From the NCBI RefSeq assembly GCF_037081715.1, contig NZ_JAZDDH010000001.1, forward strand, positions 2,418,001-2,482,000: 64,000 nucleotides of DNA, given 5' to 3'. A program made the position numbers and the translations under genes. Shown here piece after piece: positions 1 through 64,000 of the stretch (positions are counted from its first letter, which is position 1; each line of letters opens with the position of its first letter). The stretch is from Halalkalicoccus sp. CG83. Its GTDB lineage: Archaea; Halobacteriota; Halobacteria; Halobacteriales; Halalkalicoccaceae. The notes under the pieces were generated by a model that had not been told where the DNA came from, searched no databases, and was given only the letters and a program-made list of their open reading frames with translations.

Positions 1-510
1 GAGGAACTTCCCGAGGGCGAGGTGGGAACGATCGCCGTCCGACGCGACGACGACCCGGTCGTCTTCGAGGAGTACTGGAACCAGCCCGAGAAGACCGAGG
101 CGGCGACCGTCGACGGCTGGCACCTCACGGGCGATCTCGGCTATCGCGACGAGGAGGGCTACGTCTGGTTCAAGGCGCGCGACGACGACGTGATCATCAC
201 CAGCGGCTACCGGGTCGGCCCCGGCGAGGTCGAGAGCGCACTCCTCGAACACCCGGCAGTCGAGCAGGTGGGTGTGATCGGCGTTCCCGACGAGACGCGC
301 GGCGAGATCATCAAGGCGTTCGTCCAACCGGTTCGCGAGATCGAGGGTGACGACGCGCTGCGCGAGGAGCTTCGCGACCTCGTCCGCGAGAACCTCGCGA
401 AGTACGAGTACCCCCGCGAGATCGAGTTCGTCGAGGCGCTCCCCCAGACCACGACCGGCAAGATCCAGCGCCGAAAGCTCCGCGACCGCGAGACCGAATC
501 CGAGCGGTGA
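1..510 (+). CDS. Acyl-CoA synthetase (AMP-forming), C-terminal part, cut by the window edge
   Basis: This is the last 169 codons of an AMP-forming acyl-CoA synthetase; the reading frame is open from the first base, so the start lies outside the window. These enzymes adenylate a carboxylic acid and transfer it to CoA. Visible are the core/C-terminal hinge (GWHLTGDLGYRDEEG, then a DDVIITSGYRVGPGEVE stretch) and the C-terminal lysine motif TTTGKIQRRKLR, whose Lys is the catalytic and acetylation site of the family. The wording resembles the medium-chain/acetyl-CoA-like branch rather than Acs, but the substrate cannot be read from this part. It lies 88 bp upstream of an acyl-CoA carboxylase gene on the same strand. 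Confidence 0.85.
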   Translation, partial: EELPEGEVGTIAVRRDDDPVVFEEYWNQPEKTEAATVDGWHLTGDLGYRDEEGYVWFKARDDDVIITSGYRVGPGEVESALLEHPAVEQVGVIGVPDETRGEIIKAFVQPVREIEGDDALREELRDLVRENLAKYEYPREIEFVEALPQTTTGKIQRRKLRDRETESER

Positions 511-571
511 CGGCGATCCCGTGCTCGAAAACACGGGACTGCCTCGAGGCGGGGTTCTGGAGGGAAAACGG

Positions 572-580
572 TTTCAAATA
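572..580 (+). promoter_or_regulatory. TATA-like box of the carboxyltransferase gene
   Basis: TTTCAAATA lies about 23 bp upstream of the ATG at 599. This fits a leaderless haloarchaeal transcript and supports 599 over the longer open frame that begins at 347 inside the preceding gene. Confidence 0.5.
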
Positions 581-598
581 GCCCCGCGCAGACGGGGT

Positions 599-2305
599 AT
601 GAACGTCCGGATCAGCGCGGGCGCGACCGAGGAGGAGGCCTCGGCGATCGCCGCCGCGCTCGCACGCCACGTCGACGGCGAGATCGAGGTCTACGTCGGC
701 GACGCGGAGGAGCCGACGGTGGTCCGCGACGCCGTCGTCAGGGAGCCAGAGGAGGACGACCTCGGGGCGACCGAGCGCGAGGAACGGCTCCGGGAGGAGA
801 TCGCCGACATCGAACGAGGTGGTCCCGAGAAGTACAAGGAACGTCTCTCCGAGCAGGGGAAGCTGTTCGTGCGCGATCGTCTCGACCTCTGGTTCGGCGA
901 GGAGGGAGTGCTGTTCGAGGACGGCCGGTTCGCGGAGTTCGACGCCGAGGACCGGCTGCCGGCGGACGGCCTGCTGACGGGCGCGGCGGAGTTCGACTCC
1001 CGGGAGGTCCACTTCATGGCCAACGACTTCACCGTGAAGGCGGGCAGCATGGCCGGCAAGGGGGTCGAGAAGTTCCTCCGGATGCAACAGCGCGCGCTGA
1101 AGTCGGGAAAGCCGGTCCTGTACCTAATGGACTCCTCCGGGGGACGGATCGACCAGCAGCGAGGCTTCTTCGCCAACCGGGAGGGAATCGGGAAGTACTA
1201 CTACAACCACTCGATGCTTTCCGGGAGGGTTCCCCAGATCTGCGTGCTCTACGGGCCGTGTATCGCCGGCGCGGCGTACACGCCGATCTTCGCCGACTTC
1301 ACGGTGATGGTCGAGGGGATGAGCGCGATGGCGATCGCGTCCCCCAGAATGGTGCGGATGGTCACCGGCGAGGAGATCGACATGCAGGATCTCGGTGGCC
1401 CGGAGGTCCACGCCCGTCACTCGGGCAGCGCGGATCTGGTCGCCCGTGACGAGCAGCACGCCCGCGAACTCGTCTCGCAGTTGATCACCTATCTGCCCGA
1501 CAAGGCGGGGGAGAACCCCCCGAGAGGGAAGCCGAAGCCGCCCGCGCGCTCGCCCGAGGGGATCGACTCGGTCGTCCCCCAGGAGCCGAACAAGGGCTAC
1601 GACATGGTCGACGTGATCGACCGAGTCGTGGATCGCGACAGCTACTTCGAGCTCAAACCCGACTACGGTGCGGAGATCATCACCGCCTACGCGCGGATCG
1701 ACGGTCGTCCTATCGGTATCATCGCCAACCAGCCGAACCACCGCGCTGGCGCGATCTTCCCCGACGCGGCGGAGAAGGCCGCCGAGTTCATCTGGAAGTC
1801 CGACGCCTACGACGTTCCGCTCCTCTACCTCTGTGATACGCCCGGATTCATGGCGGGCTCGGGCGTCGAGAAGGACGCCATCCTCGAGAAGGGAAAGAAG
1901 ATGATCTACGCCACCTCCTCGGCGACGGTGCCGAAGCAGTGCGTCGTCGTCCGCAAGGCCTACGGCGCCGGCATCTACGCGATGAGCGGTCCGGCCTACG
2001 ACCCCGAGAGCACGATCGCGCTGCCGTCGGGCGAGATCGGAATCATGGGCCCCGAGGCCGCGATCAACGCGGTCTACTACAACAAGCTGGAGGCGATCGA
2101 CGACGAGGAGGAACGCGCGGAGCGCGAGCGCGAACTCCGCGAGGAGTACCGCGAGGACATCGACGTCCACCGGATGGCCAGCGAGGTCGTCATCGACGAG
2201 ATCGTTCCCCCGAGCACGCTGCGCGAGGAGCTGGTCAATCGGTTCGCCTTCTACGAGGGCCTCGAGAAGGAGCTGCCCGAGAAGAAACACGGCACGGTGC
2301 TCTAG
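599..2305 (+). CDS. Acyl-CoA carboxylase carboxyltransferase subunit with epsilon-like N-terminus
   Basis: A 568-residue biotin-dependent carboxyltransferase of the propionyl/methylmalonyl-CoA type, which moves CO2 from carboxybiotin to an acyl-CoA. From about residue 55 it shows both crotonase-like halves: the N-half acyl-CoA site (MDSSGGRIDQQRG, GPCIAGAAYTPIF) and the C-half biotin site (CDTPGFMAGSGVEKDAILEKG, KAYGAGIYAMSG, GEIGIMGPEAAIN). Residues 1-45 are unusual. ISAGATEEEASAIAAAL resembles the small epsilon/PccX-type subunit that actinobacterial and haloarchaeal carboxylases normally encode separately. The ATG at 599 is chosen for the TATA-like box and because upstream codons overlap the preceding gene. 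No biotin carboxylase/BCCP gene lies within the window, so the partner must be elsewhere. The substrate (propionyl- versus longer acyl-CoA) is not settled by sequence alone. Confidence 0.88.
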   Translation: MNVRISAGATEEEASAIAAALARHVDGEIEVYVGDAEEPTVVRDAVVREPEEDDLGATEREERLREEIADIERGGPEKYKERLSEQGKLFVRDRLDLWFGEEGVLFEDGRFAEFDAEDRLPADGLLTGAAEFDSREVHFMANDFTVKAGSMAGKGVEKFLRMQQRALKSGKPVLYLMDSSGGRIDQQRGFFANREGIGKYYYNHSMLSGRVPQICVLYGPCIAGAAYTPIFADFTVMVEGMSAMAIASPRMVRMVTGEEIDMQDLGGPEVHARHSGSADLVARDEQHARELVSQLITYLPDKAGENPPRGKPKPPARSPEGIDSVVPQEPNKGYDMVDVIDRVVDRDSYFELKPDYGAEIITAYARIDGRPIGIIANQPNHRAGAIFPDAAEKAAEFIWKSDAYDVPLLYLCDTPGFMAGSGVEKDAILEKGKKMIYATSSATVPKQCVVVRKAYGAGIYAMSGPAYDPESTIALPSGEIGIMGPEAAINAVYYNKLEAIDDEEERAERERELREEYREDIDVHRMASEVVIDEIVPPSTLREELVNRFAFYEGLEKELPEKKHGTVL

Positions 2306-2307
2306 GG

Positions 2308-3181
2308 TCAGGGAAGCCGTTTGAGCCCCTGGAGGAGCGCGTCGCGAACCGCGTCGGGGACGACGTAGCCCACCCAGACCGCATATTTCCAGGGACCGAC
2401 GAGCCGCCGTCTCGGACGGTCGTCGCTCTCGGCGATCTCGGCGACGTCCTCGGGCTGGACGTAACCGACCCCGCGGTCGATGAACCGCCGGTCGTACTTC
2501 TCGGCGTCGAACAGGCGGTAGAACCACTCGTAGGCGCCGGTGCGGTCCAGCTTGTCGATCTCCGAGCGCGCGCGTTCCGAAGTTCGTCTCGACGGGGCCG
2601 GGCTCGAGCGTCACGACGTCGATGCCGTGATCGGAGACTTCGGTTCGGAGGGTGTCGCTGAGCCCCTCGAGCGCCCACTTCGAGCCCGCGTAGGCGCCCT
2701 GGCCGAGCATCACGGTCCGCCCGTAGACGCTCGAGGTGTTGACGATCAGCCCGAACCCTGCTCTCGCATCCGCGGGAGGACCGCCCGCGCGACCCGGTGG
2801 GCGCCGAAGAGGTTGACCTCGAACTGCTCGCGGAGCAGGTCGGTCGAGAGCTCCTCGAGCGGACCGATCTGTCCGTAGCCCGCGTCCTCAGAAATCTTCG
2901 ATTTCTGATGGGCCGCGGGAATCGCGAAGCGATACCCGGACGTTGTTGAACAGACAGTCGATTCGGCCCTGTTCGTCGACGATCCGGTCGACCACGACCG
3001 TCGGGTCGCCGGGATCGGTCACGTCGAGCTTCGCGGTGTGACAGCCGATCTCCTCGAGGTCGGCGAGCCCCGACGGAGTCGGGCCGGTGGCGTACACCTC
3101 CCAGCCTCGATCCCGGAAGGCTCGCGCGGTCGCGTTCCCGATGCCCGACGAACAGCCGGTGATGAGGACCGTAGAGCTCAC
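2308..3181 (-). pseudogene. Short-chain dehydrogenase/reductase, broken
   Basis: A classical SDR starting at a GTG (3181) with the nucleotide-binding motif TVLITGCSSGIGNATA and the catalytic YxxxK in GAYAGSKWALEG further down. The gene is not translatable as one frame. After FNN (normally NNAGYG) a 58-bp two-hairpin insert (2884-2941) adds a frameshift and a TGA. A second shift near 2749-2757 ends the middle piece after MREQGSG. A third, in a GC-repeat around 2563-2574, separates the NFGTRA segment from the C-terminal tail, which ends in QGLKRLP and a stop at 2308-2310. Apart from these breaks every piece of the family is present in order, so decay looks recent. The two single-base shifts could be assembly errors; the insert cannot. 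It is convergent with the carboxyltransferase gene. Confidence 0.85.
2884..2941 (-). repeat. 58-bp double-hairpin insertion element in the SDR gene
   Basis: Read on the minus strand, the insert begins with GTCC and ends with GGAC. It holds hairpin 1 (ATCGC-TTC-GCGAT, 2933-2921), a spacer ending CCCAT, and hairpin 2 (CAGAAATCGAAGATTTCTG, 2907-2889) followed by A. Removing exactly these 58 bp restores the SDR NNAGYG motif. Hairpin 2 supplies the in-frame TGA. The same layout is seen at 40636-40690. Confidence 0.75.
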
Positions 3182-3221
3182 GATGGCCGGTTCGGGGGTC
3201 GAGTGGTTAGGGCTGCTGCCG

Positions 3222-3250
3222 GCACGTGATGGGCCCGCGAAGCGGGGGTC
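3222..3250 (+). repeat. Probable degenerate copy of the double-hairpin element
   Basis: GCACGTG followed by ATGGGCC and the hairpin CCCGCGAAGCGGG parallels the plus-strand reading of the 2884-2941 element (TGATGGGCC, then a GAA-loop hairpin). It sits in the intergenic region between the SDR start and the arsN2 promoter. It is short, so the resemblance may be chance. Confidence 0.35.
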
Positions 3251-3310
3251 GCGTACACGACCACCCACGCTGGAGAAGGTATTAGCCACCCCGGATCGGT
3301 AGACGGGAGC

Positions 3311-3754
3311 ATGGACGAGACGACGCTCGACCTCCGGCGGGCCGACGGAGGGGACCTCTCCTACGTCGAACGGCTGCTCGAACGGAACGGGCTGCCTACC
3401 GAGGACGTACGATCGAAGCCCGAGTGTTTCTACGTCGTCTACGACGGCGAGAACAGAGTCGGCATCGGGGGCCTCGAGACCGACGGGAGCGTCGGGCTCC
3501 TCCGGTCGGTCGTCGTAGACCGGTCGGTCCGCGGACGCGGCTACGGGGCGCGGCTGTGTGAGAGCCTGGAGACCAAGGCTCGGGACGTCGGCGTCGAGAC
3601 GCTGTATCTGCTCACGACGACCGCGTCCGAGTTCTTTTCGGGCCGCGATTACATCGAGATCGACCGATCCGATGCGCCGGACGCCGTCCGACGAACGACC
3701 GAGTTCACCGACCTCTGTCCCACGACGGCCACGTGTATGGAGAAGTCCCTGTAA
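3311..3754 (+). CDS. arsN2: GNAT acetyltransferase, ArsN2-like
   Basis: A 147-residue GNAT-fold N-acetyltransferase. The acetyl-CoA pyrophosphate-binding motif is RGRGYGARL after the beta-4 strand LLRSVVVD, and the C-terminal pattern EFTDLCPTTATCMEKSL is typical of the ArsN2 group. That group is linked to arsenic resistance, in some cases through acetylation of organoarsenicals, and is often found near ars genes. No ars operon is visible here, so the arsenic role is inferred from similarity only. A TATA-like GTATTAG at 3279-3286, about 28 bp upstream, supports the ATG. It is divergent from the broken SDR gene. Confidence 0.7.
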   Translation: MDETTLDLRRADGGDLSYVERLLERNGLPTEDVRSKPECFYVVYDGENRVGIGGLETDGSVGLLRSVVVDRSVRGRGYGARLCESLETKARDVGVETLYLLTTTASEFFSGRDYIEIDRSDAPDAVRRTTEFTDLCPTTATCMEKSL

Positions 3755-3905
3755 CGCGGTCCCTGGTGTTCCGGGCCGCCGTTTTCGGAGGATGTTCTCA
3801 CCCGGTGTTCGACGAGGAACTCTCCCGGAACTGCCCGCACCGGACGGCCACCGATGGTCGATAGGCGGTCGTTAACAATATCTGTAGCGCTACGAACACG
3901 AACCG

Positions 3906-4259
3906 ATGTCGTTACAGGGAGCGGTTCGTGCGCCGGCGAGCGGTCTCTGGTCAGTACTGTCGCGCCGCGAGGGCGCGCTCTGGGCGGTCGTCGCCGCGTC
4001 GATGGTCGCTGATCTCCTCTTGACCTACTACGGCGTCGAGAACGGGCTCACGGAGTCGAACCCGGTCGCACGAGCCGGCTTCGAGCGCTTCGGTTACGTC
4101 GCGCTCGGCGCGCTCAAACTGTTCGCCCTCGGGATCGGCCTCGCCTGCCGGCAGCTCCTGCCCCGGGAGTACACCGCCGTCGTCCCGCTCGGACTCGCGA
4201 TTCCCTGGGTGGCCGCGTCGCTGATCAACGCCGTCGTGATCGGAACGATGGGTCGCTGA
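3906..4259 (+). CDS. DUF5658-type small membrane protein
   Basis: A 117-residue protein with about three hydrophobic helices: residues 24-42, 62-80 and 90-112. The motif DLLLTYYGVENGLTESNPVAR between the first and second helices matches the DUF5658 pattern found in haloarchaea and some bacteria; its function is unknown. Conserved Asp, Thr, Glu and Asn-Pro inside or near the membrane suggest a functional site rather than a simple anchor. GTTAACAATA at 3871-3880 is a good TATA box about 30 bp before the ATG. It appears monocistronic and meets the MaoC gene tail to tail. Confidence 0.75.
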   Translation: MSLQGAVRAPASGLWSVLSRREGALWAVVAASMVADLLLTYYGVENGLTESNPVARAGFERFGYVALGALKLFALGIGLACRQLLPREYTAVVPLGLAIPWVAASLINAVVIGTMGR

Positions 4260-4297
4260 TCGTCCGACGACCCGCGATCGGATCCGATCTCTCCCGT

Positions 4298-4753
4298 TCA
4301 CTCCCCGTCGGGTGCCTTGAGCGAGAGCACGGTCCGGGAGAACGCACAGACCAGTTCGTCGTTCTGGTTGAACGCCTCGACGTGCATCGTGACGACGCCC
4401 CGCTCGCCGTCGCTGGTCTCGTGTTTGTCGGTCACGGTCGACTGGACGCGGATCGTATCCCCGTGAAAGACCGGCGCCGGATGCTCGACGTCGTCGTACG
4501 AGAGGTTGGCGACGATCGTTCCGTCGGTGGTCTCGGGGATGGTGAGTCCGACCGCGAGGCTCATGGTATAGAGGCCATTGACGAGCCGCTCGCCGAACTC
4601 GGTCCCCGAGGCGAACTCCCGATCGAGGTGGAGCGGCTGCTGGTTCATCGTCATGTCACAGAACGCCTGGTTGTCGCGTTCGCTCACCGTCCGGCGTTTC
4701 TCGTGCTCGATCGTCTCGCCGACCTCGAACTCCTCGTAGTACAGACCGGGCAT
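4298..4753 (-). CDS. MaoC-like (R)-enoyl-CoA hydratase family protein
   Basis: A 151-residue hot-dog-fold dehydratase. The family's hydratase centre is visible in FCDMTMNQQPLHLDREFA (Asp/Asn and His of the hydratase-2 motif), followed by GLYTMSLAVG and the C-terminal strand region DTIRVQSTVTD. Proteins of this length act as dimers, hydrating enoyl-CoA or related CoA esters. The ATG at 4753 is preferred because the 29 upstream codons have no family similarity. Sequences with this TMNxQPLH form often occur with CitE-like lyases, and one lies 2.7 kb away (7495-8340). That makes a role with C5/C4 CoA esters possible but unproven. Confidence 0.8.
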   Translation of the reverse strand: MPGLYYEEFEVGETIEHEKRRTVSERDNQAFCDMTMNQQPLHLDREFASGTEFGERLVNGLYTMSLAVGLTIPETTDGTIVANLSYDDVEHPAPVFHGDTIRVQSTVTDKHETSDGERGVVTMHVEAFNQNDELVCAFSRTVLSLKAPDGE

Positions 4754-4871
4754 ACCACCCGGATCGACGCGGACGAGCAAAACCGTGGGGGTCGTGGGAC
4801 CGACCGCCGGCGATTCGTGACGACGGTGGAATCCGTTCACCGAGGGTCGGTCCCGTTCGATCGACAGTGAA

Positions 4872-5393
4872 TCAGAGGAGGCTGATCGCGCCGCCGAAGA
4901 CGGTCACCGTCAGGACGAGCCGGCCGAGGCTGCCGAAGAACGTCGCCACGGCGAACTTCGGGTAGCTCTCCTCGAGGACGGCGAACGCGTAGATCGAGAT
5001 GGTGTCGGGGAAGAACGGCACGCAGAGCGCGAGTCCGAGACCCACGTAGCCGTACTTCTGGGCGATCTCGACGGCCCGTCTCTCCGACCACGAGATGACG
5101 TCGAAGCGCGAGCGTTCGATCCACCGGGTGACCGGTCCCGCCCTCTTCGCCTCCTGTCCGAGGTGGAAGGCGAACAGGCTCCCGAGCGCCTTGCCGACCG
5201 CGCTGGTGAGGATGATGATCGTGAGCGTCAGCGTCCGCGATTCGGCGATATCGAGCGGCGCGACGAGGACGATCTCGCTGGGTCCCGGCAGCGCGAACGC
5301 GATGAGAAAGGAGTAGGTGAAGACGATGCCGATACCGGGCCAGCCGGTCGCCGTCTCGACGACGGCCTGGATTCCCTCGATGGTTCCCCGCAT
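4872..5393 (-). CDS. VTT-domain (DedA-like) membrane protein
   Basis: A 173-residue inner-membrane protein of the VTT/SNARE-associated family. The signature is ALPGPSEIVLVAP, with a re-entrant loop Pro/Glu, and later ALCVPFFPDTISIYAF and a Gly-rich GSLGRL segment. About five hydrophobic stretches are seen. DedA/VTT proteins are lipid-related transporters or scramblases, and the substrate here is unknown. The ATG at 5393 is used; an alternative GTG at 5489 would add 32 residues (PENRG...) with weak family support. It lies downstream of tatC on the same strand, separated by 168 bp. Confidence 0.8.
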   Translation of the reverse strand: MRGTIEGIQAVVETATGWPGIGIVFTYSFLIAFALPGPSEIVLVAPLDIAESRTLTLTIIILTSAVGKALGSLFAFHLGQEAKRAGPVTRWIERSRFDVISWSERRAVEIAQKYGYVGLGLALCVPFFPDTISIYAFAVLEESYPKFAVATFFGSLGRLVLTVTVFGGAISLL

Positions 5394-5561
5394 CACTCCC
5401 TCGCCGACGAGGGGCGTCGCGCTGACGAGCAGACTTCTCACGGTTGCCGTTGGGGAAGGTCCGACGTAAACGCCGCGGTTCTCCGGCACGTCCGGACGTT
5501 CGACCCGACGAACGGGAAAATCCGTTCCGGCGACCGACGCACGTGGGATCGGGACGCGCCG

Positions 5562-7406
5562 CTACGACTCCTGTCCGATCGGTACGTCGAATCGACCGCC
5601 GAGGGTGAGGAGCCACAGTCCCAGCAGCCCCACGGCGTAGGCGAGCATCGTCGACGTCGCCGCCAGCAGCATCGAGAGGACGCCAGGCGAGAGCAGGCTC
5701 GAGAGCACGAGGACGCTTATCGCGACCTCCCGCCAGTTCTCCCGGTAGCCACGGTAGGAGACGGTTCCGATGCGGTTGAGGAGCCACATTCCCACGGGGA
5801 CGCACGCGAGCGCACCGAACCCGACCGTGGTGTAAACGACGAGCCAGGCGACGCGGTCGATCCGATACGAGACGATCAGCCCCGCCCGCAGCGCGTCCGA
5901 GACGAGGTACGAGAGCAGCGCGGGGGCGACGTAGAGGTACCCGACGAGCGTGGCGGCGACGAACGTCGCACCGAGGGCGCCGGTCCAGACGAGGATCGTT
6001 CGACGGCGGGAACGGACCAGTTCGCGCTCGGCGAGCGTCGGCCACGCGTAGTAGGCGATCAGTGGAACGACGGCCAGCACGGCGACGAGGGTGCTGATCT
6101 CCATCTGAAACAGCAACACCTCGACGGGGTGGAGCGCGACGAGCTCCGACTCCTCGAGCCGGACGGCGGCGGGCACGCGCGAGAAGAACTGCCCCGCGAG
6201 CAGGCCGAACCCACCCTCGTAGAGGACGCCGAACGTCGCCAGCAGCACGACGCCGAAGACCAGGACGAGCCGCCGGAGCTTCGATCGGAGCGCACCAGCG
6301 ACCGCGTAGAGGTCGTAGGCGTAGCCGCCGACGTCGTCGTCCTCGCGTACCTCGGTCGCGAGTTCGCGGAGACCCGCGAGCCAGACCGAACCGGTCCCCT
6401 TCTCGTCGACGGTCCCTCCTCGATCCAGGGCGCCCACGGTCCCGGACCCGCTTGCGTCGTCGAACCGCTCCAGAATCGCCTCCGCGGCCGCCGGATCGTC
6501 ACGATCCATCGCTCGCCGAGCCGCGGCCAGCGCCTCCTCCTCGGGGAGTCCGGCGAACGTCGCGTCGGGAGCGGCCCGGACGTCGGCAGCGTCGACTCCC
6601 TCGAGTTCGTGGAGCGTCGAATCGACGCTCGTGGTCGATCGACTTACGCCGACGATCACCCGGGTGAGCGCGAGGCTGATCCCGTAGAGGATCGTCAGCG
6701 GGACGGCCCACATGAACTGTGAGAACGGGTCCGGCGGCGAGAAGACCGCACCGAAGACGAAGATGCCGAGCACGGCGTGGCGCCACTTCTCGCGGAACGT
6801 CTCGTAGGGGACGACGTCGGCGTACGCGAGCGCGGCCATCGCCAGCGGGAGCTGTGCGGCCAGCCCGAAGGAGACCGAGAGCACGAGGAGGAACTCCGTC
6901 CACATGACGATCGACCAGGTCGGATCGACGCCGGCCGAGAGCGCGTTGGCCGCGAGGAAATCCAGGAGCACGGGGAAGAACAACCAGTAGGCGTAGGCGA
7001 CGCCGCCGGCGAACAGCAGCGACGAAGCCGTTCCGAGCGCGAACAACGTCCGGAAGGCGATCGGCGCCCGCGGCCAGTAGCCCCGGGTCCGTAGCTCGCC
7101 GCGCGCGAGGTAGATCGACGGGGGGAGCGCGACCAGCAACCCGGCGATGATACCGATCTTCGCCTGGAGGAGGACGACGTCGAACGGCGTCTGGACGACG
7201 ATCTCCTGAGCCGCGGCAGTCGCCGGATCCATCCGTGACTCGGTCATCGCGGCCATCCGGTCCCAGACGTAGACGCGAAGCGCGTAGAAGGAGAACAGGA
7301 AGCCCGCCAGAAAGCAGACGAAGACGACACGGAGATGCGACTGCGCAGTGGTGAACACCGCCGCGATCGCTGCTCGTTCCTCGCCGAACGCCCTCTTCTC
7401 GCTCAC
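5562..7406 (-). CDS. tatC: Sec-independent translocase TatCt (fused double TatC)
   Basis: A 614-residue haloarchaeal TatC fusion. Two TatC-like membrane domains are joined by an acidic soluble linker (about residues 265-385), giving roughly 12-14 transmembrane helices. The N-half has the cytoplasmic start EERAAIAAVFTTAQSHLRVVFV and a VFSPPDPFSQFMWAVPL segment. The C-half repeats the pattern with LSSLLSPGVLSMLLAATSTML. TatCt is the receptor subunit of the Tat pathway, which exports folded RR-signal proteins across the membrane and carries most secretion in haloarchaea. The GTG at 7406 (VSEKRAFGEE) is the likely start; upstream codons overlap the divergent lyase gene. The usual second TatC (TatCo) and TatA are not in the window. 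A Tat-type substrate (46749-47915) is. Confidence 0.88.
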   Translation of the reverse strand: MSEKRAFGEERAAIAAVFTTAQSHLRVVFVCFLAGFLFSFYALRVYVWDRMAAMTESRMDPATAAAQEIVVQTPFDVVLLQAKIGIIAGLLVALPPSIYLARGELRTRGYWPRAPIAFRTLFALGTASSLLFAGGVAYAYWLFFPVLLDFLAANALSAGVDPTWSIVMWTEFLLVLSVSFGLAAQLPLAMAALAYADVVPYETFREKWRHAVLGIFVFGAVFSPPDPFSQFMWAVPLTILYGISLALTRVIVGVSRSTTSVDSTLHELEGVDAADVRAAPDATFAGLPEEEALAAARRAMDRDDPAAAEAILERFDDASGSGTVGALDRGGTVDEKGTGSVWLAGLRELATEVREDDDVGGYAYDLYAVAGALRSKLRRLVLVFGVVLLATFGVLYEGGFGLLAGQFFSRVPAAVRLEESELVALHPVEVLLFQMEISTLVAVLAVVPLIAYYAWPTLAERELVRSRRRTILVWTGALGATFVAATLVGYLYVAPALLSYLVSDALRAGLIVSYRIDRVAWLVVYTTVGFGALACVPVGMWLLNRIGTVSYRGYRENWREVAISVLVLSSLLSPGVLSMLLAATSTMLAYAVGLLGLWLLTLGGRFDVPIGQES

Positions 7407-7494
7407 GAGCGTTTCACACTGGTCCAATGGTGCCGTAAGGACTTGGACTCGCCGGAGGGGTAGACCGATGGGGATCGAGCCCGATCGATCGCGC

Positions 7495-8340
7495 ATGGTC
7501 AGAAGAAGCGTCATGTTCACACCCGGCGATCGCCCCGAGATGCTCCGAAAGGCGCCGGAGTCGGGTGCGGACGTCGTCGTCCTCGATCTGGAGGACGCGG
7601 TCGGGCCCGGCCGAAAGCAGGAGGCTCGCTCTGCCGTCACGGCGGTCCTCGACGATCCGCGATTCGACCCGGACGCCGAGGTGTGCGTGCGGGTCAACCC
7701 CGAGTTCGACGACGACCTCGCGATCCTCGAGCGCGCTCGGCCCGATTGCCTGATGCTCCCGAAGGTCGCGAGCGCCGACGACGTCGATCGGCTCGATCGG
7801 CTGGTACGCGAGCGAGGCGGCCCGCTCCCGGTGCTCGCGCTCGTCGAGAGCGCCGCCGGCGTGCTCGCGGCGCCAGCGATCGCCTCCCACGAGGCTACGG
7901 ACGCGCTCGTCTTCGGGGCCGAGGACCTCGCCGCGGACGTCGGCGCGACGCGCACTCGCGAGGGGACGGAGGTGCTCTACGCCCGTGAACGGGTCGTGAT
8001 CGCCGCGAGCGCAGCCGGAGTGGAGGCGATCGACACGGTCTATACCGACATCGAGGACCGCGAGGGCCTGAGCGAGGAGACACGGTTCGCCGCCGGACTC
8101 GGCTACGACGGGAAGATGGCGATCCACCCCGCGCAGGTCGACCCGATCAACGAGGCGTTCACGCCCGACCCCGAGGAGGTGGAGTGGGCGGAGCGCGTCC
8201 TCGAGGCGCGCGACGACGCCGATCGGGAGGGACGGGGCGTCTTCCGGGTCGACGACGAGATGATCGACGCCCCGCTGATCGCCCAGGCCGAACGGGTCGT
8301 CGAGCGCGCCCGCGCGGCGGCCGACGATCGGAGCCCCTAG
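7495..8340 (+). CDS. HpcH/HpaI aldolase / citrate lyase beta-like lyase
   Basis: A 281-residue TIM-barrel lyase of the CitE/HpcH family, which cleaves malyl-CoA-type or citramalyl-CoA-type esters with Mg2+. The family start MVRRSVMFTPGDRPEML, the acidic DLEDAVGPGRK (metal/CoA binding), the barrel arginine in CVRVNPEF, LVESAAGVLAA and GAEDLAADVG (metal-binding Glu/Asp) and KMAIHPAQV are all present. The ATG at 7495 matches the family start; an in-frame ATG at 7468 would add nine residues. Haloarchaea use one CitE-like enzyme as beta-methylmalyl-CoA lyase of the methylaspartate cycle. This copy may be that or a shorter paralogue. It is divergent from tatC, with gdh next downstream. Confidence 0.8.
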   Translation: MVRRSVMFTPGDRPEMLRKAPESGADVVVLDLEDAVGPGRKQEARSAVTAVLDDPRFDPDAEVCVRVNPEFDDDLAILERARPDCLMLPKVASADDVDRLDRLVRERGGPLPVLALVESAAGVLAAPAIASHEATDALVFGAEDLAADVGATRTREGTEVLYARERVVIAASAAGVEAIDTVYTDIEDREGLSEETRFAAGLGYDGKMAIHPAQVDPINEAFTPDPEEVEWAERVLEARDDADREGRGVFRVDDEMIDAPLIAQAERVVERARAAADDRSP

Positions 8341-8411
8341 AGGATCCGAGACGTACGTCCGGTTCCACGTCCCGGCATGCTTAACACGCACGTCGCCGAT
8401 TATCCCATCCC

Positions 8412-9668
8412 ATGAGCGAGGAGGCGAACCCCTTCGAAAGTCTGCAGGAGCAGATCGACGACGCATCGGCGTATCTCGACGTCGGCGATGACGTGATCGA
8501 GCGGCTCAAACACCCCGAGCGCGTGCTGGAGACGAACCTCACCGTCGAACTCGACGACGGTTCGTTGGAGCGTTTCCGGGCGTTTCGTTCGCAGTTCAAC
8601 GGCGACCGAGGCCCGTACAAGGGCGGAATCCGCTACCACCCGAACGTCTCGCGCGACGAGGTGAAGGCGCTCTCGGGCTGGATGGCCTACAAGACCGCGA
8701 TCGTCGGCATCCCCTACGGCGGCGGAAAGGGCGGGATCGTCATCGACCCGAAGGAGTACTCGGAGAAGGAACTCGAGCGCATCACCCGTTCCTTCGCGAA
8801 GGAGCTTCGCCCGTTCATCGGCGAGGACCGCGACATCCCCGCGCCGGACGTCAACACCGGCCAGCCCGAGATGAACTGGATCAAGGACACCTACGAGACC
8901 CTCGAGAACACGACCGAACCCGGCGTGGTGACGGGCAAGGCGATCGAGAGCGGCGGCAGCGCGGGTCGCGTCGAGGCCACGGGCCGATCGACGATGCTCG
9001 CCGCACGCGAGGCGTTCGACTACCTCGGGCGCGACGTCGCGGACGCGACGGTCGCCGTCCAGGGCTACGGCAATGCCGGCTGGATCGCCGCGAACCTGCT
9101 CGAGGAGCAGGGCGCGACGGTAGTCGCGGTCAGCGACTCCAGCGGCGCGATCCACCACGAGGACGGTCTCGACACGCAGGCCGTACGCGACCACAAGGAC
9201 GAGACCGGCAGCGTCGTCGACTTCGAGGGCGCGACCGACGAGTTCGCCGGCGAGGAGCTGCTCACGCTCGACGTGGACCTGCTCGTCCCCGCGGCCCTCG
9301 AGAACGCCGTCGACGAGGAGCGCGCCCACGATATCGAGGCCGACGTGATCGTCGAGGCGGCCAACGGTCCGCTCACGCCCGACGCCGACGACGTCCTCAC
9401 GGAGAGCGACGTCCTCGTCGTTCCGGACATCCTCGCGAACGCCGGCGGCGTCACCGTCTCGTACTTCGAGTGGGTGCAGAACCGCCAGCGGTTCTACTGG
9501 GACGAGGAGCGCGTGAACGACGAGCTCGAGACGGTGATCGTCAACGCCTTCGACGACCTCGTCGACGCCTACGAGAACAACGACGTGTCGAACTTCCGCA
9601 CTGCCGCGTACGTGGTCGCCATCCGGCGGGTGGCACAGGCGTTCGAGGAGGGCGGCGTCTTCCCCTAA
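8412..9668 (+). CDS. gdhB: Glutamate dehydrogenase
   Basis: A 418-residue hexameric-type glutamate dehydrogenase interconverting glutamate with 2-oxoglutarate and ammonia. The substrate domain shows K70 in [12 protein letters not shown]94 in [18 protein letters not shown] and K106, the three lysines that bind glutamate and catalyse. The Rossmann motif VQGYGNAGW is near residue 217. [12 protein letters not shown] and [19 protein letters not shown] complete the NAD-domain signature. Length is normal for archaea. TTAACAC at 8381-8387, about 29 bp before the ATG, supports a leaderless transcript. Cofactor choice (NAD versus NADP) is not certain from reading alone. It is the only gene on this transcript; a hairpin cluster follows directly. 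Confidence 0.95.
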
Positions 9669-9700
9669 AAGCGAAAGCCCTTGGAACGCACTGACGTGCG

Positions 9701-9905
9701 TTTCTCGCCCTTTGCATTTCGATACAAGAGGCCGCTCCGCGGCCTCTTGGCGTCCCGAAAACCGGAGGTTTTCGGAGACCACCAGGGCCGCTTGCGAACG
9801 ATTCCGATCGGAATCGCTCGCTTAGGACGCCAGCCCTTCCCCACCCCGCTCACGGGACGCGCAGCGTCCCGTTCGCCAGCGAGATCACTTCTCGATCTCG
9901 CGCTG
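9701..9905 (+). repeat. Left hairpin cluster between gdh and ggt
   Basis: Five near-perfect hairpins lie in about 200 bp. A stem with GAGGCCGC and GCGGCCTC arms lies at 9728-9746. CGAAAACC-GGA-GGTTTTCG lies at 9756-9774. A GCGA/CGATTCC arm pairs with GGAATCG/TCGC at 9795-9822. ACGGGACGC and GCGTCCCGT lie at 9853-9873, and GCGAGATC with GATCTCGC at 9880-9902. GGCGTCC (9749-9755) and GGACGCC (9826-9832) could close a three-way junction around the second and third hairpins. Two blocks recur on the other side of ggt: A, 9789-9845, and B, 9850-9908. Confidence 0.75.
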
Positions 9906-10022
9906 CTCGTGCAGGCGGCGTACGTGCTGCCCGCACTCGCGCCGGCGACCGCGCCGCCGGCGGTCGCGACGACCGCTTGCCCCTTCTTCACCATTCAAGA
10001 CGCCCCGGCGCTGACGCCCGCC

Positions 10023-11639
10023 ATGGAGTTCGAGTACCCCTGGCGGTTCGACGGCCGGCGGTCGGCGGCGATGGCCTCCAATGGAATGGTCGCGACGAGC
10101 CACCCCCTCGCCGCCCGCGCGGGCGTTCGCGCGCTCGAGAACGGCGGTACTGCCGCGGACGCCGCGGTCGCTACCGCGGCCGTCCTAAACGTCGTCGAGC
10201 CGCACATGACCGGCATCGGCGGCGACGCGTTCGCGCTCACCCAGTTCGACGGCGAGTACCGCGCGCTCAACGGCAGCGGGAGCGCGCCCGCCGCGGCCGA
10301 CCTCGAGAGCTACCGCGAGCGTACCGATGCCGAGGAGGACGGCGAGCCCGTGATGCCCGAAAACGGCGGCCTGCCCGTGACGGTGCCGGGCGCGCTCGAC
10401 GCCTGGGCGACCCTGATCGAGGAGTACGGCTCGTTCTCGCTCGCGGACGTCCTCGAGCCGGCGATCGGCTACGCCGAGGGAGGCGTGCCGGTCACGGAGT
10501 ACGTCGCACGCCAGTGGGCGAACGCCACGGACCGGATCGCACGGTTCGACCGAACCGCCGAGACATTTCTCGAGGACGGACGGCCGCCAGCCCCGGGAGA
10601 GCGATTCTCGAACCCCGAACTCGCACACAGCTTCGAGCGGATCGCTCGCGAGGGGCCCGAGGCGCTCTACGGCAGCGATCTCGGGAAGGAGGTGATCGAG
10701 ACGGTGGAGGAACACGGCGGCACCCTCGCGCTCTCGGATCTCGAGGATCACGGGAGCGAGTGGACCGAGCCGATCAGCACCGAGTACCGAGGGGTCGAGG
10801 TGCTCGAACACCCGCCGAACGGCCAGGGAATCGTCGCCCTGGAGGCGCTGAACGTCGCCGAGGAGCTCGGTATCGATCCGGATCCCGCCGATGAAGATCG
10901 CCTGCATCACCTGATCGAGTCGATAAAGCTCGCGTTCGCCGACGGCTACGCCCACGTGAGCGATCCCGACCGCGTCGCGGTCCCTACGGAGACGATGCGC
11001 TCGAAGGAGTACGCGAGGAAACGGGCGGGAGAGATCGGCGAGCGCGCGGGCAGCTACGGCGCGAAGGCGGGCGAGCACGCGAACACGGTCTACCTCTCCG
11101 TCGTCGACCCGCAGGGGAACGCCGTCTCGCTCATCAACAGCGTCTACATGAGCTTCGGCAGCGGACTCTCCGCGGGCGGGTTCGCGCTGCAGAACCGCGG
11201 CCACTCCTTCAGCCTCGATCCCGACCACGCGAACGCGCTCGAGCCCGGAAAGCGGCCGTTCCACACGATCATCCCCGCGATGCTTCGCGAGGACGGCGAG
11301 TTCCGCGCCTCGTGGGGCGTGATGGGCGGATCGATGCAGCCACAGGGCCACCTCCAGGTCGTCGCGAACCTCGTCGATAGCGGGCTGAACCCGCAGGCCG
11401 CCCTCGACGCCCCCCGGTTTCGGTGGCTCGAGGGCGACCGGGTGGCCCTCGAGAGCTCGCGGGTTCCCGACGGCGTGATCGACGACCTCCGGGAGCGGGG
11501 CCACGACGTGATCGAGGAGGACGACTTCTTCGCCGAGGGCGGCCACTGGGGCGGAGGACAGATCGTCCACCGCGACGATGAGGGTACGCTGATCGGCGGC
11601 TCCGATCCCCGACGCGACGGTCAGGCGATCGGGTTCTAG
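10023..11639 (+). CDS. Gamma-glutamyltransferase family protein
   Basis: A 538-residue Ntn-hydrolase of the gamma-glutamyltranspeptidase family. The heavy-subunit start MVATSHPLAARAGVRALENGG and VEPHMTGIGGDAFAL are typical. The predicted autocatalytic cut is before Thr355 in HANTVYLSVVDPQGNAV, where Thr is the nucleophile. SFGSGLSAGGFALQNRG and KRPFHTIIPAM form the substrate pocket and the glycine-rich loop. The enzyme cleaves gamma-glutamyl bonds; in haloarchaea, which use gamma-glutamylcysteine rather than glutathione, the substrate is uncertain, and some paralogues are cephalosporin-acylase-like. No signal peptide is evident, so a cytoplasmic site is likely. The ATG at 10023 is preferred because the longer frame reads through a hairpin cluster. 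Both flanks are packed with hairpin repeats. Confidence 0.88.
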   Translation: MEFEYPWRFDGRRSAAMASNGMVATSHPLAARAGVRALENGGTAADAAVATAAVLNVVEPHMTGIGGDAFALTQFDGEYRALNGSGSAPAAADLESYRERTDAEEDGEPVMPENGGLPVTVPGALDAWATLIEEYGSFSLADVLEPAIGYAEGGVPVTEYVARQWANATDRIARFDRTAETFLEDGRPPAPGERFSNPELAHSFERIAREGPEALYGSDLGKEVIETVEEHGGTLALSDLEDHGSEWTEPISTEYRGVEVLEHPPNGQGIVALEALNVAEELGIDPDPADEDRLHHLIESIKLAFADGYAHVSDPDRVAVPTETMRSKEYARKRAGEIGERAGSYGAKAGEHANTVYLSVVDPQGNAVSLINSVYMSFGSGLSAGGFALQNRGHSFSLDPDHANALEPGKRPFHTIIPAMLREDGEFRASWGVMGGSMQPQGHLQVVANLVDSGLNPQAALDAPRFRWLEGDRVALESSRVPDGVIDDLRERGHDVIEEDDFFAEGGHWGGGQIVHRDDEGTLIGGSDPRRDGQAIGF

Positions 11640-11640
11640 A

Positions 11641-11895
11641 AAGCCTCGCTCGGCCTTGGCAGGCCTCCGCTCACGGGACGCTATGCGTCCCGTTCGCCAG
11701 CGAGGTCGCTTCGCGACCTCGCGCTGTTCGCCCTTTTCATCCCCACAAAAGCCCTCACAGCCGCTTGGCAGCGGCTGTTCGCCCTTTTTATTTCCGCCAG
11801 GACCGCTTGCGAGCGATTCCGATCGGAATCGCTCGCTTAGGACGCCAGCCTTTCCCCGCTCCGCTCGCGGGATCGCCGGAGGTGGCGATCCCGTT
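11641..11895 (+). repeat. Right hairpin cluster after ggt
   Basis: Five hairpins follow the ggt stop: ACGGGACGC-TAT-GCGTCCCGT at 11673-11693; GCGAGGTCGC with GCGACCTCGC at 11700-11722; ACAGCCGC with GCGGCTGT near 11757-11778; the GATC-centred GCGAGCGATTCC stem at 11809-11836; and CGGGATCGCC with GGCGATCCCG near 11868-11893. Between them runs a recurring tract GTTCGCCCTTTT followed by C/T-rich bases. Block B of the left cluster recurs at 11670-11728 and block A at 11803-11857, both in direct orientation but in swapped order. Confidence 0.75.
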
Positions 11896-11925
11896 CGCAC
11901 CGGCCACCGCGCCGCCCCGGTCGGA

Positions 11926-13837
11926 TCAGTCCTCGAATGTACCGGCAGACCCGGAGGCAATCTCCTCACCGGCCTGCACGCCCCAGAGGGCGGCGTACGT
12001 GCCACCCAGGTCAAGCAGCTCCTCGTGGGTTCCCCGCTCGGTGATCCGGCCGTCCTCGAGGACGAGGATCGTACCGGCACCTTTCACCGTCGAGAGGCGG
12101 TGGGCGATCGCGAACGTCGTTCGGTCCGCCGTGAGGTCGTCGAGCGAGCGCTGGATCAGCCGCTCGGTCTCGGTGTCGACGTCGCTGGTCGCCTCGTCGA
12201 GGATCAGGATCTCGGGATCCTGGAGGATCGTCCGGGCGATCGAGAGCCGTTGTTGCTGGCCGCCAGAGAGCTTCACGCCCCGCTCGCCGATCCGGGTGTC
12301 GTAGCCCTCGGGCAGGTCCCGAATGAACTCGTGGGCCTCGGCGGCCTTCGCGGCCTCACGGACCTGCTCGTCGTTCGCCTCGAAGTTTCCGTACCGGACG
12401 TTGTCGGCGACGGTGCCGTCGAAGAGGTAGGCGTCCTGGCCGACGCAGCCGATCGACCTCCGCAGACTGGAGAGCGTCAGTTCGCGGACGTCGTGGCCGT
12501 CGACGCGGATCTCGCCGCGGTCGACCTCGTAGAGCCGAAGCAGGAGCTTCAGTAGCGTCGACTTCCCCGCGCCCGTAGGCCCGACCAACGCGACGGTGTC
12601 GCCCGCCTCGGCGACGAAGTCGACGTCGTGGAGCACCCGCTCGCCCGACGACTCTCCCTCGGCCGCCGCGAGCGCGTTCTCGGGGTACGCGAAGTCGACG
12701 TGGCGGTACTCGACGCGTCCATCGGGGTCGTCGAGCGAGACGGCGTCGGGGGCGTCCGTGATCCTGACGGGGACGTCCATCAGCCCGAAGACGCGCTCGC
12801 TCGAGGCCTTGGCGTTCTCGTACTGGTCGACGATGCTCGAGACCTCCGCGAGCGGCGTGACGATCCGCTGGGTCATCAGCAGGAAGGTGACGAACGTCCC
12901 TACGGTCAGCTCGCCGGAGAAAAAGATCGGCGGTCCCGAGATACAGCCAGATCCCGCCGACGACGAACGTCGCGGCGAACGCGGCCCCTGCGAGCAGCTC
13001 CATGCCGGGTCGGTAGACGTAGTTGAGCTTGATCACCTCCATCGTCCGCTCGAAGTAGTCGTAGGAGGCCCGGCGAACGCGTTCGGTCTCGTAGGCCTCG
13101 GTGTTGGCCGTCTTGACCAGCTGGATCCCCCCCAGACTGTTCTCGAGACGGGTGTTGAGATCGCCGACGCTTGCGCGCTGGGCGACGTAGATGGGTTCGA
13201 CCGCCCGCATGAACCACACCGTGAACAGCACCATCGCAGGCACCGCGACGAGGGTGACGAACGCGAGCTGGGCGTTGAGGTAGAACAGCACGGCGGCGAT
13301 CCCCAGTACCATCACGCCGAGGCGAGCGGAGTTCTGCAGCGCGTCGTCGAGGAACACCTCCAGGTTGGAGGCGTCGTTGTTCAGCACGCTCATCACCTCG
13401 CCGGTCTGCTTGTCGTCGAAAAACGGCATGTCGAGCCGTTGCATCCGCTCGAAGCTGTCCGTCCTGACGGCGTGCATCACCCGGTGGGCGAAGACGTTGG
13501 CGGCGACGCCGTAGACCCACGTGAACAGCGCCGTCGTGAGAAACGCCCCGCCGATGAGCGCGACGGAGAACCAGAACTGCCCCGACTGGGTCGCCGGAAG
13601 CCACGCGTCGGGGACCACGGGCAGGGAGAACGGCTCGGTGTCGACGAAGATCGCGTCGATGGCGATCCCGAGGACCAGCGGGGGAAGCAGGCTCGCGATC
13701 CGGGCGACGACGTTCGCAGCCATGCCGAGGCCGAACCACTCGATCTCCGGGCGACCGTAGACGCGGAACAGCCGGACGAGCGGACGCTCGACCCGATCGC
13801 GATAGACGTCGAAGACGCTCTCGTCGTTCGCTCCCAT
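11926..13837 (-). pseudogene. ABC exporter (fused membrane and ATPase domains), frameshifted
   Basis: A type-IV ABC half-exporter of about 636 residues split by a +1 shift. The N-terminal frame starts at the ATG 13837 and covers six membrane helices up to GGIWLYLG (about residue 302). The C-terminal frame resumes with the equivalent of PPIFFSGELTVGTFVTF and runs through Walker A GPTGAGKST, signature LSGGQQQR, Walker B ILILDEATS and the switch IAHR to the stop at 11926. Removing one G from the GGG run at 12935-12937 (CCC on the plus strand) joins both frames perfectly. The break may therefore be a recent mutation or a homopolymer error. Intact relatives export lipids, drugs or peptides as homodimers; no partner half-transporter is next to it. 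Confidence 0.85.
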
Positions 13838-13890
13838 TCACCGATACCGACGGAGGGATCGGGCATGTACCCGGCGATTCCGGAACCGGA

Positions 13891-15033
13891 CTACAGCCCC
13901 AGCTCCCGTCCGATCACGAGGTGTTGGATCTCGCTCGTTCCCTCGCCGATCTCCATCAGCTTCGCGTCGCGGTAGAAACGCTGAGGGGCGAAGTCCTCGG
14001 TGTAGCCGTACCCTCCCAGCACCTGGACGGCGTCCTCCGCGACCTCGCGACACGCTTCGCTCGCGTCGAGCTTCGCGAGCGCGCTCTCCCGGGTGACCTC
14101 CTCGCCGCGGTCGTAGGTGTCGGCGGCACGGTGGGTCAACAGCCGTGCGCGTTCGGTCTTGCGGTGCATCGAGACGATCATGTTCCGGACCGCGTCGAAC
14201 TCACAGATCGGCTGGCCGAACTGCTCACGTTCGCGGCTGTACTCGTGGGCGGCCTCGTAGGCGCCCTGGGCCAGCCCCACCGAGAGCGCCGCGATGCTGA
14301 TCCGCCCGCCGTCGAGCGTCTTTCTCGTCTGTTCCCAGCCGTCGCCCTCCTCGCCGAGCAGGCGATCCTCGGGAATTCGGACGTCGTCGAGGGCGATCTC
14401 ACACGTGGGTGAGGCGTTCAGTCCCATCTTCTCCCAGATCGTCGTCACCTCGAAGCCGTCGTCCTCGCGGGGGTCGACGATGAAGGTAGAGATGCCGTCG
14501 TAGCCCGCGTCGGGATCGGTCACGGCCTTCACGAGGATCGATCCCGCCTCCGAGGCGTTCGTGATGAACTGCTTGGTGCCGTCGAGCACGTACTCGTCGC
14601 CCTCCTTCTTCGCTCGCGTCTCCATGTTCGAGGCGTCGCTCCCGCTGCCGGGCTCGGTCAGCGCCCAGCCGCCGACGTACTCGCCCTCCGCGAGCGGGCG
14701 GAGCCACTCCTCCTTCTGTTCGTCCGTGCCGAAGAGTTCGATCGGCTTCGAGGCGAGGCTGACGTGGGCGGCATAGGAGAGGCCGATCGACCCCGAGACC
14801 CGCCCGAGCTCCTCGGTGACCAGCGCGTACATGAGCTGGTCGCCGCCGAGTCCGCCGTACTCCTCGCTCACGGGCACCCCCATCATGTCGAGGCCGGCGA
14901 GCTGTTCGAACACCTCCTCCGGATAGCGGTGCTCCGACTCGATCTCCTGGGCGATCGGCTCGATCTCCTCGGTACAGAAGTCCCGGACCGTATCGCGGAT
15001 CATTCGGTGTTCGTCGGGGAGCCTGAAGTCCAT
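13891..15033 (-). CDS. Acyl-CoA dehydrogenase
   Basis: A 380-residue FAD-dependent acyl-CoA dehydrogenase, full length, introducing the 2,3-double bond in acyl-CoA and passing electrons to ETF. Visible are the N-terminal helices, the flavin-binding WALTEPGSGSD and TKQFITNASEAG, the middle beta domain, and the C-terminal helices with AVQVLGGYGYTEDFAPQRFYRDAK. E364 in MEIGEGTSEIQ is the predicted catalytic base. This Glu position is that of short/medium- and branched-chain enzymes; the chain specificity is unclear. The ATG at 15033 gives the family start MDFRLPDEHRMIRD. It lies 53 bp upstream of the ABC gene start region on the same strand, with no sign of a tight operon. Confidence 0.92.
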   Translation of the reverse strand: MDFRLPDEHRMIRDTVRDFCTEEIEPIAQEIESEHRYPEEVFEQLAGLDMMGVPVSEEYGGLGGDQLMYALVTEELGRVSGSIGLSYAAHVSLASKPIELFGTDEQKEEWLRPLAEGEYVGGWALTEPGSGSDASNMETRAKKEGDEYVLDGTKQFITNASEAGSILVKAVTDPDAGYDGISTFIVDPREDDGFEVTTIWEKMGLNASPTCEIALDDVRIPEDRLLGEEGDGWEQTRKTLDGGRISIAALSVGLAQGAYEAAHEYSREREQFGQPICEFDAVRNMIVSMHRKTERARLLTHRAADTYDRGEEVTRESALAKLDASEACREVAEDAVQVLGGYGYTEDFAPQRFYRDAKLMEIGEGTSEIQHLVIGRELGL

Positions 15034-15058
15034 ACCCTACGATCAGGAGGAACCGAGG

Positions 15059-15290
15059 TCAAGGTTTCGTTGGGTCAGGCGATCGCTCGCGTTCGGTCAC
15101 GCTGAGCACCTTCCCCGCCGCGATGATCCGGCCCATGTCACGGACCGCGAAGCTCCCGGGCTCGGTGATCCCCTCGGCGGGTTCGACGCTCGACGACACC
15201 CCTGATCGAACGGTGACGTCGCCCGACCGGACGAGGTCGGGGATTCTCCGTACGGTCGAGTTCGTCCGGTCGGGGCGAGGACCACGAAGC
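15059..15290 (-). pseudogene. C-terminal remnant of an EF-1A-like elongation factor
   Basis: Upstream of the acyl-CoA dehydrogenase, a minus-strand frame without a start codon reads IPDLVRSGD, then [20 protein letters not shown] and [12 protein letters not shown] before a stop at 15059-15061. This follows the third (C-terminal) domain of archaeal EF-1alpha, whose end runs LGxFAxRDMGxTVAAGxVL. The GTPase and tRNA-binding domain 2 are missing, and an in-frame TAG lies just upstream near 15297. It is most simply a degenerate end of a translation-factor copy or of a related GTPase. It overlaps the promoter of the divergent kinase gene, so it can hardly be expressed as a functional protein. Confidence 0.55.
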
Positions 15291-15322
15291 GTCTAAATCC
15301 CTGGGACGCCTCCCTTCGAGGA

Positions 15323-16120
15323 ATGGAGATTCGTCGGTTGATCCGCGGGCAGGTCGACGAGTCACAGCTCGAACGCGTCGCCCGCGAGATTGCTACACGC
15401 TACGACCGCGATCAGGTCAAGCTCTCGGTGCTGGAGGCCGACAACTGGCTCTCGACGCCCTGTGTGGTCGACGACGAGTGGTTCGTGAAGGTGATCAGTC
15501 CGCAGAACGCGCTCGTTCACGCGGTCTTCACCGGCGCGCGTAACCTCGGCGTCTTCTCGCGCGGCGCCGAGGGCTTCTTCGAGCGGTTCGAGGACCCGCT
15601 CGCGATGAGCCAGCACGAACTCGAGGCCACCCGGAAGGTCCGCGAGATCGGGATCAACGCGCCCGAACCCATCGAGGCGTTCGGCGTCGGCGAGGTCGGC
15701 GTGCTGATGCTCGAGTACCTCCCCGAGTTCCGGACCTTCGACGACCTCAAGCCGGCGGAGGTCGAGGAGCTAGCTCCCGATCTGTTCGAGGCGCTCTCGC
15801 TGATGCACGACCACAACCTCGCCCACGGCGATCTGCGCGGCGAGAACGTGCTCGTCCACGACGGCGAGCTCTACTTCATCGACGCGACGAACGTTCGGGA
15901 GGACGGCCTCGCGACCGCCCGCGCCTACGACCTGGCTTCGGCACTCGCGACCCTCGAGCCCGCGATCGGCGGGAGACGCGCCGTCGAGATCGCGACCGAG
16001 GTCTACGACGCCGACGAACTGCTCGCGGCGCGTGACTTCCTCGATTTCGTCCGCCTCCGTCCGGATCACGACTTCGAGGCCACCCACGTGAAGGGCGAGA
16101 TCGAGAAGCGGGCGGACTGA
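15323..16120 (+). CDS. RIO-like / Bud32-type serine/threonine protein kinase
   Basis: A 265-residue atypical protein kinase. The N-terminal lobe has VVDDEWFVKVISPQNALV with the likely ATP-binding Lys, and LMLEYLPEFRTFDD marks the hinge. The catalytic loop is HNLAHGDLRGENVLVHDG, with Asp as the base and Asn as metal ligand, followed by YFIDATNV in place of the DFG motif. RIO kinases have this IDxx form. The start ATG (15323) has a TATA-like TCTAAATC near 15290-15298. There is no obvious winged helix of RIO2 and no KEOPS partner nearby, so the RIO-like assignment is by motifs only. The target is unknown; it lies between the EF-1A remnant and an aldehyde dehydrogenase. Confidence 0.75.
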   Translation: MEIRRLIRGQVDESQLERVAREIATRYDRDQVKLSVLEADNWLSTPCVVDDEWFVKVISPQNALVHAVFTGARNLGVFSRGAEGFFERFEDPLAMSQHELEATRKVREIGINAPEPIEAFGVGEVGVLMLEYLPEFRTFDDLKPAEVEELAPDLFEALSLMHDHNLAHGDLRGENVLVHDGELYFIDATNVREDGLATARAYDLASALATLEPAIGGRRAVEIATEVYDADELLAARDFLDFVRLRPDHDFEATHVKGEIEKRAD

Positions 16121-16161
16121 CGGGCATCTTTTTATTCTCTCCTACCCGATCTTCGAGCGTC

Positions 16162-17694
16162 ATGAGCCAACAGCTAACGAGCACCGCACAGCACTACATC
16201 GGGGGCGAGTGGACCGACGGCGACGGCGACCGCACCTTCGAGAGCGTCAATCCCGCCACCGGTGAGACCCTCGGCGAGTTCCACCAGGGTACCGACGCCG
16301 ACGTCGATACCGCGCTTGCGGCCGCCGACGACGCCCAGGAGGAGTGGCGCAGCCTCTCCTACATCGATCGTGCCGAGTACCTCTGGGAGATCTACCACGA
16401 ACTCCGCGACCGCCACGACGAACTCGGCGAGATCGTCACCCAGGAGTGCGGCAAGGAGATCAGCGAGGGGAAGGCCGACGTCGCCGAGGCCTGGCACATG
16501 GTCGAGTGGGCCGCCGGCAACGCCCGCCACCCCCACGGCGACGTCGTCCCCAGCGAGATCCCCGCCAAGGACGCCTACATGCGCCGCAAACCTCGCGGCA
16601 TCGTCGGCTGTATCACGCCCTGGAACTTCCCCGTCGCCATCCCCTTCTGGCACATGGCCATCGCCCTCGTCGAGGGCAATACGGTGGTGTGGAAACCCGC
16701 CGAGCAGACGCCGTGGTGCGGCCAGATCATCGCCGAGATGTTCGACGACAGCGGCATTCCCGAAGGCGTGTTCAACATGATCCAGGGCTTCGGCGACGCC
16801 GGGAACGCCATCGTCGAGGACTCTAGAGTGGACACCGTTCTGTTCACCGGCAGCGCCGAGGTCGGCCACAAGATCGCGGGGAAGGTCGGCGGCGAGCCCG
16901 GGAAGCTGGCGGCCTGCGAGATGGGCGGCAAGAACGGGATCCTGATCACCGAAGAGGCCGATCTCGACGTCGCCGTCCACTCGGCGGTCATGTCCTCCTT
17001 CAAGACGACGGGCCAGCGCTGCGTCTCGAGCGAGCGGCTGATCGTACACGCGGACGTCTACGACGAGTTCAAGGAACGCTTCGTCGAGCTCGCAGAAGAG
17101 GTCGCCGTCGGCGACCCGTTGGAAGAGGAGACGTTCATGGGGCCGCTCATCGAGGCCGAGCACCGCGAGAAGGTCCGGAAGTACAACGATCTCGCGCGCG
17201 AGGAGGACGTGAACGTCTTGGTCGACCGAACGGAGCTCGCGGAGGGCGAGATCCCGGAGGGAAGCGAGGAGGGGTTCTGGGTCGGGCCGTTCGTCTACGA
17301 GGCCGACCCCCACGAACCGCTTCGGTGCACCCACGAGGAGGTGTTCGGCCCCCACGTCGCACTCATGCAGTACGAGGGCGACGTCGAGGAGGGGATCGCG
17401 ATCCACAACGACACCGATTACGGGCTGGCGGGGGCGATCATCTCGGAGGACTACCGCCAGATCAACGCGTTCCGCGATCGGGCGGAGATCGGGCTGGCGT
17501 ACGCGAACCTACCGTGTATCGGCGCGGAGGTCCACCTGCCGTTCGGCGGGGTGAAGAAGTCGGGTAACGGGTATCCCTCCGCCCGAGAAGCGATCGAGGC
17601 GGTGACCGAGCGGACGGCGTTCACGCTGAACAACTCGAAGGAGATCGAGATGGCCCAGGGGCTCTCGGCCGACATCACCACCAGCCAGGACTGA
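16162..17694 (+). CDS. NAD(P)-dependent aldehyde dehydrogenase
   Basis: A 510-residue aldehyde dehydrogenase oxidising an aldehyde to its acid. Motifs are complete: cofactor site ITPWNFPVAIPFWHMAIALVEG, FTGSAEVGHKIAG, general base E253 in ACEMGGKNG, nucleophile C287 in GQRCVSSERL, and EVFGPHVALM in the catalytic domain. The C-terminal LPFGGVKKSGNGYPSAREA is typical of the family. The overall pattern is closest to semialdehyde/2,5-dioxovalerate-type or aminoadipate-semialdehyde-type enzymes, but the substrate is not fixed. A TATA-like TTTTTATT at 16129-16137, about 28 bp before the ATG, supports the start. It is transcribed alone, the next gene on the strand being only a decayed fragment. Confidence 0.9.
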   Translation: MSQQLTSTAQHYIGGEWTDGDGDRTFESVNPATGETLGEFHQGTDADVDTALAAADDAQEEWRSLSYIDRAEYLWEIYHELRDRHDELGEIVTQECGKEISEGKADVAEAWHMVEWAAGNARHPHGDVVPSEIPAKDAYMRRKPRGIVGCITPWNFPVAIPFWHMAIALVEGNTVVWKPAEQTPWCGQIIAEMFDDSGIPEGVFNMIQGFGDAGNAIVEDSRVDTVLFTGSAEVGHKIAGKVGGEPGKLAACEMGGKNGILITEEADLDVAVHSAVMSSFKTTGQRCVSSERLIVHADVYDEFKERFVELAEEVAVGDPLEEETFMGPLIEAEHREKVRKYNDLAREEDVNVLVDRTELAEGEIPEGSEEGFWVGPFVYEADPHEPLRCTHEEVFGPHVALMQYEGDVEEGIAIHNDTDYGLAGAIISEDYRQINAFRDRAEIGLAYANLPCIGAEVHLPFGGVKKSGNGYPSAREAIEAVTERTAFTLNNSKEIEMAQGLSADITTSQD

Positions 17695-17768
17695 CCGATC
17701 GACGGGGCCGGCGATCGATCCGTCTCCGAATCCGTCGAACTGGCTACGAACGGTCGACCCTTCCAGAG

Positions 17769-18029
17769 GCGATCGGCGACGTGTCTCGTAACGCCACCGC
17801 GTTCTGGCACCGGGACGAATCGTACACGCTCACCTTCGAGCCCGACGGGAAGGACCCCGCTATCGCCACGAACGTAGGCCGGGTTCACGGGGGCTTGCGG
17901 GGATCGCCACAGGTCGCTACGGGGCTTCTCGACATGGTCGAGAAGCCGGCACGACTCCTGTTCGGCGGGAACTACGACCGGCTGGTCGACGTGAAGACGA
18001 AATACGACCCGAAAACCAGTCCTCTCTGA
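17769..18029 (+). pseudogene. C-terminal remnant of a BBE-type FAD-linked oxidase
   Basis: The frame AIGDVSRNATAFWHRDESY followed by TLTFEPDG, and after a short garbled part GGNYDRLVDVKTKYDPKT and a stop, matches the end of berberine-bridge-like FAD oxidases. That end normally has an (A/P)xxATAFxHRD strand and a final YGxNYDRLxxVKxxYDPxNxF. The region between the two motifs is shortened and the large FAD-binding part is absent. A GTG at 17781 could start an 82-residue product but has no ribosome-site or promoter evidence. It follows the aldehyde dehydrogenase gene by 74 bp. It could also be a short gene of unknown role, which I consider less likely. Confidence 0.45.
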
Positions 18030-18303
18030 ACCGGAACGTCGAACCACGAACGGCGGGCGACTGACGGAACGACGCCGGTCGGCGGTTCTCGATCGGATTC
18101 GAACGGGGAGCCGACGAGAGAGAGGACGTCGCGAAGCGAGCCGAGGCTCGGGAATGTACGGAAACGAGGTGGCGGGTGCGAGTGGCGTCTGCCCCCGGGC
18201 GGCCCAACGGGGGCGTGCCGACCGGATCTGTTGTTGCCGTCAAGCGAGAAAAGCGCTTTCGGGCAGTTCTTGGTTCGGGCGCGAGCCATATAAGCGTATC
18301 ACA
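18030..18303. other. Intergenic stretch without a recognisable gene
   Basis: About 270 bp between the oxidase remnant and the tail of the nitrilase gene. No frame has haloarchaeal coding character. A TATA-like CATATAAGCG at 18287-18296 on the plus strand has no gene behind it. Read on the minus strand it could serve a short transcript, but there is no support. Confidence 0.4.
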
Positions 18304-19122
18304 TCAGCGTCGTCGATCGCGCAGGGCGGGGAACTCCTCGCGAACGCGCTCGACGCGACCGGGATCGAGCTCCGCGAACACCAGAGCGGGCTCGTCGCCG
18401 GTGCTCGCGAGCGTCGTCCCCCAGGGATCGAAGACGGTCGATCGACCCAGCAGCGTCGCATCGGAGAACTCGCCGCTGCCGTTGATCGTCGCGACGTACT
18501 GCTGGTTCTCGATCGCGCGAGCCCGCGAGAGCGTCGTCCAGTGCTCGACCCGCGGGTAGGGCCATGCGCTCGGCACGAGCACGAGGGTGACGCCTCGCTC
18601 GGCGAACTCCCGGTAGAGTTCGGGAAACCGCAGGTCGTAACACGTCGTCGTGGCGACGGTGAACCCCTCGAGTTCGGCGACCGCACCGTCGAGGTTCTCG
18701 CCGGGGACCAGCAGTTCCGCCTCCGCGGACTCGTAGCCGAAGAGGTGGTGCTTGCGATAGACCGCACGGCGCTCGCCCGAGCGATCGAACAGGACCGCGG
18801 TGTTCGCCAGCCCCTCGTCGGCGGGCGTCGGAAGGTCGGTCATCGTGGCCGTCTCCGCCAGGTCCTCGACGACGGTACCCGCCAGCACGTTGATTCCGCG
18901 GTCGGCGGCCGCGTCGGCGATCCGCGAGAGCGTCGGCCCCGAGAGCCCCTCGGCCGATTCGGCGTACCGATCGAACGCGAAATAGCCGACCGTGAAGACC
19001 TCCGGCAGCGCCACGAGGTCCGCGCCACGATCGGCGGCCTCGTCGATCGCCTCGAGCGCGCGCTCGAGGTTCCGCTCGGTCTCGCCGCCCTCGACGCCGA
19101 GTTGGGCCAGCGCGAGCCTCAT
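18304..19122 (-). CDS. Nitrilase-superfamily amidohydrolase
   Basis: A 272-residue carbon-nitrogen hydrolase. The Glu-Lys-Cys triad is complete: E41 in LVALPEVFTVGYF, K124 in YRKHHLFGY and C161 in TTTCYDLRFPELYR. The second Glu region is PAWPYPR-like (VPSAWPYPRVEHW). Such enzymes hydrolyse omega-amides, N-carbamoyl compounds or, in the Nit2-like branch, 2-oxoglutaramate-type amides. The C-terminal DPWGTTLASTG and AELDPGRVERVRE match the Nit/omega-amidase branch. Start ATG 19122 sits inside the end of the upstream gene (4-bp overlap, 19119-19122), so the two are co-translated. The substrate is uncertain. Confidence 0.85.
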   Translation of the reverse strand: MRLALAQLGVEGGETERNLERALEAIDEAADRGADLVALPEVFTVGYFAFDRYAESAEGLSGPTLSRIADAAADRGINVLAGTVVEDLAETATMTDLPTPADEGLANTAVLFDRSGERRAVYRKHHLFGYESAEAELLVPGENLDGAVAELEGFTVATTTCYDLRFPELYREFAERGVTLVLVPSAWPYPRVEHWTTLSRARAIENQQYVATINGSGEFSDATLLGRSTVFDPWGTTLASTGDEPALVFAELDPGRVERVREEFPALRDRRR

Positions 19123-19547
19123 TCGTCGAGGTGCTCCCTGAGCGCGCGTTCGAGGTTCTTCAGCTCGTCGTCCAGGTTCTTCTTGAAGAAGCGCTCGACG
19201 CCCGGCAGCTTACCGTCGACGACGAACTCGTTTACGAGCATACAGCCGTCTTCCGTCTCCTCGAGACTGTGCTCGCCGGTGACGCGCATCAGCTTCGAGC
19301 GACCGACGAACTTCACGAACCGGGGCGGATCGCGCTCGACGTCCTCGGTCTCGACGCGGGCGGTCTGTCTCACGACCGGTATCGGGAGGGCGACGTGCCA
19401 CGTCGCCGATCGCCCCTCGGGATCGGTGACCTCGTAGTCCTCGACGACGCTTATCGCGCGTGCGCGCTGTTCCGGGTCCGAGATGAACGCCCAGACCTCC
19501 TCACACGGTGCCGGCAGTTCGAAACGTCGTTCTACCCGGACGGTCAT
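19119..19547 (-). CDS. SRPBCC/START-like small protein (CoxG/polyketide-cyclase type)
   Basis: A 142-residue helix-grip (SRPBCC) protein. The start VRVERRFELPAPCEEVWAFI is the typical first strand and helix, SDPEQRARAISVVEDYEV follows, and the long C-terminal helix reads RFFKKNLDDELKNLERALREHL. The fold binds hydrophobic ligands such as lipids; catalytic activity is not implied. It overlaps the downstream nitrilase by 4 bp, and such START-like genes often accompany metabolic enzymes without a known common pathway. There is no signal peptide or membrane helix. Ligand and function are unknown. Confidence 0.75.
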   Translation of the reverse strand: MTVRVERRFELPAPCEEVWAFISDPEQRARAISVVEDYEVTDPEGRSATWHVALPIPVVRQTARVETEDVERDPPRFVKFVGRSKLMRVTGEHSLEETEDGCMLVNEFVVDGKLPGVERFFKKNLDDELKNLERALREHLDE

Positions 19548-19599
19548 GCTCGACGGTGGGGTGGCCAGTTCCTAAAAGACGCCGGAAGCGGAGCAGGAA

Positions 19600-19824
19600 T
19601 CAGCTCAGCGTGACCTTCCAGGTCGTCGAGCGCGAGCGTCCCCACTTCTCGATCTCGACCTCGTCGGACTTCTCGTCGAGGTGGGGAAGCCGCGCGCCGA
19701 CCTGTTTGGAGGAGAGGCCGAGCGCCGCGGCGATGTTCTTCGACCGGAAGTACTGCTCGCCGGCCGAGACGCTGTCGGAGAGATAATCGAGGATGCGACG
19801 GTCCTCGTCCGTGATGTCGCTCAT
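19600..19824 (-). CDS. DUF7123-type winged-helix small protein
   Basis: A 74-residue protein, starting MSDITDEDRRILDYLSD, with a helix-turn-helix pattern (FRSKNIAAALGLSSKQVGARL) and a C-terminal wing EIEKWGRSRSTTWKVTLS. This matches a haloarchaeal family of unknown function (DUF7123). A TATA box, GTTATTAAC at 19846-19854 on the plus strand, is centred 26 bp upstream of the ATG at 19824. That favours it over an ATG at 19830. The basic helix suggests nucleic-acid binding, but no target is known. It is separate from the SRPBCC gene (52 bp gap). Confidence 0.75.
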   Translation of the reverse strand: MSDITDEDRRILDYLSDSVSAGEQYFRSKNIAAALGLSSKQVGARLPHLDEKSDEVEIEKWGRSRSTTWKVTLS

Positions 19825-19898
19825 CGGCATTCCTAGGGGTTTGGAGTTATTAACGATTTCCGCTCACAGGTAGGGTCCCGGCGTCGATACCGGCTCGC

Positions 19899-20081
19899 TC
19901 ACAGGTAGAGGTGGATCGCGAGCACCGAGAGCATCCCCGCGACCATCGCGGCCGCGAACCCCCACGCACTCGCGAGCCCGCCGGGGAGGACGAGTGCGAC
20001 TAGCGCTCCACCGACGGCGACGAGGCCGAAGAGCAGCCCGAGACCCATACCCCTGTCCGAGACCGCGGCCGTCCGTTCCAT
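19899..20081 (-). CDS. DUF7525-type two-helix membrane protein
   Basis: A 60-residue protein, MERTAAVSDRGMGLGLLFG, with two hydrophobic helices (about residues 12-31 and 37-58) joined by a short Gly-Ala turn. Comparable tiny membrane proteins recur next to phoU-like or stress genes in haloarchaea (DUF7525), with no known role. The codon pattern is typical of the surrounding genome. The start codon is the only ATG early in the frame. It lies between a winged-helix gene and the PhoU/AbrB regulator, all on the minus strand. Confidence 0.65.
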   Translation of the reverse strand: MERTAAVSDRGMGLGLLFGLVAVGGALVALVLPGGLASAWGFAAAMVAGMLSVLAIHLYL

Positions 20082-20167
20082 GTCCGTCCGTACTCCGAGG
20101 GGCGGTTAGTGTGTTGCGGTTGTCCGCCGAACGGTGCGACGGATCGCGGGCTCGTTGCGGGCCGAAC

Positions 20168-21199
20168 TCAGCGAATGGAGACATGCTCTGACTCCTCGTT
20201 GAGCGCGAGGTTCGCGGCGATCTCCGCGTTTCGCATGGCGTACTGGGCGGTCTGCTGGAGGCTGACGAGCACCTCGCGGACCTGGAGCAGGTCCTCGTTC
20301 GACATCTCCGGGAGGTCGTCGAGGATCTCGCTCTCCCGGTCCGAGATCTCCTTGAACAGTTCGCGCACCTGAATGGTCCGGTCGTAGTCGCGCTCGACGG
20401 CGGCCTCGACCGCGAGCGCGGTGATCTCGTTGACGCGGTCGGTGAACTCCCGGATGCGCCGGACGGTCGCGCTGTCGACGTTGAGCGAGTGGTTCTCCGA
20501 CTCGAGGACGATCTCCGCGATGTCCTCGGCGTTGTCCGCGGTGAGCTCGAGGTTCTTCGCGATCGATCGATAGCCGATCAGCGCGAAACCGTCGTCGAGG
20601 CCCACCGCCCGCGCGAGCGTGGGGTTCTGGTAGGCGGTGAAGATCAGGCGCAACAGGAGCACGAAGATCTTGTTGGCCTGGCGTTCGCGGTTCAGCGCTC
20701 GCTGTGCGAGGTCGGGATTGCCCATCGCGAGCGCCTTGACCGCCTCGCCGCGCATCGTGCTGCCGGTGTTCTCGAGGCGGATGAGTAGGTTGTCTAGCGT
20801 GAAGTCCTCCGGATCGACCGAACAGCGGATCGCGATGCTCTCGGGCGTCTCCTCGATGACGCCCAGCCCCATCAGCTGCGTCTCCGCGCGGTAGACCGCG
20901 TTGATGTGGTCCGAGGAGAGCGCGCCCTCCTCCTGGTTCACGTGGATGATCCGCCGGCCCAGCACGTACTGTGCGACGATCGCCCGCTCGACGGCGGTGG
21001 CGTCTAGCTCGTCGGCGTGGATGATCGCCTCGCTCTCCTCGCGGTCGGCCGACTCGGGCATCACGGTCAGCGCGCCCTTGCTTCCCCGGCGAAGCGTCAC
21101 CTCGTCGCCCTTCTCGACGCCGTGTTCCTTCGCCCACTCGGCCGGCAGCGTCATCGCCAGCGTCGACGGCCCCAGCCGCTGGACCTTTCTCGTATCCAT
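20168..21199 (-). CDS. Phosphate uptake regulator with AbrB-like N-terminus and PhoU domain
   Basis: A 343-residue protein combining a SpoVT/AbrB DNA-binding hairpin (residues 1-45: MDTRKVQRLGPSTLAMTLPA, then WAKEHGVEKGDEVTL) with a PhoU-like helical domain (about 110-330; ESENHSLNVDSATV and repeated E/D-rich helices for metal binding). Haloarchaea carry several such fusions, which control phosphate transport or respond to Pst status. No pst genes are adjacent. The ATG at 21199 is supported by a TATTAATA box at 21223-21230, about 27 bp upstream, and by the domain start; the longer frame to 21244 reads through that box. The PhoU domain lacks further partners in this window. Confidence 0.85.
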   Translation of the reverse strand: MDTRKVQRLGPSTLAMTLPAEWAKEHGVEKGDEVTLRRGSKGALTVMPESADREESEAIIHADELDATAVERAIVAQYVLGRRIIHVNQEEGALSSDHINAVYRAETQLMGLGVIEETPESIAIRCSVDPEDFTLDNLLIRLENTGSTMRGEAVKALAMGNPDLAQRALNRERQANKIFVLLLRLIFTAYQNPTLARAVGLDDGFALIGYRSIAKNLELTADNAEDIAEIVLESENHSLNVDSATVRRIREFTDRVNEITALAVEAAVERDYDRTIQVRELFKEISDRESEILDDLPEMSNEDLLQVREVLVSLQQTAQYAMRNAEIAANLALNEESEHVSIR

Positions 21200-21222
21200 G
21201 TGGCGGGGTATGCCCCGGGTGA

Positions 21223-21230
21223 TATTAATA
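21223..21230 (-). promoter_or_regulatory. TATA box of the PhoU/AbrB regulator
   Basis: The palindromic TATTAATA lies about 27 bp upstream of the ATG at 21199 and decides against the longer frame to 21244. A second box, CATATAATG, lies near 21244-21252. Confidence 0.65.
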
Positions 21231-21273
21231 TTCGCCACTTCCACATTATATGTCTCATTATCGTTGGCGCGGA

Positions 21274-22392
21274 TCAGACCACCTGCATCATCCGGCGCTC
21301 GACCCGACCGACCCGCACTCGGGTCCAGCCTCGAAGCTCCTCGTCGAGGTCGGGATCGCCGGTGTCGACCCGGAGGACGCCGATCGTGTCGAGCTTCGAG
21401 CGCGAGGCGACGATCTCCACCTCACACCGGCGGATCACGTCCGGCGAGAGCTGCTGGTTGCCCCGCCCGAAGACGAACCCCTGCCCGCCGATCGGCGAGA
21501 CGACGATCACGTTCCGATCGCCGAGCGCCTCAAGGATCTCACGTTCGCCCCCGTCGCGGACCAGCAGTTCGCCACGCTCGGCCTCCCGACCTGCTCGGGA
21601 ATCCGCCGCTTCGGATTCGGGAACGGCCCGCCACACGTCGACGCCGAGCGGCGAACCCGAGACGCCAAGCGCCTCCTCGATCGCGCCGACGGTGCTGCCC
21701 GGCGCGAGGACGTACGTCGTTCCGGGCTCGACCTCCTCGGCGAACGCCGCCGCGAGTCCCTCGACCGAGCCGCCGCCGAGCTGTTTCGACGACTGGAGCG
21801 CCTCGGCGACCGGCACGTCGACGACCGCCCGGAGCGTGGTGTGGACCTCGCCCTCGCGGTAGGCGTCCTCGTCGATGTCGCTGACCTCGCGGGGCTCGGT
21901 CGTCTCGAAGGAAGCGGCGATCCGACCCGCGTCGGCGGGCGTGACGCCGAAGACCGAAGAGTAGACCTTCACGCCCGCAGGCACCCCGAGCATCGGCGTC
22001 CCCCCGTCGCGCTCGTCGATCGTCTCCGCGACGTCGGTCGCGGTACCGTCGCCGCCGACGAACAGCACGAGCTCCACCCCTCGTTCGAGGAACTCCCGGG
22101 CTGCCGCGCGGGTGTCGGCCGCGCTCGTCTCCTCGCCGCTGGGTTCGTAGACGACCTCCGGCGAGAAGCCCGCCGCGCGGGCCTCGCTCGCGCCCATCGG
22201 GTCGGCGCAAGCGAGCAGCTCGACGTCGGTCGTACGCTCGCGGAGCGCCGAGAGCGCCTCGGTCGCCCGTTCGGGCGCGCGCGGCTCGGCTCCCCGCTCG
22301 CGGGCCTCCTCGACCTTCCCGTCGGTTCCCTTCAGGCCGACCCGACCCCCCATTCCCGCGATCGGATTGCAGACGAAGCCGATGCGTCGCAT
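21274..22392 (-). CDS. ATP-NAD kinase family protein (COG3199-like)
   Basis: A 372-residue protein of the diacylglycerol/NAD-kinase fold. FVCNPIAGMGGRVGLKGTDG begins it. The diphosphate-binding VLFVGGDGTATDVAET carries the GGDG motif, and GVPAGVKVYSSVFG follows. The second domain has PGSTVGAIEEALG and IVVSPIGGQGFVFGRGNQQ. This archaeal branch is longer than bacterial NadK and may phosphorylate NAD or another nucleotide-linked substrate. The ATG at 22392 (MRRIGFVCNP) is the family start. It is monocistronic by spacing; the phoU promoter lies downstream. Confidence 0.8.
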   Translation of the reverse strand: MRRIGFVCNPIAGMGGRVGLKGTDGKVEEARERGAEPRAPERATEALSALRERTTDVELLACADPMGASEARAAGFSPEVVYEPSGEETSAADTRAAAREFLERGVELVLFVGGDGTATDVAETIDERDGGTPMLGVPAGVKVYSSVFGVTPADAGRIAASFETTEPREVSDIDEDAYREGEVHTTLRAVVDVPVAEALQSSKQLGGGSVEGLAAAFAEEVEPGTTYVLAPGSTVGAIEEALGVSGSPLGVDVWRAVPESEAADSRAGREAERGELLVRDGGEREILEALGDRNVIVVSPIGGQGFVFGRGNQQLSPDVIRRCEVEIVASRSKLDTIGVLRVDTGDPDLDEELRGWTRVRVGRVERRMMQVV

Positions 22393-22553
22393 GGTCGTAT
22401 CTCCGGCCGTAGCTACGTGAAGATTCCCGATCGAAATACCACCACGCTGATTGCGTGCCGATCGAGGGAGGCCCCATGGGGAGCGACGAGCCCTCGAGAC
22501 GGCCGCGGAACGAGTCGTGAACACTTATGAAACAGCGCCACACAGCCACGGAC

Positions 22554-22688
22554 ATGAACCCGCTCGCGTTCGCGTTCGCGCTCCCGTTGAGCCAGTACGG
22601 CACCTATCCGATCGGCGTCCTCGGCACGATCACGCTCGTCGCGAGCATCGCCATCACGCTCGCCTGGCTCTTCCACCTCTACCGATAG
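22554..22688 (+). CDS. 44-residue single-helix membrane protein
   Basis: A short frame, beginning MNPLAFAFALPLSQYGTYPI, with one strong hydrophobic helix (about residues 20-40) ending in LFHLYR and a TAG at 22686-22688. CACTTATGA at 22522-22530 lies 24-32 bp upstream of the ATG and fits a leaderless promoter. Codon choice matches its neighbours. Tiny one-helix proteins of this form are common in haloarchaea but have no assigned role. Nothing around it (NAD kinase upstream on the other strand, CinA-like gene downstream) suggests a function. Confidence 0.6.
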   Translation: MNPLAFAFALPLSQYGTYPIGVLGTITLVASIAITLAWLFHLYR

Positions 22689-22836
22689 GACGGCGGATAC
22701 AGACGCCTCCGGGATCGTCCACCCGAGTCCCGGCATCTGGTCGACGCCGATGTCGAGGTCGCGATGAACGATCCTCGCTCGTCTGCGGCGTCCATCCCGA
22801 ACCGTTTCTATGCGAAGCGAGCGTCCGCTCCGGCGG

Positions 22837-23523
22837 TCACTCGGTCGGCACCCGTTCTCGAAGCCAGTCCGCGGCCGCCTCCACCTCCGACTCGTCCGTT
22901 CCCGTGAGCTTGAGCCGGACGTCGTCGCCGGGGTAGCTACCCACCGTCACCGAGAAGTGCTCCTGGACCTCGACGAGGTGTGAGACGAGCGCGCTCTCCG
23001 GCTCGGGGGTGTGGAGGGTGCGGACGTGGCGAGGCTCGCCCTCGAACTCCTCGGCGACGGACTCGAACATCGCCCTCATCTCGGCGGGGACGCCGGGCAG
23101 GACGTAGATCCCCTCGATCACGGCGCCGGGGGCGACCCCTACCTCGTTGTGGAGCGGGCGCGCGCCCCGCGGGAGGTCAGCGGTGCCCGTCGCCAGGTCG
23201 TCGTGCTCGTAGCCGCCCTCCTCGAGGAGCCACTCGAGCGCCTCGGGGTGGGTCTCGACCTCGCGTCCGACCGCCGCGGCGACCCCCTCCATCGTCAGGT
23301 CGTCATGCGTCGGCCCGAGGCCGCCGGTGACGATGACGGCGTCGTACGCCGCGCGGTACTCGTTGACGACGCGGGCGATGTCGGCCACCCGGTCGGGAAC
23401 GACGGTGACGCGCTCGACGCTCACGCCGCGCTCCGAGAGCCGTTCGCCGAGCCACGCGGCGTTGGTGTTCGTGGTATCGCCCGCCAGGATCTCGTCGCCG
23501 ACGGTGACGACCGCGACGTGCAT
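22837..23523 (-). CDS. CinA-like molybdopterin-binding-fold protein
   Basis: A 228-residue protein of the CinA N-terminal (MoCF_biosynth) family. It shows VVTVGDEILAGDTTNTNAAW, VIVTGGLGPTHDDLTMEG and VLPGVPAEMRAMFE, typical of the nucleotide-pyrophosphatase/NMN-related CinA proteins. The C-terminal NMN deamidase domain of bacterial CinA is missing, as usual in archaea. Likely roles are ADP-ribose or pyridine-nucleotide salvage, but activity was shown only for some relatives. The box GTATTTACG (near 23546-23555) lies about 27 bp upstream of the ATG at 23523. A double-hairpin region begins 36 bp upstream of the gene. Confidence 0.85.
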   Translation of the reverse strand: MHVAVVTVGDEILAGDTTNTNAAWLGERLSERGVSVERVTVVPDRVADIARVVNEYRAAYDAVIVTGGLGPTHDDLTMEGVAAAVGREVETHPEALEWLLEEGGYEHDDLATGTADLPRGARPLHNEVGVAPGAVIEGIYVLPGVPAEMRAMFESVAEEFEGEPRHVRTLHTPEPESALVSHLVEVQEHFSVTVGSYPGDDVRLKLTGTDESEVEAAADWLRERVPTE

Positions 23524-23558
23524 ACCGGCGGTTCGAACGCGCGGCGTAAATACTCGCC

Positions 23559-23660
23559 GTCGGAGCGGAGCTCCGACGAGGAGCGCGAACCATCCTCGGA
23601 CCGCGAGACGGTCCGATGTGGATCGCGCTCGCCTCGCTCGCGCTCGCCATGGGTTCGCTT
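23559..23660 (+). repeat. Hairpin element upstream of the CinA-like gene
   Basis: GTCGGAGC-GGA-GCTCCGAC (23559-23577) is followed by GAGGAGCGCGAACCATCC and a second hairpin CGGACCG-CGAGA-CGGTCCG (23597-23615). A third part runs up to GGGTTCGCTTACCGCC. GCGAACC near 23585-23591 and GGTTCGC near 23652-23658 could pair. The order hairpin, spacer with CCAT, hairpin is like the elements at 2884 and 40636. Confidence 0.6.
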
Positions 23661-23674
23661 ACCGCCGTCGGCCG

Positions 23675-24430
23675 TCAGCGCATGCCGGGCGGGGGACCGT
23701 CGCGGTCGTCCTCGACGTCGACGTCGAGTCCCATCTCCTCGCGTCGGCGTTTGAGCTCCTGGATCTGCCGGTAGACGTAGCCGAGTCCGATGATCGCGCC
23801 GATCGAGGCCACCACCACAAGCCCGCCGAAGAGGTAGACGTCGCGCCCGAGGTAGTACCGGACGGTGATCGAGTCGGCGTCCATCTCGTCCCAGCGGATG
23901 TGGACCCGATCGGTCTCCTCGTTGAGCGTCGTCTCGTGGCCGCCGGGACGGATCGTCGCGAGCACGAAGTTGTCGACGCGATAGCCCGGCGGAAGGATCA
24001 CCTCGTAGGAGCCATCGACGAACGTGTCGGTCTGGAAGTTACGCGAGCGTGAATCCGAGGTGAACGCGAGCTGTCCCTCCTCCGCGGGCAGGCGGACGTA
24101 CACCTCAGAGCGGGTCTCCTCGACCTCGATCTCCTCCATACCGACGACGGTGCCGTCGGGATAGCGGAACTGTACCGCCCGAACGTCGATCGGCCGGTCG
24201 TTGCCGTAACGCGTCGACTCGTAGAGTCGCACCGTCGAGCGACCCTCGATCGTGTAGACCGCTTGGTACTCGTCGTCCCCGACGTCGATGGTCGCGTCGG
24301 CGTCGGTGTCCCAGTCGTACTCCGCGTCCTCCTCGAGGCCCTCGTCGTCGGTCACGGAGCCGAACCCCGCACAGCCCGCGAGGGCGACGAGGACCAACAG
24401 CGAGAAGGCGGCGAGCAGGCGGCGGTTCAT
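23675..24430 (-). CDS. DUF5803 lipoprotein
   Basis: A 251-residue exported lipoprotein. The signal peptide has a lipobox (MNRRLLAAFSLLVLVALAGC, Cys20), followed by an acidic linker, a beta-rich extracellular part (about 60-185) and one C-terminal helix (about 205-228), so the protein is anchored at both ends. The C-terminal tail RRREEMGLDVDVEDD is acidic. This DUF5803 family is restricted to haloarchaea and unknown in function. It overlaps the DUF2110 gene by 4 bp (24427-24430) and follows tfe, forming an operon with a basal transcription factor; this association is frequent in haloarchaeal genomes. Confidence 0.85.
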   Translation of the reverse strand: MNRRLLAAFSLLVLVALAGCAGFGSVTDDEGLEEDAEYDWDTDADATIDVGDDEYQAVYTIEGRSTVRLYESTRYGNDRPIDVRAVQFRYPDGTVVGMEEIEVEETRSEVYVRLPAEEGQLAFTSDSRSRNFQTDTFVDGSYEVILPPGYRVDNFVLATIRPGGHETTLNEETDRVHIRWDEMDADSITVRYYLGRDVYLFGGLVVVASIGAIIGLGYVYRQIQELKRRREEMGLDVDVEDDRDGPPPGMR

Positions 24431-25161
24431 TGGGGAATGACACAGCGCAGCTCCGAGGAGAGGTGCGGACCGATCGCCGCGAGCAGTCCCGGCGGGTCCG
24501 TCCCCTCGCGACAGACGACGCTCTGCTCGAGCAGACCGAGCCGCTCGACCGTGACGATGTCCTTCGCGTGGCCCGCGCGGTTGACGGTCGCGCGAACCTG
24601 TCCACGGGTGGCGCTGTTGACGTTGACACGTCCGGGTCCGCGCGTCCACTCGAAGAGCCGGTCGCGTTCCGCGTCCGAGAGCCGCGGGGGCTCCTCGTCG
24701 TCGCCGTCGGATCCGGAACCCGACGAGGATCGCGAACCGTCACCGTGGGTTCGCTCACCGCCGTAGACGAACTCCATCGGCAGGTGCTGGACCAGCCCGA
24801 ACCGCTCGACCAGCTGGGCGGGCCGGCCCTGTCCGAGGCCGAGTTCGCTCGTCGGTACGCGGATCGGACGGCCAGCGTCGAGGACGAACCCCTCGTCGTC
24901 CCACGATTCGAGGGTGCCGACGTAGGTCTCGCCGGGCTCGAACTCCTCGGTGATCTCGCCGAACTCCTCGCGGAGGGCGTTCCGTGCGGCGACCGCGTCC
25001 TCGCCCTCGATGGTTACGGTCGGGAAGTCGTCGTGACGGACGCCGATCTCGTAGTCGGCCTCGAGGTCGCCGATCGCGTTCTCGACGAGCGAGCGGAGGC
25101 CGTCGAGGGCGCGTTCGCGCGCGCCGGCGTGAACCGTCAGCTTGGTTGCAAGGACGACCAT
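24427..25161 (-). CDS. DUF2110 family protein
   Basis: A 244-residue archaeal DUF2110 protein. The family start is MVVLATKLTVHAGARERALD at ATG 25161, which overlaps the tfe stop by one base; the core reads FEPGETYVGTLESWDDEGFVLDAG. The C-terminal helix-hairpin part is RVNVNSATRGQVRATVNRAGH with LGLLEQSVVC. RVNVNSATR and GHAKDIV resemble a helix-hairpin-helix DNA-binding element. A Ser/Gly-rich linker around residues 133-150 is encoded by a hairpin (24732-24754). Function is unknown; the tight coupling to tfe suggests a role in transcription or DNA metabolism. Confidence 0.85.
   Translation of the reverse strand: MVVLATKLTVHAGARERALDGLRSLVENAIGDLEADYEIGVRHDDFPTVTIEGEDAVAARNALREEFGEITEEFEPGETYVGTLESWDDEGFVLDAGRPIRVPTSELGLGQGRPAQLVERFGLVQHLPMEFVYGGERTHGDGSRSSSGSGSDGDDEEPPRLSDAERDRLFEWTRGPGRVNVNSATRGQVRATVNRAGHAKDIVTVERLGLLEQSVVCREGTDPPGLLAAIGPHLSSELRCVIPQ
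24732..24754. repeat. Hairpin inside the DUF2110 linker
   Basis: GCGAACC (24732-24738) and GGTTCGC (24748-24754) flank a 9-base loop. The same arms and neighbouring bases (GACGAGGA upstream, TCACCGCC downstream) occur at 23578-23665. It is in frame and encodes a flexible linker, so it may be an accepted copy of that repeat. Confidence 0.5.
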
Positions 25162-25679
25162 TACGCCTCGACGTTGAGCTCCGATTGGAGCTCCGCGATC
25201 CGACGTTCCATCGCATCGACGAGCATGTCGTTGTCCATCGATTCCAGCGGCGATCCGCACTCGGGACACTCGAAGCCGAAGTCCATCGCCTCGCCGAACT
25301 CGAAACGGATCGAGCAGATCTCACAGAGGTAGAACTCGTGGTTCCGCTCGTACTCCTCGCGCTCCTCGAGCGCGTCGAGCAGCCGCTCCATCTCCTCGGC
25401 GAGGTTCTCGGGAATCGTCTCGTACTCGAACGTCCAGAGATAGGTCAGCCAGCCCGAGTCCTCGTCACGCAGCCGACGGTAGGAGGCGAGGTCGTTCTCG
25501 TACAGGATGAACAGCGCTCGGCGGACGTCGTTGAGCTCCAAGTCGAGCTCCTCGGCCAGCTCCTCGTCGGTGACCTCGCCGTCCGGCGGGGCGGCCGCGA
25601 CCGGCATCCCCTTCGGACCCACGAGCTCGTGGAGGTACTTCTGGATGACGGGGTCCTCGAGTAGATCCTCAAAAGCCAT
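25161..25679 (-). CDS. tfe: Transcription factor E (TFE alpha)
   Basis: A 172-residue archaeal homologue of TFIIE-alpha. Residues 1-105 form the winged helix (EVTDEELAEELDLELNDVRR and LFILYENDLASYRRLRDEDS). A coiled linker with NLAEEMERLLDALEEREEYE follows. The zinc ribbon is CEIC ... CPEC (about residues 118-141), a complete C4 ribbon. TFE stabilises the open promoter complex on RNA polymerase. The ATG at 25679 is the family start. A TATA-like GACTTAACC near 25706-25714 lies upstream. The gene is first in a three-gene operon with DUF2110 and DUF5803. Confidence 0.95.
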   Translation of the reverse strand: MAFEDLLEDPVIQKYLHELVGPKGMPVAAAPPDGEVTDEELAEELDLELNDVRRALFILYENDLASYRRLRDEDSGWLTYLWTFEYETIPENLAEEMERLLDALEEREEYERNHEFYLCEICSIRFEFGEAMDFGFECPECGSPLESMDNDMLVDAMERRIAELQSELNVEA

Positions 25680-25775
25680 TGCAAGCCCGTTTGCCCGTCC
25701 AGCGGTTAAGTCTTTTGAGCGCGCCCGCGGAGCGCCTCGGCGCCATCGAAACGCGATCCGATCCCCGAACGCGGC

Positions 25776-26309
25776 CTACCCCTCCTCGACGCGCTTGCCG
25801 GTCTCGCGCGGAATCACGCGGCGCTCGGCGTCGACCCAGTCGCGATCCAGTTCGCGTCCCTCGAACAGCCGGTCGAGGAACACCGCGAGTCCCGCCACCT
25901 CGGAGTGGGGCTGGTTGGTGACGCCGACGTTCCAGTCGGCGCGTTCGTAGAGCTCGAAGGGGACCTTCTCGCCGCCGACGACGACCAGCAGTGAGCCCTC
26001 GCGGTGGCGTTCGCGGATCTCGCCTTCGACGTCCTGGATCCGCTCGCCGTACATCGTCAGGTGGACGACGCTTCCCTCCCAGTCGCGGACAAACGCCTTC
26101 TGCGAGCCCGATAGCTCGACGTCGAAGGGACCGCCGAAGCGAGTAGTGATGTCCTCGACGGTCTCGCACGACTGGGTGGCGTTGTCGGGGAACACCACGC
26201 GGTCGGCACCGAGCGCCCGTGCCGTGAGCCCGACGTGGGTGGTCATCCGGTCGTCCCGGCCGGGGCGGTGACCGAACCGGAGGACGCAGACCTCGGGTGT
26301 GTCCTGCAT
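25776..26309 (-). CDS. trm56: tRNA (cytidine(56)-2'-O)-methyltransferase
   Basis: A 177-residue SPOUT-class methyltransferase that methylates C56 in the T-loop of archaeal tRNAs. The family start EVCVLRFGHRPGRDDRMTTH is diagnostic (RFGHR, D, R, TTH). Further motifs are LTARALGADRVVF, the SAM-binding knot LLVVVGGEKVPFELYE, and VTNQPHSEVAGLAVFLDRL. Length is normal. The ATG at 26309 is chosen for the family start; the longer frame reaches into the neighbour's promoter. It is divergent from the small membrane gene at 26411 and lies 96 bp after the tfe start. Confidence 0.92.
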   Translation of the reverse strand: MQDTPEVCVLRFGHRPGRDDRMTTHVGLTARALGADRVVFPDNATQSCETVEDITTRFGGPFDVELSGSQKAFVRDWEGSVVHLTMYGERIQDVEGEIRERHREGSLLVVVGGEKVPFELYERADWNVGVTNQPHSEVAGLAVFLDRLFEGRELDRDWVDAERRVIPRETGKRVEEG

Positions 26310-26410
26310 GTCTCCGCTCGGATCGGCATCGGGTAGGCGGTTTCGGTTCCCGCTCCGTCCCGGAGATGACGATGCGAGGTCTTTAATCGGGAGCCGTCCG
26401 AACCGCGGGC

Positions 26411-26635
26411 ATGGCAAGTAGGCCGAACCGGGACGACGGCGCCTTCTCCGACGGGTTCGCCATCCCGATAACCGGACTCCTGGCGTTCGTGTTCGCGCTG
26501 ATGGCCGGGATGACCGTTCTCCCGGCCCTGTCGGGGTCACTTGGAGACCTGGCGCTCCCGGTCATCTTCGGCGCCGCGAGCGTCCTGTGTTTCCGCCTGA
26601 GACAGCAGTATCTCGCCGCGAGAGACGGCGAGTGA
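26411..26635 (+). CDS. Small two-helix membrane protein
   Basis: A 74-residue protein with a polar N-terminus (MASRPNRDDGAFSDGFAIP) and two hydrophobic helices (about residues 18-40 and 44-63), ending in RLRQQYLAARDGE. TTTAATC at 26382-26388, about 26 bp before the ATG, is a good leaderless promoter. I do not recognise the family. Its neighbours, the divergent trm56 and a convergent small membrane gene, give no functional hint. The gene is most likely real because start, promoter and codon use agree. Confidence 0.65.
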   Translation: MASRPNRDDGAFSDGFAIPITGLLAFVFALMAGMTVLPALSGSLGDLALPVIFGAASVLCFRLRQQYLAARDGE

Positions 26636-26695
26636 GACGCCAAACCCGGCGCCCGGAATCCGTGATGCAATCGAGCCGCGACGATCGTCCGAGAG

Positions 26696-26920
26696 CTACG
26701 ACTCCTGCTCCCGAGCCAGATTCAGCGAGATGAAGAACCCGAAGTACGCCGGGATCCCCGCGAGCATGAACATGTAGAACGCCCAGGTGGGTGCGCTAGT
26801 GAAGACGGACTCGAACAGGAACGACACTGCGCTGACCCAGACGATGGCGAACACCAGGTCGTAGACCATTCCGGTCCTGTTCTCGCTGACGTGCTTCTGG
26901 ATGCGATCTGTGATTCTCAT
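26696..26920 (-). CDS. DUF8119-type small membrane protein
   Basis: A 74-residue protein. The amphipathic start MRITDRIQKHVSENRTGMVYD is followed by two hydrophobic helices (about 21-41 and 46-66, the latter AFYMFMLAGIPAYFGFFISL). The form fits a haloarchaeal family of unknown function (DUF8119). The gene lies 93 bp after the UspA gene and has the same direction, so it could belong to the transporter operon, but the gap allows its own promoter. Function is unknown. Confidence 0.7.
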   Translation of the reverse strand: MRITDRIQKHVSENRTGMVYDLVFAIVWVSAVSFLFESVFTSAPTWAFYMFMLAGIPAYFGFFISLNLAREQES

Positions 26921-27013
26921 GGGAGTGTCCTCGAAGAAACGTCCGGTGGTGGGACGTTCCGGAACCGACGACGGAAAGCGTTCACCTCACGCCTCCGAGA
27001 GGGGAGGCGTCAT

Positions 27014-27478
27014 CTACTCGTCATCCTTCACGTAATCGACCACGAGCACGGGCACGCGGGTGGACCGAAGCGTTCGTTCGGTGACGCTCCCGAGCAGCAC
27101 CCGGCGAACCCCCGAGCGGCCGTGGCTCCCCATTACCACGAGGTCGACGTCGTTCTCCTTGGCGTAGTCGGCGATCATGTCGTGTGGTTGACCGCCCGCA
27201 TGGCGTTCGACCACGGAGAGTCCGACCGCCTCGGCCTGCTCTTTCACGTATCCGGTGGCGGCCTCGGCGTCCTCGCGGAGTTCGGTCATCCCCTGGAAGT
27301 TGCCCTGGCGAATGCGATCGACCTGCTCGGTACCGAGGCCGTAGGCGATGGCGTCCGTGTCCGCGATGAACAGCGCGTGAACCTCCGCGCCGTACTTCTC
27401 GGCGATGTCGACCGCGTGGTCGACCGCCGCTTCCGCGACCCTGCTTCCGTCCGTCGGAACGAGTATGCGTTCGTACAT
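27014..27478 (-). CDS. UspA-family universal stress protein
   Basis: A 154-residue protein with the UspA start MYERILVPTDGSRVAEAAVD and the ATP-binding loop GSHGRSGVRRVLLGSVTERT (GxxGxxG...S/T), so it belongs to the nucleotide-binding branch. It starts 3 bp after the stop of the sodium:solute symporter gene (27482) and is therefore the third gene of the DUF4212-SSS-usp operon. UspA proteins next to transporters often bind or regulate them, which is the likely role here. Length and motifs are complete. Confidence 0.88.
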   Translation of the reverse strand: MYERILVPTDGSRVAEAAVDHAVDIAEKYGAEVHALFIADTDAIAYGLGTEQVDRIRQGNFQGMTELREDAEAATGYVKEQAEAVGLSVVERHAGGQPHDMIADYAKENDVDLVVMGSHGRSGVRRVLLGSVTERTLRSTRVPVLVVDYVKDDE

Positions 27479-27481
27479 GAT

Positions 27482-29206
27482 CTAGTCGTCCGCGGGCGTT
27501 TCGCGGTTGCCGCTGTTCTTCTCGGCGACGACGTCCGCCGCGGTCATGTCCTTCGGCATCGGGTCGGGACTGTGACACTGACGGACCATCATCTTGGTTC
27601 GCTCCGGCGGCTCGTCCGTGACCAGCGAGACGACGATCATGATGACGACCACGATCGGCATGGCGATCAGGGCGGAGCCGATGGCCGGCATCCAGGTCGC
27701 GAGGAACTCGATTCCCAACCCCTCACCGCCGTTGACCATCCCGAAGTTGCCCTCGTTGAGCATCGGGATGAACCAGAGGATCAGCCCCGACACCATGCCG
27801 GCGAGCGCACCCTGGCGGTTCGAGTTCTCCCACCAGAGTCCGAGGAAGAACATCGGGAACAGCACGATGGCCGCCAGCGAGAACGCGAACCCGACCAGTG
27901 CCGCGATCGGCTGCTGGGGGTCCATCGCGAAGATGATGGTGAGCAGACCGATCATGATGATGCTCAGCCGACCGACGAGCACCTGCTGGCGCTGGGTCGC
28001 GTCCTCGTTGATGATGTTCGCGTAGATGTCGTGGGAGATCGCCGAGGAGGCGGCGATGAACAGGCCGGCGACCGTCGCGACCGCCGCTGCGATCCCGCCC
28101 GCCGCGACGAAGCCGACGAACCACGTCGGCAGTCCCGCGAGCTGCGACGCCAGGACGACGATCACGTCGGCCGCGGCGCCTGACATGCCGTTCTCACCGT
28201 ACACCGCGCCGACCTCGCTCCCGTACAGCGCGGTCCCGAACGCCGCGAACGCGGGAGCGCTCCAGTACAGCAGACAGATGAAGAACAGACCCCAGGTACA
28301 GGACCAACGGGCCACGCGCTCGTTCTCGACCGTGTAGAACCTGACGAGCACGTGTGGGAGCCCGCACGTCCCGAAGATCAGACTGAAGCAGGTAGCAATC
28401 CAGAGGTAGTAACTGCCGCCCGCGAACGGATCGGAGAACTCGGAGTCAAGCTCGCTGATGAGCTGGCCGTACTCGATCTGGGGCAGTATCGTCGAGAAAC
28501 CGCCCGCCCAGCCCGTGGCCAGCAGGCCGATCAGGAACGCGGCGATGAGGATCACGTACTGGACCGCCTGGTTCTTCGTCGCGCCCAGCATCCCCGACAG
28601 CGTGAGGTAGCCGACCGTGATGATCATGAACAGGATCATCATGGCCTGGTACGCGCTCAGCCCCGGAATCGGAACCACGTTGTTGATGTCGCCGAGGACG
28701 TACATGCCGACCAGCCCCATTCCGCGGGCCTGGCCGATGGCGTAGACGAACCCGATGAGGAACGTCGTGATCGCCGCGAGCGCACGCGCGGCGTCGGAGT
28801 TGAAGCGGTCCCCGACGAAGTCCGGCGCGGTGTACTTCCCGAACCGGCGCATCTGCGCGGCCAGGAAGATGAGCAGGATGAAATAGCCCGTCGTCCAGCC
28901 GACGACGAACGCGAGACCGTAGACGCCCGAGAGGGCGATCAACGCGGCCATCCCGAGGTAGGACGCGGCCGACATCCAGTTGGCGCCGATCGCCATCCCG
29001 TTCTCGAGGTTCCCGATCGACCGGCCGGCGACCCACATGTCGTCGGTGTCGGCGACCTTGAACATGAACCCGATCGCGAGGAACAGCCCCATCATCCCGA
29101 GCACCATGATCGCCGGGATGAGCTTGAAGCCGATGTCCAGTCCCTCCGGGAGCAACGCGGCGTCCCCCTGCAGGAGGATCCTCGTTGACGTCAGCGCTGA
29201 CGTCAT
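27482..29206 (-). CDS. Sodium:solute symporter, acetate-permease-like (VC_2705 type)
   Basis: A 574-residue SSS-family permease with about 13 membrane helices. The family core is DMWVAGRSIGNLENGMAIGA (substrate and sodium site) with the following NWMSAASYLGM, YTAPDFVGDRF, and a central CGLPHVLVRFYTV. The tail is soluble (RTKMMVRQCHSPDPMP). This subfamily normally has a small DUF4212 partner, present here directly upstream with a 4-bp overlap. Acetate or other short carboxylates are the usual substrates; the following acetyl-CoA synthetases support acetate, but this is inference. Confidence 0.9.
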   Translation of the reverse strand: MTSALTSTRILLQGDAALLPEGLDIGFKLIPAIMVLGMMGLFLAIGFMFKVADTDDMWVAGRSIGNLENGMAIGANWMSAASYLGMAALIALSGVYGLAFVVGWTTGYFILLIFLAAQMRRFGKYTAPDFVGDRFNSDAARALAAITTFLIGFVYAIGQARGMGLVGMYVLGDINNVVPIPGLSAYQAMMILFMIITVGYLTLSGMLGATKNQAVQYVILIAAFLIGLLATGWAGGFSTILPQIEYGQLISELDSEFSDPFAGGSYYLWIATCFSLIFGTCGLPHVLVRFYTVENERVARWSCTWGLFFICLLYWSAPAFAAFGTALYGSEVGAVYGENGMSGAAADVIVVLASQLAGLPTWFVGFVAAGGIAAAVATVAGLFIAASSAISHDIYANIINEDATQRQQVLVGRLSIIMIGLLTIIFAMDPQQPIAALVGFAFSLAAIVLFPMFFLGLWWENSNRQGALAGMVSGLILWFIPMLNEGNFGMVNGGEGLGIEFLATWMPAIGSALIAMPIVVVIMIVVSLVTDEPPERTKMMVRQCHSPDPMPKDMTAADVVAEKNSGNRETPADD

Positions 29207-29652
29207 TCCTCGACACCCCCATCGGTGGCCGCGGCATCCTCAGCGACCGTCTCCGTCGGTTCGGGCTCGGCAACGTGCTGTTCGATGCCGTACTTCTCGT
29301 CGATCTGATCGCGCTTGCGGGCGTACCAGACCGCGAGCAACAGCGCGGCGGTCGGGCCGCCGATCGCGATCGAGAAGTAGTGGATCGGGAAACCGAGTAC
29401 CGGCATCTGATTCGTCATCAGATCGGGTGCGATCCGGGTCAGCGTGATCGGCCCGAACGTGGTGAAGACCCAGATGGCGAACCCCGTCCAGATGACCCGA
29501 AGGTGGTCGCGCATGAACGGCGTCGCGGGACTCAACAGGTTGATCTCCACGTCCAGGTAGTCGATCTGCCGTTCTCTCTCCACGTCGGACATACCACCGT
29601 CCGTCTCGATCGGTGGTTGGTCCGATTCGTCGTGCTTGTCTCTATTTGACAT
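29203..29652 (-). CDS. Symporter small subunit (DUF4212)
   Basis: A 149-residue partner of the SSS permease. A Ser/Asp/Glu-rich N-terminus is followed by the DUF4212 core: YLDVEINLLSPATPFMRDHL, WTGFAIWVFTTFGPI and FPIHYFSIAIGGPTAALLLA, with two membrane helices. The acidic tail (EPEPTETVAEDAAAT) is haloarchaeal. It overlaps the permease by 4 bp. A TATA-like stretch lies at 29663-29673 and a second, GATATAATG, at 29691-29699. It is first in the operon DUF4212-SSS-usp. Confidence 0.9.
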   Translation of the reverse strand: MSNRDKHDESDQPPIETDGGMSDVERERQIDYLDVEINLLSPATPFMRDHLRVIWTGFAIWVFTTFGPITLTRIAPDLMTNQMPVLGFPIHYFSIAIGGPTAALLLAVWYARKRDQIDEKYGIEQHVAEPEPTETVAEDAAATDGGVEE

Positions 29653-29721
29653 GATTATCCGGTATGTTTATTTCCCGCACGGCCGCGTTGGATATAATGC
29701 TCATCGAAAAATCACTCCGGC

Positions 29722-31707
29722 TTAGTCGCCCTGCACTTTCTGCTGGATATCGGAGACGACCTCGGGGTTGCGAAGCGTCGAGGTGTCGCCGAGCTCCTCC
29801 TCGTTCGCGATGTCCTCGAGCAGCCGCCGCATGATCTTCCCCGACCGCGTCTTCGGCAGTTCGTCGGTGAAGACCACCTGTTCGGGTCGGGCGATCGGTC
29901 CGATGGCGTCCTCGACGCCCGCGACGATCTGCTCGCGAAGCTCCTCGTCGCCCTCGTAGCCGTCCTCGGTGATGACGTAGGCGTAGACCGCCTCGCCCTT
30001 CATCTCGTGGTCGCCGCCGACGACGGCGGCCTCGGCGACGCCCTCGACGCCGACGATCGCCGACTCGATCTCCATGGTGCCCAGACGGTGTCCGGAGACG
30101 TTCAGCACGTCGTCGACCCGGCCCAACACCGTGATGTAGCCGTCCTCGTCGATCTTCGCGCCGTCCTCGGGGAAGTAGACCCATTCGTCACTGTCCGGAT
30201 CCGAGTACTCCTTCCAGTACTCGTCGAGGAACCGCTCATCGTTCTGATAGAGCGTTCGGAGCATCCCCGGCCACGGCTTATCGACCGTGAGGTAGCCGGC
30301 TCGACCCGCCTCGACCTCGTTGCCGTCGGTGTCGACGATGTTGGCGCTGATGCCCGGGAGCGGTGGGCCCGCAGTGCCGGGCTTCATGGTTCCGACCCCC
30401 GGGAGAGTGGTCACCATCATCCCGCCGGTCTCGGTCTGCCACCACGTGTCGACGATCGGGCAGTCCTCCCCGCCGATGTGCTTGTAGTACCACTTCCAGG
30501 CGCGGGGGTTGATCGGCTCGCCGACGGTCCCGAGCAGACGCAGGCTGGAGAGGTCGTGCTGATCGGGGTACTGCTGACCCCACTTCATGAACGCCCGGAT
30601 CGCCGTCGGCGCCGTGTAGAGCTGGTTGACCTCGTAGTCCGCGACGATTTCCCACATCCGGTCCTTCTCGGGATAGTCGGGAGTACCCTCGTACATCACG
30701 CTCGTCGTCCCGAGCGCGAGCGGACCGTAGACGATGTAGGAGTGACCGGTGATCCAGCCGATGTCCGCCGAACACCAGTAGGTGTCCTCCGGCTTGACGT
30801 CCAGCACGGTCTGGGTCGTCCACGCCGAGTACGCCAGGTAGCCGCCGGTGGTGTGTTTGACGCCCTTGGGCTCGCCGGTGGTGCCCGAGGTGTACATGAT
30901 GAACAGCATGTCCTCGGCATCCCGGGTCACCGGCTCGACCTCCGCGCCCTCCTGTTCGGCGACCAGTTCCTCGTAGTCGTGCTGGTCCTCGCTCAGGTCG
31001 TGACCGAAGCCCTCGTCGCCGAGACGGTCGACGACGACCGTCGTGGTGTCGTGATCGACGCTTTCGAGCCCCTCGTTCGCCTTCTCGAGGTGGTCGAGGG
31101 GATCGCCGCGACGGTAGTAGCCGTCGCAGGTGATCAGGTACTCCGAGTCGGCGCTCTTCATGCGGGTCGCGAGAGCGTCGGCGGAGAAGCCCGCGAACAC
31201 CACCGAGTGGGGCGCGCCGATGCGCGCACACGCCAGCATCGCGATCGGCAGCTCCGGGATCATCGGCAGGTACATGGTGACGACGTCGTCCTCCTCGACG
31301 CCCATCTCGCGGAAGGTGGCCGCGAGCTCGTTCACCTCCGTCTGGAGCTCCTCGTAGGTGTAGGTGCGCGTCTGGTCGGTGGGCTCGCCGACCCATTCGA
31401 GGGCGATCTCGTCGCCACGACCCTCCTCGACGTGGCGGTCGACGCAGTTGTAGGAGGCGTTGAGCTTCCCGTCCTGGAACCACTCGTAGAAGGGGGCGTC
31501 GCTCTCGTCGAGGACGGTGTCGTACTCCTCCTGCCACTCGAGCAGGTCGGCCGCCCGCTCCCAGCACTCGGGCCAGTTCTGCTCGAACTCCTCGTAGATC
31601 GACTCGTCCGATACGTTCGCCTGTTCCGTGAACGCCGAGGGCGGATCGAAGCTGTCCTGCTCTTCGAGCCGCGCCTCGAGCTGCACGTCCTCGTTGTCTC
31701 CTGCCAT
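29722..31707 (-). CDS. acs: Acetyl-CoA synthetase, copy 1
   Basis: A 661-residue AMP-forming acetyl-CoA synthetase, which makes acetyl-CoA from acetate, ATP and CoA. Motifs are complete: P-loop YTSGTTGEPKGV, WCSADIGWITGHSY, DTWWQTETGGMMVT, hinge YFPEDGAKIDEDGYI with VLGRVDDVLNVSGHRLGT, and the C-terminal catalytic Lys in PKTRSGKIMRRLLE. The ATG at 31707 has an ATAGTAAAC box at 31735-31743. It stands downstream of the Bat regulator gene (start 33508) and upstream of the symporter operon, all on the minus strand. The paralogue at 33613-35559 has long identical DNA tracts in common with it. Confidence 0.95.
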   Translation of the reverse strand: MAGDNEDVQLEARLEEQDSFDPPSAFTEQANVSDESIYEEFEQNWPECWERAADLLEWQEEYDTVLDESDAPFYEWFQDGKLNASYNCVDRHVEEGRGDEIALEWVGEPTDQTRTYTYEELQTEVNELAATFREMGVEEDDVVTMYLPMIPELPIAMLACARIGAPHSVVFAGFSADALATRMKSADSEYLITCDGYYRRGDPLDHLEKANEGLESVDHDTTTVVVDRLGDEGFGHDLSEDQHDYEELVAEQEGAEVEPVTRDAEDMLFIMYTSGTTGEPKGVKHTTGGYLAYSAWTTQTVLDVKPEDTYWCSADIGWITGHSYIVYGPLALGTTSVMYEGTPDYPEKDRMWEIVADYEVNQLYTAPTAIRAFMKWGQQYPDQHDLSSLRLLGTVGEPINPRAWKWYYKHIGGEDCPIVDTWWQTETGGMMVTTLPGVGTMKPGTAGPPLPGISANIVDTDGNEVEAGRAGYLTVDKPWPGMLRTLYQNDERFLDEYWKEYSDPDSDEWVYFPEDGAKIDEDGYITVLGRVDDVLNVSGHRLGTMEIESAIVGVEGVAEAAVVGGDHEMKGEAVYAYVITEDGYEGDEELREQIVAGVEDAIGPIARPEQVVFTDELPKTRSGKIMRRLLEDIANEEELGDTSTLRNPEVVSDIQQKVQGD

Positions 31708-31734
31708 GGTACGACAGGTCAATACAGAACAGTC

Positions 31735-31743
31735 ATAGTAAAC
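31735..31743 (-). promoter_or_regulatory. TATA-like box of acs copy 1
   Basis: The minus-strand reading GTTTACTAT lies about 32 bp before the ATG at 31707. It separates acs copy 1 from the Bat regulator transcript, whose stop lies at 31835. Confidence 0.5.
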
Positions 31744-31834
31744 GTTGGGATCTAGGTGTGCAAAACCGACCGTCATCGCCAGGTTCTCTCCGTTCTGAGG
31801 AGCGCAGAACGGAACGCCGTCCGATCGCGGACGA

Positions 31835-33508
31835 TCAGTCGTCGAACAGCGCCTGGAGGAGTTCGCGTTCCCCCTTCCGGAGGTGGTTGTGGAACGTCGG
31901 CGACGAGACGCCCATGGCGTCGGCGACCTCCTCGGCGGTGCTGCCGCGGGGCCAGTCGAAGTAGCCACCGAAGTACGCCGCCCGCAACGCCGCTCGCTGG
32001 CGGTCGGTCAGGCGGTCCTTCACGCTCTCCCGGAACCCGTGGACGGTCCCGGCCGATCGATCGGTCGCCTGCTTGCCGACGAGTTCGGTGGCCGGGAAGG
32101 CACTCGTCACGCCGTTCACGAGGGCTCTGAGGTCGGCGTCGTACGCACAGTCCGCGACGAGGCGCGCGTTTCCCCGATCGAACGTCGCCTCCGTGATCGA
32201 CGCCCCCGAGTCGGTCAACACGAGCATCGGCGAGGCGCCGGTGACGACGAACTCCACGAGCGCCCCGCCGTCGCGTTGCTCGACGAGTCGCCACTCCTCG
32301 ACGCCGGAGAATTCCTCGGTGAGCTCGAAGACGTCCGCCGCCTCGCCGTCGATCAGCGTCAGGTAGAACAGCAGCGCGGAGTCGGAGACGGAGACGATCG
32401 ACTCGAGATCGAGCCGGCACTCACAGCGGTCCGACGCGGCGACGAAGAAGGCGTTCGGATCGGTGCTGTGGAACTCGAGTTCGAGAACTGCGTCCGCGAG
32501 CAGGAGCTTTCGACGACGGATCGCGGTGATCGCGTGACCGACGCGTCTCCCGAGCAGGAGCAGCCGCTCGCGCTCCTCGGCGTCGACGTCGCCGTGCGAA
32601 CGCGCGAGCGCCAGCGTGCCGTAGCGGGTCTCGCCGTAGGAAACCGGCACCGCCACGACCGCCGACGTCTCCTCGATCGAACGGGCGTCGATCGAGACGC
32701 AGTCCTCGAGCGCACCGGGGAGCCGCGATCGAAGCGGAGCCAGCTCCTCGGCGTCGATCCCGGCTACGGCGCGCGGCGATGCCGACCGATCGCCGAGCGC
32801 GGTACCCTCGATCCACGCGAACGCGTACGCGCCGCCGCTCGCGAGGGACTCACAGACGCCCCGTTCGAGGTCAGATCGCGTCGAGGCGTCGATCAGGACC
32901 GCATCGAGCGAGGCGAACGGCGAGGAGCCCGAGGCATCGAACGCCTCGACGACCTCAGCGTCCGTCGGCGGGTCGAGATACGACTCCAGAGCATCGAAGC
33001 TCCGCCAGCCGCCGACCGCCCGCACGATCCGGGGGTCGACGTCCCGCTCCTCGAGCAGCGTCCTCGCGAAGTAGCGCCGGAGATCGTGGGCCGACACCTT
33101 CCGGAAGTCCTCGACGCCGGTCCGTTCCGCGGCCTCGCTCGCGACCTCGCTGATCAGCATCTGGACGCGCCGCGGCGAGACGTCGACGATCGGCGTCCCA
33201 GCGGCCACGCCGTTGCTGTTGACGTACCGCTCGAACTCACGGTCGACGCCCGGCGGGAGGTACGCCTCCCGACCGTCGGACGCCTCGTCCGGGACGGCGA
33301 GAAACGCACCCGAGGACTCCCCGGGCGCCGGACGACGGTCGTTCGGGCGCACGCGCGTCATCTCGGCGGCCCGGAGGCCGCTCTCGCCGCCGAGTCGGAC
33401 GAGGAGGCGTTTGCGGTGGGTCGTGGCGGCGCCACACAGCTCGCCGTACTCCTCCGGAGCCAGCCGAACGGCGTGGGTGCGTCCGTCCTCGGCGGGGCGT
33501 ACGTGCAT
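31835..33508 (-). CDS. Bat-type HTH_10 regulator with tyrosine-recombinase-like N-terminus
   Basis: A 557-residue regulator built of three parts. Residues 30-180 look like the catalytic domain of a tyrosine recombinase: R46 in GESGLRAAEM, H141 and R144 in SAHDLRRYFARTLL, W168 in AVGGWRS and Y177 in ESYLDP, so the R/H-R/W/Y set is present. Residues 190-330 are GAF-like. Residues 340-490 are the Bat domain. The last 60 are an HTH_10 helix-turn-helix (LTDRQRAALRAAYFGGYFDW, VADAMGVSSPTFHNHLRKGE). Haloarchaea have many such proteins, where the recombinase fold seems to be used for DNA binding or dimerisation. GGTAAAGC at 33535-33542 is its likely TATA box. It lies between the two acs genes and may control them (inference). 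Confidence 0.85.
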   Translation of the reverse strand: MHVRPAEDGRTHAVRLAPEEYGELCGAATTHRKRLLVRLGGESGLRAAEMTRVRPNDRRPAPGESSGAFLAVPDEASDGREAYLPPGVDREFERYVNSNGVAAGTPIVDVSPRRVQMLISEVASEAAERTGVEDFRKVSAHDLRRYFARTLLEERDVDPRIVRAVGGWRSFDALESYLDPPTDAEVVEAFDASGSSPFASLDAVLIDASTRSDLERGVCESLASGGAYAFAWIEGTALGDRSASPRAVAGIDAEELAPLRSRLPGALEDCVSIDARSIEETSAVVAVPVSYGETRYGTLALARSHGDVDAEERERLLLLGRRVGHAITAIRRRKLLLADAVLELEFHSTDPNAFFVAASDRCECRLDLESIVSVSDSALLFYLTLIDGEAADVFELTEEFSGVEEWRLVEQRDGGALVEFVVTGASPMLVLTDSGASITEATFDRGNARLVADCAYDADLRALVNGVTSAFPATELVGKQATDRSAGTVHGFRESVKDRLTDRQRAALRAAYFGGYFDWPRGSTAEEVADAMGVSSPTFHNHLRKGERELLQALFDD

Positions 33509-33612
33509 GTTTCGTAGTATCGTAAAAGTGCGAAGGTAAAGCTATCGTCGCCGTCGTCCGATCGGTCGAAACGCAGGTGCTATGTCATTTCGTCGTCTCG
33601 TGAAAGCCCGAA

Positions 33613-35559
33613 TCAGTCCTCGCGGCCCGCCGCCTCGATCTCGCCGACGACCTCGGGGTTGCGAAGCGTCGAGGTGTCGCCGAGCTCCTCCTCGTTCGCG
33701 ATGTCCTCGAGCAGCCGCCGCATGATCTTCCCCGACCGCGTCTTCGGCAGCTCCGGGGTGAAGATCACCCGATCGGGTCGGGCGAACGGTCCGATGGCGT
33801 CCTCGACGCCCGCGACGATCTGCTCGCGAAGCTCCCCGTCGCCCTCGTAGCCGTGCTCGGTGCTGGCGTAGGCGTGGACCGTCCCCCCATGGCCGCCCTG
33901 CCGACCGACCACGACGGCGGCCTCGGCGACGCCCTCGACGTCCACGACCGCCGACTCGATCTCCATGGTACCCAGACGGTGTCCGGAGACGTTCAGCACG
34001 TCGTCGACCCGGCCCAACACCGTGACGTAACCGTCCTCGTCGATCCTCGCGCCGTCGCCGGAGAAGTAGACCCACTCGTCGTTGTCGGGATCCGAGAACC
34101 GGCTCCAGTACTCCTCGAAGAACTGGTCGTCATCCGAGAGGCTTCGGAGCATCCCGGGCCACGGCCTGTCGACCGTGAGGTAGCCGGACTCGCCGGTCGG
34201 GACCGGCTCTCCCTCCTCGTCGACGACCTCGATGCTGATCCCCGGAAGCGGCGGGCCGGCCGAGCCGGGTTTCATGGTTCCAACCCCCGGGAGGGTAGTG
34301 ACCATCATCCCGCCGGTCTCGGTCTGCCACCACGTGTCGACGATCGGGCACTCTCCGTTGCCGACGTGCTCGTAGTACCACTGCCAGGCACGAGGATTGA
34401 TCGGTTCGCCGACGGTTCCCAACAATCGGAGCGAGGAGAGGTCGTGGCGATCGGGGTACTGCTGGCCCCACTTCATGAACGCTCGGATCGCCGTCGGCGC
34501 CGTGTAGAAGACGTCGACGGCGTTGCGTTCGATGATCTCCCAGAGCCGCGATCGGTCGGGGTAGTCGGGGGACCCCTCGTACATCACGCTCGTCGTCCCG
34601 AGCGCGAGCGGACCGTAAACGCCGTAGGAGTGGCCGGTGATCCAGCCGATGTCCGCCGAACACCAGTAGGTGTCCTCCGGCTTGACGTCCAGCACGGTCT
34701 GGGTCGTCCACGCCGAGTACGCCAGGTAGCCGCCGGTCGAGTGGACGACGCCCTTGGGATCGCCGGTGGTGCCGGAGGTGTACATGACGAACAACACGTC
34801 ACCCGCGTCCCGAACCACCGGTTCGACGGTCACGCCGGCCCGTGATCGGATCAGTTCCCGGTAGTCGTGCTGGCGATCGGCGAGGACGTGACCGACGCTC
34901 TCGTCCAGCCGGTCGACGACGACGGTGGTCGCGCTCGCGTCGAGATCGAGCAGGGCGTTGTCGGCCTTACTCTTCTGGTCGAACGCGTTACCACGGCGGT
35001 AGTAGCCGTCGCAGGTGATCAGGTGCTCCGAGTCGGCGCTCTTCATGCGGGTCGCGAGAGCGTCCGCCGAGAAGCCCGCGAACACGACCGAGTGGGGCGC
35101 GCCGATGCGCGCACACGCCAGCATCGCGATCGGCAGCTCCGGGATCATCGGGAGGTAGATCGTCACCACGTCGTCCTCCTCGACCCCGAGTCCCCGGAGG
35201 GCGGCGGCGAACTCGTTCACCTCCCTGTAGAGGTCCTGGTAGGTGTAGGTGCGCCGGTCGCCGAGCTTTCCCTCCCACCGGATCGCCGCGTGGTTCTTCC
35301 GGCCCTCCTCGACGTGGCGGTCGACGCAGTTGTAGGAGGCGTTGAGTTCGCCATCGGGAAACCACTCGTAGAAGGGGGCGTCGCTCTCGTCGAGGACGGT
35401 GTCGTACTCCTCCTGCCACTCGAGCAGGTCGGCCGCCCGCTCCCAGCACTCGGGCCAGTTCTGCTCGAACTCCTCGTAGATCGACCCGTCCGATACGTTC
35501 GCCCGCTCCGTGAACGCCGGCGACGGGTCGAAACGACGGCCGTCGGAGGGCGGTGTCAT
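33613..35559 (-). CDS. acs: Acetyl-CoA synthetase, copy 2
   Basis: A 648-residue paralogue of the acs gene at 29722-31707 with all key motifs: YTSGTTGDPKGVV, WCSADIGWITGHSY, DTWWQTETGGMMVT, VLGRVDDVLNVSGHRLGT and the Lys motif PKTRSGKIMRRLLE. The N-terminus is shorter (MTPPSDGRRFDPSPAFTERA). Unlike copy 1 it has a divergent middle part, with ATRMKSADSE and then GNAFDQKSKADNALLDLD. Several DNA tracts of about 90-100 bp are identical in both copies. AAGATAAGCC (35586-35594) is a likely promoter, about 31 bp upstream. Substrate range (acetate, propionate) may differ. Confidence 0.93.
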   Translation of the reverse strand: MTPPSDGRRFDPSPAFTERANVSDGSIYEEFEQNWPECWERAADLLEWQEEYDTVLDESDAPFYEWFPDGELNASYNCVDRHVEEGRKNHAAIRWEGKLGDRRTYTYQDLYREVNEFAAALRGLGVEEDDVVTIYLPMIPELPIAMLACARIGAPHSVVFAGFSADALATRMKSADSEHLITCDGYYRRGNAFDQKSKADNALLDLDASATTVVVDRLDESVGHVLADRQHDYRELIRSRAGVTVEPVVRDAGDVLFVMYTSGTTGDPKGVVHSTGGYLAYSAWTTQTVLDVKPEDTYWCSADIGWITGHSYGVYGPLALGTTSVMYEGSPDYPDRSRLWEIIERNAVDVFYTAPTAIRAFMKWGQQYPDRHDLSSLRLLGTVGEPINPRAWQWYYEHVGNGECPIVDTWWQTETGGMMVTTLPGVGTMKPGSAGPPLPGISIEVVDEEGEPVPTGESGYLTVDRPWPGMLRSLSDDDQFFEEYWSRFSDPDNDEWVYFSGDGARIDEDGYVTVLGRVDDVLNVSGHRLGTMEIESAVVDVEGVAEAAVVVGRQGGHGGTVHAYASTEHGYEGDGELREQIVAGVEDAIGPFARPDRVIFTPELPKTRSGKIMRRLLEDIANEEELGDTSTLRNPEVVGEIEAAGRED

Positions 35560-35720
35560 CGTATGACACGACGACGGCCGATCGGAAGATAAGCCTTCGC
35601 CCGCGGTCGCTTCGGGTCCGGAGGGCTCTCGAAGCGGCGCCACCGCGCGCCGTCGGAGGTCGTCGACTCGACTCCGTAGCGAGCGCTATCCCTTTCTACC
35701 GTCGGCCGCTACCGGAGAGC

Positions 35721-36479
35721 GTGCAGGTCGTAGGCTACGACGTGGGGACCGGCGAGAGCGAGCCCGCGCTGGTGCTCGCGGCCGACGGCGAGCCGGTGCG
35801 CGAGCCGCTTCCGGTCGGGCGGGAACTCGCCTACGCGCTCGGCGAGCGCCGGTGTGCGGGCACGATCGTCGACGGCGAGCACCACGGATGCGCGAACGCG
35901 CGCGCACCCTACTGCGAGGAACACTCCCGGACCTGGGTCTGTGCGCGGTGTACCGGCGTCTGTCTCAAGGACGAGATGGACTGCTTCGAGGAGCACGCGG
36001 TGTACCTCGCGGCGTTCACGCCGGCCACCTTCAAGGTGGGTGTGACCCGCGCCTGGCGGCTCGACACCCGCCTTCGCGAGCAGGGTGCCGATCGGGCGGC
36101 CCACCTCCACACCGTCTCGAACGGACGGATCGCCCGCGAGATCGAGAGCGAGATCGCTCGCGAGGTCGGCGACAGCGTGCGCGTCCCGACGAAGGTCCGC
36201 GGGCTGGCCGAGCCGGTCGACGCCGCGGCGTGGGCGGCGCTGCTCGAGGAGTACGACCCCATCGAGACGGTCGCCCTCGAGTACGGCCTCGAGCTCGACG
36301 AGCGACCGGTGGGAGAGACGATCGCGAGCGGGGTCGTGCGGGGGACGAAGGGCCGGGTGCTCGTGCTCGAACGCGGCGGGACGACGTACGCCGTCGATAT
36401 GCGCGACCTCGTGGGATACGAGGTGAGCGAGGGGCCGGTCGAGCGCTCGCTGCAGTCGAGCCTGGGCGCGTTCGGGTAG
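35721..36479 (+). CDS. DUF2797 protein
   Basis: A 252-residue protein of the DUF2797 family, with a Cys/His-rich N-terminal half: RRCAGTIVDG, HHGCANARAPYCEEH, WVCARCTGVCLKDEMDCFEE. This may bind zinc in two or three sites. The middle TFKVGVTRAWRLDTRLREQG and the Glu/Arg-rich IEREIESEIAREVG-like helix are the conserved core, similar to the GIY-YIG-like/nuclease-related fold proposed for the family. The GTG at 35721 is chosen because the longer frame overlaps the divergent acs promoter. A T-rich box near 35690-35698 is the only promoter sign. Function is unknown. Confidence 0.8.
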   Translation: MQVVGYDVGTGESEPALVLAADGEPVREPLPVGRELAYALGERRCAGTIVDGEHHGCANARAPYCEEHSRTWVCARCTGVCLKDEMDCFEEHAVYLAAFTPATFKVGVTRAWRLDTRLREQGADRAAHLHTVSNGRIAREIESEIAREVGDSVRVPTKVRGLAEPVDAAAWAALLEEYDPIETVALEYGLELDERPVGETIASGVVRGTKGRVLVLERGGTTYAVDMRDLVGYEVSEGPVERSLQSSLGAFG

Positions 36480-36592
36480 TGGGCGCCACGGTGTCGATCC
36501 CGGCGTCATGGAACGCCGGCCGTCGGGACCACTGCCGGCGGCTTGCGAGGGACAACCCAACGCTTTTCGGTTCGGCCGGAGAACGCGGGAGT

Positions 36593-37006
36593 ATGGCAAA
36601 CGAGAACGACGAGAACGCCGAACCGGGCGAGGGCGGCGAGGAGGAGAAATCGTTCCGAGAGCGCGTCGAGGAGATCCGCGAGCAGCGCGCCGAGGAGGGC
36701 GAGGGCGGCGAAGGCGAGGGGTCGCGCGAGGAGCGCCTCGAAGAGATGATGGGCGGTGGCGGTGGCCCCGGCGGCATGGGCGGCAACCCGTTCGCGCAGA
36801 TGATGGGCGGCATGATGGGTGGCGGCGGCGGTCCCGGCGGCATGGGCGGCGGCCCCGGCGCGGGCGGTCCCGGTGCCGGCCCCGGCGGTCCGGGCGGCGC
36901 CGAGGGCGGCAACGAGGAGCTCACGCGCGAGGTCCGACAGCTCCGCGACGAGGTCCGCGACGTCAATCGCCACCTCGAGCGCATCGCCGACGCGCTCGAG
37001 GACTGA
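36593..37006 (+). CDS. Gly/Met-rich protein with a C-terminal coiled coil
   Basis: A 137-residue low-complexity protein. The N-terminal 50 residues are highly charged (FRERVEEIREQRAEEGEGG). A 55-residue Gly/Met/Pro tract follows (MMGGGGGPGGMGGNPF repeated), and then a coiled-coil end (EELTREVRQLRDEVRDVNRH). It resembles no characterised protein. The Met-rich tract recalls chaperone-like client-binding tails, which is speculation. The start at 36593 fits the Ala-Asn-Glu opening; a CTTTTCGG box lies near 36563-36570. It lies between DUF2797 and the RNase P gene. Short repeats of GGCGGC make the tract prone to slippage. Confidence 0.7.
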   Translation: MANENDENAEPGEGGEEEKSFRERVEEIREQRAEEGEGGEGEGSREERLEEMMGGGGGPGGMGGNPFAQMMGGMMGGGGGPGGMGGGPGAGGPGAGPGGPGGAEGGNEELTREVRQLRDEVRDVNRHLERIADALED

Positions 37007-37069
37007 GCCGGCACGGTCGAGCGCCGACCGCACGAGCCATATACCTTCTTGCGAAACCGTCGAGGAGCG

Positions 37070-37345
37070 ATGTCCATCGCCCGCGAACGCATCGACCGGC
37101 TGCAGACGCTCGCCGCGTCAGCCGCGGCCGACGGCGACGACGACCTGGCGCGCGAGTACGTCTCGCTCGCGCGGCGGATCGCCGAGCGGAACCGGCTGCG
37201 CTTTCCCCGTGAGTTCGAACGCTCGACCTGTGATCGGTGCGACCGGTACCACCGGCCGGGCCGAAACGCCCGGGTTCGCCTGCGCGACGGCCACGTGGTC
37301 GTCACGTGTGACTGCGGCACCCAGCACCGCTACCCCTACGACTGA
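37070..37345 (+). CDS. rnp4: Ribonuclease P protein component 4 (Rpp21/Rpr2)
   Basis: A 91-residue subunit of archaeal RNase P, which removes the 5' leader of pre-tRNAs. The N-terminal helices (MSIARERIDRLQTLAASAAA, then ADGDDDLAREYVSLARRIAE) are followed by the zinc site: CDRCDRYHRPGRNARVRL and CDCGTQHRYPY (C-x2-C ... C-x-C). The ATG at 37070 has CATATAC (37038-37044) about 29 bp upstream, which excludes the longer start at 37049. It is followed after 104 bp by a CRM-domain gene, a neighbourhood often seen for RNA-maturation genes in haloarchaea. Confidence 0.9.
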   Translation: MSIARERIDRLQTLAASAAADGDDDLAREYVSLARRIAERNRLRFPREFERSTCDRCDRYHRPGRNARVRLRDGHVVVTCDCGTQHRYPYD

Positions 37346-37449
37346 GTGAGACGACCGAGTGGCTCACACCTCGGCCGCCGGCCGGTAGGGCGTGGCGAAG
37401 TCGAACGTTCAAAGTGTGGAGCCCCTGTATGTCGGACGTGAGACCAGCC

Positions 37450-37695
37450 ATGGACAGACAGGAGCTGCGGAAGAACGCACACGACGTCGACGTGACCGTC
37501 TGGGTCGGGAAGAGCGGGATCGGCGCCGTCACGGACGAGCTGAGCGACCAGCTCGACGACCGCGAGCTGGTGAAGGTGAAGTTCCACCGGGCGGCCCGCG
37601 GCGGGACGACGGTCGAGGAGCTCGCCGAGGAGCTCGCGGACCGAGTCGACGCGACGCTGATCGAGACGCGTGGGAACACGGCGGTGTATCACTGA
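37450..37695 (+). CDS. YhbY-like CRM-domain RNA-binding protein
   Basis: An 81-residue CRM protein. The start MDRQELRKNAHDVDVTVWVG is the family form, and GKSGIGAVTDELSDQLDDRE carries the GxxG RNA-binding loop. The domain binds rRNA or intron RNA, and YhbY is linked to pre-50S ribosomes. An alternative ATG at 37429 would add seven residues. The stop (TGA 37693-37695) overlaps the next gene's ATG at 37695, so it is co-translated with mscS. An association with the upstream RNase P gene is likely. Confidence 0.85.
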   Translation: MDRQELRKNAHDVDVTVWVGKSGIGAVTDELSDQLDDRELVKVKFHRAARGGTTVEELAEELADRVDATLIETRGNTAVYH

Positions 37696-38591
37696 TGGTC
37701 CTGGAGGGGGCCCTCGTAGACGTCGGGCTTCGCCCGGGACCCGCCGCGGCGATCGACGGTGCGATCCGCTTTCTCGTCGCGTTCGTCGCCCTGGTGTTCC
37801 TCGGCCGTGTGGTGGTCCTCCCCCTGCTCGATCGAGCCTTCGAGACCCGGGATCTCGAACCACACGCCCGCCGTCCACTGAAGAAGCTCGTCTGGTTCGG
37901 GGTGTTGTTCGGGGCGATCGCGGCCGCGTTCGGCTTCGGAGGATACGGGAACTTCCTCACGTCGCTCGCGACGATCGCCGCCGCCGCGGCGCTCGCGATC
38001 GGTATCGCGATGCAGTCGGTCATCTCGAACTTCGTCGCCGGCGTGTTCATCTTCACCGAGAAACCCTTCCGGATCGGCGACTGGATCGAGTGGCAGGAGG
38101 GCGAGTACTCCGGCGTCGTCGAGGACATCAGCCTGCGCGTGACGCGGGTGCGCACCTTCGACAACGAACTCGTCACCGTCCCGAACTCCGAGCTCACCGA
38201 CAACGCGGTGAAGAACCCCGTCGCCAAGGACAAGCTCCGCCGGAAGTTCGTCTTCGGTATCGGCTACGACGACGACATCCAGAAGGCGACCGACATCATC
38301 ATCGAGGAGGCACGCGCGCACGACGAGATCCTCGACGACCCCGAGCCGTCGGTTCGGCTGACCGAGCTCAACGATTCGGACGTCGGACTGCAGTCGCGCT
38401 TCTGGATCGCCGACCCTTCGCGGGCGGACTTCATGAAGGTCCAGGGGGAGTACGTCACCGCCGTCAAGGAGCGTTTCGACGCCGAGGGGATCGACATCCC
38501 CTACCCCTATCGGGTCCTCGAGGGCGGTCTCTCGGTCGGCAGCGCCGATACGATCGGCGCGCAGGCGAGCGCGAACGAGCCCGCCGAGTGA
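37695..38591 (+). CDS. mscS: MscS-family mechanosensitive channel
   Basis: A 298-residue small-conductance mechanosensitive channel homologue. Membrane helices lie at about residues 22-42, 56-77 and 82-110, and the pore helix has the usual Gly/Ala pattern (ATIAAAAALAIGIAMQSVIS). The MscS beta domain follows (EKPFRIGDWIEWQEGEYSGV, RTFDNELVTVPNSELTDNAV) with the C-terminal ferredoxin-like part. The channel protects against osmotic downshift. The start codon overlaps the yhbY stop (ATG inside TGATG), so translation is coupled. The C-terminus is Glu/Ala-rich. Confidence 0.9.
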   Translation: MVLEGALVDVGLRPGPAAAIDGAIRFLVAFVALVFLGRVVVLPLLDRAFETRDLEPHARRPLKKLVWFGVLFGAIAAAFGFGGYGNFLTSLATIAAAAALAIGIAMQSVISNFVAGVFIFTEKPFRIGDWIEWQEGEYSGVVEDISLRVTRVRTFDNELVTVPNSELTDNAVKNPVAKDKLRRKFVFGIGYDDDIQKATDIIIEEARAHDEILDDPEPSVRLTELNDSDVGLQSRFWIADPSRADFMKVQGEYVTAVKERFDAEGIDIPYPYRVLEGGLSVGSADTIGAQASANEPAE

Positions 38592-38600
38592 TCGATTCGC

Positions 38601-39257
38601 TCAGTCCGTCCGCCCGGCGGCCGACTCGTTGTGGGCGACGCCGCTGGTGATGATCGCCTGGACGCTCTCCTCGACGGTCATCTCGAGGTCGTACACCTGT
38701 GACTCGGGGACGTAGACCAGAAAGCCGCCCATCACTGGGTTGGGCGCGAGCGGTACGAACAGCGTGAGCATCTCCTCGTAGCCCGCGGCCGCGACCACCT
38801 CCGCGGGCGGACGGCCGGTGAGATAGCCGAGCGCGAACGTCCCCTCCCGTGGGAACTCGACGAGCACCACCTCCTGAAAGCTCTCGACGTCGCTCTCGAG
38901 GAGAACGTCGCTCATCCGTCGGAAGCTGTTGTAGATCGAACTCACGCCGGGGATCGACTCCATTGCGGCGTGGAAACCGCCGACAACCCGATCGCCGTCG
39001 GTGTGTTCGGCGACGACGCCGACGACCATCACGAGCGCGACCAGGGTGAGGATCGTCGTCGCCTGGACGATCGGGTCGGCGACCTCGACCTCGGAGTAGT
39101 CGGCGAGCCAGACGACGGGGTTCAACGTCTGGGCGACGAAGTTGAGGACGAATCCGAGGACGATCAGCGTGAGGACGAACGGGATCGTGATCGCGGTGCC
39201 GGTGATCAGCGACTGGCGGAGCCGTCGACGAAACGACGGCTCGTGCGAGTCGAGCAT
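38601..39257 (-). CDS. DUF502 membrane protein
   Basis: A 218-residue DUF502 protein. The start MLDSHEPSFRRRLRQSLITG is followed by two long membrane helices (about residues 20-43 and 62-84), then the family core with IPGVSSIYNSFRRMSDVL, VLVEFPREGTFALGYLTG and FVPLAPNPVMGGFLVYVPES. Its role is unknown; some members are linked to membrane stress. The ATG at 39257 is used since upstream codons enter the SRP RNA region. A weak box (GGCTATCAC near 39277-39285) lies upstream. It is convergent with mscS, with the stops 9 bp apart. Confidence 0.88.
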   Translation of the reverse strand: MLDSHEPSFRRRLRQSLITGTAITIPFVLTLIVLGFVLNFVAQTLNPVVWLADYSEVEVADPIVQATTILTLVALVMVVGVVAEHTDGDRVVGGFHAAMESIPGVSSIYNSFRRMSDVLLESDVESFQEVVLVEFPREGTFALGYLTGRPPAEVVAAAGYEEMLTLFVPLAPNPVMGGFLVYVPESQVYDLEMTVEESVQAIITSGVAHNESAAGRTD

Positions 39258-39330
39258 GTAGCGGGACGGAGCAGGCCGGTGATAGCCCTTCCGGCCGCTC
39301 GGCTGCTCGATGAAGGGATTCGATATGAAT

Positions 39331-39640
39331 GGTGGACGCCCGGGGTTGCCCGGCGTTCCGGCGCGGGGAATCCCGGTTGCCTTCTCCACCCCGCGATCCG
39401 TCGAGCGACAGGTGTCCGGTGGCCCGCTGCTCACTTCCGTGCCTGACGGATTTCCACCGACCAACCGCAGCGGCACGTCCCTGCGGACGCTCGCCGCGGA
39501 CCGCTGTCCCCGACGGACGAGGCTTCTCAGTTGGCTCCCGGGGCCCGCGCCGGTCGGTCCGGACGCACCCGGGGTTCGGTCCCCGCTGAAGACCGTAGTG
39601 CGGGTTGCGAGCAGGGCCTAACTGCCCGACCTGAGTCCAT
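39331..39640 (-). ncRNA. Signal recognition particle 7S RNA
   Basis: The minus strand has the archaeal SRP RNA. The universal domain IV core lies at 39426-39447 (CAGGCACGGAAGTGAGCAGC), equivalent to the SRP54/Ffh site of 4.5S RNA. The Alu-domain part GGGCAGTTAGGCCCTGCTCG is near the 5' end, with the helix-5 GC-rich arms between. Its 5' TGGAC (39639-39635) pairs with the 3' GTCCA (39337-39333), which closes helix 1. The size of about 305-310 nt fits haloarchaeal 7S RNA. A CTTAAG box (39662-39667) lies about 25 bp upstream. Ends are set by pairing only, to within a few bases. Confidence 0.85.
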
Positions 39641-39661
39641 CTAATCGTAGGGGAACGGTCC

Positions 39662-39667
39662 TTAAGA
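39662..39667 (-). promoter_or_regulatory. Promoter box of the SRP RNA gene
   Basis: The minus-strand box CTTAAG is about 25 bp upstream of the predicted 5' end of the SRP RNA at 39640. Confidence 0.45.
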
Positions 39668-39691
39668 GGCTGTCGGACGGAGCCGGCGGGC

Positions 39692-40111
39692 TCAGAGCAC
39701 GTCGAGCGCCCTGGCGTACAGCCCGGCGGTGACGGCGACCAGAACGGAGCAGGCCAGGACCGCCCAGCGGTGGTAGACGAGCCAGTCCTGGGTCGTGATG
39801 CCCGTCACGCGTTCGGGCGACAGCGAGACGATCCACTCGAGCGACATCAGCGTCATGAACAGCCCGATCACCAGCGCGGCACCGGCGATCGTGACCGGAT
39901 CCGAGCGCTCGCGAACGGCGGCGCCGAGGACGACGACGTTGACGGCGGCGAACACCGCGACGATCGTGGGGCCGAACGCGCCGGCGCCGTAGTAGCGGGC
40001 GATCCCCGTGCTCGCATCCGCCGGGAGCAGAACGTACGGGGCGACCGCGACGGCGATGGCGGCGAGACAGGCGACGATCCCCAGTTGGGGGGCACGACGC
40101 GTGAGGTCCAT
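39692..40111 (-). CDS. DUF7548-like membrane protein
   Basis: A 139-residue protein with four hydrophobic helices (about residues 12-32, 46-63, 76-94 and 110-132). Short loops carry LPADASTGIARYYGAGAFGP and SPERVTGITTQDW. The pattern fits a haloarchaeal family of unknown function. The ATG at 40111 has a TACATTAAC box (40134-40142) about 27 bp upstream. The SRP RNA follows 52 bp later on the same strand with its own box. The hydrophobic character and typical codon use make it a real gene; its role is unknown. Confidence 0.7.
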   Translation of the reverse strand: MDLTRRAPQLGIVACLAAIAVAVAPYVLLPADASTGIARYYGAGAFGPTIVAVFAAVNVVVLGAAVRERSDPVTIAGAALVIGLFMTLMSLEWIVSLSPERVTGITTQDWLVYHRWAVLACSVLVAVTAGLYARALDVL

Positions 40112-40267
40112 GCCCGGGGAGAGGAAACGCCCGTACATTAACGCCCGGCTCTCGGAACGGACGGATCGACCCACCTCGGGGAGACGACCGCAGTTCTCGT
40201 CCGGCCGAAGGCGAGCGGCGCGAGCGCAGGCGCGGGCTATTGGCCGTGGGCGGTGATACGCCTTCGC

Positions 40268-40741
40268 ATGAGCCAGCGCGTTCTCGTTCCGTTCGACGAG
40301 TCCGACCCAGCCTCGGAGGCGTTCGAGGAGGCCCTGCGGGAGTATCCGGACGACGAAATCGTCCTACTCCACGCGATCGATCCCGGCAGCTCCGGCCACG
40401 GCCTCGAGGGAGCCGCGGCCGGCGATCCGTCCGGACGGCGCCGTGAGGAGATGGAAGAGCTGTTGGCCGACGCGGAGCGGCGGGCGGAGCAAGACGGAGC
40501 CGAGATCACGACGGTCATCGAACGGGGTCCGCCCGGAAGCACGATCGTTGAGTACGCACGAGAGAACGACGTCGACCGCATCGTCATGGGGAGTCACGAC
40601 CGCTCGAGGATCTCGAAGATCCTGTTGGGGAGCGTTCGAAGATCCGTCGGATCTTCGAGCCAATCAGAACGCTATGCGTTCTGATAACGTCGCCGAGGAC
40701 GTCGTGAAGGGGTCGCCGGTGAGGTGACGGTCGTTCGATAG
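40268..40741 (+). pseudogene. UspA-family protein, interrupted at its C-terminus
   Basis: A universal stress protein starting MSQRVLVPFDESDPASEAFE at 40268, with the ATP-binding loop present as GSHDRSRISKILLGSV. After SV the frame enters a 55-bp double-hairpin insert (40636-40690), reads 11 residues of it and stops at TGA 40682-40684. The expected end (AEDVVKGSPV followed by a VTVVR-like strand) continues after the insert, with one more single-base defect near 40722 before a TAG at 40739-40741. Since the lost part is only the last beta strand, the shortened protein might still fold. It has the same family as 27014-27478 but is not adjacent to a transporter. Confidence 0.8.
40636..40690 (+). 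repeat. 55-bp double-hairpin insertion element in a UspA gene
   Basis: After a T, hairpin 1 is CGAAGATCCG-T-CGGATCTTCG (40637-40657), the spacer is AGCCAAT, and hairpin 2 is CAGAACGC-TAT-GCGTTCTG (40665-40683), followed by ATAACGT. Deleting the 55 bp restores the UspA C-terminal reading frame. CGT occurs on both sides of the insert, a possible 3-bp target duplication. The design matches 2884-2941. Confidence 0.75.
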
Positions 40742-40801
40742 CGGGGGAGACGTTCGAACGCGAGCGCAACACCCATTACTCGCGGGACGAACGGACGAGT
40801 C

Positions 40802-41143
40802 ATGGGACTGGGCAGTACGACGAAGAAGATCCAGATCATCGCCGACAAGGCCGAACAGGTGTACGCACAGGTCGACGAGCTCCGCGAACAGCTCGCGGAG
40901 CTCCGGGTGAAGGTCGACACCACCCACGATACCGTTACTGAACTGAAGGTCAAACACGAGCAGAACCGTGCGCTGCTCGAGGCGCTCGCCGAGGAGCAAG
41001 GCATCGACGTCGAGGAGGTGCTCACCGATGCCTCGATCGACGACGTCGACGCGAGCACACGGACCGGGGCGGCCGCCGACGCCGACCCGTCCGAGACCCC
41101 GAAAGCGACCGAGGACGCGGGCACGGGAAGCGAGACCAGTTAA
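40802..41143 (+). CDS. DUF5798 coiled-coil protein
   Basis: A 113-residue haloarchaeal DUF5798 protein. The start MGLGSTTKKIQIIADKAEQV opens a long coiled coil (to about residue 70, VDELREQLAELRVKVDTTHD), followed by EQGIDVEEVLTDASIDDVD and an Ala/Ser/Glu-rich disordered end. It has no membrane or signal segment. CATTACTC near 40774-40781 is a promoter-like box. The stop overlaps the next gene's TATA box. The function is unknown; coiled-coil dimers of this type may be structural or adaptor proteins. Confidence 0.8.
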   Translation: MGLGSTTKKIQIIADKAEQVYAQVDELREQLAELRVKVDTTHDTVTELKVKHEQNRALLEALAEEQGIDVEEVLTDASIDDVDASTRTGAAADADPSETPKATEDAGTGSETS

Positions 41144-41169
41144 GTAGCTCCGAGGGCATCGGGGGGACG

Positions 41170-42150
41170 ATGACCGACCACCTGGAGCCAAAGGGGTCCG
41201 TTCTCGAAACCGTCGGCCGGACGCCGCTTGTCGCGATCAACGCCGCGCCCGAGTCGGTGCCCGTCTACGCGAAGCTCGAGTCGTTCAACCCCGGCGCCAG
41301 CGTCAAGGACCGCATCGGGAAGTACATGCTCGAACGGATGCTCGAGCGCGGCGACGTCTCTCCGGGCGGAACGGTGATCGAGCCCACGGCAGGCAACACG
41401 GGGATCGGGATCGCGGTCGCGGCCGGCCAGCTCGATCTGAAGGCGATCTTCGTCGTCCCCGAGCGCTTCAGCGTCGAGAAACAGCAGCTGATGGCGGCGC
41501 TTGGCGCGGAGGTGATCAACACGCCCTCCGCGGAGGGGATGGGCGGAGCGATCGAGCGCGCACACGGGCTCGCGGAGGAGCTCGATAACGCCGTCGTCCC
41601 CCAGCAGTTCTCGAACCCGCTGAACACGGAGGCCCACTACGAGACCACCGCCCCGGAGATCTACGAGGCGCTCGACGGCGAGGTGGGCGCGATCGTCGCC
41701 GGCTGTGGCACCGCGGGGACGCTGATGGGGCTCGCGAAGTACGCGTTGGAGCAGGACCCGGAGACCCACGTCGTGGCGGTCGAACCCGATGGGTCGCTCT
41801 ACGCCGGGACCAAGGGCGAGGACGTCGAGGAGGCGGAGTACAAGACCGAGGGGATCGGTACCCACGACCCCACGACGAACGAGCTGTTCGAGCCCGACCT
41901 GGTCGACGAGGTGATCCAGGTGACCGACCGAGCCGCCCAGGAGGAGCTCAAACGGTTGGCGAGCGAGGAGGGTCACCTCGTCGCCTCGAGCGCGGGCGCG
42001 GCGAGCATCGCCGCCCGCGGAGTCGCAGAACGGATCGAAGGAGGCGAGATCGACACACCCCACGACGGCGTCGTCACGATCTTCCCCGACTCGAGCGAGC
42101 GCTACCTCTCGAAGGGAATCTACCGGTCGTTCGAGGAGTGGGAAGGATGA
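41170..42150 (+). CDS. cysK: Cysteine synthase (O-acetylserine sulfhydrylase family)
   Basis: A 326-residue PLP enzyme making cysteine from O-acetylserine (or a phosphoserine-like donor) and sulfide. PLP-binding K46 lies in NPGASVKDRIGKYM, phosphate and substrate sites are PTAGNTGIGIAVAA and SAGAASIAARG, and the carboxylate loop is IVAGCGTAGTLMG. Length is normal. TTAAGTA at 41140-41146 is about 27 bp upstream of the ATG and overlaps the stop of the DUF5798 gene. Right after the stop the base composition falls sharply (low-GC patch to 42790). Confidence 0.92.
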   Translation: MTDHLEPKGSVLETVGRTPLVAINAAPESVPVYAKLESFNPGASVKDRIGKYMLERMLERGDVSPGGTVIEPTAGNTGIGIAVAAGQLDLKAIFVVPERFSVEKQQLMAALGAEVINTPSAEGMGGAIERAHGLAEELDNAVVPQQFSNPLNTEAHYETTAPEIYEALDGEVGAIVAGCGTAGTLMGLAKYALEQDPETHVVAVEPDGSLYAGTKGEDVEEAEYKTEGIGTHDPTTNELFEPDLVDEVIQVTDRAAQEELKRLASEEGHLVASSAGAASIAARGVAERIEGGEIDTPHDGVVTIFPDSSERYLSKGIYRSFEEWEG

Positions 42151-42790
42151 TGGGTGACGTTGGGACCCCGCTAGTAATACCAGAGCGGAAGCCTATCAGG
42201 ACAATCAGAGATCTCTAGATCAGGGCTAGGAAAGACATCCTACAAGGGCGAAAGACCGGATGGCCAATAGTCATCTACTGGACTTCAGAGGGGTAGTTAG
42301 GATTTCTCATCGGTGAAATCTCGATTAATGAGACCGATGAGTAGATACTCCATGAAATATATCATTATAAACAGGGCTGCCAAATCTGTTGCAAAAGAAA
42401 AGGCATCCCCTGCTGGCAGATTGAGGTCGACATTGGCAGCAATCAAAGCGCCTGCAAAAGCAGCAGTAGTCATTTTGAGTGATCCAAAGATCCCTTCAAG
42501 ATAAGCAGGACCCCACATTAGAAGAGAGTCCTTCAGACCCTCTTTGGTCAACGGAGGTTTTTCTTGCTCTGGCTCGGAGAATCCCGGGTAATCCGTTCCA
42601 TCAACCATGACTTCTCTGATTGTGTAAGGGGGTGCAATATAAAGGTACGATCTGGAGAGAATTATTCTGCCCTAATCAAGAAACTGGATCGCTAATACAT
42701 TCGCCTGGCATGAGAATGTCGATATTACCATCTTTCTGGTTCGATGCCCTCTCGGTTCGAGTTACCGATCAGACAAAGAATCATGGCTAT
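42151..42790. other. Low-GC patch, probably acquired DNA
   Basis: From the end of cysK to the C-terminal codons of the lipoprotein gene the DNA is far richer in A+T than its neighbours (runs like AAAAGAAAAGG, TATATCATTATAAAC). It holds one gene (42297-42608) and, apart from it, no recognisable frame. The right boundary lies within the lipoprotein's last codons. No integrase, repeat or tRNA gene marks the ends. It is consistent with a small insertion or plasmid/virus remnant. Confidence 0.6.
42297..42608 (-). CDS. Hypothetical membrane protein in low-GC DNA
   Basis: A 103-residue protein with a soluble start (MVDGTDYPGFSEPEQEKPPL) and two hydrophobic helices (about residues 45-65 and 72-94). 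Between them is the charged ANVDLNLPAGDAF. Codons end in A/T far more than elsewhere. CAATATAAAG at 42635-42644 (minus strand CTTTATATTG) is a strong TATA box about 32 bp upstream of the ATG, so it is expressed in principle. I do not recognise a family. Its shape fits small haloviral or plasmid membrane proteins, which is only a guess. Confidence 0.6.
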   Translation of the reverse strand: MVDGTDYPGFSEPEQEKPPLTKEGLKDSLLMWGPAYLEGIFGSLKMTTAAFAGALIAANVDLNLPAGDAFSFATDLAALFIMIYFMEYLLIGLINRDFTDEKS

Positions 42791-44126
42791 TCATTTCCTC
42801 GCCCTCCTCAGGCGTCAGTTCGATGCTGGTCTCACGATCCAGGGACACCTCACCGTGGCCGGTCTCGTAGCCCGCGGCCTCGACGGTGATGACGTAGTTC
42901 ATGGCTGCCTGAACCTCCATCTCGGCGACGCCGTTCTCGTTCGTCTGCGCCTCGTATCGCAGGTCCCTCGTGTCGCCGGGGTCGCCGTCGGCGCCGTGGG
43001 CCTCGACGGCGGCGCCCTCGATCGGTTCGCCGGTCTCGGCGTTGGTGACCTCGACGGTCAGCGTGTTGGTCTCGGGCGTCTCGGACACCTCGGGTTCGAG
43101 TTCGACCGTCACGCCGTCGTCGTCGGGGACCGACAGGGCCACGCTCTCGCTCTCGTACCCCTCGGCGGAGACGGTCGCGTCACAGTCCGTCGGCGCCAGC
43201 TCCGCGTGGGCGGTCGCGATGCCGTCAGCGTCGGTCTCGCCGGTCACGTAGGCGTCACCGGAGGAGTAGTACCAGTCGCAGACGCCACTGATCTCGGCGC
43301 CCTCGATCGGCTCGCCGGTCTCGGCGTCGACGACGTTCACCTCGATCTCCCCACCGTCCTCGCTCTGCAGGGTGACGGTGGTGTCCGAGTCGACCTGGAT
43401 CGCCATCTCCTCGGGGACGTCGTGGTATCCGCCGGCCGAGAGGGCGTAGCTACCCTCGATCACCGAGAACTCGACGGTGCCGTCGGTCGGCTCCCGGGTC
43501 GTGCTGGCGTCCTCCCAAGTCCGTTCCAGCGTCACCGGCGAGTCGGCCTCGACCGTCAGGGTGTAGACTTGCTCCTCCTCGCCGCTCTCGTTGTCCGCGT
43601 CGCCGCCATCGCCGCCGTCAGCGTTCTCATCACCGCTCTCCGGCGAGTCCTCACCGCCGTCACCGTCGCCTCCGTTCTCGGCGGGAGCGTCGTCGCCGTT
43701 GCCGTCGTTCGCTGTGTCACCGTTGCCGTCGTCCGAGCTAGCGGTGTCCTCCTGGCCGGAGTTCGTTCCGGAGTCGGCGTCGTCACTCTCCTCGGCGTCG
43801 CCGGTGCTATCGGTACCCTCGGTCCCGTCCGCCGATCCGCCGTCGTCGGACCCGTCAACGGCAGGTGACTCATCGGGGTCGTCCTCGTCGGAGGACTCGG
43901 GTGGATCCGTCTCGTCGTGCTCGTTCGAGTCGTCGGAGGAGTTCGACGAGGACTCGTTGGTGGCTTCCGTGTCGTTACTCGGACTCTCGTTCTCCTGGTC
44001 GTCCGCGTCCCCGTTGGACACCTCCGAGGGATCGGCGGGACCATCGGTTCCGAAGCCGGCGCAACCGGCGCCCAGGACCATGACTGCGGTGAGCACCACC
44101 GCGACGACGAAACGCGTTCGTGGCAT
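42762..44126 (-). CDS. Lipoprotein with carboxypeptidase-regulatory-like repeats
   Basis: A 454-residue exported lipoprotein. The signal peptide has a lipobox (VVLTAVMVLGAGC), then a 160-residue acidic Ser/Asp/Glu/Asn linker (SNDTEATNESSSNSSDDSN etc.). Three beta-sandwich repeats follow: VYTLTVEADSPV to about 250; EIEVNVVDAETGEPIEGAEI with GVCDWYYSSGDAYV; and LTVEVTNAETGEPIEGAAVE. These are CarboxypepD_reg-like domains, probably binding at the cell surface. The ATG at 44126 is chosen over a TTG at 44132. The last ten residues (MNSHDSLSDR) are encoded in low-GC DNA and do not continue the repeat, so the end may have been replaced. Confidence 0.85.
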   Translation of the reverse strand: MPRTRFVVAVVLTAVMVLGAGCAGFGTDGPADPSEVSNGDADDQENESPSNDTEATNESSSNSSDDSNEHDETDPPESSDEDDPDESPAVDGSDDGGSADGTEGTDSTGDAEESDDADSGTNSGQEDTASSDDGNGDTANDGNGDDAPAENGGDGDGGEDSPESGDENADGGDGGDADNESGEEEQVYTLTVEADSPVTLERTWEDASTTREPTDGTVEFSVIEGSYALSAGGYHDVPEEMAIQVDSDTTVTLQSEDGGEIEVNVVDAETGEPIEGAEISGVCDWYYSSGDAYVTGETDADGIATAHAELAPTDCDATVSAEGYESESVALSVPDDDGVTVELEPEVSETPETNTLTVEVTNAETGEPIEGAAVEAHGADGDPGDTRDLRYEAQTNENGVAEMEVQAAMNYVITVEAAGYETGHGEVSLDRETSIELTPEEGEEMNSHDSLSDR

Positions 44127-44486
44127 GCTCAATCACCCCAACACCCGTTTCGCCTCGGGAATTCGATAGCGGATCTCGTCGGTCGTCGTACCATGTTCTA
44201 GAGTATATCTACGGTAATATGAGATTTCCTAAATATAGGAGATAATTGACATTGGCGGAGAGTCGAAGCGATGAACGTTCGTGCCGTATCGTGTTCGAGG
44301 AGACGCTACGTGACTACCGAGTCGAGCGGAGCGGTCGAGCCCGGGCCGTGGTTCACGACCGGGTTCGCCACTGCTCCGGATTCGGTTCCGCGGGGATCGT
44401 GCGCTGGCTCCACGTCGGGGGCCGAGTGGCTCCGGAGCCGGGAGACACGCGACGGCCGCCGGACGCCAGGACGTCTCGAGGCGGTG
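44127..44486. other. Intergenic stretch with AT-rich promoter core
   Basis: This holds the lipoprotein promoter region. A very AT-rich tract at 44190-44255 (TATATCTACGGTAATATGAG, then CTAAATATAGGAGATAATTG) may serve several overlapping TATA boxes. From 44256 to 44486 there is no convincing gene: plus-strand frames end in low-complexity Arg-rich peptides and lack a start with promoter. Confidence 0.45.
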
Positions 44487-44900
44487 TTACGGCGCGTGCA
44501 GTCGCTGGTGTTCGACCTTCATGCAGCGGTCCGAGACGACGTGAATCTCCGCGTCCTCGGCACGGGCCTCGGCGTCGGGATCCGAGATGCCCAACTGGAG
44601 CCAGAGCACCTTCACGTCCTCGCGCTCGAGCACCTGATCGACGACGTCCGAGACCTCCTCGCTGGGACGAAAGACGTTGACGACCTCGATCTCCCGATCG
44701 ACGTCCGAGAGCGAGTCGTACGCTTCCCGGCCGAATACCGTCTCGCGGTTGGGGTTCACCGGAATCACCTCGTAGCCGTGTTCGAGGAGATAGCTCGGGT
44801 TCTCGTGGGCGTCCTTGCCGGGCGTCGCGGAACAGCCGACCACCGCGACGGTGCGAAGGCCGAGCAGCTCACGCAGCTCGGCATCGCTCTCGACGGGCAT
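44487..44900 (-). CDS. CoA-binding protein (YccU-like)
   Basis: A 137-residue Rossmann-fold CoA_binding_2 protein. The loop VAVVGCSATPGKDAHENPSY binds a nucleotide or CoA, GYEVIPVNPNRETVFGREAY follows, and the C-terminal half has LWLQLGISDPDAEARAEDAE and VVSDRCMKVEHQRL. Bacterial relatives (YccU/HcgC-like) bind CoA; function is unclear. The ATG at 44900 is the family start; upstream codons run into the ubiA gene. It follows ubiA by 68 bp on the same strand and may be co-transcribed. Confidence 0.85.
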   Translation of the reverse strand: MPVESDAELRELLGLRTVAVVGCSATPGKDAHENPSYLLEHGYEVIPVNPNRETVFGREAYDSLSDVDREIEVVNVFRPSEEVSDVVDQVLEREDVKVLWLQLGISDPDAEARAEDAEIHVVSDRCMKVEHQRLHAP

Positions 44901-44968
44901 ACGCGGTTCGAGACGGGCGCGGGAATTAACCCTTCTGGGTCGGGCAATCGACGCCGTCGACCGGTCGC

Positions 44969-45826
44969 TTAGATCCCCCCGGGAATCTCGAGCGCGACTC
45001 GTCCGACGACGAACGCGAACGCCGCGAGGAACATCCCGTACTTCAGACGCTTCTGACCCGTCGTCGGGTCGCGAAAGCTCGAGGCGGCGGCCGCGAGCAT
45101 CACGACGTTCGCCGGCAGCACCGCGAGCAGGTAGGTCACGCCGAGCGCGCCGAGCAGGTAGGGAAGCGGGCTCGCGAGGACGGCGACGAGCAGACACGCA
45201 GTCCCTACCCAGAGCGCCGGTCGCTCGCCGATCGCGATCGGCAGCGTGTTGAGTCCCTCCTCGCGGTCGCCCTCGAGGTCCTCGACGTCCTTGATCACCT
45301 CCCTCGTGAAGGTCGAGAGCGCCGCCAGCACGAACAGCACGCCAGGAGCGGCGACGTCGCCCACCGCCGCACCGCCGAAGAGGAACGTGCTCCCGCCGAG
45401 CGCGGCGACGACGGCGTTACCGACGCCGGGGAGCCCCTTGAACAGCTGGGTGTACGCGATCAGCAACAGGAGGTTGACGACGGCGATGGCGAGCGCGAGC
45501 GCCGGCAGCGTCAGTGCCAGGAGGACGGCGCCGGCGAACAGCGCGGCGCTGAACGCGAGCGCCGCCCGCGGCGAGACCGCTCCGCGGGGGATCGGCCGGT
45601 CGGGCTGGTTGATCGCGTCGATCCCGCGGTCGAAGTAGTCGTTGATCGCGTTGCCGGCCGCGGTCGCGAACGCCGTGGCGCCGACGGCCGCGGCCGCCGC
45701 CGCCGGAGCCGCGAGCAGTCCGCCGGCGACGAACGCCCCGATCCCCGTCAGAACGCCGGCAACGAGGGCGTTGACCGGCCGCGTGAGTTCGAGCAGTCCG
45801 CCCAGCGACGCGTTCGTCCCGACCAT
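44969..45826 (-). CDS. Digeranylgeranylglyceryl phosphate synthase (UbiA family)
   Basis: A 285-residue membrane prenyltransferase that adds the second geranylgeranyl group in archaeal lipid synthesis. The first Asp-rich motif is NAINDYFDRGIDAIN with PDRPIPRG, and the second is EVIKDVEDLEGDREEGLNTL. There are about eight membrane helices. Haloarchaea use this gene for archaetidyl lipids; its UbiA relatives (menaquinone, heme O) have different second motifs. The ATG at 45826 is supported by the family start LGGLLELTRPVNALVAG. It is divergent from nothing; a creatininase gene lies 69 bp upstream on the same strand. Confidence 0.88.
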   Translation of the reverse strand: MVGTNASLGGLLELTRPVNALVAGVLTGIGAFVAGGLLAAPAAAAAAVGATAFATAAGNAINDYFDRGIDAINQPDRPIPRGAVSPRAALAFSAALFAGAVLLALTLPALALAIAVVNLLLLIAYTQLFKGLPGVGNAVVAALGGSTFLFGGAAVGDVAAPGVLFVLAALSTFTREVIKDVEDLEGDREEGLNTLPIAIGERPALWVGTACLLVAVLASPLPYLLGALGVTYLLAVLPANVVMLAAAASSFRDPTTGQKRLKYGMFLAAFAFVVGRVALEIPGGI

Positions 45827-45895
45827 CGTGCGCCCTCCACCCGCGGGAGAGATAAATCGCCCGTCTCCGTTCCGTCGACGCGGCGGTCGACCGTC

Positions 45896-46663
45896 CTACG
45901 ACCCCTCGAGCGCGTCGACCAGCGCGGCCGTCCTCGAGACGACCGCCTCGACCAGCCGCTCGCCGGTCTCCACGGTGGCGCCGGTCGGATCGCCGAGGTT
46001 CCCCGTCGGGGTGAGGTCGGCCATCTCCTCGGCCGAGAGCGCCCACCCCACTCGGTTCTCGCCCAGGGCGTCGTAGTCGGTCAGCGGCAGCGCGTCGGGC
46101 GCGGTCGTGGCCTCCGCGCGATCCATGTGAACGAGATCGGGGAACAGCGCGAGCATCAGGCTCGTCTCGAACTCGGAGGCGTGAAAGGAGAGCTCGCTCT
46201 CGCGGACCTCACGGGCGACGTCGTCGAAGAGATCCACCAGCGGAACGTGGAACGCCCGCATCCCGTCCTCGACGCGGAGGTCGCGTACGACGATCTCGAG
46301 TTCGGGGTCCTGGACGAGGTAGTGGCCGTTGAGCAGCAGCACGTTCTCGATGCCCCACTCGCCGACGGAGGTACAGACGTCCCGGACGTACCGTCGAAAG
46401 GTCTCGCTCCCCACGGTGACCGTCCCCGGCTTGAACGTGTGGTGCGGGCTGACGCCGTAGGGGATCGACGGGGCGACCAGACAGGAGCTGCGCTCCGCGA
46501 CCCGATCGGCGATCGCCTCGGGAACGTAGGTGTCGACCCCGAGGGGCAGGTGGTGGCCGTGTTGTTCGGTGCTTCCCACCGGGAGCAACAGCGTGCTCGT
46601 CTCGTCGATCGTCGCTTCGAGTTCCCGCCAGGTCAGGTCGGCGATTCCGTAGTTCGACGGCAT
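45896..46663 (-). CDS. Creatininase-family amidohydrolase
   Basis: A 255-residue metal-dependent amidase of the creatininase/FAPy-deformylase (ArfB/MftE-like) superfamily. Metal ligands are visible in LLPVGSTEQHGHHLPLGVDT (Glu, His, Asp), with VLLLNGHYLVQD and HASEFETSLMLALFPD for the later residues. In haloarchaea one branch works in riboflavin/F420 biosynthesis (FAPy deformylase), which is a candidate role; another acts on creatinine or mycofactocin peptides. The ATG at 46663 begins MPSNYGIADLTWRELEATID. It is divergent from the sugar dehydrogenase gene, with 85 bp between starts. Confidence 0.85.
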   Translation of the reverse strand: MPSNYGIADLTWRELEATIDETSTLLLPVGSTEQHGHHLPLGVDTYVPEAIADRVAERSSCLVAPSIPYGVSPHHTFKPGTVTVGSETFRRYVRDVCTSVGEWGIENVLLLNGHYLVQDPELEIVVRDLRVEDGMRAFHVPLVDLFDDVAREVRESELSFHASEFETSLMLALFPDLVHMDRAEATTAPDALPLTDYDALGENRVGWALSAEEMADLTPTGNLGDPTGATVETGERLVEAVVSRTAALVDALEGS

Positions 46664-46748
46664 GATCCGGTTTCGACGGGGCGGTACATATCTCGTTCTC
46701 CGATCGGGAGGACGGCGGGCTTTTGCGCCCGACGGCCGTACCGGGGCC

Positions 46749-47915
46749 ATGACCTTCACTCGACGGCGTGCGGTCGCTGCCCTCGGAACGGCGGCACTCG
46801 CGGGATGTCTCGGTCTCGAGCCCGACGAGGATCGCCCGGAGGGAGCCGACCTCGGGTTCACCGTCGATCCCCTTCTCACCGATCTCGACACGCCATGGGA
46901 TCTGACGTTCTCCGGCGAAGACGGGGCGTTCGTCTCCGAACGTTCCGGCCGCATCAGTCGGGTCGATCTCGGGAACGGTGAACGCGAGACGGTACTCGAG
47001 CCCGATGCCACCGAGCGCGGCGAGGGCGGGCTGCTCGGACTCGCGCTCGGTTCCGGCGATCTCGACGATCGGTTGTACGCCTACTACACGACCGCAGGGG
47101 ACAACCGCGTCGTTCGGTACGATCTGGATGGTTCGACCGACCCGGAGGCGGAGACGATCGTCGAGGGAATACCGTCGGCGCGGATCCACAACGGTGGACG
47201 GATCGCGTTCGGTCCGGAGGACGACCTCTGGATTCTCGCCGGCGACGCGAACGACACTGATCTCGCACAGAACCCCGACTCGATGGCCGGAAGCGTCCTC
47301 CGGGTGACCCCGGACGGCGAACCGAGCGATGCGAATCCCGGGTTCGACGAGCCGCGCTGCTATACGATCGGACATCGGAACCCACAGGGGATCGACTGGC
47401 TCCCGGGCGGTACCCCGATCGTCGCCGAACACGGTCCGACGGCTCGTGACGAGATCAGCCGCTTGACCGCGGGCGGGAACTACGGCTGGCCGGCAGCCCG
47501 AGACGGCGACGAGTACTCGGATTCCGACTACGACCGCCCGCTCGTAAACACCGGTACCGAGGAGACGTGGGCTCCATCGGGGATGAGTATCTACGAGAAC
47601 GGAGACGCCAACCCCGAGTCCAGCGGCCGGCTACTCGTCGGCGGGTTGCGTTCACAGCAGGTGATCGTCATCGATCTGTTCGAGGGGGATGACGAGCTCC
47701 CTGAGGAGGGGACACGATACGAAGACCGGTGGATGGACGACGCCTACACGGCGGTGTCCCAACGAACGCTTCAGGACGAACTCGGACGGATTCGTCACGT
47801 GGGGCAGGCGCCAGACGGCGACCTATACGCGATCACGTCGAACCGCGACGGACGCGCCGGCGGTCGGTTCCCTCGCGACGAGGACGACGTGCTGGTACGT
47901 CTGACCACGGAGTAA
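46749..47915 (+). CDS. PQQ-dependent sugar dehydrogenase-like, Tat lipoprotein
   Basis: A 388-residue exported beta-propeller enzyme of the soluble aldose sugar dehydrogenase family. The signal peptide combines a twin-Arg motif (TRRRAVAALGTAA) with a lipobox (LAGCLG), so it is Tat-exported and lipid-anchored. Propeller signatures are DTPWDLTFSGEDGAFVSERS, GEGGLLGLAL with YTTAGDNRVVRYDL, GHRNPQGIDWLPGG with EHGP, and NYGWPAA. The family oxidises aldoses with PQQ, but many archaeal members lack proven activity, and no PQQ synthesis genes are here. CTTTTGC at 46719-46725 lies about 27 bp upstream of the ATG. Confidence 0.85.
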   Translation: MTFTRRRAVAALGTAALAGCLGLEPDEDRPEGADLGFTVDPLLTDLDTPWDLTFSGEDGAFVSERSGRISRVDLGNGERETVLEPDATERGEGGLLGLALGSGDLDDRLYAYYTTAGDNRVVRYDLDGSTDPEAETIVEGIPSARIHNGGRIAFGPEDDLWILAGDANDTDLAQNPDSMAGSVLRVTPDGEPSDANPGFDEPRCYTIGHRNPQGIDWLPGGTPIVAEHGPTARDEISRLTAGGNYGWPAARDGDEYSDSDYDRPLVNTGTEETWAPSGMSIYENGDANPESSGRLLVGGLRSQQVIVIDLFEGDDELPEEGTRYEDRWMDDAYTAVSQRTLQDELGRIRHVGQAPDGDLYAITSNRDGRAGGRFPRDEDDVLVRLTTE

Positions 47916-47939
47916 CTGATTTCAGGTGGTACGTTCGTC

Positions 47940-47970
47940 GCTCACGGAGCGAACGGCGAACGCCGTGAGC
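47940..47970. repeat. Hairpin between convergent genes
   Basis: GCTCACGG (47940-47947) and CCGTGAGC (47963-47970) flank AGCGAACGGCGAACG. It lies between the stops of the sugar dehydrogenase gene (47915) and the small gene on the minus strand (47988). It may act as a bidirectional transcript end, or be another copy of the hairpin repeats. Confidence 0.45.
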
Positions 47971-47987
47971 AAACGACACGGGGTAGT

Positions 47988-48122
47988 TCACCGCCGTTCG
48001 ACCCGGTAGGTGACGCCCACGTCGCTCGTCGAGAGATCGGCCTTTCGCTTCCGCGCCTCGTCGCGGGTCTCGAACGGTCCCTCGACGACCGAGTCGCCGG
48101 ATACCACGTAGTACGACGCCAT
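47988..48122 (-). CDS. 44-residue small protein
   Basis: A short frame beginning MASYYVVSGDSVVEGPFETR and continuing DEARKRKADLSTSDVGVTYR to the stop at 47988. It has the look of a tiny SPOR/RRM-like two-strand protein: YYVV ... GPFETRDEAR ... GVTYRV. Codon use is typical. A TATA-like GCTATGAA (minus strand, 48145-48152) lies about 26 bp upstream of the ATG at 48122, which excludes longer starts. I do not recognise a family; the function is unknown. Confidence 0.6.
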   Translation of the reverse strand: MASYYVVSGDSVVEGPFETRDEARKRKADLSTSDVGVTYRVERR

Positions 48123-48580
48123 ACACGCGACATTGAACGGTCGGTTCATAGCTGTTGCGGCGGGCGATTCGCTCCCCGACGTCTTCGGCGTTAGACGGAA
48201 CCCGAGTGGACTCGAACGAGGTTCGCCGCGCACTCTCGAGCCGTCGACGTCGAGCCGTTCACCTTGGTACTGTGACAGTAACGGAAAGAAATACAAGCTC
48301 TCGTGTCATACGTTAGCATACCGGGCACTGAGAGGGCGGACACTGCATGGTTCGATCGACGCCCGGTACGGGACGAGGCCGAATACCGAACCCGTTGACC
48401 CACTCGCCGTCTGCGGCAACGTCCCGTTTTTTCGTCGCGATCGTCCGTCCAGCGGCCGGCCTCGAACCCGGACCGAGTGACCGTCGGCGGTGACGGCCAA
48501 CGCTCTCTCGATGGACGACCCCCGTCGATCACGGCCGAACGACTTCGGTCGATCCGGACGCGGGCGAACCGAAGCGTCGA
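48123..48580. other. Intergenic stretch without a clear gene
   Basis: About 460 bp between the small gene's promoter and the tail of the phosphoesterase gene. A less GC-rich part at 48260-48320 holds a short inverted repeat (GTACTGTGACAGTAAC) and could be a regulatory or former promoter region. No frame with coding character and a plausible start is seen on either strand. Confidence 0.4.
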
Positions 48581-49924
48581 TCAATCCCGCTCGGCGTCCT
48601 CGGTGATCCGGACGCCGGCGTCGACGACCACCCGGTCCGGGACGTCCGCCTCGACCCGTCTGTGGTGGGTGAGCAGTCGTTCGGTCAGCGTCAGTTCCTC
48701 CTTCACCGGATCGGGCTTGTCGATGACCCGGTAGTCGACGACGACGCCGTCGGCCGACTCGGAGATCCGGACGTAGTTCAGGCGAAAGGACGGGTAGAAC
48801 ACGGGCGGCAACAGCCCGAAGACCACGTCGCGGCGGTGAAGGCGTTTGAGCCACGTCCCCGTGTTGATCACGACCCGGTCGTCGACCTCGGTCACCGCCG
48901 GGCGGTGGGTGTGGCCGTAGACGAACGCCGCGGTCTCGGGGGCCGACTCGAACACCTCGCGTGCCGCCTCGACGTACGGTTCGTCCGGATTTCGCGGCTC
49001 CTCCGACCTGACGATGCCGAAGCGATCGAGCGTCGTCCGTACGTCCCGGGCGAAGAGGTAGAGCGGGATCGCGACGAGCACCAGCAGCGCGACCACGACG
49101 AGGTTGGCGATCAACAGGCCGTCGATCACCCACCCGATGAGTCCGAGTCGTCCGGTAGCGTCGGTGGCGAGCGTGACCGGGGTCGACCAGATCCCCGCCA
49201 TATCGAGGCCCAGGAGGAACAGGGAGAGCACGCTGATCTCGAACAGCAGCAGGAACGGTATCGCCGCGTAGCGCAACACCGGATGCATCTCGCGGTAGAA
49301 GTACTTCGAGATCACCCACATCGGGATCCGTTCGGTCGGCGAGACGGCCTGGATGTCCTTGAGCCAGTTGTACCGACCCAGATCCGAGAGCTTGCCCGCC
49401 CGGCTCGTCACGTGGCGGTTCACGTAGTAGCCGAGCGGGCTGGCGTACGGGCTGCCGAAGTCCTCGACGCGGTTGTTCGGGTCGCGCTGCATCCCGTGTT
49501 CGATCCAGACCGACCTGTCGCCGACCGGCCGCGTGATCGACTCCGCCTGTTCGAGCACTACGTTGTACGCCGCGAGGCGCTCGACGTACTCGTCGTAGGC
49601 CGCGAGTTCGTAGTCGTGATTGCCCGGAATCAGCGTGATCCGGACGTTCTCGCCGGTCGCGCGGAGCTGCTCGAACAGCTCCGGATACCCCTCGACCAGC
49701 ACGTTGAATTTCTCGATCCCCTCTACCCCGGTGAACTCCCAGAGGCCGAACGCGTCGCCGTTGATGATCAGCTCCGCGTTCTCCTCCGTCGACTCGAGCT
49801 CGCGGAGAAAGCCGAGCAGCTCCTCGAGGAAGTCGACGTGCTCGAGCTGCTCGTCACCGCCGATGTGGAGGTCGCTGATGAAGTAGTAGATCCGGTCGTC
49901 CTCGGACGGTTCGCCCGCTGTCAT
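48581..49924 (-). CDS. Metallophosphoesterase with membrane helices
   Basis: A 447-residue calcineurin-like phosphoesterase. Metal-binding motifs are complete: YFISDLHIGG (D-x-H), LIINGDAFGLWEF (GD), TLIPGNHDYELAAY (GNHD), EHGMQ and FVYGHTHRPAVTE (GHTH). Between the GNHD/EHG and GHTH parts it has a 100-residue insertion with two membrane helices (about residues 225-250 and 265-295), so the catalytic domain is tethered to the membrane. Related proteins are UDP-2,3-diacylglucosamine-hydrolase-like (LpxH) in bacteria; the archaeal substrate is unknown. The ATG at 49924 has an AAAACGTATCC box about 30 bp upstream. It is monocistronic. Confidence 0.88.
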   Translation of the reverse strand: MTAGEPSEDDRIYYFISDLHIGGDEQLEHVDFLEELLGFLRELESTEENAELIINGDAFGLWEFTGVEGIEKFNVLVEGYPELFEQLRATGENVRITLIPGNHDYELAAYDEYVERLAAYNVVLEQAESITRPVGDRSVWIEHGMQRDPNNRVEDFGSPYASPLGYYVNRHVTSRAGKLSDLGRYNWLKDIQAVSPTERIPMWVISKYFYREMHPVLRYAAIPFLLLFEISVLSLFLLGLDMAGIWSTPVTLATDATGRLGLIGWVIDGLLIANLVVVALLVLVAIPLYLFARDVRTTLDRFGIVRSEEPRNPDEPYVEAAREVFESAPETAAFVYGHTHRPAVTEVDDRVVINTGTWLKRLHRRDVVFGLLPPVFYPSFRLNYVRISESADGVVVDYRVIDKPDPVKEELTLTERLLTHHRRVEADVPDRVVVDAGVRITEDAERD

Positions 49925-50008
49925 CGGGTTCCCTGTGCTGCGGATCGGGATACGTTTTCGGTATCTCGTCCGATCCGATCGTCGAGTTCGGAACGCCGCG
50001 TTCGGTGG

Positions 50009-50548
50009 CTACTTCGCCTTCTCGGCGAACTGCTCGCGGACCTTCCGGATCTTGGGGTCGACGTTGATCGTGCAGTAGCGGTCGTTCGGGTTCTTCTCGT
50101 AGTAGTCCTGGTGCTCCTGCTCGGCCTCGTAGAACGTGCCGAGGGGTTCGAGTTCGGTGACGATCTCGTCGTCGTAGGCGCCGCGTTCCTCGAGTTCCGC
50201 GATGAACGCCGCCGCGAGCTCGCGCTGGCGCTCGTCGTGGTGGTAGATCGCCGAGCGGTACTGCGTGCCGACGTCCGGACCCTGGCGATTGAGCGTCGTC
50301 GGGTCGTGGACGGTGAAGAACACCCGCAGGAGGTCGGGGTAGTCGAGCACGTCGGGATCGTAGCCGATCCGGACCGCCTCCGCGTGGCCCGTGTTCCCGC
50401 TGCAGACCTCCCGGTAGGTCGGCTCCTCGACGTGGCCGCCGCAGTATCCCGAGGTCGTCTCGCGGACGCCGCCGAGCTCCTCGAACGCCGCCTCGATACA
50501 CCAGAAACAGCCGCCAGCGAACGTCGCGTACTCGGTCTCCTCGTTCAT
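50009..50548 (-). CDS. msrA: Peptide methionine sulfoxide reductase MsrA
   Basis: A 179-residue enzyme reducing methionine-S-sulfoxide in proteins. The catalytic motif is ATFAGGCFWCIEAAF (nucleophile C14, C17), with GYCGGHVEEPTYREVCSGNTGHAEAV and the substrate pocket VGTQYRSAIYHHDERQ, and YYEKNPNDRYC near the C-terminus for the resolving cysteine. Length is typical. ATTAAG at 50572-50577 is the promoter box about 27 bp upstream of the ATG. It is transcribed alone, between the phosphoesterase gene and a divergent small gene. Confidence 0.95.
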   Translation of the reverse strand: MNEETEYATFAGGCFWCIEAAFEELGGVRETTSGYCGGHVEEPTYREVCSGNTGHAEAVRIGYDPDVLDYPDLLRVFFTVHDPTTLNRQGPDVGTQYRSAIYHHDERQRELAAAFIAELEERGAYDDEIVTELEPLGTFYEAEQEHQDYYEKNPNDRYCTINVDPKIRKVREQFAEKAK

Positions 50549-50687
50549 ACCTCCCGTTGGTCCGCTGGGCCATTAAGCCCCTCGCTGCGCATGGAAAGAG
50601 CGTCCAGAGACTTCCGGAGACCACGTCCGCGATCCGCCGTCCTCGAAGGACGGGTTTTTTGTCGCGGTCGGTCGCAACCGTCGTCGT

Positions 50688-50897
50688 ATGAAGGTCGTGT
50701 TCAAGCCCGGGAACGCCTACGAGGAGATCAACTGTTTCGACTTCAGAGAATACGAGCGGGGCATCGTGCTTCGGAACGAGGACGGCTACAACGTGGGTTA
50801 CGTCCCCCACGAGATCCTCAGCCACGTCGAACCCCACCCCGAGGAGCGCGTCCGGTTCGACTCCGACGAGGAGGACGAGGGCGAGGACGACGCGTAG
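50688..50897 (+). CDS. 69-residue conserved-looking small protein
   Basis: A short protein, starting MKVVFKPGNAYEEINCFDFR, with a two-strand pattern (GIVLRNEDGYNVGYVPHEIL) and an acidic tail (DEEDEGEDDA). Strand-turn pattern and acidic end suggest a small beta-barrel-like haloarchaeal protein; the family is not recognised. TTTTTTG at 50655-50661, about 30 bp before the ATG, fits a leaderless transcript. Neighbours give no hint. The codon use is typical. Confidence 0.7.
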   Translation: MKVVFKPGNAYEEINCFDFREYERGIVLRNEDGYNVGYVPHEILSHVEPHPEERVRFDSDEEDEGEDDA

Positions 50898-50942
50898 CCG
50901 TTCGGTCTCCCCGGTTCCGGGACGGGGTCCGGTCGAGAAGTA

Positions 50943-51165
50943 TCAGAAGGGACGAGCGTCCCTTCGCCGTATCGGGACCGACGACGGCCCGATGAGACCG
51001 CCGCGGTCGAGGGCAACGACGCCGGCTTCGAGGGCCACGCCGTCGAAATACTGGACCTGTTTCTGCTCGCGTGCGTCCTCGGAGCGGTCCGTCGCGGCGA
51101 ACGAGCCGAGCGGGACGTGACGGACGCGGTGGATCGAGTAGGATCGAGGGACGAGCGGTTCGTCC
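50943..51165 (-). pseudogene. Startless coding-like remnant ending in a hairpin element
   Basis: A minus-strand frame with strongly coding-like codons (almost all ending in G or C) but no start codon. It reads SDEPLVPRSYSIHRVRHVPL, GSFAATDRSEDAREQKQVQY and FDGVALEAGVVALDRGGLIG before entering the hairpin at 50946-50965, and stops at TGA 50943-50945. No family is recognised. It lies between the small gene and the macro-domain promoter. I interpret it as the middle piece of a decayed gene cut by the hairpin element; a frame artefact is possible. Confidence 0.35.
50944..50965 (-). repeat. Single hairpin like half of the double-hairpin element
   Basis: On the minus strand GAAGGGACG-CT-CGTCCCTTC is directly followed by TGATA. 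As in the elements at 2884 and 40636, the hairpin's TTC arm creates a TTCTGA stop for the frame that reads into it. The first hairpin of the pair is not clear here. Confidence 0.5.
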
Positions 51166-51207
51166 GAGGTTCGGATTTTTAGTGCGAACGGCGCGTACGG
51201 CCACGAC

Positions 51208-51717
51208 ATGGAGTTCACCGTCGTCCAGGGCGACATCGCTCGAGAGGAGGCAGACGCGCTCGTGAACGCCGCCGGAACCAGCCTCCGGATGGGCAGCGGC
51301 GTCGCCGGCGCGCTTCGACGGGCCGCGAACGGACCGATCAACGAGGCGGCGATGGCGGAGGGACCGATCGATCTCGGGGACGTCGCCGTCACCGACGCGT
51401 ACGACCTCGACGCCGAGTACGTGATCCACGCCGCGGCGATGCCCCACTACGGAGACGGCCGGGCGACCGAGGAGAGCATCCGCGAGGCGACACGAAACGC
51501 GCTCGAAACGGCGGACGACTCGGGCTGTGAGTCGATCGTCGTCCCGGTCCTTGGGACGGGTGCGGCCGGGTTCGACCTCGCCGAGGGTGCACGGTTCGTC
51601 TGCGAGGAGATCGCTCGCTACGAACCGACGGGGCTGAACGCCGTCCGCGTGATCGCGTACTCGGACTCGGAGTACGAGACCGTCCGCGAGGTCGCGGATC
51701 GGGTTCGATCGGCGTGA
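51208..51717 (+). CDS. Macro-domain (ADP-ribose-binding) protein
   Basis: A 169-residue stand-alone macro domain. The start EFTVVQGDIAREEADALVNA is followed by AGTSLRMGSGVAGALRRAAN (ADP-ribose loop), AEYVIHAAAMPHYGDGRATEE and the phosphate loop VPVLGTGAAGFDLAEGARF. Such proteins hydrolyse ADP-ribose esters or O-acetyl-ADP-ribose, or reverse ADP-ribosylation. TTTTTAGTG at 51176-51184, about 28 bp upstream, supports the ATG. Its role beside the remnant gene is unknown. Confidence 0.88.
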   Translation: MEFTVVQGDIAREEADALVNAAGTSLRMGSGVAGALRRAANGPINEAAMAEGPIDLGDVAVTDAYDLDAEYVIHAAAMPHYGDGRATEESIREATRNALETADDSGCESIVVPVLGTGAAGFDLAEGARFVCEEIARYEPTGLNAVRVIAYSDSEYETVREVADRVRSA

Positions 51718-51834
51718 ACGCGGCCATGCGTGGCGACCTCGATCCACGCCCCTCCCTCCGGCGTTCGGTAGATCGACGTGGCGGCCATTACGGACGGCGA
51801 CGGCAGCCGTCCACGTCCCCGTGAGCCTCGACCG

Positions 51835-52248
51835 TCATCGCTCGGATCGGTCGCGTTCCCAGTCGTCGACCGCGCGCTCGTCCGGATCGTAGCGGGAGAA
51901 GACGAGCACGCCGCCGATCAGCAGAACGGCGCCGACGGCGATCGCCAGGAGCGTCCCCGTGAGGAGGTACGCTCCCGCCCCAATGAGGAGCCACGCGACG
52001 CCGGCGAGCGCGCTACCGGCCCCGACGGCCGCCTCCGGAGGGGTGTCACCCGGCGGCGAACCGGCGGCGAGCGCTACCGTTCCCACCGTGAATCCGACGG
52101 CCACACCGTAACCGACCCAGAGGACGGGAACCGTTCCGAGCAGTGCCAGAACGCCGCCGACGAGGAGCCAGCCGATACTGAGGAGCAGGCACGCGGTGCC
52201 GATCCGGGTGAGGGACCCGTCGTTCACGAACGACTCGTCTCCGTCCAT
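51835..52248 (-). CDS. Four-helix membrane protein
   Basis: A 137-residue protein with four hydrophobic helices (about residues 14-37, 42-62, 74-95 and 97-117) and charged ends (MDGDESFVNDGSLTRIGTA; RYDPDERAVDDWERDRSER). Gly-rich helices suggest packing into a small oligomer. No family is recognised. A few weak TATA-like bases lie upstream. It follows the macro-domain gene tail to tail. I expect a haloarchaeal membrane protein of unknown function. Confidence 0.6.
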   Translation of the reverse strand: MDGDESFVNDGSLTRIGTACLLLSIGWLLVGGVLALLGTVPVLWVGYGVAVGFTVGTVALAAGSPPGDTPPEAAVGAGSALAGVAWLLIGAGAYLLTGTLLAIAVGAVLLIGGVLVFSRYDPDERAVDDWERDRSER

Positions 52249-52421
52249 CGCCTTGTAGCCTGCTACTCCCGGAAATCGAGATCACCGTGATAGAGCCGTG
52301 GGCCTGACGACACACGACATGAGCGTCGCCGACGGGCCGTGCGACCGGATCGCGTTCGTGGTCGACGGGACGGGGCGCGCGAACACGAGCGCGGATGACT
52401 GAGACGGTGGCTCGAACCTGG

Positions 52422-55400
52422 CTACCCGCCCGAACCCTCGAAGAGGAGGCCACAGAGCTTCCGGTGGGCGGTGCGGAGGTGGGTGTTGAAGGTGGGCTGT
52501 GAGATGTCGAGCGTCGTCGCGATCTCGGTACCGGTTCGCTCGCGCGGCGACTCGAAGTAGCCGCTGGCGTAGGCCGTCTTCAACACCTCGAGCTGACGGT
52601 CGGTCAGCTCGTCCGAGAGCGTGGTTCCGAACCCCTGGCGGGTCGTGGCGGTTCGCTCGCGCTCGCGTTCACGTTTGGCGACCAGCTCCATTCCGGAGTG
52701 ACGGGCCCGGAGCCGCTCGACGAACTGCCGGACGTCCGCCTGCGCGGCGAGTTCGACGACGAACCGCGCCTCCTCGGGCGTCACCGTGAGTCCCCGTGGC
52801 GTCGCCCCGTGTTCCAGCACGGTCACGAGCGGGCAGTCGGCGGTGAGCGTCGCCTCGAACAGCCCCTCCGGGCCGTCCGACCCGTCGCGTTCGGTGACGA
52901 GCGCGACGTCCGTGAGCGAGAGCGACCGGGCCGCCTCGCTCACCTCGTCAGCCGTCGCTCCGCGCATCGTGAAGTAGCCTCTGATCGAGCCGTCCGATCG
53001 CGGGACGACGCTCTCGAACTCGAACTCGCCGTCGGTTCGCTCGACGAGTTCGGTAACGTCCGCTCGTAGATCGCCGACGTCGAACTCGAGCTCGACGGTC
53101 GAGTCGTCGACGATCGCCTGCCTGCTCTCGACGACGTGCATCGCGTAGGCGATCGTGTCGCTGAGCTCCTCGAGTACGGCTCCCTCCAGACCGTCGAAGA
53201 CGCCGGGCTGGCTCGTGTACACGGTCAGAACGCCGTACAACGATTCCTTGTAGACCAACGGGAGGGCGATGATCGACCGGTAACCACGGTCGAGCGCTCG
53301 TTTCTGCCACTCCTCGAGCGGGGGGTCGGTGAGCACGTTGTCGACGACCTGCGGCTCCCGGGTCGTGATCGCCCCGGCGGTCGGGGTTCGTTCATCGTCG
53401 ACGGTGTCGGCGGTCAGGTCGGGATCCCCCGTCTCGTCGCCGTCGCGTTCTCGAGGGGTCAAATCGCCCGTCACGGCGTCGTAACCGCCGATCCACGCGA
53501 GATCGTACGGCCCCGTTCTGGCGAGTTGGGTACAGACGACGGCCTCGATCTCGGATCGCGTAGACGCGCGGACGAGCGCCTGGTCGATGTTCCGGATGAT
53601 GCCGTTGACTCGGTTGAGTCGCTGAAGCGTCTCGTTCTGGGACTCCAGAGTTCGCTCTCGTTCCTGGAGGAGCCGTTTTCGCTCCGTCCGGGTGAGGACG
53701 GATTCGATCGTGGCCGCGACGGTGCCGAGGAAGTCCCGCTCGCTGGGGCCGAACCCGTCGGACGTCGACGCGGTGAGGAACACGCCGTGTCTCGCGAGCG
53801 GTATCGCTGCGACCTCGGAGAAGCGGGTCCCGACCGACCGTTCGTTCCCGTCGCCGTCGACGAACCGGGTCTTGTTCAGGACGAACGCGTCCCATGCCGC
53901 GCCGGTTCCCGGAGCGCAGAGCGTCGCGGTCGGCAGCCCGTCCTCCGCGCTCGCGGTCTGTGCGGCGGTCGACAGTTCGCCGGTGTCCTCGTCGTAGTAC
54001 GCGACGGTCGTCAGCGGGAGCTGGAGACCGCGCTGGGCGTGCCTGATGACGCAGTCGGCGACCTCGTCGGGCGTCTCGGCGTCCGTCAGCTCACGACTCA
54101 TCTCGTTGAGCGCGGTCAGCCGACCCTCCCGCCGTTCGCGCTCGAGTTCGTACTTCACCCACTGGCCCATCAAGTGCTGAAACGTCCGCTCGGCCTCCGA
54201 GAACTCCCGATCCCGGGGCTTGGAGGCGACGAAGAACAGCGTCCGGTCGTGGTCGCCGTCCAGTTCGATTCGCGTCCCGAGATAGGCTCTCACGCCGAAC
54301 TCCTCGTACGCTCTCGTGTCGGCGAACCCGTCGTTCATGGGGTCGGTGACGCCGGCCGTCCCGCCCTCGTTGGCGATCACCCGACAGTACGTCTCCGAGA
54401 GCACGACTCGCGCCCCGGGAACGAGGTGTTCGTGGTCCTCGCTCACGGCCTCCACCTCGAACAGGTCGGTCTCGGGATCGACGCGGGCGATCCCTCCCAG
54501 CTCGAGGTCGAACCGCTCACAGCCGAGGTCGAACAGATCGCGCAGCTTCCTGTCGAACGTCCGGTCGGTGTCGGCCGCGATCTCGGACAGCGCCCGCTGG
54601 GATCGCTCGTGATCGCGGCGCTCGATCTCGTAGCCGATCCACTGTCCGATCAGTTCGATGAAGGTGCGTTCGGCCTCCGAGAACGGACGCTCGCGCGGCT
54701 CGGTGCTTCCGAACCAGAGGGTCCCGTACAGCGAGGTGCCGCTCGTGACCTTCGTGCCGAGATAACTCGTCAGCCCCACCTCACGGTGGATCCGATCGTC
54801 CTCCCAGTCGGTCCCGTGTACGTCGGTCATGGCAACCGGTTCGCTTTCCGTGATCGTCCGTCGGCAGAAACACCCCTCGCTCGGATTCGTCGTGATGGGC
54901 CCGTTCGAGGAGGTCTCCGACCCGAATCCGACGCCCTTCTCCAGTCGGAACGATCCGTCCCATGACGGCAGGTAGTTCAGCCCGGCCATCTCAAGGCCGA
55001 ACCACTCACATCCCATCTCGAGCAGCCGATCGAGCTTTCTCTCGAACGAAAGGGTGTGATCGGACGTGATCTCGTAGCTCTCTCGCAGGTACCGCTCTCG
55101 GCGTTGACGATCGAGTTCGTAGCTCACCCACTGGCCCATCAGATCGAGGAGGGCGCGTTCGGCGTCCGTATACGGCCGTTCACACGTCGTCTCGGATGCG
55201 AAACACAAGGTCCCGTACTCCTCGCTGCCGACGTGGACCGTCGTCGCGAAGTAGGCGTCCAGTCCGAACCGGTCGTATGCGGGGTCGTCAGTCCATCCCA
55301 CCTCGGCGGCGTCGATCACGGAGACCGGACCGGACGACGCGAGTAGCTTCTCGCAGTAGGTGTCGCGGAGCGAATCCGTGACCCCGGCCTCGATCAGCTC

Positions 55401-56327
55401 GTGATCGCCGACCGCCTCGAGGATCTCGAACGTGTCGTCGCCGGTACGCGCGAAGTACCCGATCTCGAGATCGAACCGCTCACAGCCCATCTCGAGCAGC
55501 CTCCGGATCTTCGCCATGAACGACGTTTGCGGATCGGCGGTCGTCTCGTAGAGGGCGCGCAGAAACCGCTCGTGGTCCTGAAGCGCCGTTTTGGCCCGCG
55601 TTCGATCCAGTAGCGTGCCCAGCATTCGTTCGACCTCGCGTTCGGGCCGTTCGGGGCCGAAGAACTCCTCGGGCGGCGTGTAGTAGAAGTTGTGACAGAC
55701 CGTGTCGTCGTAGACGAGATGGGGGTGGATCCGGACGATGTCGGAGAGGGTCTCCGCCGGGACCTGCGTTCGATCGTACTGACAGAGCGCGATGCAGTCC
55801 TCGCCGTGGAAGAGCTCGTTCACCTTGCTCTCGTACTCCATGAACTTCTCGAGCGTCGTCTCCTCCTCGAGGATCCACGAGGTCTCGGCGCCCACCCGGA
55901 GCGCCTCGTACTCGGCGGTGGCGTCCTCGATGGCGTCGGCGTAGAACGAGAGCATCTCGTCGGGCTCGAACGTGCCGTTTCTGAGGTACGTCTCCTCGAC
56001 GCTGTGGATCGTCAGCGCCCCGGACTCGAGGGCGGCGTCGACGTCGATGCCGCCGAGTCGCAGTGCCTCGAGCACCTCGGACTCGGAGCTCTCGTCGACG
56101 ACGTACAGACACCGCTCACCCTCCTCCAACCCCTGTTGCATGAACGGAACGACGGCCGCGAACCGCTCCTCGTTCGTCTCGTAGACCAGCGCGAGATGAT
56201 CGTTCGTGTCGTGGCCCTCGAGCGGTTCGACGGGGCCGCGAAAGGTGGGGCTCGAACGAAGCGCCTCGAGGCCGCTCTCCAAGCCGAGCGTTCCGGGCGG
56301 GGTCGCCTCCAGGGCGTCCCCACTCAT
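52422..56327 (-). CDS. Multi-GAF Bat-type regulator with MEDS domain
   Basis: A 1301-residue soluble regulator. Residues about 40-230 form a MEDS (DcmR-like) sensory domain (DHLALVYETNEERFAAVVPF, LRVGAETSWILEEETTLEKF). Three tandem GAF domains follow (about 265-420, 430-590, 595-750), each opening with a KLxxLLxxGCExFxLE-like helix and ending in a QWVxYELER-like coil, so they arose by duplication. Two more GAFs lie at about 760-905 and 930-1075. The end is a Bat domain (1085-1235) and an HTH_10 DNA-binding domain (SDELTDRQLEVLKTAYASGY; ISQPTFNTHLRTAHRKL). It has no kinase or receiver domain, so it most likely links ligand sensing straight to transcription. Target genes and ligand are unknown. 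A hairpin and AT-rich boxes lie in its leader. Confidence 0.9.
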   Translation of the reverse strand: MSGDALEATPPGTLGLESGLEALRSSPTFRGPVEPLEGHDTNDHLALVYETNEERFAAVVPFMQQGLEEGERCLYVVDESSESEVLEALRLGGIDVDAALESGALTIHSVEETYLRNGTFEPDEMLSFYADAIEDATAEYEALRVGAETSWILEEETTLEKFMEYESKVNELFHGEDCIALCQYDRTQVPAETLSDIVRIHPHLVYDDTVCHNFYYTPPEEFFGPERPEREVERMLGTLLDRTRAKTALQDHERFLRALYETTADPQTSFMAKIRRLLEMGCERFDLEIGYFARTGDDTFEILEAVGDHELIEAGVTDSLRDTYCEKLLASSGPVSVIDAAEVGWTDDPAYDRFGLDAYFATTVHVGSEEYGTLCFASETTCERPYTDAERALLDLMGQWVSYELDRQRRERYLRESYEITSDHTLSFERKLDRLLEMGCEWFGLEMAGLNYLPSWDGSFRLEKGVGFGSETSSNGPITTNPSEGCFCRRTITESEPVAMTDVHGTDWEDDRIHREVGLTSYLGTKVTSGTSLYGTLWFGSTEPRERPFSEAERTFIELIGQWIGYEIERRDHERSQRALSEIAADTDRTFDRKLRDLFDLGCERFDLELGGIARVDPETDLFEVEAVSEDHEHLVPGARVVLSETYCRVIANEGGTAGVTDPMNDGFADTRAYEEFGVRAYLGTRIELDGDHDRTLFFVASKPRDREFSEAERTFQHLMGQWVKYELERERREGRLTALNEMSRELTDAETPDEVADCVIRHAQRGLQLPLTTVAYYDEDTGELSTAAQTASAEDGLPTATLCAPGTGAAWDAFVLNKTRFVDGDGNERSVGTRFSEVAAIPLARHGVFLTASTSDGFGPSERDFLGTVAATIESVLTRTERKRLLQERERTLESQNETLQRLNRVNGIIRNIDQALVRASTRSEIEAVVCTQLARTGPYDLAWIGGYDAVTGDLTPRERDGDETGDPDLTADTVDDERTPTAGAITTREPQVVDNVLTDPPLEEWQKRALDRGYRSIIALPLVYKESLYGVLTVYTSQPGVFDGLEGAVLEELSDTIAYAMHVVESRQAIVDDSTVELEFDVGDLRADVTELVERTDGEFEFESVVPRSDGSIRGYFTMRGATADEVSEAARSLSLTDVALVTERDGSDGPEGLFEATLTADCPLVTVLEHGATPRGLTVTPEEARFVVELAAQADVRQFVERLRARHSGMELVAKRERERERTATTRQGFGTTLSDELTDRQLEVLKTAYASGYFESPRERTGTEIATTLDISQPTFNTHLRTAHRKLCGLLFEGSGG

Positions 56328-56429
56328 AGCTCGCCACCGATCGCTACGAGGGCGTTCCGGCTACCCCGTCGGTCGCCACCGATCCCTCGATGCTGTCGAT
56401 CATCCGCTGCGAGTGAGGACATGTGCTAT

Positions 56430-56500
56430 CCCTCTTAGTGAAGAGGGTTTCGGGTTTTAACCTTTCGTTCCGTATGGTTGTAGTATATAATAAATTGTGC
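56430..56500 (-). promoter_or_regulatory. Leader of the multi-GAF regulator: hairpin and AT-rich boxes
   Basis: A perfect hairpin CCCTCTT-AGTG-AAGAGGG (56430-56447) is followed on the plus strand by T-rich bases. AGGTTAAAA-like (near 56453-56462) and TATATAATAAATT (near 56489-56501) boxes lie further upstream in the minus sense. The ATG is 100-160 bp away, unusually far for this genome, so the transcript may have a structured leader, or the hairpin is an operator. Confidence 0.45.
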
Positions 56501-56562
56501 TGGGAAGGGACGGCCGCCGCGAGGCGGCGGCCCGGCCGGCGAGGGGATACGCGAGTCGCGCG

Positions 56563-56757
56563 TCACTCCTTCGACCATGCGTCGCGACAGGCCTCCGTAC
56601 AGAACTGGACGAGCACGAACTCGCCGTCGGCATCTCGAGCGGTATCGACGGGGTGCCACTCGTCGGTCTCGATCCGATCACCGCAGTTGACACACCGTTC
56701 GACGTCGTTTCCGTCCGTGGACCCGTCCGTTCGCTCGCTCCGGTCTCGTATCATCAC
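56563..56757 (-). CDS. Small zinc-finger protein (DUF7576-like)
   Basis: A 64-residue protein with a treble-clef-like zinc site: VERCVNCGDRIETDEWHPVD and VQFCTEACRDAWSKE give Cys-x2-Cys ... Cys-x3-Cys, a form of haloarchaeal small zinc ribbons. The N-terminus is polar (MMIRDRSERTDGSTDGND). It starts inside the stop of the HalOD1 gene (4-bp overlap 56754-56757), so the pair is co-translated. Small zinc fingers with HalOD1 partners suggest regulatory protein contacts. Function is unknown. Confidence 0.75.
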   Translation of the reverse strand: MMIRDRSERTDGSTDGNDVERCVNCGDRIETDEWHPVDTARDADGEFVLVQFCTEACRDAWSKE

Positions 56758-57059
56758 CCCTCGACGACGGCCTCCAACCCGTTTCCGGCGACCGTCGCCG
56801 TAACGGCGCCGCCGTCGGCGCGCGTTACGGTCACCTCACAGCCGGCCAACTCGAAGGTGACGCGCCCGACCATCCGGGATTGACCGCCGTAGGTGTCCGC
56901 GAAGAGCCGATCCAGCGCCTCGGGATCGATCGAGTTCGCGAGCGGCTCGAGTCGGAGCGGATCGACGCCCCTCGCGTCCGCTACCGCGGCAACGACGGCC
57001 ATGCTCGGCGTTCGGGTCTGCGTCTCCACCTCGATCGAGGTTCGTTGGATCTCCGTCAT
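56754..57059 (-). CDS. HalOD1 output-domain protein
   Basis: A 101-residue stand-alone HalOD1 domain, an output domain of haloarchaeal signalling proteins. The start MTEIQRTSIEVETQTRTPSM is followed by AVVAAVADARGVDPLRLEPL and ANSIDPEALDRLFADTYGG, with a beta end (GRVTFELAGCEVTVTRADGG). The ATG at 57059 is used; upstream codons lack family similarity. It overlaps the zinc-finger gene by 4 bp. HalOD1 domains are thought to act in light or redox signalling, but ligand and partner are unknown. The next gene downstream is the multi-GAF regulator. Confidence 0.85.
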   Translation of the reverse strand: MTEIQRTSIEVETQTRTPSMAVVAAVADARGVDPLRLEPLANSIDPEALDRLFADTYGGQSRMVGRVTFELAGCEVTVTRADGGAVTATVAGNGLEAVVEG

Positions 57060-57181
57060 TCTTACACCGAGTAGACTCCTCCCGACCATAGCAGTTGGAG
57101 CTACGCTAGAAGCCGTCGATCGTTCGGGTGGCTACGTATCTAGATCGAGGGGTCACGACCCGGACCGCGTCGGCTCCGGTC

Positions 57182-58507
57182 TCACTCCGGCGAGGGGGCA
57201 ACGAACTCCCCTTCGTCGTCGAACCCGACGGGGGCGGGCTCGTCGACGACCCGGAGGTCGTCGCGGTCGCGGGCGGCCTCGATCAGCGGCTCGGAGGCGT
57301 AACACCGCTTCAGGCGCATCGTGTCAGTGACCCGGAGGACGCGGGCCTCGTCACCGGTCACGGGGCCGATCGTTCCGAGGGCGGCGATCAGTCCCGCCCG
57401 GTCCGTCTCGACCACGGGCGGGAGACGGACTCCGCGAACGGTGCTCGCGGTGATGGCGTTGATCAGCGACTTCGAGCTATCGAGCCCCGCCAGGAGATCG
57501 CGGTGGGCGAAGTCCGCCGCCCCCATCCCCATCGCGTTCCCCTTCGTCCAGTCGGTGAAGCCGCGGACGTAGATCCGCTTCACGTCGGGGGACTCGGGTT
57601 CGGGCTCGTCGATGGTGAAGTGTCGGCGACCGGTGACGTTGGTGTCCATCCCCTGGCCGCTGACGTCCTTGCCGATCCGATCGACGACGAGCACGTCGAC
57701 GGCGTCGAACGGGAGCGTCGGCATGAGCTCCTGCGCCGTCTCGAGGAGTTCGGCCTCGCGCCGCAGGAACCCCGAGGGCGGGATCCCCTCGATCAGGGCG
57801 GTGTCGTCGTGCTGGTCCTCGACGACGGCGACCCCGCCCGCGACGGGGAGCTCCTCCAGCAGTCGCTCGGTGATCTCGGGGAGCATGTTGCGGAGGCTCC
57901 AGTCGACGGCCCAGTCGTGAGCGGTCTTGGCGCCGGCCTGCTTGCCCATGCCGATGACGAGCATCTTCGAGAGCCCACTCTCGACCTCGCCGCCGAAGTC
58001 GGTGTGGGGCTTGATCCGGTTCACGGGGACGATCGCGTCCGCCTCGACGGCGTGGGCGTCGGCGTAGACCGGCACGTCCCGTTCGGGCGTGCGTCCGATC
58101 TCGACGACGTCCATCGTCGCGCGGATCTCACAGCCGATCGAGTCCTCGGTGACGCCGAGGGTCGCGAGCTTCTCGCGTTGGCCCTCGGCGGTCGCCCCGC
58201 CGTGCGATCCCATCGCCGGAAAGACGAACGGCTCGTAGCCCGATTCCCGGACGCCCCGGACCGTGCCGGCGACGAGTTCGGAGAGGTTCGCGATCCCTCG
58301 GCTGCCCGCGCCGATCGCCACCTCGCCGCCGTCCGGGACCCCCTCGAATTCCAGATCGGCCACCGCCGTCGCCGCCCGGTCCTCGACCCGCTCGGTCGGA
58401 ATCGGGTCCGCGTCCCAGATCTGTTCTATGACCCCCATCTGAGGAAGCGTTCCCTCGCCACAGGCCTTCCGAACGGTCTCCTCGGCCACCGTGAGATCGT
58501 TGCTCAT
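57182..58507 (-). CDS. LarA/DUF2088-like nickel-dependent racemase family protein
   Basis: A 441-residue member of the lactate-racemase (LarA) superfamily. The N-terminal domain has EVAIGAGSRGIANLSELVAG and FVFPAMGSHGGATAEGQREK (LarA active-site loop with His). The second part has VNRIKPHTDFGGEVESGLSK with MLVIGMGKQAGAKTAHDW. LarA uses the NPN cofactor made by LarB/C/E, none of which is here. Relatives isomerise or epimerise various 2-hydroxy acids, so the substrate is open. The ATG at 58507 begins MSNDLTVAEETVRKACGEG. It is monocistronic by spacing. Confidence 0.85.
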   Translation of the reverse strand: MSNDLTVAEETVRKACGEGTLPQMGVIEQIWDADPIPTERVEDRAATAVADLEFEGVPDGGEVAIGAGSRGIANLSELVAGTVRGVRESGYEPFVFPAMGSHGGATAEGQREKLATLGVTEDSIGCEIRATMDVVEIGRTPERDVPVYADAHAVEADAIVPVNRIKPHTDFGGEVESGLSKMLVIGMGKQAGAKTAHDWAVDWSLRNMLPEITERLLEELPVAGGVAVVEDQHDDTALIEGIPPSGFLRREAELLETAQELMPTLPFDAVDVLVVDRIGKDVSGQGMDTNVTGRRHFTIDEPEPESPDVKRIYVRGFTDWTKGNAMGMGAADFAHRDLLAGLDSSKSLINAITASTVRGVRLPPVVETDRAGLIAALGTIGPVTGDEARVLRVTDTMRLKRCYASEPLIEAARDRDDLRVVDEPAPVGFDDEGEFVAPSPE

Positions 58508-59063
58508 GTTTGGCGGAGAAGAGTGTGCCCGGCGGCATAAACGCGCGGGACGTGCGGCCGCCGACGCCGTCGCGGTCGTGGCACGCCGATCGAACCGCAC
58601 CGGCCCGTCGGTGACGTCTCGGGGTTCGTCCGATTCGCCGCTCCTCGGGACTCGCCGTTCTCCCCGAGGAGGACGGATCCGAAAGGTTATTATCACGTAT
58701 TACAATGCGATCATACGGTACCGACGGGTCACGAAGGGTGAATGGATGAGCTCCCTGCGTTCCCGGTTACGGTCGTTCCCGTCGGCGCCGGCGGGCGTTC
58801 CGTCCGCTACCAGTTTTTGACGCTCGTCGAACGGGAGAGCGATTCGCGGACCGAACGGACGCCGTCTCCGGCGGAGGAGAGGGACGAATACGGCCTTCGT
58901 TCCCCCTCTCGACACCGGAGGTGCGGAGGGATCTAGCGAGGGTTCGTCGGCGACGAGGGTGAGGGAGGGGCTGCTGGCGCTCTACCGGTTCATCGACACC
59001 GATTCGCTGGACGAGGTGATCGCACTCGGGAGGCACAGATGGTTCGCAACCGTCCGCTCCGAA
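58508..59063. other. Intergenic stretch upstream of the LarA-like gene
   Basis: About 550 bp, with an AT-rich core at 58683-58722 (GGTTATTATCACGTATTACA) that could hold promoters in either direction. A plus-strand frame from 58742 starts MDELPAFPVTVVPVGAGGRS but ends in Arg-rich, non-coding-like sequence. I do not call it a gene. The siderophore operon ends at 59064. Confidence 0.45.
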
Positions 59064-60899
59064 CTACTCGTCGGTAACACCTGGCTGTTTCGCTCTCTCG
59101 GGAACGACGTCCCGGACTTCGTACAGCGCGTTCGTGACCGTCCCGTGCTCGGAGGCGTGCGGGCGACCGGGTGCGTCGTCGTAGCCGTACTCGAAGATCC
59201 GGTTGCGGTTGAGGGTGAGCTTCGTGAACTCCGGCTGGAGCAGGTCGAACAGCTCGAAGCGCTCCTCGAGTTCGGGGAACCGGGCCTGGTAGTCGAGGAT
59301 CGCCTCCCGGGCATGGGCCCAGAACCGCTCCTCGGGATACTCCTCGTGGACCTCGAGGACGTCCGCGACGTAGCGGAGCACGCAGACGAACAGCCCGGAG
59401 AAGATGAACTGACAGAGACCCTCCGGCGGTTCCTTTCGAAGCACGGCGTGCATCTCGTCGGGAAGCGCCTCGAGTTCGGGCAGGGACCGATCGCTCACGT
59501 TCACGTCGTCGACGAAGTCCTTGACCGCCAGCCGCGTCGGCACGCCGTCCTCGACGATCAGGATCGTGTTCTGGCCGTGTGGGGAGAACACCGTTCCGTA
59601 GCGGTAGAGGAAGTGAAGTAGCGGCGGGAGCACGGTGTCGAAGAACTCCTCGAGCCACTCGTCGGTGGTGAGGCCGGAACGCTCGACGAGCCGGGAGACG
59701 TACGGCTCGCTCTCGCCGTCGACGTGCATGAGCGCCGAGAGCGTGACCGCGCGCTCGTTCTCGTCGAGGAACGTGTAGATCGACTCCCGCCAGACGGTCC
59801 CGAGCAGCTCGTGATACTGGTACGGCGAGTCCTCGATGTCGGTGAACGTCGAGTGATCGTAGTTGATCCCGGCGATCTCGCCGGGCAACACCAGTCCCTG
59901 GTCCTGGAGGAACTCGTCGTCCTCGTAGATCCCCTGGATGTACTCGGTGACCGTCGGCGCGAGCTCCGTCCGTTCGCCCGGCAGCCCGCGCCAGACGAGC
60001 GTGTTGAGGATGCGCATCGGTACCTTCACGTGGTGTTTGTCCTCGTCGTCGAGGTTGACGAACGTGCGGACCGACTGCTGCGGGAGGTACCGATCCGGTC
60101 CTTCGCCCAGCGGGACGATATCGTCGCTGGCGATGTCGTCGGGGAACAGCGGGACGACGCTGTTGTCCCACTGCCAGTCGTGAACCGGCAGGAAGTAGTA
60201 GGCGTCCGGATCGAGCCCCCGATCGGTAAGCCGGTCCCGGAACGTGCCGTAGGTATCGCCCAGTTCGCTCCGGACGAGCGCGTCGTGGTCGACGTCCTCG
60301 GTGCCGACGAACGTCGCCTTCTCCCGACTGACGGCGGCCCAGGAGAGGGTCACGGGTTCCTTTCGCTCCGGAGCGTAGCGCCTGTAGTCGTCGTATCCCC
60401 AGCCGAGCCGGCCCTTGTTGTAGGTGATCCACGGATGGCCGTCCATCTCGCCCTCGAGACGGGCGTAGTCGAGTTCGAGCGGGTCGAACTCCTCCCGGTC
60501 GCGCTGGCGGGCCTCGACGTGGGCCTCGGCCAGCAGCGTGCGCTTGTACTCGCGGACGAGGTTGCCCTCGGTGAGTCCCTCGAGCTCGGTCGCCTCGCCC
60601 AGGTCCCGCAGCAGGCGGAGCGGATCGTCGAGGGACTCCCACGCGTCATCGTGCCGTTCGACGGTCCCTTCGTGGACGTGAACGCTGTCCATCAGCCGTT
60701 CGGTCGCCTCGAAGCGGTACGCCGCGTCGGCGAGATCGAAGCGATAGGTGACGCGCTCATCGCCGGCGTCGACTCGTCGTGGCGTGAGGATCTCCTCGTA
60801 GGTGAACTCCTCTACCATCTTCGTCAGAAGACGGCGTTCGACCGTCTCCCAGATCTCTGCGTCTAGCGCGTTCCGTCGGGTGGTGTCGTTCGGATCCAT
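59064..60899 (-). CDS. iucC: NIS siderophore synthetase (IucA/IucC family), second copy
   Basis: A 611-residue NRPS-independent siderophore synthetase. It joins citrate or a derivative to amines or hydroxamates. Family motifs: GHPWITYNKGRLGWGYDDYR, YYFLPVHDWQWDNSVVPLFP, VKVPMRILNTLVWRGLPGER and FSPHGQNTILIVEDGVPTRL, with the ATP-site PHGQN. The C-terminal FERHUF-like domain has LTLNRNRIFEYGYDDAPGRP. Type A, B or C specificity is not certain. The ATG at 60899 lies 4 bp after the stop of the hydroxylase gene, so it is in the operon. It is the last gene of the siderophore cluster. Confidence 0.9.
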   Translation of the reverse strand: MDPNDTTRRNALDAEIWETVERRLLTKMVEEFTYEEILTPRRVDAGDERVTYRFDLADAAYRFEATERLMDSVHVHEGTVERHDDAWESLDDPLRLLRDLGEATELEGLTEGNLVREYKRTLLAEAHVEARQRDREEFDPLELDYARLEGEMDGHPWITYNKGRLGWGYDDYRRYAPERKEPVTLSWAAVSREKATFVGTEDVDHDALVRSELGDTYGTFRDRLTDRGLDPDAYYFLPVHDWQWDNSVVPLFPDDIASDDIVPLGEGPDRYLPQQSVRTFVNLDDEDKHHVKVPMRILNTLVWRGLPGERTELAPTVTEYIQGIYEDDEFLQDQGLVLPGEIAGINYDHSTFTDIEDSPYQYHELLGTVWRESIYTFLDENERAVTLSALMHVDGESEPYVSRLVERSGLTTDEWLEEFFDTVLPPLLHFLYRYGTVFSPHGQNTILIVEDGVPTRLAVKDFVDDVNVSDRSLPELEALPDEMHAVLRKEPPEGLCQFIFSGLFVCVLRYVADVLEVHEEYPEERFWAHAREAILDYQARFPELEERFELFDLLQPEFTKLTLNRNRIFEYGYDDAPGRPHASEHGTVTNALYEVRDVVPERAKQPGVTDE

Positions 60900-60903
60900 C
60901 GTA

Positions 60904-62289
60904 CTAATCGTCCTGCGTCGGCGTCGTGCTCGCGGTCGATTCGCTCCCACGCTGGGAGGCGCCTGGCGCGCGGTCGACGAATCGGTCGACCGAGAAGTCC
61001 TGGTAGACGGTGTCGGTGTCCGCAGGGTAGAGCTCGTGGCCGACCAGCCGGTTGACGAACGTCGCGTTGCGATGACAGCCAAGCCCGAGATCGGGAACGC
61101 CGACGCCGTGGGTGTGGAGTTCGGCGTTCTGGAGGAAGACGTCCCCCGGCAGGTCGATCTCGAGTCGGTGGTCCTCGGTCACGTGGAATCGTCCGCGATC
61201 GTCCCACGCGATTCGGTCCTCGAGCGGCGCGAGGAACGACGGAACGACCCGCTCGTAACCGGTGCCGAGGATCGTGACCTCGCTCTCGTGGACGAACGAC
61301 TCCTCGGCCTGCCACTGGTGACAGTCGAGCGCGTACGCGTCGCCGATCGATTCGATGTCTCGGACTTCGGTCATCGCGAAGAGCCCGACGTCCGGCTCCC
61401 GGTCGCCGATCGAGCGCCGGTAGAGCAGGTCGTAGATCTCGGCGCTCGTCCCCGGGTCGATCCCCTTATAGAGCAGGTCCTGATCCGACACGAGGTCGTC
61501 TCTGACGTCCTGGGGGAGGTCGTAGACGTACTGCATGTACTCGGGCGTGAAGTGCTGGAGGCCGAGTTTCGAGTATTCCATGGGAAAGAAGCCCTCCGAG
61601 CGGGTCAGCCAATCGAGGCGGTAGCCGCCTTCGGGCTGGCGTTCCAGCAGATCCTGGAACACCTCGGCGGCGCTCTGGCCGGAGCCGACGACGGTGATCG
61701 AGTCCGCGTCGAGCGCGCGATCGCGGTTGTGGCGATATCGCGCGGTGTGAAAGACGTCCTCCTCGGAGTGTCCCCGAAGCGGTTCGGGAACCCGCGGTCG
61801 AGACCCGATCCCGAGCGCGAGGTGCTCTCCGCGGTACTCGAAGCGTTCGCCGGTCTCAGGGCGCTCGGCGGCAACGACGTAGTTCTCGCGGTCGTCGTCC
61901 CACCGGACGGCGATGACCTCCCGCTCGAATCGACAGCTCTCGAGACGCTCGGCGACCCAGCGGAGGTACTCGTCGTACTCCCGCCGAGGGATCTGGAACG
62001 TCTCGTAGAAGTAAAACTCGTAGATCCGTCCTCGCTCCCGCAGGTAGTTGAGGTAGCTATGGGGGTTCGTCGGGTCCGCAAGCGTCACGAGGTCCGCGAG
62101 GAACGGCACCTCCAGCGTCGCCCCCTCGAGCAGCATTCCCTCGTGCCAGTGAAACTCGGCGTCGCGTTCGAGGAAGGCGGCGTCGACGTCCTCCTCGAGG
62201 CCATCGAGCAGGGCCGCGAGGCCGAGGTTGAACGGACCGAGACCGACGCCGACGACGTCGTGGACGGATCCTTCGTCGGTCTCGATCAT
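60904..62289 (-). CDS. iucD: L-lysine/L-ornithine/diamine N-monooxygenase (IucD-like)
   Basis: A 461-residue FAD/NADPH N-hydroxylase that makes the hydroxamate precursor of a siderophore. FAD site: VVGVGLGPFNLGLAALLD. NADPH site: ITVVGSGQSAAEVFQDLL. Further motifs: FHWHEGMLLEGATLEVPFL and EVTILGTGYERVVPSFL. The substrate could be lysine, ornithine or diaminopropane. In haloarchaeal schizokinen-type clusters it is diaminopropane, but the dat/ddc genes are not seen in the window. It starts inside the acetyltransferase gene's end (4-bp overlap, 62286-62289) and is followed directly by the synthetase. Confidence 0.92.
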   Translation of the reverse strand: MIETDEGSVHDVVGVGLGPFNLGLAALLDGLEEDVDAAFLERDAEFHWHEGMLLEGATLEVPFLADLVTLADPTNPHSYLNYLRERGRIYEFYFYETFQIPRREYDEYLRWVAERLESCRFEREVIAVRWDDDRENYVVAAERPETGERFEYRGEHLALGIGSRPRVPEPLRGHSEEDVFHTARYRHNRDRALDADSITVVGSGQSAAEVFQDLLERQPEGGYRLDWLTRSEGFFPMEYSKLGLQHFTPEYMQYVYDLPQDVRDDLVSDQDLLYKGIDPGTSAEIYDLLYRRSIGDREPDVGLFAMTEVRDIESIGDAYALDCHQWQAEESFVHESEVTILGTGYERVVPSFLAPLEDRIAWDDRGRFHVTEDHRLEIDLPGDVFLQNAELHTHGVGVPDLGLGCHRNATFVNRLVGHELYPADTDTVYQDFSVDRFVDRAPGASQRGSESTASTTPTQDD

Positions 62290-62942
62290 CGGTGTTCACC
62301 CTCGGCGTCGGCTCGAGCGGTCGCTCCGTCGGCGATATCGCCGACGTCGCCGGGCATCGCGGACTCGAAGCGCTCGCGCTCACAGACCACCAGAACGGCG
62401 TCCTTCTCGGCCTTCTCGAAGCGAAACTCCCTGCGGGGTTCGAACCCACAGTCCTCGAAGACGTCGATCGCGCGGTCGTTGCGGGCGTCGGGCTCCGCGA
62501 TCACCCGATCGGTCTCGGGGTCGCGAAACTGCATGGCGACGACGGCCCGCAACAGCGGGCGGGCGTAGCCCCGACCGAGATACTCCTCGGGGCCGATCAG
62601 CAGGTGAACGCCCCGGTCCGTCGGCGCCGCGTCGTAGTGGTTCGCGACGTCGTCTTCGGCGGCCCGGTAACACTCCCAGTAGCTCATCGGGACGTGGTCG
62701 AGACAGCCGACGTAGGGCGTGAGGTGGTCGTCCGAGAGCTTCGAGACGAGTCGGTCGCGAAACGCCGGCACGGGAAGGTCGAGCTGCCAGTACGGTTTCA
62801 CGTGTTCGCTGCCGAGCCACGCGTGAAGACGGCCGAGGTCACGCTCGAGGGTCGCCTGCCGGAGCGAAATCGTTCGGTCGATGCGTCGGTCGTGGATCTG
62901 GTAGTCGTAATCGGCCGCGATGATCGCGTCTGGTCCTGTCAT
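62286..62942 (-). CDS. iucB: Siderophore N-acetyltransferase (IucB/AlcB-like GNAT)
   Basis: A 218-residue GNAT acetyltransferase of the IucB/RhbD group, which acetylates the N-hydroxylated amine. Motifs are HAWLGSEHVKPYWQLDLPVP, VPMSYWECYRAAEDDVANHY and the acetyl-CoA part HLLIGPEEYLGRGYARPLLR, where LGRGYARP replaces the Q/RxxGxG/A form. It overlaps both neighbours by 4 bp (62286-62289; 62939-62942), so the four genes are translationally coupled. Substrate is likely N-hydroxy-diamine or N6-hydroxylysine. Confidence 0.88.
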   Translation of the reverse strand: MTGPDAIIAADYDYQIHDRRIDRTISLRQATLERDLGRLHAWLGSEHVKPYWQLDLPVPAFRDRLVSKLSDDHLTPYVGCLDHVPMSYWECYRAAEDDVANHYDAAPTDRGVHLLIGPEEYLGRGYARPLLRAVVAMQFRDPETDRVIAEPDARNDRAIDVFEDCGFEPRREFRFEKAEKDAVLVVCERERFESAMPGDVGDIADGATARADAEGEHR

Positions 62943-64000
62943 TGTCGTCGATCGAATTCGGTGACGAGCGGATTGGTCACGTCAGTGTAGACTGACTGGT
63001 TCTCGAGGTCGTTCTCCAGTTCGTCGAGCCCCCGAAACCGGGTGAGCAGGTTCGCCTTGCAGGGGATCGTCGGTGACTCGAGCAGTGGTTCGAGGAAGTC
63101 CGACGAGGGGCGGTCGTACCGGTCGCAAGCGCGTTCGAGTTCCTCGCGGAGCAACCCCAGCAGCCGCCGTTCCGAGACGAGTCCGGCACAGCCGAACGCG
63201 TTGATCAGGTCGAGAACGTTGTTCAGGATCACGTAGTACCGGAGCCGTTCGTCCGCGATGGCGTCCGCACAGACGGTGTCTGCACGCTCGCCGACCCCGG
63301 GTAGATACGCATCGACCGTCGAGTGGAGCGATTCGGGGAAGTAGAACCCCTGGTTGTCCCGGTAGCGGAACGCGTCGGGGTAGCCCGCCTCGTCGAGGGT
63401 GAGAACGGAGTTCTGCTGGTGGGCCTCGAGGCCCACTCCCTGGACGAGGTAGAGCCAGAGCACCGGTCGGATCCCGATCTCGAGATACCGACGGAACCAC
63501 TCCGCGCTGACCGCCTCCGTCGATCGGCCCTCGTGCTCGGCGATTCCCGCGACGACCCGGCCGAGCCGCGAGGGACCGGCGATGGCGTCCTGGCACAGCG
63601 ACGCCAGGGGGGTCGCGTTCTCGGCGGCCCTACCCTGGAACGGGTTAGCCCGCAGTATCGTCTCCAGTCCCGACTCGCGGTCATCGCCGACGTCGAGCGC
63701 GAGGTACGCGGGATCGCGAACGACATCGAAGGCGGGAAATGCCGCCTCCAGTTCGTCGCCGAACTCGGTGTCGAGGAGTTCGGCGACGGCGACGCCACGC
63801 TCGAGTTCGGGGCGCTTGTTCGTCCGGACTGAATTGGTGATCGTCACGTGCAGCGACGACTTCACCATGAACGGCGCGGTCTCGCTGTAGAGCGTTCGGA
63901 CCGAGGTCGTCGGGTAGAACTCCTGCCCGACTGCGCCGAGGTGTTCGAGGCCGTCGCCGAGGTGACGCCGAACGTGGGGCTGATCGAGGAGGTAGTCGGC
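62939..64000 (-). CDS. iucA: NIS siderophore synthetase (IucA/IucC family), first copy, cut by window end
   Basis: The C-terminal 353 codons of a second NIS synthetase; the frame is open to base 64000. It reads GAVGQEFYPTTSVRTLYSET, FMVKSSLHVTITNSVRTNKR (ATP-binding part with KSSLHVTITNS) and VLWLYLVQGVGLEAHQQNSV (the EAHQQN catalytic region), then FRYRDNQGFYFPESL. The C-terminal helical part is typical. It overlaps the acetyltransferase by 4 bp. As the first gene on the transcript seen here it may be preceded by more siderophore genes (transport or diamine synthesis) outside the window. Confidence 0.9.
   Translation of the reverse strand, partial: ADYLLDQPHVRRHLGDGLEHLGAVGQEFYPTTSVRTLYSETAPFMVKSSLHVTITNSVRTNKRPELERGVAVAELLDTEFGDELEAAFPAFDVVRDPAYLALDVGDDRESGLETILRANPFQGRAAENATPLASLCQDAIAGPSRLGRVVAGIAEHEGRSTEAVSAEWFRRYLEIGIRPVLWLYLVQGVGLEAHQQNSVLTLDEAGYPDAFRYRDNQGFYFPESLHSTVDAYLPGVGERADTVCADAIADERLRYYVILNNVLDLINAFGCAGLVSERRLLGLLREELERACDRYDRPSSDFLEPLLESPTIPCKANLLTRFRGLDELENDLENQSVYTDVTNPLVTEFDRRQ

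Follow-up and report, generated by a model that had tools for sequence, protein, structure and literature searches.

The gamma-glutamyltranspeptidase gene ggt of Halalkalicoccus sp. CG83 is flanked on each side by a copy of a dispersed element of haloarchaea, a non-coding mosaic of hairpins, which probably spreads and exchanges its stems and may act in 3′ untranslated regions (3′-UTRs). The description of this family is firm. No earlier description of the element was found in the open-access literature, subscription papers and supplements being outside the search.

In the window, i.e., the whole stretch of 64,000 nucleotides that was analyzed, ggt has the glutamate dehydrogenase (GDH) gene on one side and a convergent ABC transporter gene on the other. 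The preliminary description had reported two repeat blocks around ggt in direct orientation, in the order A-B before the gene and B-A behind it, and their coordinates, order and orientation hold. Block A (79 nt) is present at 9779-9857 and 11794-11872 with 91% identity, and block B (64 nt) at 9846-9909 and 11667-11730 with 88% identity. In BLAST searches against the whole genome, the E-values were 2e-25 for block A and 6e-16 for block B, which excludes chance. The GTTCGCCCTTTT tract that had been seen between the hairpins is a conserved linker, located at 11727-11740 and 11778-11791 on the right and as a variant at 9704-9717 on the left. The hairpin clusters are likewise real, with RNA folding z-scores against shuffles of -7.2 (left) and -5.7 (right), but instead of five hairpins per side, seven were counted in the left cluster and six in the right one. 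The first hairpin of either cluster, which starts at the preceding stop codon (of GDH or ggt), had been overlooked. Rfam covariance models gave no plausible match in the region 9600-12000 at E-values up to 1. A putative leader peptide on the reverse strand was dropped, as its ATG is not conserved. A mechanically called ORF (9681-11639) crosses the left cluster in frame with ggt, so that automatic annotation may add a false N-terminal extension to the protein. The ABC transporter gene 3′ of ggt (11926-13837, minus strand) appears to be split by a frameshift into ORFs 11926-12876 and 12356-13837 in different frames.

Comparison of about 140 copies yielded a framework of invariant order, which in most cases begins at a stop codon or immediately beside one. 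Its 5′ part consists of AAAGCCCTC, hairpin hp1, slot 1, TCGCCCTTTTCAT, slot 2, GTCCACCAGG and hp2, and its 3′ part continues from hp2 with GCCAGCCTTTCCCCG..., slot 3, hp3 and ...GCCGGCCACC. The stretch of 56 nt from AAAG to CCAGG, comprising AAAGCCCTC, a 22-nt hairpin and TCGCCCTTTTCAT..CCAGG, was termed U1 and stands alone in distant families. The full core of about 165 nt is non-coding and too short for a transposase gene. Its linkers are pyrimidine-rich, with a short linker T-run of 3-5 T. Of the full elements in the catalog, 71 in number, 39 are free of inserts and 29 have slot 2 occupied. The inserts mostly add about 57 nt in slot 1, 51-58 or 108-110 nt in slot 2 and 60 nt in slot 3, and by these sizes they are one or two double-hairpin modules. 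Module B, a two-hairpin accessory unit of about 57-60 bp that corresponds to block B, was catalogued at eight loci, four times in slot 1 and four times in slot 3.

The positions of these parts around ggt are listed in Table 1. In the left cluster, U1 is followed by a module in slot 2, then by hp2, by module B in slot 3 and finally by hp3. In the right cluster, slot 1 of the first U1 holds module B, and a second U1 precedes hp2 and hp3. Blocks A and B have not exchanged places: both flanks keep the core order U1-hp2-hp3, and the apparent permutation arises from module B, which occupies slot 3 of the left cluster but slot 1 of the right one, together with the tandem U1. Tandem U1 pairs with a spacing of 51 nt were also found at other loci. 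The earlier idea of modular units that move therefore applies to block B, which changes slot, but not to block A, which is fixed core.

Table 1. Genes and parts of the hairpin element around ggt (positions in the window).
Feature	Position	Strand	Details
GDH gene, upstream neighbor of ggt	8412-9668		stop TAA 9666-9668
Left U1	9674-9717	+	5 nt past GDH stop; model R1 43.4 bits
Left U1, parts	AAAGCCCTT 9674-9682; hp1 9683-9704; TCGCCCTTTGCAT 9705-9717	+	
Left slot 2, accessory double hairpin	9725-9775	+	9725-9749, 9755-9775
Left linker-hp2-linker (block A)	9777-9842	+	GACCACCAGG 9777-9786; hp2 9794-9821; GCCAGCCCTTCCCC 9829-9842
Left slot 3, double-hairpin module B (block B)	9849-9905	+	9849-9876, 9877-9905
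Left hp3 and terminal linker	9909-9950	+	hp3 9909-9936; CTCGCGCCGGCGACC 9936-9950
ggt, gamma-glutamyltranspeptidase	10023-11639	+	PF01019, 480 bits
Right first U1	11640-11665	+	AAAGCCTCG abuts ggt stop TAG 11637-11639; hp1 around 11652-11665
Right slot 1, double-hairpin module B (block B)	11670-11726	+	11670-11697, 11698-11726
Right linker closing first U1	11727-11746	+	TTCGCCCTTTTCATCCCCAC
Right second (tandem) U1	11748-11801	+	model R1 73.4 bits at 11746-11801
Right second U1, parts	AAAGCCCTC 11748-11756; hp1 11757-11778; TCGCCCTTTTTATTTCCGCCAGG 11779-11801	+	
Right hp2 and linker (block A)	11809-11857	+	hp2 11809-11836; GCCAGCCTTTCCCC 11844-11857
Right hp3 and terminal linker	11868-11908	+	hp3 11868-11893; TTCGCACCGGCCACC 11894-11908

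The stems of the element vary while their pairing is kept. In 60 distinct 40-mers, which were picked on linker sequence alone, 8.08 of the nine stem positions were paired, compared to 4.66 ± 0.19 (maximum 5.42) in 2000 shuffles in which the 3′ halves were re-dealt. In alignment A1, each of the nine pairs varies at both partner positions, and 88.7% of the positions are paired versus 25-49% when the partners are slid. The hp1 loop TGGC is conserved to 92-98%. For hp2 the mean perfect stem has a length of 10 versus 4.7 in shuffles. An outer stem is supported by a folding prediction and single examples, such as the compensatory change from TGAAAG..CTTTCA to ACTAAG..CTTAGT (in G134 and at one locus of G185). 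G·U pairs are rare, with 0 of 191 positions in hp1 and 8 of 258 in hp2; these are raw counts with no RNA reference from the same genomes, and hp3 is excluded. Their scarcity may be a sign that perfect DNA inverted repeats are kept or re-made. When orthologous stem pairs within the genus Halalkalicoccus were compared, 64% differed at five or more of the nine arm positions, mostly to the same degree as unrelated sites, and identical 22-mer stems recur at unrelated loci. The simplest and probably correct reading, inferred from the comparison of copies, is that whole stems are replaced by exchange between copies.

Blocks A and B recur at other loci of this genome and in all six congeneric genomes searched; the flanks of ggt therefore do not represent a single old duplication. 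In seven Halalkalicoccus genomes, model R1 detected 93 U1 units (6-23 per genome). Of 242 haloarchaeal genomes, 72 had matches to this model, as did 34 of the 74 genera sampled, and the exact linker pattern occurred in 51 of 292 genomes, with a reversed-pattern control near zero. High copy numbers occur in family f1, g7 of family f6, g8 of family f7 and part of g53 (family f4), and elsewhere there are mostly one to five copies. The 18 pattern matches in viral contigs are at about the chance level for a collection of that size, by a rough estimate, and the sole match in the plasmid collection, of 39 nt and from Streptomyces, was taken as chance.

The element often lies at gene ends. For 70 of 144 catalogued copies, the stop codon of a coding ORF on the same strand lies -1 to 9 nt before AAAG, with peaks at 0, 1, 3 and 6, compared to a background of about 1% of the intergenic strand-positions in the window that are equally near a stop. 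The most widely common U1 site is the 3′ end of the gene for the termination factor aCPSF1 (FttA), whose identity was confirmed with TIGR03675 (853.8 bits, cut-off 580.2). This site is occupied in families f1, f4, f6, f7 and f8, and in f8 the copies are mostly single and mostly located there. The second common site is the 3′ end of the GDH gene (f1, f6, f7). Behind aCPSF1 the element is decayed or missing in several close relatives, which shows that it is not essential at this site. Some copies lie elsewhere, e.g., in the intergenic region from which UDG and valS diverge (both named by reading their translations), so that a role in the 3′-UTR is not general. A 3′-UTR function of the element is plausible, though less likely than not, and a specific link to aCPSF1 is possible but unlikely. 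At one locus, the coding sequence enters U1 and the stop codon is formed inside the hairpin, which looks like an insertion over the end of the gene. In two species (L152, L159), this stop of the upstream gene results from an altered loop, TGAC or TAGC in place of the conserved TGGC.

Several observations suggest that the element is mobile, which we consider reasonably probable: flanking repeats, differences in occupancy among congeners, and the recurrence of identical stems at loci that are unrelated. Direct repeats of about 31-56 nt enclose U1 at five acyl-CoA dehydrogenase loci, which come from four families. The distance from the end of the left repeat to AAAG is 0-1 nt, and the right repeat starts 3-10 nt after CCAGG; the scores are 38-82 versus a control maximum of 32, but all five loci concern one gene type and may reflect one shared event. 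The repeats of locus L043 are identical at 41 of 42 positions. Duplicated acyl-CoA dehydrogenase 3′ ends around a lone U1 were observed in several families, near position 1500 of L043, L075, L087, L088 and L095. At most loci no flanking direct repeats were detectable, and the comparisons yielded no clean empty site that showed a simple target duplication. With respect to presence and absence, at least four congeners carry the element at the EF-1beta locus, where G000 lacks it, and at the IscA locus it is present in four, reduced to a remnant in G006 and absent from G004 and G005. In G032, a double hairpin splits an hp1 stem that stays intact in G164.

The preliminary description had also raised the question of whether ggt sits in a mobile context in sister strains. 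The order GDH-element-ggt is found in G000, in G006 and in Halococcaceae MAGs, which does not support such a context. In four congeners (G001-G004), which differ in this from the present genome, G006 and sister genera, a segment corresponding to 9.9-20.1 kb is inverted and ggt follows the gene for a PhoU-domain protein. One breakpoint of this approximately 10-kb inversion (window 9900-20130) is at the left hairpin cluster and the other immediately 3′ of the PhoU-domain gene (20174-21199, minus strand), and in G002 the element is present at both junctions. The left element thus marks a breakpoint, and ggt is not a mobile cassette.

In the mechanism that we propose, the element would spread as a unit into intergenic DNA and settle mostly just past stop codons. 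Its stems would be replaced whole through exchange with other copies, and its linkers would be kept because something recognizes them. REP/BIME repeats are often located at the 3′ ends of genes. Like those repeats, copies of the present element at such positions may act as structured 3′-UTR elements that alter the ends or the stability of transcripts. Our best reading would be a BIME/PATE-like mosaic repeat, for which no mobilizer was found. In fungal mitochondria, double-hairpin elements likewise insert into one another, and to our knowledge no mitochondrial hairpin element has a fixed linker framework of such a kind. The sponge-mitochondrial elements resemble the one described here as short intergenic hairpin units invading one another (PMC2800124); mitochondrial elements differ in being organellar and having no known link to a termination factor.

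Among the alternatives, the terminal-only PATEs of Haloquadratum walsbyi come close in form: they are 52 bp long with a palindrome of about 22 bp between conserved terminal oligonucleotides, and their palindromes receive insertions of small mobile repeats (SMRs) (PMC3119063). PATEs, SMRs and the present element are all haloarchaeal, short and transposase-free, with a palindrome between conserved ends and small repeats inserted, and U1, with 56 bp and a 22-nt hairpin, into which modules insert, resembles the 52-bp form. That our copies are such PATEs, i.e., remnants of IS605-type (TnpB/TnpA) elements with SMR-like repeats in their palindromes, is nevertheless improbable. Model R1 gave a best E-value of 0.11 at 30 TnpB loci of seven genomes, where the TnpB ends read GGCGGGGTAGTTGAC or GAGGATGTCA; by these differing end sequences an IS605/PATE origin is ruled out for the TnpB ends of these genomes. 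G079 contains 15 U1 and no TnpB match. Unlike PATEs, the element has hypervariable, apparently exchanged stems, a multi-hairpin core, stop-codon adjacency and, at some sites, direct repeats, PATEs being described without target duplications. REP/BIME repeats and REPINs share with it the character of extragenic multicopy palindromes in mosaic arrays, but the palindrome sequence of REPs is conserved and linked to a RAYT (Y1) transposase (PMC2817692, PMC3116915), whereas here the stems vary and the linkers are conserved. The Y1 transposase (PF01797) was absent in seven of ten genomes tested (G000, G001, G002, G014, G079, G151, G185) despite many copies, and present once in G004, twice in G163 and once in G221; a REP/RAYT assignment was rejected on this ground. 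Because of the mismatch to the TnpB ends, the lack of TnpB in G079 and the mostly missing Y1, the element was filed neither as PATE nor as REP.

A different explanation holds that the element is a cis-acting RNA and not mobile, namely a 3′-UTR terminator or processing signal for aCPSF1/FttA that was founded behind the gene of this factor for autoregulation and recruited by other genes later. The abutment of half of the U1 copies on stop codons, the aCPSF1 3′ end as the one site common to five families with most f8 single copies, the strong covariation and the conserved loop and linkers all agree with it. The element also resembles archaeal intergenic terminators in its 3′ location and in having a short T tract behind a hairpin. 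aCPSF1 works with U-tracts (PMC8716108), and in Haloferax one hairpin gave 59% termination (PMC7237163). These terminators differ in that they are T stretches and lack a conserved framework of several hairpins. Flanking direct repeats, copies between divergent promoters and the loss behind aCPSF1 in close relatives argue against a purely cis-acting RNA, as does the near-absence of G·U pairs, which is unusual for compensatory evolution of RNA, and we regard this explanation as somewhat unlikely. A combined version, in which the element is a new class of archaeal 3′ element that arose behind aCPSF1/FttA as its autoregulatory target and became a mobile 3′-end cassette in some lineages, appears distinctly unlikely. 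In that case the pyrimidine-rich linkers would be read by a protein, for which aCPSF1 and its KH domains are a possibility, the stems would need only to pair and could swap freely, and the cassette would have installed itself at the stop codons of many genes in some lineages. Variable paired stems with conserved flanks behind stop codons and direct copies on either side of ggt also recall attC-type sites of integrons forming gene-plus-element cassettes, with ggt as a cassette. This is highly improbable: the order GDH-element-ggt is conserved across genera and not shuffled, copies occur between divergent promoters, and by inspection neither core site (RYYYAAC or GTTRRRY) is present in the linkers AAAGCCCTC and TCGCCCTTTTCAT. 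If one flank of ggt had been duplicated long ago and then rearranged, the 88-91% identity of the shared blocks would be accounted for, but by the criterion of the preliminary description this can practically be dismissed: both blocks recur at numerous further loci and in every congener, and the 3′ ends of GDH and ggt carry the element in other genomes, too.

Most known palindromic repeats keep the palindrome, whereas here the joining sequences are kept and the stems are replaced across many haloarchaeal genera. This points to a possible recognition of linkers plus shape and to active exchange of hairpins. The site behind the gene of a termination factor raises the question of whether aCPSF1/FttA acts on the element or regulates itself via the element. 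Moreover, the element marks at least one rearrangement breakpoint and aids the correction of gene-end annotation. Elsewhere in the window, two paralogous stretches (29743-31650 and 33634-35532) lie 3.89 kb apart with 80-94% identity, and three 62-nt repeats, about 475-489 bases apart and 69-76% alike, are present at 54499-55523.
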